In this document: piece after piece, positions 1 through 52,914 of the stretch | Position numbering within the stretch: position 1 is the stretch's first letter | How the letters are laid out: each line of letters starts with the position of its first letter | NCBI GenBank assembly: GCA_024277115.1 | Contig: JAJRVW010000008.1 | Span: forward strand, 1-52,914 | Length of the DNA stretch: 52,914 nt | Direction: 5' to 3' | Source of the DNA: Calditrichota bacterium | GTDB taxonomy: Bacteria; Calditrichota; Calditrichia; Calditrichales; J004 | Program-made: the position numbers and the translations under genes | Notes under the pieces: generated by a model | The model's database searches: none | Told to the model about the DNA's origin: nothing | Seen by the model: the letters and a program-made list of their open reading frames with translations, nothing else

Positions 1-20
1 ACAACATCATATTTTTCCAT
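1..20 (-). CDS. Start of a gene running off the left edge
   Basis: A minus-strand ATG at position 20 opens a frame of seven visible codons (MEKYDVV) before the window ends. An AAGGTGAG ribosome-binding site lies just upstream, about six bases from the ATG. Too little is visible to name a product. It lies beyond a terminator, so it probably starts a separate transcription unit. Confidence 0.35.
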
Positions 21-111
21 TAACACTCACCTTTAAAATATTGAAGAAGATGATAATCGAAACAGAATGGGAATTACTTAAATTAAGTGTCTTCTAATTT
101 TTTAAAATAAA

Positions 112-141
112 AGCCCCCTTACGATTTATCATAAGAGGGCT
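112..141 (-). terminator. Rho-independent terminator after the FG-GAP gene
   Basis: On the minus strand a 10-bp stem (AGCCCTCTTA pairing with TAAGGGGGCT, one G-U pair) with a 10-nt loop is followed by TTTTATTTT. It lies 58 bases past the stop codon of the FG-GAP/T9SS gene and closes the leftward transcription unit. Confidence 0.85.
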
Positions 142-198
142 ATTCGTTTTATCAGCTTTTACCCGAGTTAACTCGGCAATAATTTTAGACTGTACACA

Positions 199-2430
199 TC
201 ACCGTACTAGTGTCATCCGTTTAATTATAGATTTATTGCCCACGTGAAGCAGGTAAATATACATACCGCTGGCAACAGCTTGGTTTTGGTCGTTTGTCCC
301 GTTCCACACCAGTGAATAATTACCCTCAGCAACGGCGCTGTTAAAAATGGTTTTGACACGTTGGCCAAGCTGATTAAAAACAATCAGACTTATATTTTGA
401 CCACTCTGCTCGCGTGGAACCGAGAAATGAATACGTGTGCTGGGATTAAACGGATTGGGATAATTTTGCTGTAATGCTAATTTTTCCGGGACAAGGCCGT
501 TTACAACACGTACCAAACCATCTGTAACATAATCAATTTTTATAGCAGGATTTATAAAGCGCTTACCATCAAAAGCAACATCAACCAGTTGATAAGAATA
601 GCGCCTGCCTTTTTCAACATCATAATCTGTAAAACTGTAATCCTGGCCAAAGCTGGATGTACCCAAACCTTTAAGTAAGTCATTTTCTTCGTAGGAACTA
701 ATCAAATGATATATGGTATCCGCCGAAGATTTACGCCATAGCTCAAATCCCACATTTTCCACTTCGCTTTCTGTTTTCCAATTCAATTCAATCCCACCAT
801 CAAACACAGTACCTTCAAATGCAACCAGTTCCACAGGCAAAGCATTGTCTGCATTTGTTGAACCAAGCGTATAGATCGAATATTTCGCCAACTCGGTTGT
901 GAGTCCCAATACAGTGATGGTATCATTTACCGTATCAACTGTTTGGCTGCTTCCCGCCTCCACCCATTGAGCGCCATCAAAATAACAAATGCGCAAGGTG
1001 TTTTTATTATTTATGGCCGACCATTCTGAAATACCGGCATAGGCAAATTTTATTTGGGCATCATAAGTTGTAGCAGCTGTTGTGATAGTATAAAAACCGT
1101 TTGCCGCCACATGATCAATCCCAGCCGCAACCGCGTTTTTATCTGTTACAGCACCATGGTTATAAAATACAGACGTATTACCATCGGAAAACCCACTCTG
1201 AAAATCTATGACCACATCACCTGTATAATAGCTCTGCGGGGCAGGGTCTGTCCCTGTAATAATTCTTTCTTCGGCCAAATCGTTTTCCCACCAGGAGAGT
1301 TCGTTTGCATCCTGGGCCGTAGCGATAATATCTACATCACCATCACCGTCTAAATCAGAGGGATCTATATGGTAAGCTTGAATAAATGAAATAGAAATAT
1401 TATTTTGTGTCCAATTCTCGGCACCATCATTTGCCCACCAGGAAATGGTATTATCATTATCAGACGCACCGACAATATCAATATCTCCATCTCCATCAAT
1501 GTCTTTAGAAAGAGAACCTCTTGCATGGACAAAGCTTGATACTATAATGTTCTCTGAGCCAAATATTCCACTACCATTATTTGCCCACCAAGAAATTTTA
1601 TCCCCCCACCATGCAGACATTAACAAATCTGGATCACCATCATTATCAATGTCATTTACACTAACAAACCAAGGTGCATCTCCAACAGGAGTAATAGAAT
1701 GCTGGGTAAACGATTGGCTCCCATTATTTTCCCACCAAGACAAGTCCTTATTTATAGAAAAAGTTGGAAATTCACCGCCGGCAGAGGTAATAATATCAAT
1801 ATTAGAATCACCATTCATATCTTCCACCCAAACAGATGTAGCGGATTCATAATTTGATATGAGGGTATTAGATGTAAATCCCCCAAAACCATTATTGTCA
1901 AACCAAACTATCTTGTCACCTCCAAGATCATTATTCACATTATAATAAGACGAAACTATTTCTACATCTCCATCCCTATCAATATCTCTAGCGTGAATAG
2001 AATATATGACACTGTCGGCCGTTCCCGTTGCATGAGCAATCCATCCACCATCCGAAGGCGTTCCATCACTTTCATACCAGGTTAGCGGCTGCCTACCATC
2101 GCCACCAGCAGCAACATCCAGGTCACCATCCCCGTTATAATCTGCTACCCAAATCGAGCGCCCACCTAAAATCGTATTAGAGATATAACGTTGAGTAAAC
2201 ACTTCGCTGCCGTTGTTTTCGAACCAAACAATATTTGCACGCGGAGCCGAAGAGGTATCATTTGCTGCCGCTACAATATCCATATCTCCATCATTATCCA
2301 AATCAATTACATTAAACTTTTTTGCAAGGATTAAAGTATCGCTTACAACATTCTTTGTTGTGAAGCCCTGGCCGAATAAAAATTGTGAAACACAGAGAAA
2401 GCAGAGTATTTGTTTTATCTGAAATCGCAT
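199..2430 (-). CDS. Secreted FG-GAP/VCBS repeat protein with T9SS sorting tail
   Basis: This 743-aa protein has an N-terminal signal peptide (residues 1-20, ending FLFGQG). Seven calcium-binding FG-GAP/VCBS-type repeats fill residues 40-380; each carries a D-x-D-x-D-G-D-x-D loop such as DLDNDGDMDIV or DIDGDGDIDIV, although the fourth (DMNGDSNID) is degenerate. They should form a beta-propeller. A middle region (390-640) looks like adhesin beta-sandwich. The C-terminal 90 residues are a Por/T9SS type A domain starting at QNYPNPFNPST and ending KRMTLVR, so the protein is probably exported by type IX secretion and attached to the surface or released. It is last in the leftward run, 27 bases after the reductase gene, and is followed by a terminator. 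The ligand is unknown. Confidence 0.88.
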   Translation of the reverse strand: MRFQIKQILCFLCVSQFLFGQGFTTKNVVSDTLILAKKFNVIDLDNDGDMDIVAAANDTSSAPRANIVWFENNGSEVFTQRYISNTILGGRSIWVADYNGDGDLDVAAGGDGRQPLTWYESDGTPSDGGWIAHATGTADSVIYSIHARDIDRDGDVEIVSSYYNVNNDLGGDKIVWFDNNGFGGFTSNTLISNYESATSVWVEDMNGDSNIDIITSAGGEFPTFSINKDLSWWENNGSQSFTQHSITPVGDAPWFVSVNDIDNDGDPDLLMSAWWGDKISWWANNGSGIFGSENIIVSSFVHARGSLSKDIDGDGDIDIVGASDNDNTISWWANDGAENWTQNNISISFIQAYHIDPSDLDGDGDVDIIATAQDANELSWWENDLAEERIITGTDPAPQSYYTGDVVIDFQSGFSDGNTSVFYNHGAVTDKNAVAAGIDHVAANGFYTITTAATTYDAQIKFAYAGISEWSAINNKNTLRICYFDGAQWVEAGSSQTVDTVNDTITVLGLTTELAKYSIYTLGSTNADNALPVELVAFEGTVFDGGIELNWKTESEVENVGFELWRKSSADTIYHLISSYEENDLLKGLGTSSFGQDYSFTDYDVEKGRRYSYQLVDVAFDGKRFINPAIKIDYVTDGLVRVVNGLVPEKLALQQNYPNPFNPSTRIHFSVPREQSGQNISLIVFNQLGQRVKTIFNSAVAEGNYSLVWNGTNDQNQAVASGMYIYLLHVGNKSIIKRMTLVR

Positions 2431-2457
2431 TGTTAAAAACTTCCTTACCTAAAAATA

Positions 2458-3687
2458 TTATCGTTGTAAAAAAACCCTTATCCAAAAAAGCGGATGCCAC
2501 AATGCCCTTTTTGGCAATGGTCTTCCATAAACCATTATAAAAAAATTAGCAAACGGTTTAAACCAGCTCGCCGTATTTAAAAACCAGGTGGCAAATTTCT
2601 CAGAATCAAACCACCTTTTTAACATATCCGAGTATTCAAAACCCGGTAGTATTTCTTCCCGCCACCAGTTTTCATACTCTATTAAACCTTTTTCCGAAAC
2701 ATCGTTTCGCGAGAGCGAATCATTTAAGACTTCCGAGGCTTTTATTGCGCTCAAAACAGAAAAATAAATCCCACCACCTGTTACAGGATTTATAAATGCC
2801 GCGGCATCGCCAATTAAAATTACACCATTTGTTATTCGTGAGCCTGGAAGTGTTCCGAGAGGCAAGGGCGCCCCTTTAATTTTATCTACAGGCCTGGCTC
2901 CATCCAGAACTTCCTTTAGATTAGGGTTGTTCTCTATTACATCAAGAAAAATATCACGGATGGTTTTCCCAGAGGATGATTTAAATTTCTTATTAATCAT
3001 TATCCCGACGTTGGCCTTTTCTTCGCCAACAGGGAAAACCCAAACATATCCTGGTAATGTCTGCCTATCATAAAAAAGATGGACGGCAGAGTCAAATTTT
3101 TTTCCTTCATAATAGCAGCGTAATCCATCAAAATAATGAGCTTCTTCCCGCTTTAATAATCCTGTCATTCGTGCAATCGCTGAATTTGCGCCATCAGCAG
3201 CAATTATGGCCTCTACAATAATTTCCTTTTGGCCAGCTTCTTTTAAATTTTTTAAGATTAATTTTTTCTTGTTGGCCACATCTTCAATTTTTATAACACG
3301 ATAGCCGGTTAAGGCCAAGTCAGCGGCAGCGGCAGCCTTTTTGAACAATTTGCTATCAAAATCCTTACGGGGAATACATCCGCTTTTTGTACTGGCATCG
3401 GCTTTTACATTACCGTAAGTGGTGATTTTATATTCTGGTGAATATACTTTTAATTGATTTATTTTATGACCGTCTTCAAATAACTCATCTTCATTAAAAC
3501 CCAACTTCTCAAGCAAATTAAATGTTTTTAAGGGAATACCGTCACCGCAAACTTTGTCCCGGGGGAACTCAGCTTTGTCAATTAAGACAACACTTAAGTT
3601 ATGTTCTTTGCAGCTTATAGCAGCAGCCGATCCTGCCGGGCCAGCGCCAACAATTGCAACCTGATATTGCGCTTTAATCTGTTCCAC
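2458..3687 (-). CDS. Geranylgeranyl-reductase family FAD-dependent oxidoreductase
   Basis: This 409-aa flavoprotein has the Rossmann motif GAGPAG at residues 14-19, the KVCGDGI motif of the geranylgeranyl reductase family at 45-51 (including the conserved cysteine), the YxWxFP substrate motif (YVWVFP, 214-219) and the second FAD motif IGDAAAFINPVTGGG at 292-306. The family saturates isoprenoid double bonds in archaeal ether lipids, menaquinone, chlorophyll phytyl chains and dolichols. The GTG start overlaps the upstream flippase stop codon (TAGTG), implying translational coupling. The prenyl diphosphate synthase, UbiA and CrtC-like genes nearby support an isoprenoid substrate; which one is unknown. 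Related halogenase/hydroxylase flavoproteins are less likely because of the YxWxFP motif. Confidence 0.85.
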   Translation of the reverse strand: MEQIKAQYQVAIVGAGPAGSAAAISCKEHNLSVVLIDKAEFPRDKVCGDGIPLKTFNLLEKLGFNEDELFEDGHKINQLKVYSPEYKITTYGNVKADASTKSGCIPRKDFDSKLFKKAAAAADLALTGYRVIKIEDVANKKKLILKNLKEAGQKEIIVEAIIAADGANSAIARMTGLLKREEAHYFDGLRCYYEGKKFDSAVHLFYDRQTLPGYVWVFPVGEEKANVGIMINKKFKSSSGKTIRDIFLDVIENNPNLKEVLDGARPVDKIKGAPLPLGTLPGSRITNGVILIGDAAAFINPVTGGGIYFSVLSAIKASEVLNDSLSRNDVSEKGLIEYENWWREEILPGFEYSDMLKRWFDSEKFATWFLNTASWFKPFANFFIMVYGRPLPKRALWHPLFWIRVFLQR

Positions 3688-5195
3688 TAACGTGCCCCTA
3701 TGAATTTTATAAGTTTTTTAAGAATATTCTTATCAAACTTTAATACCAATAAAATATAAACCACAATACTTGTTAAAACGGTAACGACCAACTGGCTTAA
3801 AATGGAAAACCCAGTTAACCCAATTTGATTAAAAACTATAATAATAGCGGTGAAGCTGATCACGCCAACAGCCGGTAAAAGATAGACGCGAAATAAGCCA
3901 ATCCAGCGCATTTGAATTAATTTTATTGCCTTATGCTGAGCAACAAACAGAAAAAACCACGTAACAACCGAAACAGATGCTGCTATCTCGACCAAACCAA
4001 AAGTGGCGCTAAATATAAGTACAGGAATCAGAATAAGAGAAAATGACAAATTGATTTTTAACTCAATCTTTGGTACGCCTTTCGACAAAAAGACCACGCT
4101 TGTTGTGGCCCAAACCGACCTGAAAAACCCCGCTGCAGAAAGAAGCTGCAAAGGGACTATCGCCGGAAGCCATTTTTCGCCATACAATAATTCAACTAAA
4201 AAAGGCGCGATTAAAATGAGCCCCACAAAAACCGGCATCAAAATTAAAAGTAAATGGTAGACCGTCGTTTTATATAAATCCTTATAATCATCCAGATTAT
4301 CCTGCAGTTTTGAAAAAGCCGGAAACATAACCCGTAATACATTTTTAGAGATGCGCTGAACAGGAAACTCCACGAGTTGGTAGGCGATACTGTAATATCC
4401 CAAGGCCGTTGGGCCTAAAACCTTTCCGATAATAAAATTTGGCGCATTGGCATTTAAATAACCAACCACCCTTGTCCCCAACACATTTGATCCAAAATGC
4501 ATCAATTCTTTAAAAGCGGTTTTATCAAATTTAAAATGAGGCTTCCACCAGGCAAAAATATTGAGCAAAAGCGTCAATATAAATTGTTCTGCCAAAATCC
4601 CATAAACAAAACTCCACAGGCCATATCCCAGAAGCGCACAACTAATTGTTACCACGCCATAAAAAAATACCGAAATAATTTGTAACGAACCAAACCGCTT
4701 AAAACGCATTTCTTTTTGCAGCCTTATACGCGGCATAGCGTTTAAGGCATAAAACACAAACAAGATTGTTAATGTTTGCAAAATGGGCTCTAAGATGGGC
4801 AGTTCGAAAAATGCTGCAATGGTTGGCGCCAGCAAGAGAACTAGAACAACATACGATGCCGCCGAAGCAATATAAATTAGAAATGTTGTAGAGTAATGTT
4901 CCTCCCGGATGTCTTTTTTTTGAATGAGCGCCGAACTAAATCCAAAATCAAAAAGAACATATGCAAGTTGCGTAAAAATGAGGGCAATCCCTATTACACC
5001 AAAATCTTCCGGGCTTAAGATACGGGCTAAAACAATGGTTGTGCCGTACTGAAAAAAGCGGATAAATAATTCAGCAATCCCAACCCATTTTATCCCTTTG
5101 GAGGATTTGTCTTGTATATCCTGATAGCTCTCTTTTTTTTGACTTGGCATTGGATCAGCGTTCTTATAATAAATTGGATTGTAATTACGGGACAA
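3687..5195 (-). CDS. Wzx-type MOP-superfamily flippase (first copy)
   Basis: This integral membrane protein of about 500 aa has some 12-14 hydrophobic segments. It belongs to the MOP/polysaccharide transporter family, which flips lipid-linked glycans across the inner membrane. The N-terminal membrane stretch after KGIKWVGIAELFIRFFQYG and the segment RILSPEDFGVIGIALIF are typical. It is clearly related to the second flippase at 35682-37229 (same RILxPEDFGxxGI motif). The longest frame starts at TTG 5195; an ATG at 5150 (MPSQKKES) is an equally plausible start. Its stop overlaps the GTG of the reductase. Sitting next to the isoprenoid-modifying genes, it may carry a different lipid-linked product from the second flippase. 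Confidence 0.88.
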   Translation of the reverse strand: MSRNYNPIYYKNADPMPSQKKESYQDIQDKSSKGIKWVGIAELFIRFFQYGTTIVLARILSPEDFGVIGIALIFTQLAYVLFDFGFSSALIQKKDIREEHYSTTFLIYIASAASYVVLVLLLAPTIAAFFELPILEPILQTLTILFVFYALNAMPRIRLQKEMRFKRFGSLQIISVFFYGVVTISCALLGYGLWSFVYGILAEQFILTLLLNIFAWWKPHFKFDKTAFKELMHFGSNVLGTRVVGYLNANAPNFIIGKVLGPTALGYYSIAYQLVEFPVQRISKNVLRVMFPAFSKLQDNLDDYKDLYKTTVYHLLLILMPVFVGLILIAPFLVELLYGEKWLPAIVPLQLLSAAGFFRSVWATTSVVFLSKGVPKIELKINLSFSLILIPVLIFSATFGLVEIAASVSVVTWFFLFVAQHKAIKLIQMRWIGLFRVYLLPAVGVISFTAIIIVFNQIGLTGFSILSQLVVTVLTSIVVYILLVLKFDKNILKKLIKFIGAR

Positions 5196-5210
5196 TGTCC
5201 GGGTTTACAT

Positions 5211-5270
5211 GTAGTGACAGAACAATATCTCATGCTATATTGAGTTGACACGACACTGTTCTGTCACTAC
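5211..5270. repeat. Palindromic intergenic repeat, family A (copy 1)
   Basis: A 60-bp element has perfect 14-bp inverted arms (GTAGTGACAGAACA ... TGTTCTGTCACTAC) and an inner CAATAT/ATATTG pairing. It abuts the TAG stop of the methyltransferase gene. The same GTAGTGACAGAAC core recurs at 15467-15551 and 22276-22300. It is probably a REP- or MITE-like element that folds in the transcript. Confidence 0.8.
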
Positions 5271-5927
5271 CTAAATCTTAACCACATAATAATGGTGCCA
5301 AGGTACCGCAATATCGCGCTGGTCAACAACAACATTCATATTTTTAAACAGATTAGTGCGCACAAATTCGCCACTGTATTTGACATCATTTGTTTCATAG
5401 CCCACTTCCCAAAAATGATCATCACCAAATTTTTTATTGGGATTTCTAAAGCGGCGGGTGGAAAAAAGCTTGCCCAGCATTATTGGCAATGTACCAAAAA
5501 CGGTTGCGCGCATAGAGATAAAATAGCGCATGTCAGGCACGGAAATAAGTACATATTTCCGGGCAATTTTAACCATGTTTTGTACGGCAATTACTGATTT
5601 CTCAAAAGGCATGTGTTCCAAAACTTCATAACAGGTGATCACATCAAAACTATTTTCCGTAAGTTCCTTTGGCTCGATGATATCATCAACAAAATCAGGC
5701 TCAAGGTCTTTGTTTACATCGACGGTTTTTACTGTTTCGTAGCCTAAATAATCATGTAAAAAAGAACTTACAAAACCATTGCCTTTGCCAATTTCAAGGA
5801 TCGAATCTTTTTCATCCACAAACTTTTTGACAATCTCAATCTGTTCCACAAAAGAGTACATGCGTTCTTTTTTTAAGTACTTCCGGTCGAAATAGTGCTG
5901 TTTATTTATGCTGGCTTCTTTGTTCAT
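5271..5927 (-). CDS. Class I SAM-dependent methyltransferase
   Basis: This 218-aa protein has a Methyltransf_11/23-type fold. Motif I is the glycine-rich DSILEIGKGNGFV (about 40-52), with the acidic residue of the next strand in TVDVN, then DVITCYEVLEHM (motif IV region) and a later VLISVPD strand. Members in polysaccharide loci commonly O-methylate sugars or lipids. It lies one base downstream of the sulfotransferase gene, so the two are likely co-translated tailoring enzymes. A family A palindrome follows its stop codon directly. The substrate cannot be read from the sequence. Confidence 0.82.
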   Translation of the reverse strand: MNKEASINKQHYFDRKYLKKERMYSFVEQIEIVKKFVDEKDSILEIGKGNGFVSSFLHDYLGYETVKTVDVNKDLEPDFVDDIIEPKELTENSFDVITCYEVLEHMPFEKSVIAVQNMVKIARKYVLISVPDMRYFISMRATVFGTLPIMLGKLFSTRRFRNPNKKFGDDHFWEVGYETNDVKYSGEFVRTNLFKNMNVVVDQRDIAVPWHHYYVVKI

Positions 5928-5928
5928 T

Positions 5929-6636
5929 TTAAATACTCTGCATTTTTAATTTGTTATAAATTGCTTTGGCCTCTGCTAAAGCCGGGCTGGCCAAAACGGA
6001 ATCTTTAACGCGTTCTTTACGCTTTTTTCGCTCCTCATCGGGGAACATATTTTTTTGGGACTGACCTGCAAAAAATTGGTCATTCACTTTTTTTAGCTTT
6101 GTAAATATTTCATCCTGCCTGTTTTCAATATCGTCTATTAAAAAAAAGTTTTTTTGATACTTTTGATTGACGGCTTCTATGATTTTATTAAAATCGCTGG
6201 TCACGGTTTCAAATGAGGCAATTATAAGCTGATCGGCCAAAGATGCCACAACCTTATGAAACTGGATATAAGATTTTAAATAAAGTGACGCATTTAGCGA
6301 CGATTGGAAAACAAGAAAGGAAGAAACTGCGTCTTCGGGCGATCTTAAAACTACCACATTGGGGATTTTCATTTGGGCGGCACGAATAATTTGGGCAGGT
6401 ACATGTAAATGGTGGCCCACCTTCACCTTTTGATTATCCAGCTTGAAGGCAACCACTGCATAGGAATTTGCCGAACGGGGAAAGCCTTCGATACTAATTT
6501 TTGTTTGTTCGGAAACGGCCATCTGGTCAAAAGGATATTTTCGGGCAAACAGTTTATAATACAAGTTGGGCCATAATCCGATACTCGATTTTAGATGGTA
6601 TTTCCAATCATTAATTTTTATTAAAAAATTCTTCAT
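5929..6636 (-). CDS. Sulfotransferase-like protein
   Basis: This 235-aa protein carries a PAPS-type 5'-phosphosulfate loop (GFPRSANS, residues 51-58, like GxPRSGxT) and a likely 3'-phosphate motif, VVVLRSPEDAVSS (94-106). The size and order fit small bacterial carbohydrate or lipid sulfotransferases. These move sulfate from PAPS to a hydroxyl group, which would make the product anionic. The adjacent methyltransferase suggests joint tailoring. It is the last minus-strand gene before an intergenic region shared with a divergent toxin-antitoxin pair. No PAPS synthesis genes are in the window. An inactive P-loop relative cannot be excluded. Confidence 0.72.
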   Translation of the reverse strand: MKNFLIKINDWKYHLKSSIGLWPNLYYKLFARKYPFDQMAVSEQTKISIEGFPRSANSYAVVAFKLDNQKVKVGHHLHVPAQIIRAAQMKIPNVVVLRSPEDAVSSFLVFQSSLNASLYLKSYIQFHKVVASLADQLIIASFETVTSDFNKIIEAVNQKYQKNFFLIDDIENRQDEIFTKLKKVNDQFFAGQSQKNMFPDEERKKRKERVKDSVLASPALAEAKAIYNKLKMQSI

Positions 6637-6705
6637 CTGTATAAAGCACTATGAAATAGATTCATTTTTAAAATAATTTTGTATTCCGAACATGATCCAC
6701 TAATT

Positions 6706-6741
6706 TATAATCAAAAAATATTGTATTTGTTATTAAAGGGA
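6706..6741 (+). promoter_or_regulatory. Possible promoter and RBS of the antitoxin gene
   Basis: A perfect TATAAT lies at 6706-6711, with only a weak -35 (TTCCGA) 16 bases upstream. An AAAGGG ribosome-binding site lies at about 6735-6740, ahead of the ATG at 6747. The region is AT-rich, so the -10 match could be chance. Confidence 0.35.
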
Positions 6742-6746
6742 AACAG

Positions 6747-6950
6747 ATGAAGCAAATCACTTTAAGGGTTCCGGAAAAGAAAGTAAATTTTGTTATGGAA
6801 CTTATTAAAAACCTTGGGATGGAAATTATTCATGAGGTAGATATCCCGGATTCCCATAAAACAATTGTCAGGGAACGTATATTAAAAGATGATATTGCAC
6901 CTCAACGGCTTTTAGACTGGAACCAGGAAAAAGATAGTTTTAACATTTAG
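6747..6950 (+). CDS. Antitoxin-like small protein of a RelE/ParE-type module
   Basis: This 67-aa protein has a beta-strand-like N-terminus (KQITLRVPEKKV), a short helix and a charged tail ending RLLDWNQEKDSFNI. The layout and the 'VRERI ... W' ending are typical of small antitoxins encoded directly upstream of RelE/ParE toxins. A degraded toxin frame begins two bases after its stop. It is the only intact plus-strand gene in the window and sits in the divergent gap between two tailoring genes, consistent with a later insertion. The toxin is interrupted, so this may be an orphan antitoxin. Confidence 0.7.
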   Translation: MKQITLRVPEKKVNFVMELIKNLGMEIIHEVDIPDSHKTIVRERILKDDIAPQRLLDWNQEKDSFNI

Positions 6951-6952
6951 TT

Positions 6953-7252
6953 ATGGGATTTAAAATAAAACTAAATTTAGATGCAAGAAATGACATTCAA
7001 AACAACATTGATTGGTATAATGAATAACAGAAAAATTTAGGTAAGAAATTTCTTGATGAAATAAAAACATACATCCAGAAACTTAAATCCAACCCCTTTT
7101 TTCAGATTCGATATGACAATGTTCGTTGCTTATCCCTTAAAAAGTTTCCATTTATGATTCACTACACTATTGATGAAGACGAGAAACTTATTATCATTCG
7201 TGCAATACTTAATACGCATAGAAACCCTTCTATCTGGACGGATCGAAAATAA
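6953..7252 (+). pseudogene. RelE/ParE-family toxin interrupted by an in-frame TAA
   Basis: From the ATG at 6953 the frame reads 24 codons to WYNE, then TAA at 7025-7027. It continues in the same frame (QKNLGKKFLDEI ... RCLSLKKFPFMIHYTI ... AILNTHRNPSIW) to a second TAA at 7250. Joined, the 99 codons match the RelE/ParE fold: an N-terminal 'WYxEQQxxLGxxFLDEL'-like helix pair, then the 'R..LKKFPYMI.Y' and 'I.AI.H..R.P..W' strands. At the stop the family usually has Q or E, so a C-to-T change (CAA to TAA) is the simplest explanation. No plausible restart codon follows nearby. The toxin is therefore probably inactive, unless this is a base-call error. Confidence 0.85.
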
Positions 7253-7282
7253 ACTATTACGATGCTGTTAAATGTTAGTTAC

Positions 7283-8587
7283 CTAAACTAGCTTTCCAAT
7301 ATCAAAATTTTGTTTGGCCGCATATAATTTATCTGAGAGTGAATTAAGACGTTTTACGGAACCGCCATAAATTAAATCCTTCACCGCCCCTAAAAGCTGA
7401 TCGCCATCTAAATCAAAATCAAACCCTGCACGCATAACATATCCCCCAAAAGGCCATTCAAAAACCAAGTCCTGCCGATCCTTACAAAAATGAATGGTTT
7501 TCCCAACCGCCAATTTTTCCAGCCTACGCCCGTTGCCTTCCTGCTCAGAATGCGACGGCAAAACAATCGAAGGTTTTTTATTGGCCAAAACCTCCATGGT
7601 TGTCCCATAACCACCGTGATAAATGACCAAGTCACTTTGGGCAATTGCCGAGGCACCATGAACCCAATCCTCAAAATGTACGTTTAGCGATTTGCCATTT
7701 AATTTTTCGGCTTTAACCCGATTGCCCGTCGAAACGAGAACTTTAAAATCCCGCTTATCAAAAATGCTGCGAATACTCTCAAAAAACTTTTTCTCGTGGC
7801 TGCGCCCTGCCCCGCCACCAATAGAAACATAAATCTTTGGCACTTCGCTTTCGTCACTAAAAAAGGGGGTTTTCTGATTATGGGTCTCAACTTGCGCAAG
7901 TGGGCCACAATAAATTGCCTTTTTATCGGATTGCCCTATTGGCTCAACTTCAGGTATAGCAGGAAGAAGATAGGTATCGCCTTTTAACAAATCTTCTGTT
8001 TTTAATACATTCGATATATTCAGCTCATCCAAAAGTGGTATAAACGGGGCAAGGGCATTCGGTTGCTTAAATTCACCTTGATCTTCCTGCCACCAAAAAA
8101 AATCCGGTTGAGGTGGATAGCCTGCAAGACGCGTTACTTGTACCACAGGCAGGTTAAATTTTTTTCCACATAAAAAGGTAAGAAAGTGTGTATCGCCCAC
8201 GAGCACATCCGGTTTAAATGCGTCTATTATTTTCGAGAGTTGGGTAAACCGGTAGCGTGTCAGTTTTTCTGTCCAGTATCCGTCGCGCGGCACCTGGTAA
8301 GCAAGACTGTTAAATTCAACAAAAGCCGGCCGTTTATAAACTTTACTTTTTAATTTGATGCCTGGCTTGATGGGCTTTTTTAATTGATATTTTACAAAAC
8401 GGTCCTTGCGCGTGTCGAGTAAAAAGGTCTTATAATCGCTGCCCGTCCCATTGCCATAATGCTTTGGCTCTAAGACCAGGCCCGCCTCTTTTCCGTGCTG
8501 ACGCAATAACCCGGCCAGGTATAAACACCGCGAGACATGCCCTTTGCCACCACCGTGATCGCTTGGGACCAGCAAGACCCGTTTCAA
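7283..8587 (-). CDS. GT1/MGT-like glycosyltransferase
   Basis: This 434-aa GT-B enzyme has a glycine-rich N-terminal loop, GGGKGHVSRCLYLAGLL (12-28), as in MurG and macroside-type GT1 enzymes. A nucleotide-sugar domain includes VSIGGGAGRS and the donor motif HGGYGTTMEVL (H324) followed by PSIVLPSHSEQEGNGRRLE. GT1-type enzymes move a sugar from a nucleotide donor to a lipid or small-molecule acceptor. The TTG start overlaps the upstream dikinase stop (TTGA), so translation is coupled. The neighbouring dikinase, CrtC-like and UbiA genes suggest an isoprenoid or lipid acceptor, which is inference. Confidence 0.82.
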   Translation of the reverse strand: MKRVLLVPSDHGGGKGHVSRCLYLAGLLRQHGKEAGLVLEPKHYGNGTGSDYKTFLLDTRKDRFVKYQLKKPIKPGIKLKSKVYKRPAFVEFNSLAYQVPRDGYWTEKLTRYRFTQLSKIIDAFKPDVLVGDTHFLTFLCGKKFNLPVVQVTRLAGYPPQPDFFWWQEDQGEFKQPNALAPFIPLLDELNISNVLKTEDLLKGDTYLLPAIPEVEPIGQSDKKAIYCGPLAQVETHNQKTPFFSDESEVPKIYVSIGGGAGRSHEKKFFESIRSIFDKRDFKVLVSTGNRVKAEKLNGKSLNVHFEDWVHGASAIAQSDLVIYHGGYGTTMEVLANKKPSIVLPSHSEQEGNGRRLEKLAVGKTIHFCKDRQDLVFEWPFGGYVMRAGFDFDLDGDQLLGAVKDLIYGGSVKRLNSLSDKLYAAKQNFDIGKLV

Positions 8588-11118
8588 TTATTTACTCCGT
8601 TTTCTTGTAATATTTGGATCGTTCCATTGTCGCCGTTTACACGGATTGTGTCCCCGGAAGAAATTTGTTTGGTGGCATCTTTAACGGCTGCAATCATCGG
8701 GATGCCATATTCGCGGGCAATTATGGCCCCATGTGATAAGGCACCGCCAATTTCGGTTACAACGGCTGCGGCTGTTACAAAAAGCGGCGTCCACCCTGGG
8801 TTGGTCGAGTGTGTTACAAGAATATCGCCTTCTTGCAAGTCATCAAATTGATCGGCATCTAAAATTATTTTGGCCGTGCCCTCTACAATCCCGCTACTGC
8901 ATCCTATACCCGATAAATCGGCTTCACCATCGTCTTCTTCATATACCGGGCGCCAGGTTTCACCAATCTGCATAATTTTGGGCGGATGAGGTTCCAGACT
9001 AAATTTTGCCCTGCGCGCACGGCGCTCATTTATTACCGATTGGATATTCTTAATTTGCAGTTCATTATCCACATATTTTTTTATTTCCCGGTTTTCCAGG
9101 AAAAGAATGTCATCATTTTTAGAGAACAGGCCCTCCTCTTTCAGGAGGCGTCCAACATTCAACAAATGTTTTTTTAGCTCGCTATGTGCTTTTATAAAAG
9201 CCTGTTTAAGGTTTTCCCTTTGCGTGCTAAAATAAACAGCCTTTTTATACAAATAATTGAACAGCCATTTTCTGGGCCCAAATAATTCTTTTTGAAGTTT
9301 TTCTAAAAGTAAATTACGTTTTTCGTGAAGGGCGCCTTTGTTTTGGCTCAAATCTATAGAATCATTTTTCAGATAGCTTTTTATATTTGAGTAAATATAG
9401 GCCCGATCTTCCCACCACCGTGGATAGAGCAGCTCAAACTCATGCAACGCGCCATGCCCAAACTGGCCGATAAAAACACGTATCTGGCTTAAAACTTCTT
9501 TCCCTTTTTCGCTCTGGCTAAGCTTTTCCTCAATTGCCCGTGCATCGGCCATATCAAAAACATCTGCCAAACCACGCGTCTTAACAAATTTAGATAAGCG
9601 CCACAAAGCAAAGCCACTCTTGGCGCTTTCAGCAGAATCCAGGCCGCTTAATAATTGGTCTACAGAAACTGTACTTTTTTTAAACCCCTTACAGGCCTTA
9701 TTTAAAAACTGATAATACAGCTCGGCTAAAATCGTATCGGAAACATGTAAGAACATCGTCTTAAGATGTAAGTTGATTATATTCTGGGCACAATGATAAG
9801 ATTGTTTTTTTCCTAATTTATTTCCATACAAATTTGAACTAAGCGTCTTTTTATGGGCAGGAAAATGATCATCAATTTGCAGAGGTAATTTATGTGCAAA
9901 CCTTAAAAAGCTGAACATGGCAAAAAGAAGTTTAAAAGGTAAGCGGGCCAATTGTAGGATTTTTACAATTTTATTACCGCCTTTTTCTTTTACATCTTTT
10001 AAATATGTTGTTAAATAAAAACGTTGCAGTGTTTCATTAAAAGAGGTGCTGTTAAAATATACCTTGCCCTTGAACAAACCAAACAACCCTTCTTCCGGAT
10101 AATCTTTTATGGCCAATCCTTTTAAAAACCCCTTAAAAGCATTGTTTGTAATCGGGCCTAAAATACTCCAGCTAAAAGGCGTTACAATATCCGGGATCAC
10201 CTCGCCCACATTTTCATCTGTCCACAAAACACTTTGCTGGCTCAGAGTCGTGATCGACCGTAGTTGAAGCAGGTAGAGCTCACCGTCGGCCATGGCCCAT
10301 TCCAAATCTACCGCCAGGCCTGTTTTACGTTCCAACTCTTCTGCTGCATAAACAAGTACGCTCAATGTATTTGTATAATGTTTTTTGATTAATGTACTGG
10401 CATTTTTAAAACTTTGTGATTTACGGTTAAAAACCAGATGAACCGGTGTTTTTTCACCACTAACCAACGCTTCGCCCAAGCCTTCTACATATTCCACGAT
10501 CATTTCATTTTTATTAAAACTATATGGATTATGGGAAAATAACACACCGGCTATTTCCGCAGGAACCATTTCCTGGATAACAACACCCATACCGGGCTCG
10601 GGCGCAGGGAGGCTTTGTTTAAACGTGTAAGCAATGATTGGCTCGCTCCATTGCGAAGCCCAGACACTTTTAATGTTTTTCTCGATGGCGGCAACAGAAA
10701 GCTGAACATTGAGTTCCGAGGCATATTGCCCGGCGAAGGAGTTTTGCTCTAAATCTTCGTTAATTGATGAAGAACGAACGGCTACTTTAACATCACGGTT
10801 TCTAAACTCCGGGATAATTTTTTCACGGATTTCGTTTATTAAACCGTCTGGCATATCCGCATTTATGATGGCCTTCCTAAATTCAAATGCCGCTTTCTTG
10901 CAATCCACCAAACCTGTCCCACCCTGTATTGCGGATTTCAAATTTTGCAGATCATTATCAAGATGGTTGTACTTTAAAAAATCGTGCAAGCAGGTAACTG
11001 AAACAAAAAAGGTACATGGCACCTTATAACCAAATTTGTGTAAACGATAAAGGTTTGCCGCTTTTGCCCCAACATTTTCGATTGAAACATTTTCCGTTAT
11101 TTTACAGATATATGCCAT
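8584..11118 (-). CDS. Rifampicin-phosphotransferase-like ATP dikinase
   Basis: This 844-aa protein has three parts: an N-terminal PPDK-type ATP-grasp region (GAKAANLYRL at 17-26, VRSSSINED at 114-122, LYLLQLRSIT near 290); a long unassigned middle of about 450 residues; and a C-terminal swivelling phosphohistidine domain with catalytic His796 in GGALSHGAIIAREYGIPMI. The C-terminal PEP-binding barrel of PEP synthase and PPDK is missing. The layout therefore matches rifampicin phosphotransferase and related antibiotic or natural-product dikinases, in which the middle domain holds the phosphate acceptor. It is coupled to the CrtC-like gene upstream (TAATG) and the glycosyltransferase downstream (TTGA). 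The acceptor is unknown; phosphorylation of a lipid or sugar intermediate is plausible. Confidence 0.8.
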   Translation of the reverse strand: MAYICKITENVSIENVGAKAANLYRLHKFGYKVPCTFFVSVTCLHDFLKYNHLDNDLQNLKSAIQGGTGLVDCKKAAFEFRKAIINADMPDGLINEIREKIIPEFRNRDVKVAVRSSSINEDLEQNSFAGQYASELNVQLSVAAIEKNIKSVWASQWSEPIIAYTFKQSLPAPEPGMGVVIQEMVPAEIAGVLFSHNPYSFNKNEMIVEYVEGLGEALVSGEKTPVHLVFNRKSQSFKNASTLIKKHYTNTLSVLVYAAEELERKTGLAVDLEWAMADGELYLLQLRSITTLSQQSVLWTDENVGEVIPDIVTPFSWSILGPITNNAFKGFLKGLAIKDYPEEGLFGLFKGKVYFNSTSFNETLQRFYLTTYLKDVKEKGGNKIVKILQLARLPFKLLFAMFSFLRFAHKLPLQIDDHFPAHKKTLSSNLYGNKLGKKQSYHCAQNIINLHLKTMFLHVSDTILAELYYQFLNKACKGFKKSTVSVDQLLSGLDSAESAKSGFALWRLSKFVKTRGLADVFDMADARAIEEKLSQSEKGKEVLSQIRVFIGQFGHGALHEFELLYPRWWEDRAYIYSNIKSYLKNDSIDLSQNKGALHEKRNLLLEKLQKELFGPRKWLFNYLYKKAVYFSTQRENLKQAFIKAHSELKKHLLNVGRLLKEEGLFSKNDDILFLENREIKKYVDNELQIKNIQSVINERRARRAKFSLEPHPPKIMQIGETWRPVYEEDDGEADLSGIGCSSGIVEGTAKIILDADQFDDLQEGDILVTHSTNPGWTPLFVTAAAVVTEIGGALSHGAIIAREYGIPMIAAVKDATKQISSGDTIRVNGDNGTIQILQENGVNN

Positions 11119-12056
11119 TAAAGGAACATCTCTTCATAAAAACAAGTTACGGCGCGGCCATCGTCCATTTTACCTTCGGCCCGATAGCGGACATAACGGG
11201 AATTGGCCATCCACTTATTTAGAAACGCCAACGCTTTAAACTTGCCACTTAGATGAAAAATGACCTCTAAAACTTTTACAAAGATTTTAAATTGTCCAGG
11301 TAATTTGGTCATATAAAAATCGATTGTATCAATTTTATGCGGCTCGTTCATCGTAAAACTAAACCGCTTCTTATTTGACTTATAAACTGTGCCAACTTCT
11401 TCTTTTTTTAACTCAGGCTTATAATCAATTGTCAACCCCGCGCTCGTAACATCCAGGGCGATGGTTGTTTTAATATTATTTTTAGAAATTATTTCACCAT
11501 AAATAAACAATTCATCATCGATGAAATATTTGCCCCAATACCAATATTTTAAGGCCTTTTTTAAGTTTCCGCTACCACAATTATAGTCATGGTACCCCCG
11601 GCCCTTCAGCTCCAGCTTATTATCTTCCCAGCTTACCTGCCCTGCTCCTTCACAAAATGGCGCATAAACAATCCAATCAAAAGTTGCAGCTATTTTGGGG
11701 TCTTTCAATAATTCATTTTTTGGAGGATTCTCAATTGTCAGATTGTCCTTAAACAGCAGGTTTAATTCAATCTTTTCATCTTTTACTTTTACATTAATCT
11801 GGCCGCCCGCTTTTTTAATAAAATTATTTTCATCATATTTCAGGAAAAATGGGTTGCTCTGGATGTTCTTTTTCTCGGCAGGTAAAATGAAGAAATGATG
11901 CAAAAGCACCCGGTTATCTTTGTAAATATAGATATCAAAGATGGCAATCGGGAAAATGGAATTAAATGGTGTAGGATGAATAGTACAGATTATGTCATGC
12001 CCATCTGGGCTGTGTAAATCAAAATAATACCATTCAAATTTGGGGTATATGCTCAA
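11118..12056 (-). CDS. CrtC-like (carotenoid 1,2-hydratase fold) protein
   Basis: This 312-aa protein resembles the CrtC/AttH lipocalin-like family. An N-terminal FEWYYFDLHSPDGHD strand corresponds to the family's W-x-YY/F start, and the centre has WIVYAPFCEGAG followed by GRGYHDYNCGSGN and YWYWGKYF, the conserved GYHDHNxG...W.WG core. CrtC adds water to the end of acyclic carotenoids; fungal relatives of the fold are pericyclases. No phytoene synthase or desaturase is present, so carotenoid hydration is not supported directly. Its coupling to the dikinase and closeness to the UbiA and prenyl synthase genes suggest action on an isoprenoid tail. The only in-frame start near the N-terminus is TTG. 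Confidence 0.68.
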   Translation of the reverse strand: MSIYPKFEWYYFDLHSPDGHDIICTIHPTPFNSIFPIAIFDIYIYKDNRVLLHHFFILPAEKKNIQSNPFFLKYDENNFIKKAGGQINVKVKDEKIELNLLFKDNLTIENPPKNELLKDPKIAATFDWIVYAPFCEGAGQVSWEDNKLELKGRGYHDYNCGSGNLKKALKYWYWGKYFIDDELFIYGEIISKNNIKTTIALDVTSAGLTIDYKPELKKEEVGTVYKSNKKRFSFTMNEPHKIDTIDFYMTKLPGQFKIFVKVLEVIFHLSGKFKALAFLNKWMANSRYVRYRAEGKMDDGRAVTCFYEEMFL

Positions 12057-12115
12057 ATAATTAAAAGGGAGGTTTAGGATTATACTTCTTAAACATTAAC
12101 ACGCAAAAAAAACTT

Positions 12116-12188
12116 GTCATCCCGTAAGAATCTTTGTATGACTTGACAGAATCTTCTTTTTCCATAAAATGGCTTCTTACAGAATGAT
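12116..12188. repeat. Imperfect palindromic repeat, family C (copy 1)
   Basis: A 73-bp element is bounded by GTCATCCCGTAAGAATC and the inverted copy of ATCATTCTGTAAGAAGC. The same GTCAT-x-C-x-GTA-x-G-x-ATCTTT outline occurs at 25184-25239. It lies in the 150-bp gap between the CrtC-like and lectin-like genes. Confidence 0.6.
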
Positions 12189-12206
12189 AAAAATACTCGT
12201 CTAACT

Positions 12207-14414
12207 TTAGCGGATTAATGTCATTTTTTTTATTTGATTATAGGCTTTACTGGTCAAACGGTAGTAATAAACACCACTTGATGCGGTACTATTATTTTGA
12301 TCTTTTCCATTCCAAACAAGTGTGTGTTCTCCATTGGAGAATTCCTGATCTGCTAAAGTTTTTACCAGACGGCCAGTTATATCATAAATATTTATTTTAA
12401 CTCTGGTGACTTTGGGCAGAGAAAATGAAATAAATGTTTCGGGGTTAAAGGGATTGGGATAATTTTGCTTTAACTCAAATTTATTTGGCAGGAAACTCTC
12501 AACCAGCCGGATTGGCCCATGGCTTTCAATTTTACCGGATATAGAGATATCTTGCAATAAATACCAAATATTTTGACCTGTGGCAACAAAATCATCCACA
12601 AAGGTGTACGTTCTTTTAGTTGATGCGTTGCCCCGGCCAGGGATTAAGACTTCATTAATTTTAACAAAATCTTTTTCTGCCGGCGATGATTCATCACTGC
12701 TGATGGCACGTAAAATATTGAATCCTGAGTTTTCAAGCTCGGATTCGGTAACCCAGGTGATATTATTTTCACCGTCTATCCGGTTAGCTGAAAAGGAAGA
12801 GAGTTCCACCGGCAAAGCACTATCACCATTTTTTGCAAAAACCAAAACCTTGTGCACAAATGGCGATTCATTTGCGAATAATTTAAGAGTGTGTGAACCT
12901 GTTGTTGTCACTGTTCTCCGGATACAAATTGTTTTAAAATCACCAAACAGGGTATTGCCAACAAACGAAGAACTATCTACTTCCCAACCAAAATCATAAC
13001 CATCCAATTCAATGCGCAGCTCATCATCATCTGTGCTATCAATAGTTGCATTTTGATGGTTCCAGCCGGGCTCTTCATCAGCGCTTCCGCTTACATAAAT
13101 AACCAATTCACCGGCATCTGCATTAAAGGTATAAGTTTTCCATTCAAGATTGCTACTGCCGCCCGGCGCACTGGCATCGACAGTTTGGTTTAGCGCCAGT
13201 ACCCCTCCAACACTACCTAAGACTGTGGCATCATATAATATAGGTGTAACCTCTGTATTAAAGGAAAGTGTATGGGCGCCAGCCGCAAGTGTTGTATCAA
13301 TAATAATCGTTTTAGGGGCTGCCTGGTCTACATCACCATCCCAACTACGCGTTGTGTTAAAACCAAAATCTTTAGAATTTAAAATGATTTTCATTTCATC
13401 ATCAAAATCATAACTATCCAATTCTTCTGCTTTTCCAGTTGCAATAATTACAACCTTGCCCCCTGTAGTGGAAAAATTATATGGCCCTTTAAAAGCCCCA
13501 TCTACTATTCCATCATCAATCTCGTTAACAACCTCTCTTAAGAGAATTGAACCGACAGGTGAAACCGAATAACTCGGATTATAATTATTATATCTTATCT
13601 CAATAAAGTCAACGACAAATGCTGTTGTATCAATCCATCCATTGGCATATACCTCGATTGTATCAACTCCAGTGTTAGCACTCGTTGTCGAATGATACAC
13701 TAGATTGTCATTCCAACAGTTGAAAGAATAATCTTCATTTAGGATGTTACCTAAATCAGTAGGTGTGATAGACTGAATCAATGTGCCGTCTACATATTGG
13801 TCATAATTGTTCCGTCCATTTCGTACTACCCGGTAATAATGCCACTGCTGACTATCAATCGTATAGGGTGATCCATTGCTACCATCCAGATCGGTTGAAA
13901 AATCAAATATTGGGTCTACAGTCCGGTGTGTCCTTGCTCGCCACCAGTCCTCAGAAGCAGCCCAACTATGGCTGATGTCTGGGTCTTGTTCCATAAACCA
14001 AACTGCTTGATTTATTGAGACAGGAACACCCTCCGATTTCCAAAATCCCCAACCTCGACTACCTGGAATTAAAAGATTTAATGTTTTTACGCGTATTCGC
14101 ACATCCATTATATCATCCTTGCCATAAATGGGACGTTGCTCGGCCGTCATAAGCCCTACATTCTCCATTTCTGCTAAAGTATTGTCCAACGGCACCACAG
14201 GACTTCCATTACGTGCATTTTCCAAGAAGGCATAGAGATAGCCATTCTTTTGCGTAGGTAGTGTTTGTCCTCCGTGATTTTGAAACTGCCACCACGTTTT
14301 AAGTGAAGTAAAATCATCGCGCTGAAGCTTGGGAATAATATATGTTTGGGAGAGCAATTGCGTTGCGAACAAAGAGAAAAAAATTAAAAGAACTACATCC
14401 TTGTATTTAACCAC
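12207..14414 (-). CDS. Secreted lectin/glycan-binding-like protein with T9SS tail
   Basis: This 735-aa protein starts with a signal peptide (VVLLIFFSLFATQLLSQ). Residues 25-270 resemble a concanavalin-like jelly roll of the GH16/LamG kind (PGSRGWGFWKSEG, AVWFMEQDPD, then YYRVVRNG...DQYVDGTLI). Two repeated beta modules follow: about 295-395 (DELDSYDFDDEMKIILNSKDFG) and about 405-535 (GWNHQNATIDSTDDDELRIE). The C-terminus is a Por/T9SS sorting domain (QNYPNPFNPET...IKKMTLIR). No GH16 catalytic ExDxxE motif was seen, so binding is likelier than hydrolysis. The GTG start overlaps the UbiA stop by 8 bases. It is paralogous to 15548-16978 over both the lectin-like and the GWNH modules. Confidence 0.8.
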   Translation of the reverse strand: MVKYKDVVLLIFFSLFATQLLSQTYIIPKLQRDDFTSLKTWWQFQNHGGQTLPTQKNGYLYAFLENARNGSPVVPLDNTLAEMENVGLMTAEQRPIYGKDDIMDVRIRVKTLNLLIPGSRGWGFWKSEGVPVSINQAVWFMEQDPDISHSWAASEDWWRARTHRTVDPIFDFSTDLDGSNGSPYTIDSQQWHYYRVVRNGRNNYDQYVDGTLIQSITPTDLGNILNEDYSFNCWNDNLVYHSTTSANTGVDTIEVYANGWIDTTAFVVDFIEIRYNNYNPSYSVSPVGSILLREVVNEIDDGIVDGAFKGPYNFSTTGGKVVIIATGKAEELDSYDFDDEMKIILNSKDFGFNTTRSWDGDVDQAAPKTIIIDTTLAAGAHTLSFNTEVTPILYDATVLGSVGGVLALNQTVDASAPGGSSNLEWKTYTFNADAGELVIYVSGSADEEPGWNHQNATIDSTDDDELRIELDGYDFGWEVDSSSFVGNTLFGDFKTICIRRTVTTTGSHTLKLFANESPFVHKVLVFAKNGDSALPVELSSFSANRIDGENNITWVTESELENSGFNILRAISSDESSPAEKDFVKINEVLIPGRGNASTKRTYTFVDDFVATGQNIWYLLQDISISGKIESHGPIRLVESFLPNKFELKQNYPNPFNPETFISFSLPKVTRVKINIYDITGRLVKTLADQEFSNGEHTLVWNGKDQNNSTASSGVYYYRLTSKAYNQIKKMTLIR

Positions 14415-15456
14415 GTTTCACCACCTTGGTAAAAAATTTTAAAATAAAACTATTTTTGATCATCGAGGGCGAAAACACCCCGCGTAACACGCCTAATATG
14501 ATAAATATTATTACAAATTTCCAGTTATTATAGATCAAGATCAGATTTAAGAAAATAGCAAAGATCACACTGGGAAAGGAATGGTGAAGAAACTGAAACA
14601 CACTGTTACCGGATGATTTGAACGGGTTTACATCACTCAGTTTCTTATTTTTATATCCCTTAAAACTATAAAAATATATCCCTGTATATATTACTACACT
14701 GCCAACTAACACAATGAAAGGTATTAAATCTATAAAATACAAAGTACTCAAAAAAGATAATAGAATAATTAACAAAAGTACCTTTTCCGTTTCTAACGAA
14801 AACCTCATAATTGATTCAACTTTTTGTTTCCCCTGCTTCACCGTATAAGTGGAAGTGCCTGTGGCAATATCATTTTCATAATCTTCCAGTTGATGGTTTA
14901 TATCGGAAGATGCGCCGCGGAAGAAAACATAAACCGCTAAAATTGTAAGTTCCCATCCAAAAGAAAAATTAAATGCGGTAAATACAAGCAAAATCGGTAT
15001 CAGCCTTTGGGCAAAGACCACGAATAATAATCCAATTTTGCCACGCTCTTTTAACCGTATGGGCGGCAGGCTATAAAACGTGCTTATCAAAATCCATATC
15101 AACCATAATAATGCAAAATCCTGATTGTCGGCAAAAGGCATCCCGGCAATCACACTTAAGGCCAGAAATAAGAAGCTGATTATTATTGCCTTGGGCTTGG
15201 AATCATCGGCAAAGGTATTGTCCTTGCCATGGGCCTTGTCTAAATCGATGTCTGCATAATCATTTATTAAATAGCCATAAGTTGTAGAGAAAATACTGAA
15301 AAGAAGAAAAATAAAAATATCGATTAAAAACGTATCTGTATAATTTGACGTGCGCAAGCCAATATAAAACAGTACAAATAAGTTCTCAAAAATTGAGTTA
15401 TAGGTGAGTACGGCCCAATTACGCCAACCCAAATATTTTTTTATAAATGTCCACAT
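14407..15456 (-). CDS. UbiA-family prenyltransferase
   Basis: This 349-aa membrane protein has about eight or nine hydrophobic segments and both UbiA aspartate motifs: NDYADIDLD (N65, D66, D69, D73) and DINHQLEDYEND (D185, D192, D196), plus SLPPIRLKERG at 129-139. UbiA enzymes join a prenyl diphosphate to an aromatic ring, a glyceryl-prenyl ether or, for DPPR synthase, move phosphoribose to decaprenyl phosphate. The neighbouring prenyl synthase could supply the prenyl donor and the reductase at 2458 could saturate the chain. Candidate roles are a DGGGP-synthase-like step or a polyprenyl-phosphate-sugar step; the sequence does not decide. It sits between two paralogous secreted lectin-like genes. 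Confidence 0.85.
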   Translation of the reverse strand: MWTFIKKYLGWRNWAVLTYNSIFENLFVLFYIGLRTSNYTDTFLIDIFIFLLFSIFSTTYGYLINDYADIDLDKAHGKDNTFADDSKPKAIIISFLFLALSVIAGMPFADNQDFALLWLIWILISTFYSLPPIRLKERGKIGLLFVVFAQRLIPILLVFTAFNFSFGWELTILAVYVFFRGASSDINHQLEDYENDIATGTSTYTVKQGKQKVESIMRFSLETEKVLLLIILLSFLSTLYFIDLIPFIVLVGSVVIYTGIYFYSFKGYKNKKLSDVNPFKSSGNSVFQFLHHSFPSVIFAIFLNLILIYNNWKFVIIFIILGVLRGVFSPSMIKNSFILKFFTKVVKRG

Positions 15457-15466
15457 ATAATTACAG

Positions 15467-15551
15467 GTAGCGACAGAACACTGTTCTGTCTTTTTTAAAT
15501 AATGAAATTTTCATGATACAAAGATTTGTCAGGAAACTGTCCTGTCACTAC
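15467..15551. repeat. Palindromic intergenic repeat, family A (copy 2)
   Basis: Two 24-bp half-elements face each other: GTAGCGACAGAACACTGTTC at 15467 onward and, inverted, a GTAGTGACAGGACAG-type copy ending at 15551. Each half is itself partly palindromic. The element overlaps the TAG stop codon of the next gene (15548-15550), so it contributes that stop. Confidence 0.72.
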
Positions 15552-16978
15552 TCCTGGAAAACAAGCACCCTGTTTAGGATTGGTTTATTTTCTACGAAAA
15601 TTTTTAGTGTGTGATCGCCGGCTGCAATTTGCCTGCGTAGGACAATCACATCCCCCAAACCAAATTGTCTGTTGCCATCAAAAGAATTTTCAGTATTCCA
15701 GCCAAAATCCTGCCCATCAACTTCAATTCTTAAATCATCATCAGTTTTTTCATTATGGGTAGATTTGTTTATATGGTTCCAGCCGGGACTCTCATTTGCA
15801 ACACCGCTCAGGTAAATAACAACAGGCTTTCCCGTTGAGGAAAAGGAATATGTTTTCCATAAGCCATCTTTAGCAGCCCTGGCGTTTACTTCATCATTGA
15901 TTAAAACTTTTCCCGTAGGGCTGTTTAACACAACCAAATCACTGATAAAAGGCGTATTCTCGCCAATCGCCTTTAGCCCTATCTCTTCCGATTTTGCATC
16001 AAAAATTAATATTTTATTTACCGTGTTTTTTTTCTCTCCATCCCATTTTGTCTTGGCATACATTTTCCCTTTATCATCATTCGCACTTAAAACCAGCTTA
16101 TCAGGATTATCAAAAGTAGCGTATTTTTCTACAATAACCGACATCAAAACCAATGTTTTACCCGGAGAAACAGAAACCGTCTCATTGAGTAAAATTGCGT
16201 CCTTTTTTCCAGAACTAAAGCGGAGCGGCTTCTCAAAAAACTTAATGGCACCCTGCGAAGGAAATATTTTGCCGGGGGAAAAGCCAGAATAAATACTTAC
16301 ATAATCTACAACCATGGCGCTTTCACCCGGCCAAGCCACCCTTTGGATACCTTTGCTCCGGCTATACACCTGGTTATCAATCCAAAGATGAAAAGCCATA
16401 CGCCCGGTGGGTGCAATTCCCCTTGATGTATGAGAAAGTTGTCCATCAACAAAATAATCCGTTTGTTTAGCCTTTAAGTCCCGCACGATTTTATATGTGT
16501 GCCATACATTTTTTTTAATCTTAATATCTTTTATATCAACTTTCCGTTTATGGATTGTCCCAAACCGGCTCCAACTAAATTTTGGTTTGTCTTTAAGATA
16601 CTGTTCCATAAACCAGGCCACATTATCGGCCCTGCCCATTTTTGCCGTTTTCCAAAACCCCCAACCCCGGCTTCCCGGTTGCATATCAGTTAGTAATTTG
16701 ATGCGCATTTCGGTTATTAAAACTTTAATTTTCTTTGGATATATGGGCTGAGGCTCAGAAATCCCCACGTTGCATTCCATATTATCCTGTGGCTTTAACA
16801 AGCGTATTTTTAAATAACCATTTCCATTGATGATCGCGTCGGGATCATTTTTCACCGTCCCGTCACGATGATATTCCCACCAACTTTTCACGGATGTAAA
16901 ATCATCAATTTTTACTGGAAGGATAGTTTGGGCAAAAAGGGTGTTTAATAGAAAGGTTAAAACAAAAAATATTTTCAT
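15548..16978 (-). CDS. Secreted lectin-like paralogue without a T9SS tail
   Basis: This 476-aa protein has a signal peptide (MKIFFVLTFLLNTLFAQ). A jelly-roll-like domain (about 25-240) contains PGSRGWGFWK, VAWFMEQYL and YKIVRDLKAKQTDYFVDGQ. A C-terminal module contains ESPGWNHINKS and DDDLRIEVDGQDFGW and ends in NRVLVFQE. These stretches match the 735-aa protein at 12207-14414 closely, so the two are paralogues. This one stops at the end of the GWNH module and lacks the YPNPFNP sorting domain, so it may remain periplasmic. The TAG stop lies inside a family A repeat. A glycan-binding role is inferred from the fold; no catalytic residues were recognised. Confidence 0.75.
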   Translation of the reverse strand: MKIFFVLTFLLNTLFAQTILPVKIDDFTSVKSWWEYHRDGTVKNDPDAIINGNGYLKIRLLKPQDNMECNVGISEPQPIYPKKIKVLITEMRIKLLTDMQPGSRGWGFWKTAKMGRADNVAWFMEQYLKDKPKFSWSRFGTIHKRKVDIKDIKIKKNVWHTYKIVRDLKAKQTDYFVDGQLSHTSRGIAPTGRMAFHLWIDNQVYSRSKGIQRVAWPGESAMVVDYVSIYSGFSPGKIFPSQGAIKFFEKPLRFSSGKKDAILLNETVSVSPGKTLVLMSVIVEKYATFDNPDKLVLSANDDKGKMYAKTKWDGEKKNTVNKILIFDAKSEEIGLKAIGENTPFISDLVVLNSPTGKVLINDEVNARAAKDGLWKTYSFSSTGKPVVIYLSGVANESPGWNHINKSTHNEKTDDDLRIEVDGQDFGWNTENSFDGNRQFGLGDVIVLRRQIAAGDHTLKIFVENKPILNRVLVFQE

Positions 16979-16989
16979 AAAAATTCATT

Positions 16990-17032
16990 CTTAGTTCTCG
17001 TTCCCAAACTCAGTTTGGGAACGAGAACTAAG
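16990..17032. repeat. Perfect 43-bp palindrome (family B)
   Basis: Two perfect 21-bp arms (CTTAGTTCTCGTTCCCAAAC...) are separated by one base. The GTTCTCGTTCCCAAAC/GTTTGGGAACGAGAAC type is known as a dispersed palindrome in many bacterial genomes. It starts two bases after the prenyl synthase stop codon. On the minus strand it is followed by AATTTTT, so it may also act as a terminator. Confidence 0.85.
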
Positions 17033-17034
17033 CG

Positions 17035-17907
17035 TTAACTTACACGTTTAATTAAAAAGCTACTTAAAGCCCGTAATTCATTGGCCTTATCACCAAATAC
17101 ATCTAAAGATGCCAAAGCTTTTTCTGTATATTCTATTGCTTTTTTCTCTGCTTCTTTCTCGCCAACAAGCATTACAAAATTCATTTTGTCATGCTCTATA
17201 TCTTTGCCGACCGTTTTGACATCGCCAATCACATCCAGGATATCATCAACTATTTGAAAAGCAAAACCAATATTTTCTGAATAATCCTCAATGGCCTGTA
17301 ATTCGCTTTCGGAAGCCTTGCCAATTAGCGCGCCAGCCTTGCCCGCAGCAGTAAAAAGGGCTGCCGTTTTTTTCGCATTAATAAATTCCACGATACTATA
17401 ATCAATATTTTTACGCTTTAATTTAAGGTCCACAAACTGTCCCGCTGCCAACCCCTCAAACCCATACGAATGTGTCAAAATTTTTGCGATGGCATTACGT
17501 GTATCAAGGTCAATTGTCTCATCCTCCAAAACCAGGTTTACCGCACGGCCAAGCAAAGCGATACTGGCGCACAAGGCCACATCCTGGCCAAAAACAACAT
17601 GGTTTGCAGGTTTGCCACGGCGGAGCTGCGAATCGTCCATGTAAGGTAAATCATCCATAATTAACGATGCCGCATGGATGAGCTCGACTGCACACGCTGT
17701 TTTGTTCATGGCATCTTGAGAGACACCAAACATATTCCCAACAAGATTTGTAAAAACCGCGCGCACACGTTTTCCACCACCGGCGGAGTAGGCTGCGGAT
17801 TTATACAGGCCATCGATCAAGGGTTCGTTATTTACCAGCGCTTTCTCAATCTCGCCATCAACGGTTCGTTTAATTTCCTCTAAAAATGTATTAATTTTTT
17901 CACTCAT
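17035..17907 (-). CDS. Type II polyprenyl diphosphate synthase (FPP/GGPP synthase)
   Basis: This 290-aa all-helical isoprenyl synthase has the first aspartate motif DDLPYMDD (85-92, DDxxxxD type) followed by RRGKP, and the second, DDILD, at 221-225. The fifth residue before the first motif is alanine (HAASLIMDD). Farnesyl synthases such as E. coli IspA have a bulky tyrosine there, so a C20 or longer product is favoured over C15; this is inference from family knowledge. A GAGGAAC ribosome-binding site precedes the ATG. It lies 14 bases after the PMT-like gene and is the likely source of the prenyl donor for the UbiA enzyme and the reductase. It could also serve general isoprenoid supply. Confidence 0.9.
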   Translation of the reverse strand: MSEKINTFLEEIKRTVDGEIEKALVNNEPLIDGLYKSAAYSAGGGKRVRAVFTNLVGNMFGVSQDAMNKTACAVELIHAASLIMDDLPYMDDSQLRRGKPANHVVFGQDVALCASIALLGRAVNLVLEDETIDLDTRNAIAKILTHSYGFEGLAAGQFVDLKLKRKNIDYSIVEFINAKKTAALFTAAGKAGALIGKASESELQAIEDYSENIGFAFQIVDDILDVIGDVKTVGKDIEHDKMNFVMLVGEKEAEKKAIEYTEKALASLDVFGDKANELRALSSFLIKRVS

Positions 17908-17921
17908 GTGAGTTCCTCAGG

Positions 17922-19550
17922 TTAAAAAGTATGAATTTTGTATAACCAATATTTTTTATCTGAAACAGTGCCATGGCCTACTTCAACAAAAGGCGTTGGT
18001 TCTGCTTCTACAATTTTTTCCAATAACGGGCGCTTGTTAAAATCGGCACCTTCCACTAAAAGATAATCCGCTTTTTGGAGTTTTAAATATACATCCAAAC
18101 CTTGCAGGGAAGCAAAGGGAACCGGACAATATTTTAATCCGCTAAAAAAGGCTGCTTGTGGCACCACCGCCGCTATTTTGCTATCCTTTTCAACCAGCTC
18201 AGATATTTTATTTGCAAGCTGCGGGTAATAATCTTTTTTCTGCATTTTTTTTAGGGTCTGCGTATATAAAGGCGCCAACATTAAAAAAATGAATACAGCT
18301 ATGACTAAAAACCTTAGTCCATCTTTTTTGACCATTTTTTTTAAGATTAAGTCCAGTGCCACTGCACCTGCTGCAAAAAAGAGAATTCCATAAGGGAGGA
18401 TCAGGTACAAAAAACGTTCTTCAATGTGCGTGACCAAATAGGCGCTTAACGGCGCGATCATCAAAAAACCATAAAGCAATAATCGCGCATTTGCCTTAAA
18501 TGATTTTCTAAATGTGACCATCCCTATCAAAAGAAGAAGAAGATAAACAGGTGGTGTGACAATTCCTTTTACCAACCTATATGCTACCAGCTTCAAATTA
18601 TAAAAAATATATTTTATTAGTTTTGAAAGCCCGCCACCCTTAACAGCCCCTTTGCTTTTAGAACTGTTCATCAAAGCAATTGTGGCCGGGTCTTTATACA
18701 GTAAGGCATGGGTTGCCAGCATGGATGAATCTGCCGAGAGCGCATAGCGGGCACGCAGGCCAATTTCTTTCGCATCAAGCTTTTGGCCGGATTTTTCCAT
18801 CAGCCTTTTTTGATGGGCCTGAAATTTTCCTTGCGCGCGCACATAATTTATTTTAGGGGAGATTGTAAAATAACCCAACTCCTGAGCAACACTCATTCCA
18901 TACAATCCGGAGCCGAGAACAAATATTGCCAAATGCGTAAATACAAATTTTACAGGGATTCTTTTTTTTATGGTCAGGAAAAACTGGATAAATAAAAATA
19001 GTATAAAAAACAGAATTGCTTCCGGGCGTGTTAAAAAGGCAATGACAAACAGTATGCCAAGAATGGTGATATTTTTATAAGTGGGCTGCTCAATAAAATA
19101 CCAGCCTTGCACAAAAATGGCCATCATTAAAAAAAGATAAAGCGCCTCTGTGGCCACCTGGCTCGAAACTGCGATCATCCCGGGATGCAGGGCAATCAAT
19201 AAGGCGGCATAATTTGCCCAATTTCCATCCGGCTTTAATTTTTTGACAAAACGGTAAACCCCAAATATGAGCAACAGGCCAAAAGCCAATGAAACAAATT
19301 TTCCGGCCAGCATCGCCGGGAAGATAAGGCTGAATAAACCCAATAAAAAAGGATAAAACGGCGGCTGGATTATATCCGGGAACTGGCTGCCATTACTCTC
19401 ATACTTAAACTCGTGCACAAGATTATATCCCAGGCTGGCATAATGTGTCCCATCCGGCGAAATATAATCTGAAGAAAACATAAACCACAAACGAATAACA
19501 GTGGCAAATAATAGAATGAATAATAATTTTTTATCTATTTTTCGGATCAT
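17922..19550 (-). CDS. PMT/ArnT-like membrane glycosyltransferase (GT39/GT83 type)
   Basis: This 542-aa protein has 10-12 hydrophobic segments. The first loop holds the acidic motif SSDYISPDGTHYASLGYNL, in the position of the catalytic acidic residue of protein O-mannosyltransferase and ArnT families. FLTRPEAILFF and EERFLYLILPYGILFF are typical later segments, and a soluble C-terminal domain of about 110 residues follows. Such enzymes use polyprenyl-phosphate sugars as donors and act on the periplasmic face. The downstream prenyl synthase and the upstream dolichol-phosphate-mannose-synthase-like domain (19661-21355) would fit a lipid-linked sugar route. The acceptor is unknown. Confidence 0.78.
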   Translation of the reverse strand: MIRKIDKKLLFILLFATVIRLWFMFSSDYISPDGTHYASLGYNLVHEFKYESNGSQFPDIIQPPFYPFLLGLFSLIFPAMLAGKFVSLAFGLLLIFGVYRFVKKLKPDGNWANYAALLIALHPGMIAVSSQVATEALYLFLMMAIFVQGWYFIEQPTYKNITILGILFVIAFLTRPEAILFFILFLFIQFFLTIKKRIPVKFVFTHLAIFVLGSGLYGMSVAQELGYFTISPKINYVRAQGKFQAHQKRLMEKSGQKLDAKEIGLRARYALSADSSMLATHALLYKDPATIALMNSSKSKGAVKGGGLSKLIKYIFYNLKLVAYRLVKGIVTPPVYLLLLLIGMVTFRKSFKANARLLLYGFLMIAPLSAYLVTHIEERFLYLILPYGILFFAAGAVALDLILKKMVKKDGLRFLVIAVFIFLMLAPLYTQTLKKMQKKDYYPQLANKISELVEKDSKIAAVVPQAAFFSGLKYCPVPFASLQGLDVYLKLQKADYLLVEGADFNKRPLLEKIVEAEPTPFVEVGHGTVSDKKYWLYKIHTF

Positions 19551-19660
19551 TAAAAATAGTTCTGTAGGCTAAAATTAGGCTTGCGCTTTTGGGAATAAGC
19601 AAGGGGCTAATAAACAGGTGCAAATTATAAGTTGGAAAATGGTCTATAATAAATTATTAC

Positions 19661-21355
19661 CTACATGTGTTTTGTAGATTTTGAAATATCCCACACAAAT
19701 GGGTTTTTGTCCCGCAAATAAAAATCGATCATGCCCATAAAACGTGAATAGGCCTCGACCGTCATTAACAGCCCCATATAGAAAATATGTTCGGGGTTCC
19801 ATTTTTGACTTTTTAAAACATAGCCAAAAATATTACCGGAGCTTTGGGTAAACACCTCGTGCCCCATTGTTGCAGCTAAATGACGATGTCCCGATGCAAT
19901 CCGGCGGCGTTGTTTGATAAAATCCCGCACTGTCTCCGGGCCTTTATTATGCAAGATTGCTTTATCGGCATAAGCCAGTTTCAAACCTTCTTTATTCAGG
20001 ATGCCTTCGATGGCCGCCTCGTCAACAGAGGTATATTTGGGAATACGTGGCACCAGGTTCCGAAAGGCGATCATCTCACCACATTTTGGATGGTCTAATG
20101 CCATATCATGGTGCAGCTCCCACAATCGGTGAACAGAATACCCCACAAAACTTTTTCGGTCATTTACAGGAATTGGGTGCACACCGCACATGCCAACATC
20201 TTTATCCTTAAACGTTTTGATCATCTCCTCAACGGTATAAGGCTCGGTCACGGTATCAGAACTTTCAACGATTGTAATATCCCCCGAGGCGATTGCCAAA
20301 AAATCATTTATGGCCGCTGCTTTGCCCATCCTGCTGGCCTGTACAATTAGTTTAACACGATTGTCTTTTTGCTCATATTCACGTACAATTTCATTTGTAC
20401 GATCTGTTGAACCGGACGATACGACAATAATTTCTTTTATATAGCCGCTTTTTAAATCCTGGTTCAATAATCCATCGAGGCATTTACCGACCAGTTTTTC
20501 TTCATTATAAGCCATCACACCGATGCTGATGGAATAATTATCTTTTACCTCAAACTCTCCGCCATTTTTTAATTTGGCGGGATTAATCAACTCGTCATAT
20601 TCTTCTACAAAACGTTCATATTCTTTTTTAAGATAGACAAGGTGCCGGAATATCTCCAGGATAGGCGCACTGTAACGCAATACATACAAAAATGTGCGCA
20701 ACTTATTTTGTGTGCCTACTTTCGAGACACGGTCCAGCGTATCCCGGTAGACAAAAGGAATTTCTTTTACCCTTTTCCGCGCCTGGTAGGTAAGGTGCAG
20801 GAGTTGAATTTGGATGATATAACCTTCATGATGCAATGCCGCAAGGTCGATTTCTTCAATTACAGAACGGCGATAACAGCGGAACCCCGACGTAAAATCC
20901 CAAATGGGTTTAACAAGCACATAAGAGACATACATGCTGGCCAGTTTACTAACCAAAAGTTTTCTAAAGCGCCAGCCCTCAACCCTAACACCGTCGATAT
21001 AGCGGCTGCCAATAACCAGGTCATAGTCTTCTGCTTTTTCCAGAAAATCTTTAATATATCCCGCCCCATGCGATCCATTGCCATCCATTGTTATAATTGG
21101 ATCATAGTCGCCTTTCATGGCCTCCTGAAAACCCAGTTTTAAGGCATTGCCAAATCCGTTTCTTTCGGGTTGGTCAATAAGTTTTAGATTGGGGTGATTA
21201 TTTTGCATCCGTTGTATATTTTCGCGGCTGCCATCAGTCGACATGGCATCTACAACGATGATGTCAAAATCAAATTTTAATAAAAAAAGACTCTTTAGTA
21301 CTTTTTCTATTCGGGGCGATTCATTTAACGAAGGGATTATAACAACTGGTTTCAT
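19661..21355 (-). CDS. Tandem GT2 protein: DPM-synthase-like domain fused to a second GT2
   Basis: This protein of about 564 aa joins two GT-A domains. The first (1-230) starts VVIIPSLNE, has VVDAMSTDGS, the dolichol-phosphate-mannose-synthase-like TMDGNGSH and IGSRYIDG, and probably loads a sugar on polyprenyl phosphate. The second (about 265-480) starts SIGVMAYNEE and has VVSSGSTDRTNEIV and VESSDTV. The frame can be extended to a GTG at 21394. The ATG at 21355 is preferred because it begins right at the GT2 fold and lies eight bases past the upstream stop instead of overlapping it by 32. The PMT-like gene downstream could use the product. Both domains keep the nucleotide-binding acidic residues. 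Confidence 0.83.
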   Translation of the reverse strand: MKPVVIIPSLNESPRIEKVLKSLFLLKFDFDIIVVDAMSTDGSRENIQRMQNNHPNLKLIDQPERNGFGNALKLGFQEAMKGDYDPIITMDGNGSHGAGYIKDFLEKAEDYDLVIGSRYIDGVRVEGWRFRKLLVSKLASMYVSYVLVKPIWDFTSGFRCYRRSVIEEIDLAALHHEGYIIQIQLLHLTYQARKRVKEIPFVYRDTLDRVSKVGTQNKLRTFLYVLRYSAPILEIFRHLVYLKKEYERFVEEYDELINPAKLKNGGEFEVKDNYSISIGVMAYNEEKLVGKCLDGLLNQDLKSGYIKEIIVVSSGSTDRTNEIVREYEQKDNRVKLIVQASRMGKAAAINDFLAIASGDITIVESSDTVTEPYTVEEMIKTFKDKDVGMCGVHPIPVNDRKSFVGYSVHRLWELHHDMALDHPKCGEMIAFRNLVPRIPKYTSVDEAAIEGILNKEGLKLAYADKAILHNKGPETVRDFIKQRRRIASGHRHLAATMGHEVFTQSSGNIFGYVLKSQKWNPEHIFYMGLLMTVEAYSRFMGMIDFYLRDKNPFVWDISKSTKHM

Positions 21356-21362
21356 GTTTTCT

Positions 21363-22265
21363 TTACTTAGATTGGGGGCCGGGTTTAAAGACACCTTTTA
21401 CAAATCCTGCCGACCAGGGAATGAGGCCGTAAGCAAAAATAAAAATTGCCGATGGATGCCCGGTAATGATCGAGCGTTTCAACTTCCAAAAGACGGTAAG
21501 CGTCCTAAACCATTTAACTACGGGTATAAACGGTATAAAAATAAGTGTCTTTAATTTACTTCGTGCAATTGTTGAGCCTTCGAGTGGCAAAATATTTAAC
21601 ATGGTGGAGGTAATACAGCCAACATTTTTTTGGTGCTTTACAAAATCTTTTAACGTGGTACGATGGTTATGCGATACCTGGGCATCGGGATTAAACAAAA
21701 TGGTACCGCCCGCCTTACCGAGCCTGTAATTAAAATCGAGGTCTTCCTGCGGATAATAATTGGGATTAAAGCCACCAAGTTCTTCAAGGTATTTTCTTTT
21801 GTAAGAAATATTACATGTCGGGATATGCGAAACTGTCCGGCTGCCCTGCTCGGGGATAAACTCGCGGAACTCGGCCATATAACCGGCCCAGGCCACGTTA
21901 TTTTTAGGGTCGTTGCCATTAATCACGCCACCGCCAATTCCGGCATGGTCTGTTGTTTCGTGCATCGAAACCATTTTCTCGATCCAGTCCGGCTGGGCAA
22001 CACAATCGGAGTCGATAAATAAAATATATTTACCCGTGCTCTCTTTTAAACCAAGGTTACGCGCCGTGCCCGGATCGGTTTTTTGTGGCAAGTGAATGTA
22101 TTTTATATCCGGAAATTTAGACCGGACAATCTCGGGTGTTTTGTCTTCGGAGCTATCGACCAAAATTATTTCATAAGGTTCTGAATAGGTCTGGTTTTTA
22201 AGCGCGGTCAAAACCGGCCCGATGGTTGTTTCCGAATTATAAGATGGCAATATAACTGAAATCAT
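21363..22265 (-). CDS. GT2 glycosyltransferase
   Basis: This 300-aa GT-A enzyme starts MISVILPSYNSETTIGPVL, with VDSSEDKTPEIV, then the DxD-type FIDSDCVAQPDW (about 93-104). NISYKR and GGFNPNYYPQEDLDFNYRLG supply the acceptor-site acidic pair. The C-terminus carries hydrophobic segments that may anchor it to the membrane. It is directly upstream of the tandem GT2 gene and likely co-translated. A family A palindrome separates it from the methyltransferase gene upstream. The sugar and linkage are not predictable. Confidence 0.86.
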   Translation of the reverse strand: MISVILPSYNSETTIGPVLTALKNQTYSEPYEIILVDSSEDKTPEIVRSKFPDIKYIHLPQKTDPGTARNLGLKESTGKYILFIDSDCVAQPDWIEKMVSMHETTDHAGIGGGVINGNDPKNNVAWAGYMAEFREFIPEQGSRTVSHIPTCNISYKRKYLEELGGFNPNYYPQEDLDFNYRLGKAGGTILFNPDAQVSHNHRTTLKDFVKHQKNVGCITSTMLNILPLEGSTIARSKLKTLIFIPFIPVVKWFRTLTVFWKLKRSIITGHPSAIFIFAYGLIPWSAGFVKGVFKPGPQSK

Positions 22266-22275
22266 AGTTTAATTT

Positions 22276-22300
22276 GTAGTGACAGAACCGTATTCTGTCA
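22276..22300. repeat. Palindromic intergenic repeat, family A (copy 3, short)
   Basis: GTAGTGACAGAAC is followed by GTATTCTGTCA, forming a GACAGAA/TTCTGTC hairpin with a five-base loop. It represents a half-element of the family seen at 5211 and 15467. Confidence 0.65.
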
Positions 22301-22312
22301 AGTTTATATTTG

Positions 22313-23185
22313 TCAATTTTGTGGCTCAAAAATAAACCAGCGGTGATGCCCCCATACTTGTTTTATAGGGAACGGGGCTTTTTCCAGGAAATCATATTTG
22401 AGGATATTTTCTTCCAAACCGGGATTTGTACCTTTAAAAAAATCAACGATACATTTTTTTTCAAAAGTTGTTTCGCCACCTTCCTGGTCTTCTTTAACAA
22501 GGAAACCCAAACCGGCCTTACGCAGCATGTCCTCTTTTTTCATGGCAATATCGGGCCAGGGCGGAATATCCAAATAGCCGGCTTTTTTCTTCTTCCAGCC
22601 ATTTTGTTCAAATAGCGGGACAAAGTTTTTGGGTAAAATATTTTTAATATAAAAATCCGGGATAACTTCATTATTAAATTTTGTACGCAGGTGATAGCCA
22701 AAACCATTGGCGTTGGGCACACAGATAAAAACCACTTTTTTAGTGGCCTTGCAAAGCGCGGCGATATAATCCGGCATATTTTTTACAAACCAGAGGCTGG
22801 CAAAATTCCAGCTCATATCAAATTCTTCCGAGCTAAAAGGGACATCGCCGGCATCATTAATTTTTTGCAATTTTACGGACAGGGGCACGCTGTCCCACAC
22901 TTTTTGGGATTTTTCGATACGCTCGTCATTTGTATCCAATACCGTAGGCGTAATACCCTGCGCCGACCACCAGATGCTGTTGATCAAAGAGACGCCCGTC
23001 ATGCCAAAGCTGGGCGTTTCTAAAATACTTTGCACATTATATTTTTCTTTTAATTTTATAAAATACCGGTGCAGGATAAAGCGTTCATAGGTCGTCCCGA
23101 TACCTTCGTCCATGTGCTCATAATATTCCGGCCATGTATCTAAAATACTTAGGACCGTCGAGGTTTTTCTTTCCTTAGTTTCCAT
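22313..23185 (-). CDS. SAM-dependent methyltransferase-like protein
   Basis: This 290-aa protein has the layout of a class I methyltransferase. SILETPSFGMTG stands where the glycine-rich motif I is expected but is degenerate. TPTVLDTNDERIEKSQ resembles the acidic second strand, VPFSSEEFDMSWNFASLWFV motif IV, and VVFICVPNANGFGYH the next strand. The altered motif I makes the SAM-binding call less certain than for the methyltransferase at 5271. Its start overlaps the end of the SDR gene by 11 bases, so the pair is co-translated. It may methylate a sugar intermediate or be a non-catalytic relative. Confidence 0.62.
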   Translation of the reverse strand: METKERKTSTVLSILDTWPEYYEHMDEGIGTTYERFILHRYFIKLKEKYNVQSILETPSFGMTGVSLINSIWWSAQGITPTVLDTNDERIEKSQKVWDSVPLSVKLQKINDAGDVPFSSEEFDMSWNFASLWFVKNMPDYIAALCKATKKVVFICVPNANGFGYHLRTKFNNEVIPDFYIKNILPKNFVPLFEQNGWKKKKAGYLDIPPWPDIAMKKEDMLRKAGLGFLVKEDQEGGETTFEKKCIVDFFKGTNPGLEENILKYDFLEKAPFPIKQVWGHHRWFIFEPQN

Positions 23186-24131
23186 CGATTACGCTTTCTA
23201 TACTAGTTAATGTATCTACCGCCTGGTAGTTAAGCTCATCGACCGTTTTTTGAATATCATAATACCAATTTCGGCTAATCAGCTTAATACTTGTATTAAA
23301 CTTTTGCATACCTAAAACGGTTAATAAAATTGTACTTAACCTGTAAATTATGCCAGGCACTTTATAAATTCCCGGATAATCCTCGTGCGAGACAATATTA
23401 GAAATTTTGTTGACCAGTTCCCTTAAAACGACCGGGTCCTTATCCGCGACGTGATAGATTTTTCCGGCCCAGGCCCCGCTTTCGATCATCGATGATACAA
23501 GCGTGGCAAAAGCATTTACATCAAGCAGGTGCAATTTTACCGTTCCGGATGGCAGGATTAATTTTTTCCCGGCAACCATCGAGATCATTTTAGGAATAAA
23601 ACCATCGTCCCGCGGGCCATAGGTAATTGTCGGGCGGAGAACACATGTTTTCAAGTTGGCGCAATTTTCGGCCAAAACCCTTTTTTCCGATTCGTACTTG
23701 GTTTGATGATAGAGCCCGTCTGCACGTGGCTTATCATCGGGGGCGGCGGGCACTTTTTTGGGAATGCTGCCCAGGACGCCCACTGTACTGCAATAAATAA
23801 ATTTGCCCACATTTCGGTTTTTTGCAAAATCCAATAAAGCCTGTGTCCCGCCCACATTAATTTTTGTATAGTCGTTCAAAGTCCCCATCCCGGCGCCGCG
23901 AATAGAAGCAAAATGTAAAATCACATCAATCTTTGTATCAATATTTTTTAGAAGAGCGGGATCATAAAAATCTCCGGTTAAAATATTTAATTGTGCGTTC
24001 GCTTTAAAATGAGAAATTTTACGTTCGGATTCTTTACGGATCGGGGCGAAAAGAGTGTGCCCGTCTTCCAGCAGCTTTTCTGCAATATGTGAACCTATAA
24101 ATCCGCTAATACCACTAATTAAAATATTCAT
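23175..24131 (-). CDS. NAD-dependent epimerase/dehydratase (extended SDR)
   Basis: This 318-aa protein has the Rossmann motif GISGFIG at 7-13 and the strand ILHFASIRG near 71-79. CSTVGVLG supplies the catalytic serine/threonine, Y141-x-x-x-K145 (YHQTK) is the active site, and VLRPTITYGPRDDG follows, as usual in extended SDRs. Enzymes of this family interconvert nucleotide sugars or reduce sugar intermediates. The start overlaps the deacetylase stop by 4 bases. It forms a co-translated trio with the deacetylase-like and methyltransferase-like genes, a likely sugar-tailoring unit. The exact reaction is unknown. Confidence 0.85.
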   Translation of the reverse strand: MNILISGISGFIGSHIAEKLLEDGHTLFAPIRKESERKISHFKANAQLNILTGDFYDPALLKNIDTKIDVILHFASIRGAGMGTLNDYTKINVGGTQALLDFAKNRNVGKFIYCSTVGVLGSIPKKVPAAPDDKPRADGLYHQTKYESEKRVLAENCANLKTCVLRPTITYGPRDDGFIPKMISMVAGKKLILPSGTVKLHLLDVNAFATLVSSMIESGAWAGKIYHVADKDPVVLRELVNKISNIVSHEDYPGIYKVPGIIYRLSTILLTVLGMQKFNTSIKLISRNWYYDIQKTVDELNYQAVDTLTSIESVIDGN

Positions 24132-25090
24132 CGATTATAGATTTTCGGGGTTTCATTTAGGGTGATATAATTAATGGAATGATTTTTATTTAACCACTCA
24201 AAATAATCATCCAACTGTTTTAAATACCTGTTTACATCTTCCTCGGTTTTACAATACTTTGATCCATTGGGCATCAACTCATTGGAATGAAACATCATAT
24301 TTAAAAAAGAAACACCCTTTTTTATAAAAGCGTCACTCAGTTGTTTCATCTGTTTTAGACTGGCATAGGATGGCCTTAACCAAAACATGTCAATATCAAA
24401 AACTTTACTTAAAATTCGGCGGATTCCAATATTGGGCAAATCGTTATAATTTGATTCCAATAGTTTGGGAATATTACGGTTAAAACCAACAGTAAGCGGC
24501 ACTTCCAGTAATTTTGCCTGGCCTGCTTTCATAACATCCACATAATCAAGCTGATAGGGTTCTATTGATTCCCTATAACCGAAGGATGCCTCATAAGATT
24601 GTTTTGCTTCACGGAAAGGCACCACGCTTGTATCAACAGTGTAGTCCAAATCTTCCAGCACTTTTATAGTGGAAGCATCAAATCCGTAGCGGCCGGCACG
24701 GTAAGTACACGGTCTTTCTTTAATGGCCTCGGCGATGGTTTGGGTCAGCAATTCCATTTTTTTAAATTGAAGTTCAACCGGCAAATTATGGGTTAGGGAG
24801 TTTTCTACACAGGGTTTCTCTTCGTATGGTGGATTTACCCAGGGATGCAGGTGTGTGCCTATTTCGGCATCGTGCCCGTCTTTATAACCTTTCAGGATTT
24901 TTACAGCGTCCTTGTCGATGGCCACAGGGTAATCAATAAGATAGGTTGCCTTTACACCATGCTTATCAAAAACAGCCTGAAGGGGATCGAGCCACTTTAT
25001 ATTTTCGACGGTATAATGGGTATGGTCTTTATAATCACTGCCCCATTCCCGCTCTTCTTCGGTATCGATTGTAACAATAAAATTTGTCAT
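24128..25090 (-). CDS. WalW-like polysaccharide deacetylase family protein
   Basis: This 320-aa protein has the NodB-like fold. Motif 1 is IVTIDTEEE (D9 in the position of the catalytic base), motif 2 is EIGTHLHPW with H80 and H82 as likely metal ligands, and motif 3 is TYRAGRYG (129-136). FHSNELMPNGSKY in the C-terminus resembles the late histidine motif. There is no signal peptide, so it probably acts in the cytoplasm. It is one of two deacetylase-type genes here (the other is broken at 34670-35689). Removal of acetyl groups from N-acetylated sugars is the family function; the substrate is unknown. Confidence 0.8.
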   Translation of the reverse strand: MTNFIVTIDTEEEREWGSDYKDHTHYTVENIKWLDPLQAVFDKHGVKATYLIDYPVAIDKDAVKILKGYKDGHDAEIGTHLHPWVNPPYEEKPCVENSLTHNLPVELQFKKMELLTQTIAEAIKERPCTYRAGRYGFDASTIKVLEDLDYTVDTSVVPFREAKQSYEASFGYRESIEPYQLDYVDVMKAGQAKLLEVPLTVGFNRNIPKLLESNYNDLPNIGIRRILSKVFDIDMFWLRPSYASLKQMKQLSDAFIKKGVSFLNMMFHSNELMPNGSKYCKTEEDVNRYLKQLDDYFEWLNKNHSINYITLNETPKIYNR

Positions 25091-25183
25091 TAAGATTTTA
25101 TCTTGGATGATGATTTTGTTTTTATTTAACCTGAGTTCGGCCTAAGAGGATTTGTAAAAACAATCCTGTAAAATAGCATAAAT

Positions 25184-25239
25184 GTCATGCTGTAAGCATC
25201 TTTTCTCGTTATAAGCGAAAAAGATTCCTACGGAATGAC
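25184..25239. repeat. Imperfect palindromic repeat, family C (copy 2)
   Basis: GTCATGCTGTAAGCATCTTTT faces an inverted GTCATTCCGTAGGAATCTTTT copy; 17 of the 21 arm positions agree. It shares its arm consensus with the element at 12116-12188. Confidence 0.68.
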
Positions 25240-25285
25240 TTTTCGGTGAGCATAATTTCTTATATCGAACTCACGTTATTTAGGA

Positions 25286-25318
25286 AAAATGATTCCATCG
25301 CTTACAGTGACGGAATCA
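25286..25318 (-). terminator. Hairpin terminator after the secreted lyase-like gene
   Basis: A perfect 9-bp stem (AATGATTCC/GGAATCATT) extends inward with TCGCT/AGTGA after one mismatch, around a three-base loop. On the minus strand it runs into TTTTT. It is 76 bases past the stop of the 25394-27904 gene. Confidence 0.82.
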
Positions 25319-25393
25319 TTAAAAAGAATTTAAATTAGTTTTAAGTAGGAGAGATAAATTTATACAATATAACTAATTACAGGTGAAAAGCTT

Positions 25394-27904
25394 TTATGGT
25401 TTAATGTTAAAACCGGTTGGCTTTCCCGGCGCATCAAAATCCTGCTCACCCGATTTTGTTATTTTAAAAGTCTGGCTTCCGGCTAAAGTTGTTTCAAAAT
25501 AAAGTACGCCTGTTTTTGTATTTGTATCCACGCCTTTATAATCCCAAAAACGCATATCTGGCTCGGTCACTTTAGAGACTTTATTGCCGCCGTACTCAAT
25601 ATCATAAATTGTGTATGGCTCTAAACCGGTTATAACATGCCGTGTTTCGCCCGTATTATTTAGGCTGTATGTTACAACATTTGTATTGGCGCCGTTTGAC
25701 TGGTTGAACAAGACAGCATAATTCGGCACAGTGCTTTTTTCGCGTACAATAAAAGTGCCGTGCATGCTTGTACCAACTTCAATCAAACTTGTCGTGGTCA
25801 TAGAACTGACTTTGTTTGCATCGGCCGTTTGAAAAACATTTAAATAACGCTCAACCGTGTTATTTTGCTGGGGAATAACCGCCACTTGCCACCGATGTGA
25901 TTTTATCGCCAAATTATGCTGGCGTTTAATAACGTCGGAATCAAACTTGGCAACCCGGGTAACCTCTACATCGATTTGCTTGGGCAATAAGGTTTTTACA
26001 AATGCAACGCCATGTGCATTGGCACCGCCTACATAATCCTCGCCGCCACCATCGCTATCCATTTCTCCACCAGTGCTATTTAGTGCGGTAACAACAATTT
26101 CAGAACCGCTATAACGGTCACCGATGCGATCACCAAGGCCGGAGCCTGTGGTTAAATTTTGGGTCGCGCTATAACTGCTTGCTTCGGGTTTCCAGGGAAC
26201 ATGGTACACCCATTGCGACTTAGAGGGCGCCTCGGCACGGTCGTAAACAATTAAATAATCCGAATCATTTTCCGGATCAGCGCCCGGAAGAAAAACATAG
26301 TCGCGTTGGTGTGAAGCGCCGTTTGATAAAACCCTGTCCCGGTTAGAACGGACATGGTAAAAATATTCGTCTTTTCGTACAATTTGTTCTATGCCGCCCC
26401 AATCAAAATCACCGGTGCCCTCCGCCGCCGCTTGCAACTCATCCGGGGCATCCATTGTTTTATGCGATTTTTCGTGCCCGCCTTCAAAGAAAACCGTATT
26501 GGGTTCGTAGCCGCCATCATACTCGCTTAAATTGCCATAATTTCTGTGCGCCACATGCCGCGTATTTACCAGGGTACCAAATTTTGTAAGCACAAAACCG
26601 GGATAATCTTCCGCGCCGTTATGGCCATCAAAACGAAAATGCCCGTCCATTGCCGCAAATACGCCATCTGCAGGGCTGCTAAATCCTGTACGCGCAAAAA
26701 ACACCCCCAAATTTTTGGCCCATAAGGAATGTGGGAAGTTTAAATCTTCGGGCGTTACTTTGGGAACCACGGTATAAATACCTAGAAGGGGATACAAAAA
26801 TTGGTGTTCATGCGTGGGCCACTCAACCCCATAACGGTCAATCATATCCCTTAATAAACCAGCCTCTTCATCTAGGCCAGCACGGTGCAAAACCCCAGGC
26901 AATAAATAAATCTGCTCGCGCATTGAACGGTGCTGAAAGGATGGATCCGTCGTTTCAGCGCTACCCATACGCATATAGGTGTAAAACTGATCAAAATATT
27001 TATGCGGGTCCATGGCATAGCGCATGAATTTTGGATAGGTTTTTAAAGCATTTCCATCCAACGTGCCACTATTTGATATGTAATCTTCACCGGTTGCCGT
27101 ATGCCAGCCATCCAGGTTGAGCATGTGTGTGCGCGGGTGCCAGCTTGTATAGCCTACCCATTCCGAATAACCGCCATCATTGCCTGCAACAAAATTATGG
27201 GCATCCAAATAACCATAATTCAACATATCATCCTGAAAAGTATCCAGCGTATTGTCTGCATCACTGTCCATCAACCCCGTGCCCCAAAATGGGATGGCTT
27301 GATACCAGGCAAAATTGCCTTCATAATATTTACTGCTAAACATTTGTTCCGGATCAATTGCAGGGTTGCTGATCGACTGATTAAAAACTTTATGCGTAAC
27401 CGTCCGCGTATTCATAATATTGGCAATTTGGCTGCGTTGGCTGCTGGTCTGATAATTCCACGTCCAGTCTACAGTTAATGCCGAAGCGTAAGAAAGTTCA
27501 TCATAAGTTGGAGGCCCCAAACGACGGATGAGGCTGTTTATTGCCCGCTCGGCATATTTATCCAACGAGATGGGATAACTGATTCCGGGAACTGTTCCTA
27601 AAGCAGCGATAAAAGCCTGGTGCAACATCAAGGCGCGCGTCGGATCATGCCCTGCTTCAAAAAGAATATTTGTATCTTCATTGTCGTTTGCGCTGGAGGC
27701 CCAATTTACATAATCCTGATATTTAGCCTGAAAACTATTTTGGATTATCGACTTTATCTCAGGGATCGTATTTTCTGTTAGGTGTAAACGAGGGTGTGTT
27801 CCGTTCTTTAGCGGGCTGCCCTCTTTGGGATCGAGTGCAAAAAGGTGCCCGGAAATAAAAAATGTAAAAATAAAAAATAAAAAATATGTTTTGATATACG
27901 TCAT
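25394..27904 (-). CDS. Secreted heparinase II/III-like polysaccharide lyase
   Basis: The frame is open to 28009, but the ATG at 27904 is the better start. It has a GGA ribosome-binding site and begins a clear signal peptide (MTYIKTYFLFFIFTFF...LFA), giving 836 aa. The N-terminal 400 residues are helical with Trp/Tyr-rich stretches, as in the (alpha/alpha) toroid of alginate and heparinase lyases. From about residue 440, DGHFRFDGHNGAEDYPGFVLT and NTRHVAHRNYG resemble the heparinase II/III beta-sandwich core, with candidate catalytic His and Tyr. No T9SS tail is present, so it is probably periplasmic. In synthesis loci such lyases trim or release the polymer. The subfamily could not be fixed. 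Confidence 0.68.
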   Translation of the reverse strand: MTYIKTYFLFFIFTFFISGHLFALDPKEGSPLKNGTHPRLHLTENTIPEIKSIIQNSFQAKYQDYVNWASSANDNEDTNILFEAGHDPTRALMLHQAFIAALGTVPGISYPISLDKYAERAINSLIRRLGPPTYDELSYASALTVDWTWNYQTSSQRSQIANIMNTRTVTHKVFNQSISNPAIDPEQMFSSKYYEGNFAWYQAIPFWGTGLMDSDADNTLDTFQDDMLNYGYLDAHNFVAGNDGGYSEWVGYTSWHPRTHMLNLDGWHTATGEDYISNSGTLDGNALKTYPKFMRYAMDPHKYFDQFYTYMRMGSAETTDPSFQHRSMREQIYLLPGVLHRAGLDEEAGLLRDMIDRYGVEWPTHEHQFLYPLLGIYTVVPKVTPEDLNFPHSLWAKNLGVFFARTGFSSPADGVFAAMDGHFRFDGHNGAEDYPGFVLTKFGTLVNTRHVAHRNYGNLSEYDGGYEPNTVFFEGGHEKSHKTMDAPDELQAAAEGTGDFDWGGIEQIVRKDEYFYHVRSNRDRVLSNGASHQRDYVFLPGADPENDSDYLIVYDRAEAPSKSQWVYHVPWKPEASSYSATQNLTTGSGLGDRIGDRYSGSEIVVTALNSTGGEMDSDGGGEDYVGGANAHGVAFVKTLLPKQIDVEVTRVAKFDSDVIKRQHNLAIKSHRWQVAVIPQQNNTVERYLNVFQTADANKVSSMTTTSLIEVGTSMHGTFIVREKSTVPNYAVLFNQSNGANTNVVTYSLNNTGETRHVITGLEPYTIYDIEYGGNKVSKVTEPDMRFWDYKGVDTNTKTGVLYFETTLAGSQTFKITKSGEQDFDAPGKPTGFNIKP

Positions 27905-28064
27905 CTTAAATTCCGTTTTTAGGTGGCAAATACACAGATCACTACAATTAAGATGCCAACTTCTAAACGGATGCCGATTGATTGGTATTCCTTTAAAGGT
28001 GTAAGCCATAAAATTGTTTTTGATTCTTTTCTGATTATATGTGTGGGTAATTCGTGCACAAAAA

Positions 28065-29240
28065 TTAATTATTTTTAAATTCCTGAATTAATTGCCCTGC
28101 AAGGTCTGCCGTAAGGCGCGCGTTGTTTTCCCAGGTAAGTTTTAGCAGCACATCTTTACGGGCTTGCGTCCCGATTTTCTTCCTTAAGGATTCGTTTTCC
28201 ATCAATTTTAGTAAATTCGATTTGAGGGAAGCCGCATCGTCCGGTGTAAATAGTTTGCCGTTTTTTTCATCATCGATAATATCTTTAATATTCGGCATGT
28301 CCGGCGCAAGGATGGCTTTTTCCATGGCCATATATTCCAGTATTTTCATGGGCGAAGAATAGGGCGTGGCGTGCGGGCTGATGGCAATATCGAACATGGC
28401 GATATATTTCTGGATTTCAGTATGTTGCACCCGGCCTAAAAAGCGGATGGTCTCTTCGTTGCCTTTTTCTTTATTATAAGCCACAAGCTCGTCATAACTG
28501 GGGCCATCACCAAGAAAAACCATGGCTGCGTTCATTTTTTTTAAATCAATATCTTCAAGAATATTGATCAGTTTATCGATATTATGCCAGGAACGTAAAA
28601 TGCCTACGAACCCAAGGATTGTTTTGCCTTCCAGCCCCAATTCCTTTTTGAGCTGCGATGCATCAAGCTTTGGATCGAAGCGGCTGGCATCGGTCCCATT
28701 GGGCAGAACGGTCACTTTTTTAGTATCAACGCCATAATCGGCAATAATTTGTTTTAAGGGTGACGAGACCACAATTATTTTGGGCGCCGCTTCAAATATT
28801 TTTTGCTCGCCCATTTTAGAAAGACCCGGAAAGTACACTTTTTCCCATTGCCTTTTCTGTATTGGATAGGGCGAGTTCACTTCCAGGATTAACGGCAATC
28901 CTGCTTTTTTTGCCGCCCATAATGCGGAAAAACTAAAATGGGCATAACGGTCATAAATAATATCCGGCTTAAACTCTTTCATCGCCGACATGAGCATGCT
29001 CTTCCCTTTTAGGTTATAAGCAATCTCCGCCAACTCATAAACCGGCTTGGGGATGATATTTTTTATTTTGTCCCATTTGGATTCCCGGGCTTTTTGCGAT
29101 GTCCTGAACTGGGTTTGTTCGCCAACAAGCGAAGCGACCCGGACCTCATGCCCCAAATCTTTTAAACAATTTACGATAGATTGAATATGAATGCCCTCGG
29201 CGCCATCGCCCAGGGTTCGGTGGTGGTAAAGTATGCGCAT
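28065..29240 (-). CDS. GT4 glycosyltransferase
   Basis: This 391-aa GT-B enzyme begins MRILYHHRTLGDGAEGIHI. The linker strand VTVLPNGTDASRFDP leads into the C-terminal domain (ILGFVGILRSWHNIDKLI). The donor-site E-x7-E region is SPHATPYSSPMKILEYMAMEKAIL (about 297-320). It sits 160 bases downstream of the lyase start with its own reading frame. Retaining transfer from a nucleotide sugar is expected; the sugar is unknown. Confidence 0.88.
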   Translation of the reverse strand: MRILYHHRTLGDGAEGIHIQSIVNCLKDLGHEVRVASLVGEQTQFRTSQKARESKWDKIKNIIPKPVYELAEIAYNLKGKSMLMSAMKEFKPDIIYDRYAHFSFSALWAAKKAGLPLILEVNSPYPIQKRQWEKVYFPGLSKMGEQKIFEAAPKIIVVSSPLKQIIADYGVDTKKVTVLPNGTDASRFDPKLDASQLKKELGLEGKTILGFVGILRSWHNIDKLINILEDIDLKKMNAAMVFLGDGPSYDELVAYNKEKGNEETIRFLGRVQHTEIQKYIAMFDIAISPHATPYSSPMKILEYMAMEKAILAPDMPNIKDIIDDEKNGKLFTPDDAASLKSNLLKLMENESLRKKIGTQARKDVLLKLTWENNARLTADLAGQLIQEFKNN

Positions 29241-29263
29241 AAAATTTTTATTGGATTGTTGGA

Positions 29264-29458
29264 TTAATGATAAGCAGGATTGCTAATTTTGGGATTAAAC
29301 TTTATATAATCAATTAATATTTGAAGTTTTGTTAATTGCCTTTGACAATCTGATATGAAATTTTTTAAGAATTTGAGGAGAAATTTTAACCAATAATTAC
29401 TCGCAGATTCCTTCAAGCAAAAACTTGCTATATATGACAAAGTTAGTAAATTTTCTGA
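29264..29458 (-). pseudogene. Possible relic of a four-helix-bundle protein
   Basis: Directly after the stop of the hypothetical gene upstream, the minus strand keeps an open frame of about 64 codons without a start. It reads ...SYIASFCLKESASNYWLKFLLKF... to a TAA at 29264. The spacing of 'KES-x-x-YWL' and the helix that follows resembles the C-terminal half of the small four-helix-bundle (S23-like) proteins often found in such clusters. The N-terminal half is missing. It could be a coincidental open frame in AT-rich DNA. Confidence 0.35.
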
Positions 29459-29460
29459 GG

Positions 29461-30021
29461 TTATTTTTTAAACCCTCTCCAAATATATTCAATTACAACA
29501 TATTTAATAAAAGAATAAAGTAACCAGATAGGTAATATTCCTTTGTAAAGTATGTTAAATAAATATTTAAATAGTGCGATAGACGGGAATTTCGGTTTTA
29601 CAATGTTTAGTTTTGGACCGCCTCTTTTTGTGACAGGAAAGTAATAATGACTGCCAAATTCTCCTGCAAAGAGCAAATTATTATAACCCAAATTTGATAG
29701 GCTGTCATTTATATTACTATATAACGAATCCGTTATTAAATCGAGTGAATTCACATAATTACCATTTGCAAAAAAAAGAAACTTTTTATCACTAAGCATA
29801 TCAATTTCATGATATGTAATTTTAGTATCTTTATTTATCCTTTTTAAAAGGTTAATAATTTTTTGTCTTTCATTTTTTAAACTAAAATATTCCTTTTTCA
29901 TTTTAGAATATACTTTTAACTCAGGCTTTAAGCTCGTATTGTATTCAATGATAGCAACAATTATTGTAGCAATTATACTTATTATAATTGTTATTCGATA
30001 GAAACCTTTTTCATAGTTCAT
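29461..30021 (-). CDS. Hypothetical membrane protein with two transmembrane segments
   Basis: I do not recognise this 186-aa protein. A hydrophobic segment at 10-27 (ITIIISIIATIIVAIIEY) is followed by a charged, probably coiled-coil stretch (35-66, MKKEYFSLKNERQKIINLLKR), a soluble middle part and a C-terminal hydrophobic segment near 150-175. This layout is loosely like small chain-length-determinant or tethering proteins, but no family motif is visible. Its base composition is clearly more AT-rich than the flanking glycosyltransferase genes, and it lies next to a probable gene relic, which suggests later acquisition. Confidence 0.5.
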   Translation of the reverse strand: MNYEKGFYRITIIISIIATIIVAIIEYNTSLKPELKVYSKMKKEYFSLKNERQKIINLLKRINKDTKITYHEIDMLSDKKFLFFANGNYVNSLDLITDSLYSNINDSLSNLGYNNLLFAGEFGSHYYFPVTKRGGPKLNIVKPKFPSIALFKYLFNILYKGILPIWLLYSFIKYVVIEYIWRGFKK

Positions 30022-30102
30022 ATAATGGTTCCTTACATTTGGCCAATCTTAAAGCCGTTGGATATTCATAATTTAATGAACTAAAATCTTCTATTATGGT
30101 TC

Positions 30103-31173
30103 TCAAGCCTTCTTTATCAGCTCGATTTCGGTTTTAATTGTATCCGGGATGGGTGGGGCTTTCAGGGTTTTTTTTATTTCTTCAAGATTATCCACCGTAT
30201 GCAACATCACCTTTGCCATATCATCAATATTTTGGTTTTCATATTTAATGACCCCTTCCGGGCGTGAACCATTTTCACAGGCTACAACAGGTGTATTTAA
30301 CGAGAGTGATTCTAAAACAGAGCTTGAGACACCATCCTTAAACGGCGTACGCAGATAAAAAGTGGATTTAGACAAAAGTGTCAAAAACTGGTCATGGTCC
30401 ATATCGCCGGCAAAATGAACGGCATCAATAAAGCCCAACTCGGTCATCTGCTTTTTTATATCGTCTGAGCCTAAAGTTTGCCCCATCATAATCAAGCGGC
30501 TGTCCGGTTTCTCTTTATGGAATTTAGCAAAAGCCTTGACCATATCTTCCAGAAAAAACTCCGGACGGTAAGCGGCGTAACAAACGATGGCCGGAAAATG
30601 ATTCGCAAAAATTTCATTTAATTCATCCGAAAGAGGTTGCTCTTCGAACTGCATATACTGCGTACTAAAGGCCTGGATGGGCACTATCTTTTTATCCTTC
30701 ACGCCATAGGTCATAATATTATCTTTAACAGCCTGGTTATTACACACAATATATTTTGCCGCTCTAAAAATATATTTATAAACCGGTGTTAATTTGGGTG
30801 CTCTGTGTTTGGGAAAATAAAGTTGCACGGGCCCGGCATGGAAAGTAATCACCGGACGGCGGAACGTAAGTAAACTGATTGTTAAAGATAAAAATGTTAA
30901 AATAAACCCCTTGGGCGAATCACCATTTAAGTGGTGGTGGATCAAAAAACCTTTTAAGCGAAAACGCAGCACTTTTTTTACATAATCCAGGCTGCCAAGC
31001 ACAGGCACAAAATCCGCATCGGTTATATAGCGCCCTTTGCCGATATTTAACACCTCGCACACATCGCCGTTTTTCTCCATCTCCTGCTTTAAAAAATATA
31101 CACGCATGCCCCATCCTGCCCGTGGCGGCGGATAAGAGGTTATATGCAAAACTTTCGTCGGTTTAGTCGCCAC
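30103..31173 (-). CDS. GT4-like glycosyltransferase
   Basis: This 356-aa GT-B enzyme starts KVLHITSYPPPRAGWGMRVYFL. The first domain ends near KIVPIQAFSTQYMQF, and the second contains SRLIMMGQTLGSDD and the donor motif TPFKDGVSSSVLESLSLNTPVV with its glutamates. It starts with GTG, overlapping the TAG stop of the heparinase C-terminal fragment (TAGTG), so it is translationally coupled to that gene. The same coupling occurs between flippase and reductase at 3687. Sugar specificity is unknown. Confidence 0.84.
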   Translation of the reverse strand: MATKPTKVLHITSYPPPRAGWGMRVYFLKQEMEKNGDVCEVLNIGKGRYITDADFVPVLGSLDYVKKVLRFRLKGFLIHHHLNGDSPKGFILTFLSLTISLLTFRRPVITFHAGPVQLYFPKHRAPKLTPVYKYIFRAAKYIVCNNQAVKDNIMTYGVKDKKIVPIQAFSTQYMQFEEQPLSDELNEIFANHFPAIVCYAAYRPEFFLEDMVKAFAKFHKEKPDSRLIMMGQTLGSDDIKKQMTELGFIDAVHFAGDMDHDQFLTLLSKSTFYLRTPFKDGVSSSVLESLSLNTPVVACENGSRPEGVIKYENQNIDDMAKVMLHTVDNLEEIKKTLKAPPIPDTIKTEIELIKKA

Positions 31174-31613
31174 TATTGCTCTCCCTGTTCCATTTCAAAA
31201 AAATATTGTGATGATTTATTTTCCATACCATTTTTTGTGATGGTTTTTAAGTTAAAAACCGCCAGTTTCTTTTTATCATTTTGGGTTGTAATTACAATAT
31301 CGCCCATCAGTTCGTAGCCCTGCGTTGCCAGGACTTTTTTCTCATCTTTGTACAAATGGATTTTATATCTGCTCGTTGAATTGGCGACGATTAAATCCGC
31401 ACCTTCAGCTTTCACTTCCAATTTATCGGTGATATTCTTTGGATTGGGCACATATACCGTCACTATTTTTAAGGGTAGTTCCGATTTGATCTCTGCCGAA
31501 ACCACCGTTGCCGGTTGAATGGCGCGGTAGGTTGGCGAAATCCAGCCATCTCCGGCATGCTCTCCGCCTTTGGCCGCTGCAAGCTTGATCGGCGCGTCAT
31601 TGAAGGTAACCAT
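31173..31613 (-). CDS. C-terminal fragment of the heparinase II/III-like protein (frameshifted)
   Basis: These 146 codons continue the protein at 31622-33538 in another frame. The first ATG (31613) is internal. Upstream in the same frame one reads ...AIAAQGKNSTLDIH, joining onto the end of the upstream frame at an A5 run on the coding strand (31657-31661). GDGWISPTYRAIQPATVV is the usual late beta-sandwich stretch of heparinase II/III proteins ('GW.S..Y....P'). One extra base in the A run would give a single protein of about 788 aa. It is therefore unlikely to be an independent gene. Confidence 0.8.
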   Translation of the reverse strand: MVTFNDAPIKLAAAKGGEHAGDGWISPTYRAIQPATVVSAEIKSELPLKIVTVYVPNPKNITDKLEVKAEGADLIVANSTSRYKIHLYKDEKKVLATQGYELMGDIVITTQNDKKKLAVFNLKTITKNGMENKSSQYFFEMEQGEQ

Positions 31614-31621
31614 GTGAATGT

Positions 31622-33538
31622 CTAAAGTTGAGTTTTTCCCTTGTGCGGCAATCGCATTTTTGATTTGTTTAAAGTGACCTCAATATCGCTGTTAAAATGG
31701 AAGTGTGGTTTTATAGAATGTGTTTTATCCACAGAATCAGCTGAATAAATTTCATCAAAAACAATCCAGAATTTCTGATCAACAAAAGCAAAATGCCTGC
31801 GATGTATAGGTTTTCCCTCTTGGCGGGAATACCCATAATGTTCGGCACAGACCCCTTTTATCAAATGCCCGTCACGTTTTTGCAAAACCTTAAATTTTGG
31901 CGCATGGCTCCATACTAAAATCCCACCTTGCTTGGCCTGCGATTCGCCATTGATCTCGATCGTGTTATGAGCGGCCGTACTACGGAAATAACAATGCCAG
32001 TCAAAATCGCCGCGATAATTTGAAAAGCCCGGGTCCACCAGATACGAATCGCCAAAAGCCGCAAGTTCAATTGCCAAAAGATCGGCATGGCCATGTGCCG
32101 CCGAGGGTGTCTCGTCATAAAAAACCCCGTGGGCGATTGGGCCGCTATCCATGTGCGCATAATGGCTGGCATTTTCATATCCGGAGCGGAAGATTGAATA
32201 GCCGCATTCATCCATAAAAATCGTCTTGTCTTTTGGCGCTTCACTTTCCAGTTTTTCATATTTTTTTTGCCCGTCTCCGTCCAACATCCAAAAAGCTTCT
32301 TCCTGATATTTCTGTGATGTAAATTTCATGTCCGGCCGGTTAAACCAAATCGCGCCCATCGTTTGGCAGGAAAGGAAATTCCAGTTTGTCGGTTGGCGGA
32401 AATATATGGAGCGTGCATCGTCTATATCGCCCATATAGGGCAAGGTACCGTCCGGCTTGGTCATAACCATGGCAAATTCCAATGCCTTTTCCACACGATT
32501 GCAAACTTTTGGTGGCACGGATTCCCCATTTAAGTTTTTTAAGGCGATGGCCTGTAAATAAAAGCCCAAGGTAAAATGATGATAAAAAGTGGCCTGCTCC
32601 ACAGATGCGCCATCGGAATGAAATTGTTTTTCCACCTGATCGACCAATATGTCCCAGGCTTGTTTTTCCCATTTGGCCGCATCCTTAAATCCGGGAAACA
32701 AATATCCCACCATAAACAACCCGGCCGTTTCACCAATTAAATGATTGTAAGGGCTAAAATAAATTGAGAGGTTTTCCGACAGATATGCGCCACATAAATA
32801 TAAAAGCCGTATAATGGTTTTTACAACCTTGGCATCACGGTTTTTTCCCGCCATATAAAAATGCAAGGCCCAAACCAAAGCCGTTGCCCTCACGCCAACC
32901 TCCAAAGCGCTGGCCCAGGCAACACCACGTTTATAGGGATTTTTTTCATCCCAATCCAAAATCAGGTCATCAAATTTAGTTTTATATTTTTCATCTTCAG
33001 AAAGATAGTACGCCTTGGAAAGTTCGATCAAATATTGCAGGCGGTTAACTTCCCAAACGTGTTTTATATCCCCGGCATTTTTATTGGTAAAAATATTTAT
33101 ATTCCGGTAAAACCCTTCGGGATATTTATTGAGCGAAACCGGATCGGATTGCCAGGGAATGGGATCGGGCAGCGTAAATTTTACACCTAAAAAAGCAAAT
33201 TCGTTTTTTAAAAACGCATCTGCCCTTTTTAGCGACTCTTCATACTCTGCGGGAAACTCACTGTTAAAACGGTTGCGTTTCGCGTCATCCAGGGGGGAAG
33301 AAATTGTGCGTATAAAATCTTTTGAACTGAACAGGCCATCCAAATCGCCTTCCTGATATTTCTGAAAAAGATGTGTGGCATTCTTCCCAAAAAAATTAAA
33401 ATCCGGGTTTAGTACTTGTTTCAGTTCATTTTCTGCATTGGCCTTTTCACGGCGGATACGGATTTGCTCCATTACCCGAAAACGTAGCTCGGCAAATGAC
33501 ATGCGAAATATTTTTTTAAATTTTGATGCTAAGGCCAT
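31622..33538 (-). CDS. Heparinase II/III-family protein, main part (frameshifted near its C-terminus)
   Basis: This is a 638-aa frame with no signal peptide. The N-terminal MSFAELRFRVMEQIRIRREK and a toroid of helices (SLNKYPEGFYRNINIF, HLIGETAGLFMVGYLFP, GASVEQATFYHHFTLGFYL) are followed by the beta-sandwich lyase core ETPSAAHGHADLLAIELA and YRGDFDWHCYFRSTAAHNTIEING, which is typical of heparinase II/III proteins in exopolysaccharide loci. The frame ends at a TAG shortly after HFHFNSDIEVTLNKSK, where related proteins continue for about 150 residues; that missing part is at 31173-31613. Lacking a signal peptide, it may act inside the cell or use another export route. Confidence 0.83.
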   Translation of the reverse strand: MALASKFKKIFRMSFAELRFRVMEQIRIRREKANAENELKQVLNPDFNFFGKNATHLFQKYQEGDLDGLFSSKDFIRTISSPLDDAKRNRFNSEFPAEYEESLKRADAFLKNEFAFLGVKFTLPDPIPWQSDPVSLNKYPEGFYRNINIFTNKNAGDIKHVWEVNRLQYLIELSKAYYLSEDEKYKTKFDDLILDWDEKNPYKRGVAWASALEVGVRATALVWALHFYMAGKNRDAKVVKTIIRLLYLCGAYLSENLSIYFSPYNHLIGETAGLFMVGYLFPGFKDAAKWEKQAWDILVDQVEKQFHSDGASVEQATFYHHFTLGFYLQAIALKNLNGESVPPKVCNRVEKALEFAMVMTKPDGTLPYMGDIDDARSIYFRQPTNWNFLSCQTMGAIWFNRPDMKFTSQKYQEEAFWMLDGDGQKKYEKLESEAPKDKTIFMDECGYSIFRSGYENASHYAHMDSGPIAHGVFYDETPSAAHGHADLLAIELAAFGDSYLVDPGFSNYRGDFDWHCYFRSTAAHNTIEINGESQAKQGGILVWSHAPKFKVLQKRDGHLIKGVCAEHYGYSRQEGKPIHRRHFAFVDQKFWIVFDEIYSADSVDKTHSIKPHFHFNSDIEVTLNKSKMRLPHKGKTQL

Positions 33539-33575
33539 AAATTGATCGGTTTGTTTTGGATTTGATTGAAAAGGG

Positions 33576-34613
33576 TTAAACTATCTTTTTTAACTTGCCC
33601 ATCGTCTTATAAACGACCCAGCGGTTGTACAGGCTGGAAAGAAAAGATTGCTCCCAATAGCGGGCGCTTTTCCCCAAGTGATTTATAATATGGGTCATTA
33701 AATAAATCTTAAAAAGCGGTTCGTCTTTAATTTTAACATTGCCGTAGCCGCGCAAAAATTCGGACTTTAAATAACGGATAAATTTGGTTTGAAAGGTTGG
33801 CTTAAATCCCAGCAAGGTCAATTGATGATAAAAGCGGGTCAAATCTTTATAAGGCGAGCCACTTAAGCGTTTTGTAAAATCCAAAACCGTGACTTTGTTT
33901 TCATTATAAAGAACATTGGAAAGCGAGAGGTCCGAATGAAGGTAACACCTAAGATGGCGCTCATCGCCCACCTTTTCCCACAATCCGGCCAGATAATTAT
34001 TAACCCGTTGGCGCATCTTTTCATCAAAGCCAATATTAGTCTTTTCAATAATCCTGTCCATACGCAGGTTGACATAATCATTAATAAAGCTTTGACTAAT
34101 CTCCTCACTGCCCTTTTCATCATCAACAGGAACGGTTTGAAAATACCTGAGCCAACCACCAACCAGGGAAATCATCTCCATAATAACCGTTTGGGCACGC
34201 GGCGATGGAAACATCTGTGCGGTTTTATTAAGATAGATGCTTATATCATATCCTTTGCTCTCTTTGCTGATCAGGATATTATTTTCAGCATCCATATAAA
34301 GCGGTTCTATAACATTATATTTTTCACTTTTTTCAAATTTCTCCCACCAGAACAGGGTTGTTTCATAATCCCGAACCGTAAGTTCCGGATTGTTTTGGTG
34401 TGTATTAGTTGTATTTAGCTTTAAGTAAATATTAAAGCTGTCGGCATTATTAAACAGGAGCCTTATTTTATACACAATGGATAAAGGCCGTTTTAAGACT
34501 TCAAGGATTTTATAACCCGAAATATCATAACCCTTCTTTTTTGCCAAATCATCGATTGCCGTTTTAATACGATCGGCAAAGTTATCGGGCTTTGTAGATT
34601 GTGCCTTACTCAT
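33576..34613 (-). CDS. Aminoglycoside-phosphotransferase-like kinase
   Basis: This 345-aa protein has the APH/choline-kinase fold. The catalytic loop is HSDLSLSN (H226, D228, N233) and the magnesium-binding VLDF has D245. The N-lobe contains the ATP-binding strand NIYLKLN near 61-67. Kinases of this type in polysaccharide loci phosphorylate sugars, lipids or small alcohols. It lies between the broken deacetylase and the heparinase-like gene, all on the same strand. Substrate unknown; an antibiotic-resistance role is unlikely here. Confidence 0.78.
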   Translation of the reverse strand: MSKAQSTKPDNFADRIKTAIDDLAKKKGYDISGYKILEVLKRPLSIVYKIRLLFNNADSFNIYLKLNTTNTHQNNPELTVRDYETTLFWWEKFEKSEKYNVIEPLYMDAENNILISKESKGYDISIYLNKTAQMFPSPRAQTVIMEMISLVGGWLRYFQTVPVDDEKGSEEISQSFINDYVNLRMDRIIEKTNIGFDEKMRQRVNNYLAGLWEKVGDERHLRCYLHSDLSLSNVLYNENKVTVLDFTKRLSGSPYKDLTRFYHQLTLLGFKPTFQTKFIRYLKSEFLRGYGNVKIKDEPLFKIYLMTHIINHLGKSARYWEQSFLSSLYNRWVVYKTMGKLKKIV

Positions 34614-34669
34614 GTATGCCAGCTTCCTGGTTCGGGTTGGGGATAATGGGCGTATGTATTGCCATAGAT

Positions 34670-35044
34670 TTATAGGAGGATATAACTGCCGGAGACCATT
34701 GCTTTAAAAATCAGTAAATTCATTTTACTGGTTATGTTCATTCTGTTAAGGGCAAAAATATTTGAGCCCGGCTTATTATAACCTTTCAGCTGGGTTGTTG
34801 CGCAAGAATAGCCGAGTTCTTTTAACTGATTAAAGTGAACGGGCAAAAAATTGCCATTATCGCCGTTGGGATAACTAAACAAATTGCAGGGCTCGCCCAA
34901 ATTTGTTTCAATTTTCTGCTTGGAAATTGAAAGCTCGTTAAAAGAAGCCTGTTCATCCATCATATTTAAAAGTGTATGCGTATGGGTGTGGGAGCCAATT
35001 TCCATGCCTGCCCCACGCATTTCTTTTACTTCGCCCCAATTCAT
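34670..35044 (-). CDS. C-terminal part of an interrupted polysaccharide deacetylase
   Basis: This 124-codon stretch begins at an internal ATG and is in the same frame as 35057-35689, separated only by TAG and four codons (RYDF). It carries MEIGSHTHTHTLL, the metal-binding HxxxH motif of NodB deacetylases, and NLFSYPNGD, the later Tyr-Pro motif. Neither half contains the complete active site, so the intact gene would be 34670-35689 (339 residues). Confidence 0.82.
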   Translation of the reverse strand: MNWGEVKEMRGAGMEIGSHTHTHTLLNMMDEQASFNELSISKQKIETNLGEPCNLFSYPNGDNGNFLPVHFNQLKELGYSCATTQLKGYNKPGSNIFALNRMNITSKMNLLIFKAMVSGSYILL

Positions 35045-35056
35045 AAAATCATAACG

Positions 35057-35689
35057 CTAGGGGTCTTCGTTTATGGCCCAATCATCATAGCCGGTTATTT
35101 CGGAGAGTTCTGCCAGAACACGCTCCTCCACCTCTATGGGATGAAATTTTAAATAAGTCCTGACAAGTACCGAAGCCTTTTCCCTTTTTTCAACAGAAGA
35201 AAGGTCTAGCTCAACAGGCTCGTCCAGGTTAACTTTTAACTTATTTAGTTTTGTATTAAGTAAAATATCATTGACCTTTTCGGTCCAAAGCATATAATGT
35301 TTTCCGATAAAATCGGTCGCGATATAAAAAACGGCCGTGGCATCATTATCTAAAAGTACCGGTACGGCATAGTCGTGATTATTTTTAAAGCCATCATCAA
35401 AAGTTATGACGACATGGATATTATCGAGCCTGTCTGCCTTTAACCGCTCCGTCGCCTCATTTAAACTAATAATACTATAATGCTTTTTTAAGTATTTGAT
35501 TTGGGCGTCAAAATCCTCGGCGCTTACACAGTTGCGGTAATCAAACCCCTCAAATTTGGGCGAGTTTGGTAGAACCGAATGATAGGTGAGGATGAGTACC
35601 GACCCCTTGTTTTTTTGTTTATAAAGCTGGTTTAAGCCAGAAAGGTCGAGGGCGGAATATAAAATATTTTTTACAAAATTTTTAGGCAT
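35057..35689 (-). CDS. N-terminal part of a polysaccharide deacetylase interrupted by in-frame TAG
   Basis: This 210-aa frame has the NodB start LILTYHSVLP (27-42 region), motif 1 VVITFDDGFKNN (catalytic and metal aspartates) and FYIATDFIG. It ends ...WAINEDP at TAG 35057-35059. The same frame continues at once with RYDFMNWGEVKEM and the HTHTH motif, so a single GAG, CAG or AAG to TAG change is the simplest explanation. The start overlaps the flippase stop by 8 bases. As written, the product would lack the metal-binding histidines. Confidence 0.82.
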   Translation of the reverse strand: MPKNFVKNILYSALDLSGLNQLYKQKNKGSVLILTYHSVLPNSPKFEGFDYRNCVSAEDFDAQIKYLKKHYSIISLNEATERLKADRLDNIHVVITFDDGFKNNHDYAVPVLLDNDATAVFYIATDFIGKHYMLWTEKVNDILLNTKLNKLKVNLDEPVELDLSSVEKREKASVLVRTYLKFHPIEVEERVLAELSEITGYDDWAINEDP

Positions 35690-37229
35690 TACTGTTTTCT
35701 TTTACCTTCTTTTTTGCTGATTTTTTACCAAGAAGAAGTTTAAGCACCTCATCTACCGCTGCAAATTTAAAAATGAAATTTGAACCAAAAAATGCCATCG
35801 CAGCTGATAAGCTGATTATCGCCAGCATAATTGGTGAATTAAATGAAATGTAATTTAAGGCCAGATATTGTGACAAGTACATTACTACAATCATACTTAA
35901 GCTAATTAGCAGTGCCGGCCTTAAGCTGATAATATTGTCTTTCCATGTCCAACCCGAGTGACGAATATATTCATTGGCATTAATAAAAAAACCAAACAAT
36001 GATGTACCAACCACAGCCCAGGCGACCATAACAATGCTATGCTGGGCCGTAAAAAAGAGGCTTATAAGTAAAACAACCAAAACATAGGAGTGGGCTTTTG
36101 TCCTATTTTTTACCAATCCCTTTGCCAAAAATACCGGATAAAAAACCATGGTTGCCGATTCAATTAAGCCACTGATGGACATGATTTGCAAAGGCTGAAT
36201 TGTTTGTACCCATTTGGGGCCGTATACTAAAGGGATTAACGAAGGCGCCGCAAAATAGAGCCAGGTCATTAAAGGGAAAGTAACTAAAGTAACCGCGCCC
36301 ATTACCTTGCGCATTGCTGAAATCAGCCGTTCTTCCTCATCCTGGATACGTGAGTAAGTTGCCAAAAGGACACTGTTGATCATATCCGAAACCCTTTTGC
36401 GTGGTGTATTCATCAGGTTAAAAGCACGCTCATAAAAACCCAGCATACCCAATCCTAAAAACTTACTTACAAAGAAATACGCGCTGTTCTTATAAAAATA
36501 TTGCACATAGCTTTGCATGTTCATCCAGATACCAAAAGAGAAAACATTATTAAGGGCTTCCCGGTTCAGGCCAAGACGCGGTTTCCATTTAGAATAGCTG
36601 TAAAAGGCAATAACCTGGATTAAATCACCGAGTAACATGCCGTATACAATACTCCACACACCAAAATCGTAAAGGGCAAAACCAATTGGTGAAAGAAAAC
36701 GGACAACCCCGCCGGCAATACCGATAAGCGATTCCTGCTTAAATTTTAATTCCCTTTTTAAAAGTGAATTGGGCACGGCATAGAGGCTGATCAAAATAAA
36801 AGAAATAGAAATTACCCGCAGGACTTCTGTAACCGTGGCGACATGGCCAATATCTTTTGCATTGGTTACAAAATTAGCTAGTTGGGGTGCAAAAACAACA
36901 ATCAGTGTCGCGGTAAGCGCGGCCAGGATAAGATTAAGCGTAAACGTAGTACGGATATGGTTTTCATCAATTAATTTTTGCTGGACCAAGACCTGGGCAA
37001 ATCCAAAATTGCCTAACCGTTGGGCAAAACGCGTTACAATTAAAACAATGCCCATTATACCAAAATCTTCCGGGAATAAAATGCGCGCCAAAACAATGGA
37101 TGCGATAAACCGGGCGCCCTGGCTGCTCACCGCACGCAGTAATGTCCAAATAACACCTTTGCGGGCCTGGCCGGAAAGGCTTTTGGCTTTTTCTTTTTTG
37201 CCTTCTAAATCCAGCGGATTATTTTTCAC
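35682..37229 (-). CDS. Wzx-type MOP-superfamily flippase (second copy)
   Basis: This 515-aa protein has 12-14 hydrophobic segments. It begins with KGVIWTLLRAVSSQGARFI and RILFPEDFGIMGIVLIV, and FGIWMNMQSYVQYFYKNS and RAFNLMNTPRKRVSDMI are typical of lipopolysaccharide O-unit flippases. It resembles the copy at 3687-5195. It overlaps the GT4 gene upstream by 11 bases and the broken deacetylase downstream by 8, so it is deep inside a co-translated run. It probably flips the undecaprenyl-linked repeat unit made by the adjacent glycosyltransferases. The start is GTG. Confidence 0.9.
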   Translation of the reverse strand: MKNNPLDLEGKKEKAKSLSGQARKGVIWTLLRAVSSQGARFIASIVLARILFPEDFGIMGIVLIVTRFAQRLGNFGFAQVLVQQKLIDENHIRTTFTLNLILAALTATLIVVFAPQLANFVTNAKDIGHVATVTEVLRVISISFILISLYAVPNSLLKRELKFKQESLIGIAGGVVRFLSPIGFALYDFGVWSIVYGMLLGDLIQVIAFYSYSKWKPRLGLNREALNNVFSFGIWMNMQSYVQYFYKNSAYFFVSKFLGLGMLGFYERAFNLMNTPRKRVSDMINSVLLATYSRIQDEEERLISAMRKVMGAVTLVTFPLMTWLYFAAPSLIPLVYGPKWVQTIQPLQIMSISGLIESATMVFYPVFLAKGLVKNRTKAHSYVLVVLLISLFFTAQHSIVMVAWAVVGTSLFGFFINANEYIRHSGWTWKDNIISLRPALLISLSMIVVMYLSQYLALNYISFNSPIMLAIISLSAAMAFFGSNFIFKFAAVDEVLKLLLGKKSAKKKVKENSNA

Positions 37230-38355
37230 TTAAGGCCTTCATATAAAAAGACTCATAGTTCTCTACCATTTTCTCAAGAGAGAATTTTTTTAACATTTTT
37301 TCTTTTGCCTGCTGTCCGGTTTCCTTACGCAATGCGGTATCTTTAATTAGTTTTTCCAAAATGTCCACCAATTCATCAAGATTATCTAAATCGAATAAAA
37401 ACCCTGTTTTTCCATTTGTTACAAGTTCCGGGTTGCCGCCCACATTGGAGGCAACCACAGGCAATTCGGTTGCCATGGCTTCCTGTATCACATTGGAACA
37501 GCCTTCGCTTAATGATGGCAAAACAAAAACATCAAACGCGCTTAAATAACCCGGCACATCACTCTTATTGCCCGGCAATTTTATATAATCCGCAACACAT
37601 TGTTCTTCCGCTTCTTTTTGCAGGGCAGGCCGCAAAGAGTTCTCAGGAGAATCGCCTACAATCGTTATTAGAAAATCCAGTTTTTTTTGTTTTAATTTTT
37701 TGGCCGCAGCAATAAGGATACGTTGATTTTTTACTTTTACAGTGCGCCCGACGGTACCGATCAAAACTGTCTCTTTTTTACAGCACAACTCGTTCCTGTA
37801 CTTTTCACGTTTTTCAATATCCCGAAAATATTTTTTGGAGTTCACACCATTTAAGATCGAATAAAAAGAGTTTTCAGGGAGTTCAAGTTCCTTTGTCAGT
37901 CTGTCTGCCAATATTCCGGAAACCGAAAGCAGTTTATCGCTCCAGCCAAACATCAATTTCTGTACAAATTTCCGCTTTGGGTCTTTATGAAAGGTACCGT
38001 GCTCACCATGAATAACGATGGGAACCCTGGCAAGTTTTGCCGCAACAACACCTTCTACCAAAGTGCCCCAGGCATGGGTGTGTACGATATCAATTTTATT
38101 TTTCCGCAAGATATGCGCAAGGCGGAACGGCAAAGTCGGGTCATTGCCCTTTTTCTTGTTGATGGAGATCAGTTGGGTGCGTTTGGTGTCAAGAATTAGG
38201 CTGTCAATAACACGATCGAGCACAATTAAAAAACCTTCAAAGCGGTCGGGATCGGTATGGTTGAGCAGCTTAACGATACCCATCTCTTTTCCGGCGGGCG
38301 CCAGGTAGTTGATAATATGTGCCACCCGGACTTTTCGATTGGGGTTATACTTCAT
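37219..38355 (-). CDS. GT4 glycosyltransferase
   Basis: This 378-aa GT-B enzyme has RVAHIINYLAPAGKEMGIVKLL at the start, DIVHTHAWGTLVEGVVAAK, an SILNGVNSKKYF linker, IGTVGRTVKVKNQRILI and the donor motif PSLSEGCSNVIQEAMATELPVVASNVGG (E-x7-E). These are all standard GT4 hallmarks. Overlaps of 11 bases with both neighbours show tight operon packing. It likely acts at an early to middle step of repeat-unit assembly. Confidence 0.92.
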   Translation of the reverse strand: MKYNPNRKVRVAHIINYLAPAGKEMGIVKLLNHTDPDRFEGFLIVLDRVIDSLILDTKRTQLISINKKKGNDPTLPFRLAHILRKNKIDIVHTHAWGTLVEGVVAAKLARVPIVIHGEHGTFHKDPKRKFVQKLMFGWSDKLLSVSGILADRLTKELELPENSFYSILNGVNSKKYFRDIEKREKYRNELCCKKETVLIGTVGRTVKVKNQRILIAAAKKLKQKKLDFLITIVGDSPENSLRPALQKEAEEQCVADYIKLPGNKSDVPGYLSAFDVFVLPSLSEGCSNVIQEAMATELPVVASNVGGNPELVTNGKTGFLFDLDNLDELVDILEKLIKDTALRKETGQQAKEKMLKKFSLEKMVENYESFYMKALSEK

Positions 38356-39709
38356 CTAAAAAATTTTCCAGTTTTTTGATATAGCTTTTCATATCAAAGG
38401 AGGCAATGTATTCTTCATTTACAGAAAATGATCCTGCCTTTAGGGCATCGAGTATATCTAAAACAGCTTTTTCTATTTCAGCCACTTCCTGCGAGGCAGC
38501 TACAAAACCAAGCTTTGCCTCTTTTATAACTTTGTCGGTGGCGCTATCATGCTCGGCCAATGCAAGGATTGGCCTGCGGGTATACATATATTCAAATAAT
38601 TTTGCAGGGATTTGCAAATCTGTCCCTGGCTGTACAATTATCAGGGCGTCTGCATCAAACATGGTTTGGATGCTTGTTTTAAAATCAACCTGTGGTTTAA
38701 AAACAACAAGATCGGCAATATCCAACTCTGTAAGCCGGTCATGTAAAAAATTTAATTCGCCTGCTACAAAACCAATAAACTCAAAAAGCACATCGCCTAC
38801 CTTTATTTTACCGGCCTGCTTCAGATTTTTAATCGCATATAATAGTTTTTCCGGATTGCGTTTTTTATATAATGACCCAAGATGAACAAAACGTTTGGGC
38901 ATATTTTTAAGGGGCGTTTTTCGGCTGTCCTTAAAATCATCCGCATCATAACCATTAAAAAACAGAAAAAACTTTTCAGGGTTGCAATCTTTGTAGTGGT
39001 TTGCATATTCCTGATGAAGTTTTTGTGTTACAAAAACAGCTGCATCAGCTGCCTGGATTGTTTTTCGCTCTAAATATTTTTCAAGAGTTGTTTTAAGCGC
39101 AGATCCTGCATCCCAGCGGGAAAGCGCCCAGGGGTCACGAAAATCCAAAACGAGTTTGGCGCCTGTTTTTTTCTTTATCTTCCAGGCCATAATAAAAAGT
39201 GAATGCGGCGGGGCTGTGGTATAAATTATGTCAATATTTTGTTCTTTAACGATACGCACACCCTCTTTAATTGCCTTGGGCATCCAGCCAATATGTTTAT
39301 CCGGAAACTCCAATACAGAAAAAAGTGCATCGCGAAAACGATTAGTCATTTTGGTGGCAACCGATTGTTTTCTGTTTTTCTTATTAGATTTTATTGCTGG
39401 AGATTGGTCACCATTATTATTTGGTACGGCGGATTTGCTCTTTGAAAAAAGTTTTTTAGAAAAAGATTTCAACCTTGTAAAAACCATGGTTGGGTCAAAC
39501 ATATCCGTACGAAACACTTTAACGGAACCCGGTACCCTTTTGGCCATCAGGTTCTCCGAGCCATCATCGCCATAATAGCTTTCGTTTAACGATAAAACAT
39601 AAAACTGAAATTTATCAGGATCGATAAATTTTAAAATTTTTGTAACCCGTTGTGTTCCCACAGATCGGTTTGGAGGGAAATTAGAAGTTAAGAACAGGAC
39701 TTTTTTCAT
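38345..39709 (-). CDS. GT4-like glycosyltransferase
   Basis: This 454-aa GT-B protein has KVLFLTSNFPPNRSVGTQRVTK at the N-terminus. A basic low-complexity insert (about 83-120, KSKSAVPNN...KKNRKQSV) leads into IDIIYTTAPPHSLFIMAWKI. The C-terminal domain contains RFVHLGSLYKKRNPEKLLYAI and VQPGTDLQIPAKLFEYMYTRRPILALAE with the donor glutamates. The form is common in exopolysaccharide loci. It lies between the O-antigen ligase gene and the next GT4 gene. Confidence 0.86.
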   Translation of the reverse strand: MKKVLFLTSNFPPNRSVGTQRVTKILKFIDPDKFQFYVLSLNESYYGDDGSENLMAKRVPGSVKVFRTDMFDPTMVFTRLKSFSKKLFSKSKSAVPNNNGDQSPAIKSNKKNRKQSVATKMTNRFRDALFSVLEFPDKHIGWMPKAIKEGVRIVKEQNIDIIYTTAPPHSLFIMAWKIKKKTGAKLVLDFRDPWALSRWDAGSALKTTLEKYLERKTIQAADAAVFVTQKLHQEYANHYKDCNPEKFFLFFNGYDADDFKDSRKTPLKNMPKRFVHLGSLYKKRNPEKLLYAIKNLKQAGKIKVGDVLFEFIGFVAGELNFLHDRLTELDIADLVVFKPQVDFKTSIQTMFDADALIIVQPGTDLQIPAKLFEYMYTRRPILALAEHDSATDKVIKEAKLGFVAASQEVAEIEKAVLDILDALKAGSFSVNEEYIASFDMKSYIKKLENFLDEV

Positions 39710-39839
39710 AGATAAAAATATTTCATAATATGGTTAATATGCGTATAAATAATTTAGAAGGAGATTAGCAGGAAGAACTATATTATAACCGACTCATTAT
39801 CACTATCTTCCAGGTCGTCTTCATTTTCTTCCGGCGGCG

Positions 39840-40646
39840 TCAGCATTTCGTTAACCTGTAAATTTTGAAGGACAACGGCAAATGCGCCAAACCAATAATA
39901 GACTTCAGAATAGACCCGATTATGCGTAAGCCCGGCAAAAAAAGTGCGATTATACCCATCTGGATTGCCATCGCATCTACATAATACGAATATCCGGGCG
40001 TCTCCGGCGATCGTTTACGAATGCGCCCAAGAATAAAAAACATGTGAAAAGTAAATCCAAAATATAGAAAAATACCAACAACGCCCCACTCAACTAAGAC
40101 TAGGAAGAAGGTACTATGAACGGTTTTTACACCTTTGTCTTGCATTACCTCAACAAGTTCGGGCACATAATCCATCACCAATTTTGTAAATGCCTTACCA
40201 CCGGCACCGGCAGGATGGTCTTTCCACATCTCGATAGCGCCGTTCCATAAGTAGATTCGGCTCATGGCCGACCCATCTTCTTCATAATTCTGGATCGTAC
40301 TTTGCCGTTCGATAAATTGATCATTGGCCAGCATAAAAACCATAAAAACACCGGCAACCAGTGCAAGAAGGACATACCAGCGCAAGCGGCCCTTAATCCA
40401 AATAAAGCTAAGTATCCCGATAACAAGTACAGCTAAAAATGACGCACGTGAGTTTGCTAAAATAATAAGGTTTAACAGGAGTGGCACAGAAAGAATGGTC
40501 ACAATTTTTTGCCATCGCTTTCCTGTTAATGCATATAATCCAAAGAAGGGCAAGATAGCCGCAACATGTGCCGAGATGGCATTTTCTTCGGTTGCATTGG
40601 GCGCAATTACCCCAAGGTAGCGGTTCCCGCCCCGTTGCCAGGCCAC
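39840..40646 (-). CDS. O-antigen ligase/polymerase, C-terminal part (frameshifted at both ends)
   Basis: This 268-codon frame has several membrane segments and the O-glycosylation-ligase-like stretch GGNRYLGVIAPNATEENAISAH, then RIYLWNGAIEMWKDHPAGAGG and the histidine loop VKTVHSTFFLVLVEWG typical of Wzy_C/WaaL proteins. The GTG start is internal; the N-terminal third is at 40607-41092. At the other end a second shift at an A7 run (39937-39943 on the plus strand) would convert the final residues to FAGLTHNRVYSEVYYWFGAFAVVLQ and an acidic tail ending at TAG 39778. The repaired gene (39778-41092) would encode about 438 aa. Confidence 0.82.
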   Translation of the reverse strand: MAWQRGGNRYLGVIAPNATEENAISAHVAAILPFFGLYALTGKRWQKIVTILSVPLLLNLIILANSRASFLAVLVIGILSFIWIKGRLRWYVLLALVAGVFMVFMLANDQFIERQSTIQNYEEDGSAMSRIYLWNGAIEMWKDHPAGAGGKAFTKLVMDYVPELVEVMQDKGVKTVHSTFFLVLVEWGVVGIFLYFGFTFHMFFILGRIRKRSPETPGYSYYVDAMAIQMGIIALFLPGLRIIGSILKSIIGLAHLPLSFKIYRLTKC

Positions 40647-41092
40647 CCGTCCAAATTTGCCACGGAAAATATTAAGGTCCAGATTATTTTTTTATGATGG
40701 TCCACCTCCCGGACCAGATACATCATTAAAAAAATCTGGATGGTCATTTTTAAAAAATTCTCTGAGCGCTTGAAGCTGTCTTTAGGGCTAATGGCAAAAA
40801 AGACGCTTACAAAATACATATACGCCGTCATGGCCACCAGCCACCAAATTAAGCTATAATTAGCTTCCTTAAGCTGCTTCAACTTTCCATGGTTTATTAT
40901 TAAGCTCCACAATGTTATCAGAGAAACTAACATGGACCAGCGGAAATCGGGTAATGGATCGCCCCACCACATATAAGGCGGATGATTGTGCCATTCAAAA
41001 ATATAGAGGGCAACTCCCCAAAAGGGATTTTTTAATGTGAGGTAAACGCCTGTAAGAAAAAGCAGAATAAAAAGGACAGCGGTTGCAGACAT
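40607..41092 (-). CDS. O-antigen ligase/polymerase, N-terminal part (frameshifted)
   Basis: This 161-codon frame has four to five membrane segments (FILLFLTGVYLTL, WGVALYIFEWHNHPP, SLITLWSLII, FLMMYLVREVDHHKK), typical of putative O-glycosylation ligases of exosortase-A-type loci. The last dozen residues (DGWPGNGAGTATLG) are unrelated to the family, and the proper continuation RVAWQRGGNRYLG lies in the next frame at 40646. The missing base is most likely in AAATTT at 40653-40658; a T7 run at 40687-40693 is a second candidate. The protein should polymerise repeat units or transfer them to an acceptor. It begins two bases after the LarA-like gene. Confidence 0.82.
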   Translation of the reverse strand: MSATAVLFILLFLTGVYLTLKNPFWGVALYIFEWHNHPPYMWWGDPLPDFRWSMLVSLITLWSLIINHGKLKQLKEANYSLIWWLVAMTAYMYFVSVFFAISPKDSFKRSENFLKMTIQIFLMMYLVREVDHHKKIIWTLIFSVANLDGWPGNGAGTATLG

Positions 41093-41094
41093 AT

Positions 41095-42303
41095 TTATCC
41101 TGTTAATTGCATGCTGCCATAAGGGAAAATGGCAACTTTGGGGTTTGCAGGAACAAAAGAATTAAGGTGTTCAATTAAATTGTCCCAATTATTAAAAAAA
41201 TTATAGTCTTCATTAAAAACAGTTTGAAAATCTTCCCGGGAAACATTTTCTGAGAAGAGAACAAAGTTATACTCTTTCAAAAAACGGATCGGGCGCGGTT
41301 TCCGATATAACCTACCACCCGGGCCAAACAATCCATGATGGCCAAGCCCTTCGGAACATGCCGTTAATAAAATGTAAGTCCCACCCGGTTTTAAAAGTTT
41401 TTCTTTTGATGATTTTATCGGAATAAAACCATTTTCTGCCTGTAAAAGCTCCGTATCTTTTGGATAGGCGGATGAGATGACTACGTCATAAAGTTGATTG
41501 TTTGTATTTGTTAAACAATATGCGCGGGCTTCTTCTGCGGCTTCACGATGCGCATCCACATAGTGGCCGCAATAAATATTACGGATGCTTCGGTTGGCAT
41601 TTATCACGACACCGATAAAAAAATCTATCCCGGCCTTCTGAACAAACTCTTCTATCGTTGCCCTAAACTTATTATTTTCCATACTGCCAAGCTTGCCCAT
41701 AAAACCCATCAATACAGATTTATGCGTTTTGGCCAGTGTTTCCATATCAGCCAAACCGGGAAACAACATCTTAGCCCCACCGCTAAATCCGGCAAAACTA
41801 TGGGCAGTTAAACCACTAATCACTATTTTATAATCCGACTCCACATAATGGCGATTAAGCTTTACCTCTGTTTTCCCCCAAATAACATCAATCGGCACAA
41901 CATCTTCTGTATCGTGATTGATACAATTAACGTTTTCAACAATAAACTTGCCCAGCTTTTTTTGCATATTTTCTATGCTCAGGCCATGATGTGAGCCAAG
42001 GCCGATCAGGACTTTGATTTTGTCGTTGGCCACACCTGCATTATTAAGCCGGGAAATAATGAGGGGCAATAATCCATGCAGTTCAACCGGGCGTGTCAGG
42101 TCGTCCACTACAATTACAGCAGATTTTGGCTTTTTTTCCGATAGAGAATCAGGCAAGGCGTTTAGCTTTTGGGCTAAGTCTGAATCTGAGATGGCCATTT
42201 CACTATCCAGGTTATAGGCATCTATCTCCCAGCCATCGGGGATTGAAAAAGATTTCATGGAGTCGCCATACCAGGCGCCCCAGGGAAGTGTAATCTCGGC
42301 CAT
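41095..42303 (-). CDS. LarA-like (lactate racemase family, DUF2088) protein
   Basis: This 402-aa protein keeps the LarA active-site pattern: VDDLTRP with D68 and R71, GLGSHHGLS with H105/H106, TAHSFAGFSGGAKMLFPG with H168 and K178, and H194. The H168-K178-H194 spacing (10 and 16) equals that of H174, K184 and H200 in Lactobacillus plantarum LarA, where the lysine binds the nickel-pincer nucleotide. LarA-family enzymes racemise or epimerise 2-hydroxy acids. No cofactor genes (larB, larC, larE) are in the window. It starts three bases after the acyl carrier protein stop, so the two are probably co-translated. A hydroxy-acid decoration of the polymer is a guess. Confidence 0.82.
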   Translation of the reverse strand: MAEITLPWGAWYGDSMKSFSIPDGWEIDAYNLDSEMAISDSDLAQKLNALPDSLSEKKPKSAVIVVDDLTRPVELHGLLPLIISRLNNAGVANDKIKVLIGLGSHHGLSIENMQKKLGKFIVENVNCINHDTEDVVPIDVIWGKTEVKLNRHYVESDYKIVISGLTAHSFAGFSGGAKMLFPGLADMETLAKTHKSVLMGFMGKLGSMENNKFRATIEEFVQKAGIDFFIGVVINANRSIRNIYCGHYVDAHREAAEEARAYCLTNTNNQLYDVVISSAYPKDTELLQAENGFIPIKSSKEKLLKPGGTYILLTACSEGLGHHGLFGPGGRLYRKPRPIRFLKEYNFVLFSENVSREDFQTVFNEDYNFFNNWDNLIEHLNSFVPANPKVAIFPYGSMQLTG

Positions 42304-42305
42304 TA

Positions 42306-42539
42306 TTATTTCTTGGAACCTATAAATTCTACTATCGCGTTGATGGAATCGAAATTTTCCGGCAACATATCATCCTCGTCAATGTCAATTCCAAATTCTT
42401 TCTGGATATAATCGATCAACTCAAGCATCTTAAAAGAGTCAATTATTCCAAGCTCCAATAGTGAGTCATCATTATCTAAATCTTCAAATTCTTCTTTCAA
42501 ACTGTCATCATACAGAAACTTTAAAATCTGATCTTTCAT
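42306..42539 (-). CDS. Acyl carrier protein
   Basis: This 77-aa acidic protein has the four-helix ACP pattern. Ser35 in LLELGIIDSFKMLELIDYI is the phosphopantetheine site, with the usual Asp before it, and helix III follows after FGIDIDEDDMLPENFDS. It differs from housekeeping ACPs (GADSLD) and resembles the stand-alone carriers of exosortase-A-type loci. The AMP-forming ligase at 47968 could load it. The GNAT gene upstream and the LarA-like gene downstream are in line with it, suggesting acyl transfer to the glycan. Confidence 0.87.
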   Translation of the reverse strand: MKDQILKFLYDDSLKEEFEDLDNDDSLLELGIIDSFKMLELIDYIQKEFGIDIDEDDMLPENFDSINAIVEFIGSKK

Positions 42540-42594
42540 TTACAAAACTCCTTAAATATTAATACTAAATTTTAGCGGAATGCTTTAATTATAT

Positions 42595-43662
42595 TTATGC
42601 ATCCCTGTCGCCTACGGTCATAAACCATTTTTTCCCATCCATTACTGCTGCTGCCAAATCCGGATTTTTCTCCTCATTGGAATAAGCAATTACCCCGGAC
42701 GTCGCATCCGGCCGAAATTTAAAACCCAGCTTCTTCAGATCAGGGATGAACGGGTTAAACTCTTCAATTATAAATGAGAGGGAAACAATTGACCTTTTAA
42801 AATTTTTACGCACATTATTTATAAACATACGGAACAGTTGAGACGAAAAGCGATCAAAATCATCAACCAATACATCAATGATATGCACGACATCATCTTT
42901 ACGGACGAAGAAAATGGTCCCAACCAAATGATTTTTATAAAACATATCAAATTGCTGATATTTACGGTTTGGGTTGGAGCCAAATTTCCATTGTAGATAT
43001 TTACTGCTCCTGTCTGCGACAACCGGGAAGGCTTCGGTCATTTTTCGATAAAGTTCATCATGGCCTTTGTGAACCTGCACATCGTCGTAAATTTTGCCAG
43101 ATAACCCTAAAAATGTATTAAACCGGTACTTGAAAGAGAGCAACAGGTTGGCGGGTTTGGCAAGAAAAAAAGAAAGCTTTGTACTTTTGACAATCGCTTT
43201 TACCTGGCGGGTCACCCGAATTGGCAAAGCATAGCGGTGCATCTGTGCTATTTTTTTGTGCCCGACTTTTAAATGAATAATTTCCATACGCTCATTAGGG
43301 TGTGCATACAAAAATGGCGGGTTATTATCATCGATACATTCTTTTGCAGCCCGTCGTAGTTTTAATGCCACGCCCAATGCCCGGTATTTTTTTTCAATGG
43401 AAAAATCTCCACAATTCCACCCAATGTATTGCTTGCCCTCAACAAATACAGGCCGGGGAAAAACACCTGTAAAGCCAACCGGGATATTTTTTTTGTCGTC
43501 CCAAATAATCCATGCTTTGGCCTTTCCAAACGGATTATTCAGATAAATCCATTCGAACCTTTTATCATAATCAAATCCGGCAACTGACCGGTTGTTGGTA
43601 AGTATGCCTACCATAATTTGGCGGTCTTTTACCAAATCCGCTTCTTTTACTATATAGCCCAT
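42595..43662 (-). CDS. GNAT-family N-acyltransferase-like protein
   Basis: This 355-aa protein has the GNAT fold in its N-terminal half: KNIPVGFTGVFPRPVFVEGK and a CGDFSIEKKYRALGVALKLRRAA acetyl-CoA-loop-like stretch (about 85-107), followed by FLYAHPNERM. The C-terminal half may be a second GNAT-like domain (HLVGTIFFVRKDDVVHIIDVLVDD). Such two-domain proteins in polysaccharide loci are assumed to acylate amino sugars. The gene lies 55 bases upstream of the acyl carrier protein gene, which might provide the acyl donor. The acceptor is unknown. Confidence 0.72.
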   Translation of the reverse strand: MGYIVKEADLVKDRQIMVGILTNNRSVAGFDYDKRFEWIYLNNPFGKAKAWIIWDDKKNIPVGFTGVFPRPVFVEGKQYIGWNCGDFSIEKKYRALGVALKLRRAAKECIDDNNPPFLYAHPNERMEIIHLKVGHKKIAQMHRYALPIRVTRQVKAIVKSTKLSFFLAKPANLLLSFKYRFNTFLGLSGKIYDDVQVHKGHDELYRKMTEAFPVVADRSSKYLQWKFGSNPNRKYQQFDMFYKNHLVGTIFFVRKDDVVHIIDVLVDDFDRFSSQLFRMFINNVRKNFKRSIVSLSFIIEEFNPFIPDLKKLGFKFRPDATSGVIAYSNEEKNPDLAAAVMDGKKWFMTVGDRDA

Positions 43663-43694
43663 ATTACTGCCTAAAAATTAAAAATTTTTCTTAA

Positions 43695-44849
43695 TTACTG
43701 ATCTCTGATTGTCTGCCATGTAGTATATTTTTTTCCAAGGAAATTATCTAAAATGCCTAAAATTGAGGCAATATTTACCTGGACAAAATAATAAGGGATG
43801 GAGATAAAAAATGGCGCGAACTTTGTCCGGTCAATTACCAGCCAGCCGATAATACTTAAAAAATACATAACACCCTGACCAAAAATGAAGGCATCATAAA
43901 TAAAATTGTGGCCCAAAAGAAAAAAATTGGTCACAAGAAATGCCAATAAAAATATCCCGCCAAGCCAACGCAATAATTTATGAGAAAATACCTGCCAGGC
44001 ATGAAGACCAGTTTTGAACGGGTTTAATACAGCAATATTTTTAAAGAGCCCCCGCCAACTCCGGTTCACAATCCGTCGCTTCCGGCCAATTTCCTTGTCA
44101 AACGTGTCAGCGCCATGTTCATAACAAATTGCATCGGGATTAAATACACCGCGATACCCCTGCAGAATAATCTGTAAAGGATTTACAAAATCATTAATAT
44201 CATCCGCTTGCAGCGGTTTATAAAGCTCTTTGCGGATGGCATAAATAGCGCCATCACCACCAACAACCGATCCGATTTTTGACTCCGATATTTTAAGGCG
44301 TATCTCCATGGACCAGTATGAATCTTCCTGCTTGCCAGCTTTGCTTTGCCCCTCTTTAATATATTGGGCGTTGCCGACAACATAGCCAATTTTTGGGTCC
44401 TTAAAATATTTTACAAGTTCTTTTATGGCACTGGGTTCATAAATGGCATTCGCATCGGAAAAAACAACAATCTCACTTTTTATTTCCGGCATAATCTTAT
44501 TTACGCCAAAAGTTTTGCCTAATCGTTCTGTCATACGTTTCAGGCGGATAGCAGGATGGCCAAAATTTTCAACAATGGTATCTGTCTTATCATCCGATGC
44601 ATCGGAGACAACAATAATTGAAAACCGGTCTTCAGGATAATCTATCTCCAAAGCATTTTGCAGCTTCGATTTTATCACCGATTCCTCATTATAAGCCGAA
44701 ATAACCATCGTAACCGATGGTAGGTAATCCGTATCTACCAATGCGGGTTTTTTGATGATTTGCGCTAAGATTGTGCTTACAAGCGGATAGCCGATATAGA
44801 TGTAAATAAGCAGGGCCAGCAAGCCCCAAAATAGGATTTCTAAATACAC
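43695..44849 (-). CDS. Membrane GT2 glycosyltransferase
   Basis: This 384-aa protein has an N-terminal membrane segment (5-30) and a GT-A domain starting VTMVISAYNEESVI, with VVSDASDDKTD and the DxD-type VVFSDANAIYE. Next come GGDGAIYAIRKEL and the RRIVNRSWRG loop that stands where processive synthases have QxxRW. The C-terminus has about four more hydrophobic segments. It could start or elongate the chain on the inner membrane. The match to strictly processive enzymes is only partial. Confidence 0.85.
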   Translation of the reverse strand: MYLEILFWGLLALLIYIYIGYPLVSTILAQIIKKPALVDTDYLPSVTMVISAYNEESVIKSKLQNALEIDYPEDRFSIIVVSDASDDKTDTIVENFGHPAIRLKRMTERLGKTFGVNKIMPEIKSEIVVFSDANAIYEPSAIKELVKYFKDPKIGYVVGNAQYIKEGQSKAGKQEDSYWSMEIRLKISESKIGSVVGGDGAIYAIRKELYKPLQADDINDFVNPLQIILQGYRGVFNPDAICYEHGADTFDKEIGRKRRIVNRSWRGLFKNIAVLNPFKTGLHAWQVFSHKLLRWLGGIFLLAFLVTNFFLLGHNFIYDAFIFGQGVMYFLSIIGWLVIDRTKFAPFFISIPYYFVQVNIASILGILDNFLGKKYTTWQTIRDQ

Positions 44850-44904
44850 TTATGTTCTTTTCTTAAATATTTTCAATACTGTAAAATAAAACAACGCTCA
44901 CACA

Positions 44905-45723
44905 TTACAAGACAATGCTTTGAGAAAAATTATCTTTTATTTTACCGATTTTATAATAAAGTTTTCTTGTCTTTTCATGCACTTGCCTGGGAAATCTTTT
45001 TAAACTCGTTGTACCGAACACCCGTTTATTATTAGCTTTTAGGTCGGCAACATTTTCATCGGATAAATCAAAAACCTGAAAACTTACCTCGCCCGCCACG
45101 TCATCATACATAATAAAACTTAATGGCAGGCCATGCCGGGGTTCACCGCAAGTTCCGGGATTGATCAAATACAATTCATCCTCTTTTATTATAAGTGTTT
45201 TCCCGATCGGAAATGTGGTAACACTCTCTTTTATTAGATTGTACACATAACTGCCAGGACGGTGCGTATGTCCAAAAAAGGCAATTTTTTTACCTCTTTG
45301 TCTGAGTATATCAAAATTCTTTTTTGCTTTATCGATGGTATTAACTGTTTCATAAACGGAGTTGAACCCCGCATGGATTCCAATAGAATTTTGTGTTATT
45401 TGTAATTCGTCGGGCATCTTTTTTAAGAAGGCGCGGTTCTCTTCACTCAATATTTTCTTTGTCACGCCAATGGCATTCTGGCTTCGTTCGCTCCTGCATG
45501 TACTCAGCGATAGTTCATCCAAAACCAAACACTCGTGGTTACCTTTAATCGAATCAATATTATTATTTTTTATAAACTCGACACACTCATTGGGATAACT
45601 GTTATAGCCCACAATGTCACCCAGACAATACATTTTATCAATGCCATTTTCCTTAAAGAAAGCCAAAATATTTTTAATGCCATATTTATTGGCGTGGAGA
45701 TCGGCAAAGATTAAATACTTCAA
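44905..45723 (-). CDS. YfcE/MJ0936-like metallophosphoesterase
   Basis: This 272-aa calcineurin-like phosphoesterase has the ordered metal motifs DLHAN (D8, H10), GDIVGYNSYPNEC, GNHE and GHTHRPG, with a histidine in IGIHAGF between them. The family hydrolyses phosphodiesters or phosphomonoesters using two metal ions. It has no signal peptide and so should be cytoplasmic. A TTG start overlaps the ATP-grasp stop (TTGA), indicating coupling. The substrate might be a lipid- or sugar-phosphate, but this is only inferred from location. Confidence 0.83.
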   Translation of the reverse strand: MKYLIFADLHANKYGIKNILAFFKENGIDKMYCLGDIVGYNSYPNECVEFIKNNNIDSIKGNHECLVLDELSLSTCRSERSQNAIGVTKKILSEENRAFLKKMPDELQITQNSIGIHAGFNSVYETVNTIDKAKKNFDILRQRGKKIAFFGHTHRPGSYVYNLIKESVTTFPIGKTLIIKEDELYLINPGTCGEPRHGLPLSFIMYDDVAGEVSFQVFDLSDENVADLKANNKRVFGTTSLKRFPRQVHEKTRKLYYKIGKIKDNFSQSIVL

Positions 45724-46913
45724 CTGAGGATTCTCCGTACACGGCGTATAACCCCTTTTGATGTTTCTTTTAACCCGTAAAGTACAGGCATAATATCATC
45801 TGAGGCGTATGTCTGGTAAATTTTTTTGCCCCTCAAAGACTTAATCCAGCCCCAGGAAGAAATTAAATTTTTCCCTTTAATTTCCCGATAAACCTGGAAA
45901 TCCTGAAATGCGCTCAACCACTTAATGTCTGTTCTGTATTCTGTAGGATATGGCCCTGTTTTATTGCCCAGATGATAATCATAAGCAATTGCCGGAAGAT
46001 TGATCCCTGCCTTTGCCCCAAGGTAATGCCACATATTGTATCGCGGATTAATCTCCAATAAATAAATCTTGCCCGTCTGTTCATCTAGTTTGTAATCGAT
46101 TTTTATTGGCCCGCGAAAGTTTAATTTCTTGAGCATATCAACGCTTGTTTTAACAACATTATCGTCTTTAATCAATCCAAGATAGCAACTTAAGCCATAA
46201 TCATACGGGTAGGTACGCACCTTACGACCACAATATGAAGTGAGGGGTTCTGAATTTTCATCAAAAAAACTATGATAGCTTAGGATATTGGATTCCGGGC
46301 CCGGAATATATTTCTGGACGATATAATCAATATCTTCCTGATCTATTTTTTCTCGATAATAGATAAACTCATCTAAATTATTTATAAGCAATACTTTTTG
46401 CTGAGAACCGATTTCTTTAATGACCTGCGAATTAAACCAATGGATGCGGCTTGTTGGTTTAATGATAATGGGGTAATCCAGCTCAGAGCCATCTTTAATA
46501 TCGCTTTTATGCTTTGTAGGCGGAATGGGCAAATCATACTTTTCAACAATCTTATGAAATATATTTTTATCGAGGCTGGAATCGACCACTTCCTGAGTAG
46601 GTAAAAGGACTTTAAATTTTTTACTTATCAGCTCATAATTCTCGGCAATCAATTTCAATTGGGCATCATTTGTATAATAAAGAGGTAACCCTTCACCAAA
46701 TTCATCTACTATTTTCAACAAGCCTTCCAAAGTTTTTTCCGGTGCTTTTGAAGGATTTGGTAAAGAAAGTCCTTTTATACATGTCTTTGAATAAAATAAC
46801 CGTTTATCATTTTTTGTTGTAATACCAATATATGGGATTCCGGCAAGTGAGAAGCATCTTCCCATCATTAAATTGCCAAGTACTACGGCCGGTTTTTTTG
46901 CCATTTTTGCCAT
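45720..46913 (-). CDS. ATP-grasp family ligase
   Basis: This 397-aa protein has an N-terminal nucleotide-fold domain (AVVLGNLMMGRCFSLAGIPYIGIT) and an ATP-grasp domain starting near KIVEKYDLPIPPT. YPIIIKPTSRIHWF carries the ATP-binding lysine, and FRGPIKIDYKLDEQTGKIYLLEINPRYNMWH has the metal-binding E and N. Proteins of this form in exopolysaccharide loci join a carboxylate to an amine, for example an amino acid on a sugar. Between it and the FemAB-like gene are only 20 bases. The actual substrates are unknown. Confidence 0.82.
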   Translation of the reverse strand: MAKMAKKPAVVLGNLMMGRCFSLAGIPYIGITTKNDKRLFYSKTCIKGLSLPNPSKAPEKTLEGLLKIVDEFGEGLPLYYTNDAQLKLIAENYELISKKFKVLLPTQEVVDSSLDKNIFHKIVEKYDLPIPPTKHKSDIKDGSELDYPIIIKPTSRIHWFNSQVIKEIGSQQKVLLINNLDEFIYYREKIDQEDIDYIVQKYIPGPESNILSYHSFFDENSEPLTSYCGRKVRTYPYDYGLSCYLGLIKDDNVVKTSVDMLKKLNFRGPIKIDYKLDEQTGKIYLLEINPRYNMWHYLGAKAGINLPAIAYDYHLGNKTGPYPTEYRTDIKWLSAFQDFQVYREIKGKNLISSWGWIKSLRGKKIYQTYASDDIMPVLYGLKETSKGVIRRVRRILS

Positions 46914-46933
46914 TCTATAAAGTTCGAACTCCG

Positions 46934-47962
46934 TTAAGGTAAATTCTTTACTACTTGTGGCCCGATTATTTTGGTCATGAACAGTGGCATTTTTTGCCAG
47001 GCTGCAATGGCTAATTTGTATTTGGGGTTATTTGGGTTAATCTCAGGAAGTTTTTGGCCTTCCGGCAATAAATAGAACCAGTATAATTGCTGTTCTGTGG
47101 CGCCCCATTGTTTTTTAAATTTATATGTACCGCTATCTTTAGAGCATCGGCCAAAATCAAACTGTTTATAACCTTTTTCAATTGAAAATTTTAAAATTTC
47201 CCAGTACAAAAGCATGTTTGGGCTCAAACGGTTGTACTCCCTAAGGGTGGAAGCCCAGGGGATTTCCATTCGCTTTTTTGACCCGATTAAGAACGCACAG
47301 CCCACGGCCTTATGCTCTTTTGTATAGACGATAACAATGTTACTGTTATCCGGGGATTCTTCTAAAATTGTTTTAAAAAAGCTTTTACTATAAACCGGTG
47401 TGCCTAAATCGCGCATATTGCGGCAAAAGATGGCATAATAAGCATCCAGTAATTCCAGGCCGCCAATTTTGGAATACATCTCTTCTTTTAATGGCCTACG
47501 GATTTGGCTTCTTAGTTTTGATTTAAATCCGGCAAAAAGTTCTTCGTCCGTTTCAGGCAGGTCAAGAAAGAAAGTCACTTTTTGTGTTTTTAATGTGAGC
47601 CCTTCATGCTGATTGGTTAAATTACGCAGCTCCACAAAGTCAGCGCCTGTTTCTATTCGGATTTTTTCGGCTTCCGCTAACAAAAGTTTTTCGGACTCTG
47701 CATCCGAGTAGAGCATGCCGCCATAATTTACATAAGGCACCGAGATGATGAATGTCCCGAACAGCCTGGATTTAAAAAGTATAAGCGGTAACACGCCGGT
47801 AATTTTTTGATCATTAAGCGTATAAATATAAAAAGTCTTTTTACCAAAATGGTTTTCAATGATTCGTTTCCATTCTGATTTTTGATAAATAGAGCCTTGT
47901 TCGTGCTGTTCTACATAATCATCCCACAACTCTGTCTGATCCGTTAAATAATGAACCTGCAT
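46934..47962 (-). CDS. FemAB-related transferase of the exosortase/PEP-CTERM-associated type
   Basis: This 342-aa double-GNAT protein resembles the FemAB-related family of exosortase loci. The C-terminal signature is FDFGRCSKDSGTYKFKKQWG, then LYWFYLLPEG, NPNNPKYKLAIAAWQKMP and ending in KIIGPQVVKNL, as in that family. FemAB proteins transfer an aminoacyl or acyl group onto an amine. It is flanked by the ATP-grasp and AMP-forming ligase genes, five bases after the latter. It probably adds an acyl or amino-acid group to a sugar of the repeat unit. Confidence 0.82.
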   Translation of the reverse strand: MQVHYLTDQTELWDDYVEQHEQGSIYQKSEWKRIIENHFGKKTFYIYTLNDQKITGVLPLILFKSRLFGTFIISVPYVNYGGMLYSDAESEKLLLAEAEKIRIETGADFVELRNLTNQHEGLTLKTQKVTFFLDLPETDEELFAGFKSKLRSQIRRPLKEEMYSKIGGLELLDAYYAIFCRNMRDLGTPVYSKSFFKTILEESPDNSNIVIVYTKEHKAVGCAFLIGSKKRMEIPWASTLREYNRLSPNMLLYWEILKFSIEKGYKQFDFGRCSKDSGTYKFKKQWGATEQQLYWFYLLPEGQKLPEINPNNPKYKLAIAAWQKMPLFMTKIIGPQVVKNLP

Positions 47963-47967
47963 ACTTT

Positions 47968-49506
47968 TTACTTTATCCCTTTTAATTCTTTTAGTTTATT
48001 TTTCATTATTTTTCCAGAGCTGTTTTTGGGCAAACTTTCCATGCGGGTAAATTTTGAAGGTACTTTAAAAGAGGGAAGTTTAGATTTTGTATGCTTTAAT
48101 AATTTCTCACGCCAACCTTCTTGCTCATTTTTAAGGACCACGCAGGCATCCATTATTTCGCCTAAAATTTTATCAGGTAAACCAATAATTGCCACTTCAA
48201 TAACATTTTCATTCTCGATTATCACTTCTTCAATTTCCTTGGCGCTAATCCTGTTTGCACCAACCTTTATCATATCTTTTGACCGGCCAACAATAAATAA
48301 AAATCCATCTTTGTCCGTAGTGCCAATATCGCCGGTAAAGTAAAGCCCGTTTTTTAAAACACTATTTGTCTCATTTTTATCTTTCCAATATCCTTGCATA
48401 ATATTAGCGCCACGGGCCACAATCTCACCTTTTTCACCTTGTGGCAGCGGATTGCCTTGGGCGTCGGCAACAAACAAATCTACATTTGGGATTGGTTTGC
48501 CGATTGAACCGTATTTTTGCGATAAAAATTGAGGATCGAGGTAGGAAAGCCGGGCAGATGCTTCGGTAGCGCCATACATAATAAAGAGTCTGGCCGGACT
48601 AAAAACATCCTCAACTTCTTTTTGCATACTCGGAGCCATGGCGCCACCCGCTTGGGTTAAATATCTTAGCTTTTCGAATTTGCGTGATTTTAAATTGGAT
48701 TTATTTAATAAAATCGCGAAAGTTGAAGGAACCCCGGCCAAACCGGTTACCTCTGTTTCCTCCATTGTGTTTAGTACGGCATTGGGAAAAGCAAAGCGGT
48801 TATCGATAACCAAACTACCGCCAATAGCAATATGCGTATTTAGAAGGGACATGCCATAAATATAATAAAAGGGTAATATCACCATCATCCGGTCTTGCGT
48901 TGTAAGCTCGAGATAGGTGATAATAGAGTCTGTATTTGTGGCAATATTTAAATGGGAAAGGGTTACGCCTTTCGGTACGCCTGTACTCCCAGAAGTATAC
49001 ACAATGGCGGCCAAATCAAGGTCTATCAACCTGACATTTGGCCTGCTGGAAGAATTGTTTTTTAAAACTGAGTTTAATTCTTCTACATTCTCAGGGTCTT
49101 CAAATCCTTTAGGGATTGAGATGAACACGAGTTTCAAAAGATTAGACAGCTGCCCTAAATTTGGAATCAAATGCTTTTTAAAGGACTTGTCTGTAAATAA
49201 AACACGGCTATCCGAGTTTGCCAATAAATAACTAAGCGAAGATGCGGTGGTTTCTGTATTTAGGCCGACAGTCACACATCCCGCTTTTAGAATACCATAA
49301 TAAATCGCCACATAATAAAAAGAATTCTCTAAAAGGAGGGCAACACGATCGCTTTTTTTTATACCTGATCGTATTAAAAAATTGGCAATTCTATTTGCTG
49401 TTTCTTCCAGTTCTTGATAGTTGTGCCAATTGTCTTTAAACCAAACTGCCGGTTGCTGCGGGGCTTTATCAAAGCTGGATTCTAAAAATGTATGTACTAG
49501 TTTCAT
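47968..49506 (-). CDS. AMP-forming acyl-CoA/acyl-ACP ligase (exosortase-locus type)
   Basis: This 512-aa ANL-superfamily enzyme has the P-loop YTSGSTGVPKGVTLSH (about 170-185), MYGATEASARLSYL, LYFTGDIGTTDKDGF and the C-terminal catalytic lysine in LPKNSSGKIMKNKLKEL. It activates a carboxylic acid as an adenylate and passes it to CoA or a carrier. With the small acyl carrier protein at 42306 and two acyltransferase-like genes, it probably feeds a glycan acylation step. A terminator separates it from the Wzc-type kinase gene upstream, so it may have its own promoter. Confidence 0.88.
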   Translation of the reverse strand: MKLVHTFLESSFDKAPQQPAVWFKDNWHNYQELEETANRIANFLIRSGIKKSDRVALLLENSFYYVAIYYGILKAGCVTVGLNTETTASSLSYLLANSDSRVLFTDKSFKKHLIPNLGQLSNLLKLVFISIPKGFEDPENVEELNSVLKNNSSSRPNVRLIDLDLAAIVYTSGSTGVPKGVTLSHLNIATNTDSIITYLELTTQDRMMVILPFYYIYGMSLLNTHIAIGGSLVIDNRFAFPNAVLNTMEETEVTGLAGVPSTFAILLNKSNLKSRKFEKLRYLTQAGGAMAPSMQKEVEDVFSPARLFIMYGATEASARLSYLDPQFLSQKYGSIGKPIPNVDLFVADAQGNPLPQGEKGEIVARGANIMQGYWKDKNETNSVLKNGLYFTGDIGTTDKDGFLFIVGRSKDMIKVGANRISAKEIEEVIIENENVIEVAIIGLPDKILGEIMDACVVLKNEQEGWREKLLKHTKSKLPSFKVPSKFTRMESLPKNSSGKIMKNKLKELKGIK

Positions 49507-49526
49507 TTCAATTTTATGTTAAAAAA

Positions 49527-49556
49527 AAGGGATTTCTATCGAAATAAAAATCCCTT
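49527..49556 (-). terminator. Rho-independent terminator after the kinase gene
   Basis: A perfect 9-bp stem (AAGGGATTT/AAATCCCTT) with a 12-base loop is followed on the minus strand by eight T residues. It closes the export-kinase unit and implies partial readthrough or a new promoter for the acyl ligase operon. Confidence 0.88.
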
Positions 49557-49584
49557 ATATAAAAGGTGTGCTTTAAAAAAAATT

Positions 49585-50412
49585 TTAATAATTATAATAT
49601 GAATACTTGTAATTTTCTTTTTTAATATCTAACTCAGCACAATTTAAAACCATGCCAAAAAGCTGGTTTTGAAAATCTTCATATTCACTTATTTTTTCTT
49701 TGGCCTCTTCCACATTTGTTTTACCTGCACGAACGATAAACAATCCATGGTCAACATATTGCGAGATTACAACCGAATCTGCTGTGACCATTATCGGTGG
49801 CGTATCGATTATAACAAAGCCAAAACGTTCTGTTAAAAATTTGATTACATCCTTGCCTCGCTGAGAGCCCAAAATTTCTGAAGGGTTCGGCACAGGCATA
49901 CCACTGCTAAGTAAATATAAATTTGGGATATGCGTTTGCTGAATCACTTTACGAATATTTTCATCGTTTATATCCGCGTTACTATATAGAAAATCTGAAA
50001 GTCCCGGTTTTTTATTACATGCAAATGAGTTATGCAAAACACCGCGTCTCAAATCCGCGTCAACGATTAAAGTAGGGATTTTTTGCTGGGCAAAAGTTAT
50101 GGCCAAATTACCTGCATTTAACGATTTTCCCTCTCCAGGATTTAAAGATGTAATAAAAATAGAGCGGCTCTTCTTTTGTTCTGTACTAAACAAAAGCTGG
50201 GTACGCAAACTTCTATAAGCCTCGCCCATAGGTGTTGGCGAATAATCCGCCGTAACTAACTTGGGATCGATTCGTTTTGAATTATCAAAATTATCGGTTT
50301 CTATATTTTTCTCTGAGCCAACGACAGGTATTTTTGCCACAACCCTGATAGGAAGTACCTTCTCAAGTTCATCCGAGGTACGCACAGTTTTATCCATAAA
50401 ATCCGAAAGCAA
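49585..50412 (-). CDS. BY-kinase domain of a Wzc-type protein (split by frameshift)
   Basis: This 275-codon frame holds the whole bacterial tyrosine kinase domain: the SLNPGEGKSLNAGNLA Walker A, LIVDADLRRG Walker A', VIIDTPPI Walker B and a C-terminal tyrosine cluster, YKYSYYNY, for autophosphorylation. The start is an internal TTG; the domain normally follows a second membrane segment in one polypeptide. The preceding frame ends with that segment, and the correct link LLSDFMDKTVRTSDELEKV appears only in this frame. One extra base at the GGG (50418-50420 on the plus strand) would fuse both into about 786 aa. A separate kinase, as in Gram-positive CapAB systems, is possible but the 112-base overlap argues against it. 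Confidence 0.85.
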   Translation of the reverse strand: MLSDFMDKTVRTSDELEKVLPIRVVAKIPVVGSEKNIETDNFDNSKRIDPKLVTADYSPTPMGEAYRSLRTQLLFSTEQKKSRSIFITSLNPGEGKSLNAGNLAITFAQQKIPTLIVDADLRRGVLHNSFACNKKPGLSDFLYSNADINDENIRKVIQQTHIPNLYLLSSGMPVPNPSEILGSQRGKDVIKFLTERFGFVIIDTPPIMVTADSVVISQYVDHGLFIVRAGKTNVEEAKEKISEYEDFQNQLFGMVLNCAELDIKKENYKYSYYNY

Positions 50413-51944
50413 AACGACCCAACACTAACACCTAATCCTACAATAAACGCAATCATTAGATATTTCATATAATAGGCCATTTTCCCACCTGCTGAAGGTA
50501 GAACAGCCCGATCAAGAATTATGATATCACCAACTTCTACCGCATCCGAAATTTTAGCTTGATTATGCCGAACCAGAAGAGAGGAATAAATATTATCGGC
50601 CACATTTCTTTTGCGTTGTAAGTTTACGTATTCTAATTCTTTTGCAGGTAATTTACGAAGCTGTCTATTTTCCTGGCTAATTTGATTTGCCGATCTTTGA
50701 ATAGACTCATTAAAACTGTTTAATTGGTTTTGGGCCGTTAAAATAATATCTTTCGTAATTTTATCCATCTGCCGCTGGTTTTCTATAATAATGGGGTGCG
50801 ATGGCGCATAAGACCCGGAGAGAGTAAGACGCTCTGTATTATACTTAGTAAAATCTGCCGATAGCGCAGGAGCTGTGGCCGCGCCCTGTGTCCCAAGAAA
50901 AGACAATACTTTATTTAAAACACTGTATTTGTCATCAGCCGTAGCCGCATTAAACTGCGCCAACAGTCTTTCCAGTTCGCTTTTTTTAGATTCAACAGCC
51001 CGTTTCTGACTCTCGATCATGGTTACACCGGTAACAGCGCCTGCAGCATCTGCGGCAAGGCCAACGGTTGGGTTTCTTTGCCGAAAGTTTTTCAATTCTT
51101 CACTTGCTAAGTCCAGGTCTTCCTTTGCTTCCCTTAACTGTTCTGTTAAAATCTCCAGGACTTCTCTGGTATGAAATTTTTTAAAATTAATATTTTGGGT
51201 GACAAATTCATCAATCACCGTATTAAGGGTTTCCTTAACAAGATGTCTGTCCGGCCCGGATATTTTTATTTCTAAAAGTGTTCTGTCCCGATTTTTAAAT
51301 CCAGGTTGCAAGGATGCCCGTAAAGCCAGGACGGCCCGCTCTTTACGGACTAAATCAAATTCAAGTTTTTTATTGGAATCAAAAAAAGTGGGTTTAATCG
51401 CTACTTTAAAACCACCATATTGCAGAATATTATTTTTTAATGACGTATCCTCTAAAACAACCTTGTCTTCAACAGACTTATCCGGGCTGGTATAAAATAG
51501 TTTATAACCGGAATCTGTTTTTTCAAGTCTGTATCTTCCTTCAATATATTCATCATCCACTGCAACAGAATCGATCGCAGAAAAACGGTTTACGCCACGG
51601 ACATAAAATTCCAGGGATAATTTTTCGATAACATTTTTTAGGAATGTACGGCTCATCATCATTCCTAATTTACTGTCGTTTTGCGCCCTGCCCCGTCCAC
51701 CACGTGTTTCTGTCCCGGCAAGCCTGCTGCGGTCATCAAACTGCAAAAGGGCGTCTGTAGAATACATTCTCTTTGGGCCAAACTTTACGGCAGCGATTAA
51801 AGTAATTATAAATACAAGGATAAATGTTCCAATGATGGTCCACTTTTTCCTTTTAAAAAGTCGAACATATTTTTTAAAATCAAAGCCTCCCGATCCAGAA
51901 GCACCAAGATTGTTTTTCTTTGAACCTGTTTCTTTATTTTGCAT
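50301..51944 (-). CDS. Wzz/Wzc-type polysaccharide co-polymerase, periplasmic part (frameshifted)
   Basis: This 547-codon frame has a cytoplasmic tail, a membrane segment (about 35-57) and a Wzz domain. A long coiled-coil region (about 240-440, HTREVLEILTEQLREAKEDLDL...) leads to the GNVR-type stretch YVNLQRKRNVADNIYSSLL, then ILDRAVLPSAGGK before the second membrane segment (YLMIAFIVGLGVSVG). After that the frame turns into unrelated sequence (CFRILWIKLCVPRM...), while the true continuation is the kinase frame. Co-polymerases control chain length and connect to the outer-membrane exporter encoded directly upstream. Confidence 0.86.
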   Translation of the reverse strand: MQNKETGSKKNNLGASGSGGFDFKKYVRLFKRKKWTIIGTFILVFIITLIAAVKFGPKRMYSTDALLQFDDRSRLAGTETRGGRGRAQNDSKLGMMMSRTFLKNVIEKLSLEFYVRGVNRFSAIDSVAVDDEYIEGRYRLEKTDSGYKLFYTSPDKSVEDKVVLEDTSLKNNILQYGGFKVAIKPTFFDSNKKLEFDLVRKERAVLALRASLQPGFKNRDRTLLEIKISGPDRHLVKETLNTVIDEFVTQNINFKKFHTREVLEILTEQLREAKEDLDLASEELKNFRQRNPTVGLAADAAGAVTGVTMIESQKRAVESKKSELERLLAQFNAATADDKYSVLNKVLSFLGTQGAATAPALSADFTKYNTERLTLSGSYAPSHPIIIENQRQMDKITKDIILTAQNQLNSFNESIQRSANQISQENRQLRKLPAKELEYVNLQRKRNVADNIYSSLLVRHNQAKISDAVEVGDIIILDRAVLPSAGGKMAYYMKYLMIAFIVGLGVSVGSFCFRILWIKLCVPRMNLRRYFLSGLWQKYLSLAQRKI

Positions 51945-51957
51945 TTTTTATCCTTGT

Positions 51958-52656
51958 TTAGCGTGCTAACAATACCTGATCACGTTGATATGTATTATAC
52001 AATAACCAAATCGTTGTGGTAAATGACAAGATCGGCATTACATCACGAATCGCATCCCAAATTGTACGTGCAGCAGGGGAAGGTGTCCAAATTTGATCAC
52101 CGGATTTAAAGCCCATCGCACGTAAGGATGTTCCTGTCTCAAAGTATCGTGTTACGTCTTCTGATTCATCCTCTTCATTTCTTTGCCAATGCATTTCATA
52201 AATACCATCTTCTAAAACCGGACCTCCCGCTTCATAAATGGCATCCCACAATGAACTATTTATATCAACATAATACAAACCTGGCGTTGTAAAACCACCC
52301 AACAAACTAATACGGGCCACCGGTTTAACATAAACATTGGGGTATCTAAGATAAATTTTATATGTCTTTCTGATAAAATCGATTAATTGTCTTTCTGTCA
52401 TTTTGGAAACATTTATTTTCCCCGCCAGAGGGAATTCGGCATAACCTCTGTCATCAATTGGGAAAATTTTGTTCAAAAATGAATTTGAATCCGGAAAAAC
52501 ATCAACCAGAACGCCATCACTTGCTTTAAATGGATGAGATCTTTGATTTTTTTGTGGTGTTGGCTCAACAAGAAATCCTTTTGAGTTCGCAAATAATTCG
52601 GTCATTGCAATTAAGAGAAAGAATAAAACAGAAATGAGATATTTTGTGCTTTTCAT
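51958..52656 (-). CDS. Wza-like polysaccharide export protein (Poly_export/SLBB)
   Basis: This 232-aa protein has a signal peptide (1-23, no lipobox cysteine), a Poly_export domain (DGVLVDVFPD... to YPNVYVKPV) and an SLBB stretch (RISLLGGFTTPGLYYVDIN, AIYEAGGP). Near the C-terminus is a hydrophobic stretch (DVMPILSFTTTIWLLYNTY) that could span a membrane. It is shorter than E. coli Wza (about 380 aa) and seems to have one SLBB domain. It is 13 bases upstream of the co-polymerase, its usual partner, and likely forms the outer-membrane channel. Confidence 0.86.
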   Translation of the reverse strand: MKSTKYLISVLFFLLIAMTELFANSKGFLVEPTPQKNQRSHPFKASDGVLVDVFPDSNSFLNKIFPIDDRGYAEFPLAGKINVSKMTERQLIDFIRKTYKIYLRYPNVYVKPVARISLLGGFTTPGLYYVDINSSLWDAIYEAGGPVLEDGIYEMHWQRNEEDESEDVTRYFETGTSLRAMGFKSGDQIWTPSPAARTIWDAIRDVMPILSFTTTIWLLYNTYQRDQVLLAR

Positions 52657-52690
52657 ATTAATTCCTATAAACTTTAATTAAAATCTTTTA

Positions 52691-52912
52691 TTAACAAGAA
52701 CGATAAAAACGGTATCTTTTTTCTCTGGTATTTAAATCTAAATCTTTAAGCAACCTGATTAATTTAAAAATACCAATTTTTGTATTTCCAAAATGATCGT
52801 GTTTCAAAACCTTTTTTATTTGCCATGTACTAATAAGGGGATTTTCTGAAACTACACGTTTCACTTTTTCAGCAAGGGGCAGTTCCGCTAATTTAACATC
52901 ACTAAGAATTGG
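52691..52912 (-). CDS. C-terminal end of an unrecognised protein (runs off right edge)
   Basis: The last 73 residues of a minus-strand protein are visible, with the start beyond the window. They read ...LAELPLAEKVKRVVSENPLIS, then WQIKKVLKHDHFGNTKIGIFKLIRLLKDLDLNT and a basic ending REKRYRFYRSC. The pattern of three helices with a basic end suggests a helix-turn-helix or regulatory C-terminus, but I do not recognise the family. It lies 34 bases upstream of the export gene start, so it may belong to the same transcript, perhaps as a regulator. Confidence 0.55.
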   Translation of the reverse strand, partial: PILSDVKLAELPLAEKVKRVVSENPLISTWQIKKVLKHDHFGNTKIGIFKLIRLLKDLDLNTREKRYRFYRSC

Positions 52913-52914
52913 GT

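What the first reader, a model, noticed from the sequence alone, without database searches (positions are those of the whole stretch)
41095..42539. LarA-like enzyme paired with an acyl carrier protein in a glycan locus
The LarA-like protein keeps the D-R-H-H-K-H pattern with the exact 10/16 spacing of LarA, including the lysine that binds the nickel-pincer nucleotide. It sits three bases downstream of a stand-alone ACP. A 2-hydroxyacyl group tethered to ACP and used to decorate the glycan is an attractive, untested idea.
Basis: partly seen in the sequence, partly recalled or inferred. Interest (0 to 1): 0.55.

Follow-up and report, generated by a model that had tools for sequence, protein, structure and literature searches.

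The report
LarA-like enzyme linked to carrier protein
In polysaccharide gene clusters of Calditrichota bacteria, a distinct branch of a nickel-cofactor racemase family is kept together with a small acyl carrier protein, which hints at unusual chemistry on a carrier-bound acid, although the substrate is unproven and some of these genomes lack the known cofactor-making genes.

Summary
The LarA-like protein (41095-42303, minus) keeps D68, R71, H105, H168, K178 and H194 with LarA's 10/16 spacing, models as a whole LarA fold (Z 41.3 to I. pallida LarA) and starts two bases after an ACP with an intact serine site. The pair recurs: an ACP lies upstream on the same strand in 17 of 18 named subfamily loci (the 18th is cut by a contig end) and in 0 of 62 other LarA relatives. 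The subfamily is one clade (local support 0.996). It lacks LarA's Lys298 (0 of 18; 59 of 62 others have it) and about 18 residues around the Trp358 lid. A tandem-GNAT acyltransferase, and often an acyl ligase, sit beside it. Best model: the ligase loads an acid on the ACP, the LarA-like enzyme works on it, the GNAT transfers it to the glycan. Against: larB, larC and larE are in this genome, but nine of 16 phylum genomes with the pair lack larC and larE, including all six of one family and one complete genome. Other LarA homologs in this phylum show the same gap (larC in 7 of 16 genomes), whereas relatives in other phyla mostly have larC (42 of 46). A new variant of a known kind.

The parts
41095..42303 (-). 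LarA-like protein, 402 aa; D68, R71, H105, H168, K178, H194 kept; Asn291 at the Lys298 position; short C-terminal segment
42306..42539 (-). free-standing acyl carrier protein, 77 aa, attachment motif IIDS with Ser35 (invariant in the 17 aligned ACPs)
42595..43662 (-). tandem-GNAT acyltransferase-like protein, 355 aa (no Pfam match at E 0.001; model resembles N-myristoyltransferases and Eis-type double GNATs); beside an ACP in 16 of 20 GNAT loci searched
47968..49506 (-). AMP-binding acyl ligase, candidate loader of the ACP; best-scoring NCBIfam model PRK06187 (long-chain-fatty-acid--CoA ligase), then TIGR03098 (exosortase A-associated), both below cut-off
46934..47962 (-). FemAB-type protein, TIGR03019 (XrtA/PEP-CTERM-associated) over cut-off
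45720..46913 (-). ATP-grasp protein of the locus
44905..45723 (-). calcineurin-like phosphoesterase of the locus
43695..44849 (-). family 2 glycosyltransferase
39840..41092 (-). polymerase-like (Wzy-type, named from context and hydrophobic look, not from a profile hit) gene, split into two overlapping frames here

Best explanation
The LarA-like protein belongs to a Calditrichota-centred clade that works as part of an acyl-decoration module in exopolysaccharide loci. Proposed steps: (1) the AMP-binding ligase activates a small acid, probably a 2-hydroxy acid, and loads it on the dedicated ACP; (2) the LarA-like protein, carrying the nickel-pincer nucleotide (NPN) on Lys178/His194, inverts or otherwise works on C2 of the acyl group while it is on the ACP (a thioester has no carboxylate, which fits the loss of Lys298, and a shorter lid fits a bulky carrier-bound substrate); (3) the tandem-GNAT protein moves the acyl group to an amine of the sugar or another acceptor. 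Shown: the fold, the retained residues, the recurring ACP-LarA-GNAT linkage, the lost Lys298 and shortened segment. Inferred: the substrate, the thioester, the use of NPN and the order of steps. The number given is for step 2 as stated, on an ACP-bound substrate with NPN; that the module as a whole decorates the glycan with an acyl group I hold at about 0.65.
For: ACP upstream on the same strand in 16 of 16 fetched loci from other phylum genomes and in 17 of 18 named loci (a broader PP-binding model gives the same), 0 of 62 other LarA relatives. The two sets overlap: together with the window they are 21 loci in 20 genomes, ACP in 20. GNAT protein in 14 of 16 and 14 of 18 loci; ligase in 9 of 18. 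Six cofactor and catalytic residues invariant, Lys298 position N or T in 18 of 18 readable rows against K in 59 of 62; segment 70-71 aa in 18 against 84-90 aa in 60 of 62, and the DQW motif at a fixed offset in 53 of 62 but in no subfamily row at that offset. Clade support 0.996. LarA fold; double-GNAT fold. Precedent for a 2-hydroxy acid activated for an O-antigen: V. [quoted passage not shown]
Against: larC and larE missing in nine of 16 pair-bearing phylum genomes and larB over cut-off in ten; no association of larC with the pair inside the phylum (7 of 16 against 7 of 24, Fisher p 0.50). The ligase is missing near all six family-f2 loci, four of which have about 7 kb or more on each side, so loading is unexplained there. 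In five of those six, one or more genes separate ACP and LarA. The double-GNAT family usually uses CoA thioesters (established knowledge), and no ACP docking was tested. No coordinates were at hand to measure the pocket.
Confidence: 0.35

Rival explanations
1. The LarA-like protein is an ordinary NPN racemase of a free 2-hydroxy acid, and its product is then activated by the ligase and put on the ACP.
For: All characterised LarA homologs in the papers read act on free 2-hydroxy acids. Residues for NPN and both histidine bases are kept.
Against: Lys298, said to be catalytic, is N or T in 18 of 18 rows, and the Trp358 segment is missing. The protein scores 220 bits or less against cut-offs of 460-740 for all six NPN racemase models hit. 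The ligase is absent from f2 loci while the ACP stays.
Confidence: 0.2
2. The protein no longer uses NPN: the LarA fold serves another cofactor or a structural or ACP-binding role in the pathway.
For: Nine of 16 pair-bearing phylum genomes lack larC and larE, including complete genome G001 and all six f2 genomes, with the six residues still kept in all six f2 proteins. Relatives in other phyla have larC in 42 of 46 genomes tested.
Against: The gap is not special to this subfamily: the 16 phylum genomes with a Lar_N protein that is not ACP-linked also have larC in only 7 of 16. Strict retention of the NPN lysine and histidines argues for a cofactor of this type. f1 genomes G016-G018 have larB, larC and larE and only this one Lar_N protein.
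Confidence: 0.2
3. NPN is used, but in genomes without larB/C/E it comes from an unknown or very diverged route, or from neighbours; chemistry as in the best explanation or in the first rival.
For: Two kinds of LarA homolog persist in phylum genomes without larB/C/E.
Against: No candidate genes found; uptake of such a nucleotide is not described in the papers read. Incomplete genomes explain some rows (G010 72%, G019 85%) but not G001.
Confidence: 0.15
4. The protein does hydride chemistry other than inversion, for instance a dehydration or redox step on the acyl-ACP.
For: Desguin and others suggest that LarA homologs lacking H174 or K298 may do another hydride reaction (PMC7583248, section read).
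Against: Both histidine bases needed for inversion are kept in all 19 rows.
Confidence: 0.08
5. The adjacency is an accident of one locus.
For: None found.
Against: 20 of 21 subfamily loci have the ACP, the 21st cannot be read; 0 of 62 other relatives.
Confidence: 0.01

Closest known systems
LarA superfamily, lactate racemase and Mar2 malate racemase (LarAH5/6)
   Same: Fold, D-R-H-H-K-H residues and spacing; closest solved chains Mar2 by sequence (27-28% identity) and I. pallida LarA by structure (Z 41.3, rmsd 2.7, 381 aligned)
   Different: Lys298 position is Asn/Thr, Tyr294 position Leu/Val, about 18 residues with Trp358 missing, below the cut-offs of all six NPN models hit, tied to an ACP
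LarA-like enzymes with a single catalytic histidine (LarA Sp, LarA Bw)
   Same: A LarA branch with changed substrate site and unknown substrate (PMC12611868, sections read)
   Different: Those lost the second His (Asn); here both histidines stay. Those lie near sugar metabolism genes, not an ACP
V. cholerae O1 RfbL/RfbK route to 3-deoxy-L-glycero-tetronate
   Same: Polysaccharide locus with a ligase and a carrier protein for a 2-hydroxy acid (PMC12208996, passages)
   Different: No LarA homolog is named in the passages seen; RfbL/RfbK roles are described there as putative
Exosortase A/PEP-CTERM-associated polysaccharide loci
   Same: FemAB matches TIGR03019 over cut-off; the ligase is near TIGR03098 but below cut-off
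   Different: An exosortase was not searched for in this genome
Nickel-dependent hexonate epimerase NF052594 (second LarA homolog of this genome, contig C62)
   Same: LarA superfamily, H-10-K-16-H spacing
   Different: Over the NF052594 cut-off, no ACP seen in its 3.4 kb locus; the ACP-linked protein scores 39.1 against a cut-off of 500

Membership tests
LarA superfamily (Lar_N / DUF2088) | Lar_N profile over cut-off and two-domain LarA fold | tested here: met
   135.3 bits against 23.3; model pLDDT 91.3, Z 41.3 to 9eia
LarA superfamily (Lar_N / DUF2088) | NPN-binding R75, K184, H200 | tested here: met
   R71, K178, H194, invariant in 19 rows
LarA-type 2-hydroxyacid racemases | Catalytic D72, H108, H174 | tested here: met
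   D68, H105, H168
LarA-type 2-hydroxyacid racemases | Catalytic Lys298 | tested here: not met
   Asn291; N in 15 and T in 3 of 18 readable rows
LarA-type 2-hydroxyacid racemases | Substrate-recognition segment with Trp358 or its equivalent | tested here: not met
   Segment 70-71 aa against 84-90 in 60 of 62; DQW at its usual offset in no subfamily row
Named NPN racemase/epimerase families of NCBIfam | Score over the curated cut-off | tested here: not met
   Best 220.4 bits against 500 (NF052593)
NPN-dependent enzymes | larB, larC, larE in the same genome | tested here: inconclusive
   Met in this genome; larC and larE in only 7 of 16 pair-bearing phylum genomes
NPN-dependent enzymes | Bound NPN | not testable with these tools
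   Needs protein
Acyl carrier proteins | PP-binding profile and attachment serine | tested here: met
   38.1 bits against 20.8; DS invariant in 17 aligned ACPs
GNAT acyltransferases (neighbour 42595-43662) | GNAT fold | tested here: met
   Z 22.6 to N-myristoyltransferase, 22.1 to 2hv2 (rmsd 5.2 and 3.3); no Pfam hit for the window protein at 0.001
Exosortase A-associated loci | Exosortase gene | not tested
   No search made for it

The most novel reading that the evidence does not exclude
A LarA-superfamily branch that has moved from free 2-hydroxy acids to an acyl group held on a dedicated carrier protein, the first such pincer-cofactor (or post-pincer) enzyme, and that in one Calditrichota family works without the known larB/C/E route, so that either NPN has a second biosynthetic source or this fold has another cofactor.
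Probability: 0.3. Interest if true: 0.8.

Novelty: new variant of a known kind. Interest (0 to 1): 0.55.

Why it matters
About half the LarA superfamily has no known substrate (PMC11770544 predicts function for half, abstract and sections seen). A branch with a fixed ACP partner and a telling change of the substrate site gives a direct handle: the carrier says where to look for the substrate. If the enzyme acts on acyl-ACP it would widen nickel-pincer chemistry to carrier-bound thioesters and to polysaccharide decoration. The genomes that keep LarA homologs without larB/C/E are a separate, testable puzzle about where the cofactor comes from; the literature seen reports the reverse case, larB/C/E without LarA, in about 15% of genomes (PMC11796402, passage).

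Tried and rejected
Rejected: accidental adjacency. Rejected: filing the protein as lactate or malate racemase, since it is far below the NCBIfam cut-offs and lacks Lys298 and the Trp358 segment.

Weakened: the idea that missing larB/C/E is special to the ACP-linked branch. Compared with other phyla it looks so (larC 10 of 20 pair-bearing genomes, being 7 of 16 and 3 of 4, against 42 of 46; Fisher p 4e-4), but inside the phylum LarA homologs that are not ACP-linked do no better (7 of 16 genomes). For one search I gave the first 46 of the 62 other relatives (50-locus limit); their completeness is not told.

Tree: the four f2 rows do not form a clade in the LarA tree; the f1 rows nest among them, so a single loss of larB/C/E with simple descent is not shown. 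L059 (truncated) was left out of the tree. L042 and L059 are truncated and give no Lys298 reading.

Led nowhere: paper searches for DUF2088 with acyl carrier protein (0 papers), exosortase with ACP, ligase and exopolysaccharide (0), LarA with exopolysaccharide and nickel-pincer (0), tetronate with perosamine, ACP and O-antigen (0); lactate racemase with ACP and gene cluster gave two papers whose titles look unrelated and which I did not open; a Caldithrix search gave nothing useful in its listing. I therefore found no report of an ACP-LarA pair in these searches only. In the second-look fold comparison, no chain outside LarA homologs scored Z over 5.4 for the LarA-like model.

Faulty steps: a first general PP-binding model was built with seven minus-strand segments read on the wrong strand and is discarded; one search repeats it correctly. 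A first regular expression for the Lys298 motif missed most general sequences; one search replaces it. Alignment A1 was made without the last window codon, so its numbering is one lower than the protein's.

Full report
What is there. On the minus strand the window holds a 402-aa LarA-like protein (41095-42303) whose ATG follows the stop of a 77-aa ACP (42306-42539) after two bases. Lar_N and PP-binding profiles are well over their cut-offs. An AlphaFold2 model from 27 sequences has mean pLDDT 91.3 and pTM 0.90 and matches LarA structures best: 9eia Z 41.3, rmsd 2.7, 381 residues aligned. The window is one whole contig, C89, of a 4.97 Mb genome in 255 contigs, 95.6% complete; named relatives are Calditrichota.

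The pair recurs. A protein search of 40 genomes of the phylum found relatives in 16 genomes, 17 loci. In the 16 loci outside this genome an ACP of the same family was found in 16, on the same strand upstream. An independent scan of genome contigs gave 80 loci (of 239 confirmed, capped); 18 are subfamily members at 32-63% identity to the window protein (33-62% by the search's own alignment) and 62 are lower-scoring, partial relatives. The ACP is upstream in 17 of the 18, the 18th having only 126 bases before the gene, and in none of the 62. In 13 of the 17 the ACP ends within 160 bases of the LarA match, in four it lies 1.3-2.3 kb away. A broader PP-binding model, trained also on 15 carrier segments of this genome, gives the same 17 of 18 and 0 of 62, and finds 15 of its 15 training segments; flanks of the 62 run from under 100 bases to 10 kb, so a distant ACP could be missed in a few.

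What sets the branch apart. In an alignment of the window protein, 18 subfamily and 62 other sequences, the NPN and acid-base residues are invariant in the 19 subfamily rows, but the Lys298 position is N (15) or T (3) in the 18 readable rows, against K in 59 of 62. Lys298 is listed as catalytic in PMC7583248 (Results read), which also notes groups of unknown function lacking it. The stretch between Gly319 and Val389 is 70-71 residues in 18 rows against 84-90 in 60 of 62; the DQW motif, which I take as the Trp358 site from the alignment, is at one fixed offset in 53 of 62 and in no subfamily row there; three subfamily rows have DQW elsewhere. The branch is a clade with local support 0.996 and a long stem (0.50). 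It is below the cut-off of each of six NPN models hit.

Neighbours. The gene before the ACP codes a 355-aa protein without a Pfam hit, whose model (pLDDT 91.7) is a double GNAT like N-myristoyltransferases (Z 22.6, rmsd 5.2) and 2hv2 (Z 22.1, rmsd 3.3). It is in 14 of 16 fetched loci and 14 of 18 named loci. A phylum search found 20 loci of it in 19 genomes; 16 have the ACP beside them, four do not, two of these in G028, which has ACP-LarA loci on other contigs. An AMP-binding ligase is in 9 of 18 named loci, plus the window and L028; the four non-f2 loci without it are cut short, whereas none of the six f2 loci has it, four of them with about 7 kb or more on both sides. Around these are glycosyltransferases, flippase-like, polymerase-like and FemAB genes, that is an exopolysaccharide locus.

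Cofactor genes. In this genome larC is on C51, larE and larB are neighbours on C243, all over cut-off. A second Lar_N protein on C62 scores 661.5 against 500 for the hexonate-epimerase model. Across the phylum, larC is in 14 of 40 genomes: 7 of 16 with the pair, 7 of 24 without (p 0.50). larE (searched with E up to 1e-15) is in the same 7 of 16 and in 6 of 24; larB over cut-off in 6 of 16 (not G028) and 6 of 24. The nine pair-bearing genomes without larC and larE are G001, G002, G004, G006, G009, G010 (all six of family f2 with the pair), G019, G024 and G029; completeness 72-100%, G001 being one contig at 100%. All six f2 proteins keep the six residues. Four further subfamily genomes: larC in 3 of 4. 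Hosts of other LarA relatives: 42 of 46. But Lar_N proteins of this phylum that are not ACP-linked (16 rows of 33, in 16 genomes) also have larC in only 7 of 16 genomes. So the gap is a feature of part of this phylum, not of the ACP-linked branch alone. Among the 11 genomes with a ligase near the pair larC is in 8; in the four f2 genomes with long flanks and no ligase it is in none (p 0.026; few and related genomes). In the tree f1 rows nest among f2 rows, so I make no claim on the number of losses.

Mechanism. I favour a module in which the ligase and ACP hold a small acid, the LarA-like protein works on it there, and the double GNAT hands it on. The lost carboxylate-binding lysine and the missing lid are what one would expect if the substrate is a thioester on a carrier, but a different free acid would also explain them. 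V. cholerae RfbL with the carrier RfbK offers a putative precedent for a carrier-bound 2-hydroxy acid in O-antigen synthesis (PMC12208996, passages). The retained NPN residues in genomes without larB/C/E are unexplained; a second cofactor source, another cofactor, or loss of NPN use are open.

Novelty. In papers seen, LarA homologs act on free 2-hydroxy acids, and searches for ACP with DUF2088, LarA with exopolysaccharide, and related terms found no report of this pair. I rate it a new variant of a known kind.

Noticed in passing
39840-41092, 34670-35689, 31173-33538, 49585-51944: Polymerase-like, polysaccharide deacetylase, heparinase-like and Wzz/kinase genes are each split into two same-strand frames here; three of them are single frames in same-genus locus L028, where the heparinase-like one is cut by the locus end. 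Sequencing error or gene decay; not decided.
   Followed up: no
L010:760-2169 (contig C62): Second LarA homolog, over the NF052594 hexonate-epimerase cut-off, beside a 6-phosphogluconate dehydrogenase-like gene (named from sequence look, no profile run).
   Followed up: partly
genomes G025 and G026: larB, larC and larE present but no Lar_N match at E 0.001; fits the known cases of larB/C/E without LarA.
   Followed up: no
genomes G002, G004, G007, G008, G015, G022, G023, G035, G037: Lar_N proteins that are not ACP-linked in genomes without a larC match.
   Followed up: partly
contigs C25, C147, C252 of this genome: Many carrier domains in very long open frames (24 PP-binding matches in all), which looks like NRPS/PKS clusters.
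   Followed up: no
G028:C414 and G028:C43: Two double-GNAT genes next to a flippase-like gene without the ACP, in a genome with two ACP-LarA loci elsewhere.
   Followed up: no
46934-47962: FemAB protein over the TIGR03019 cut-off (exosortase A/PEP-CTERM-associated); exosortase not searched.
   Followed up: no
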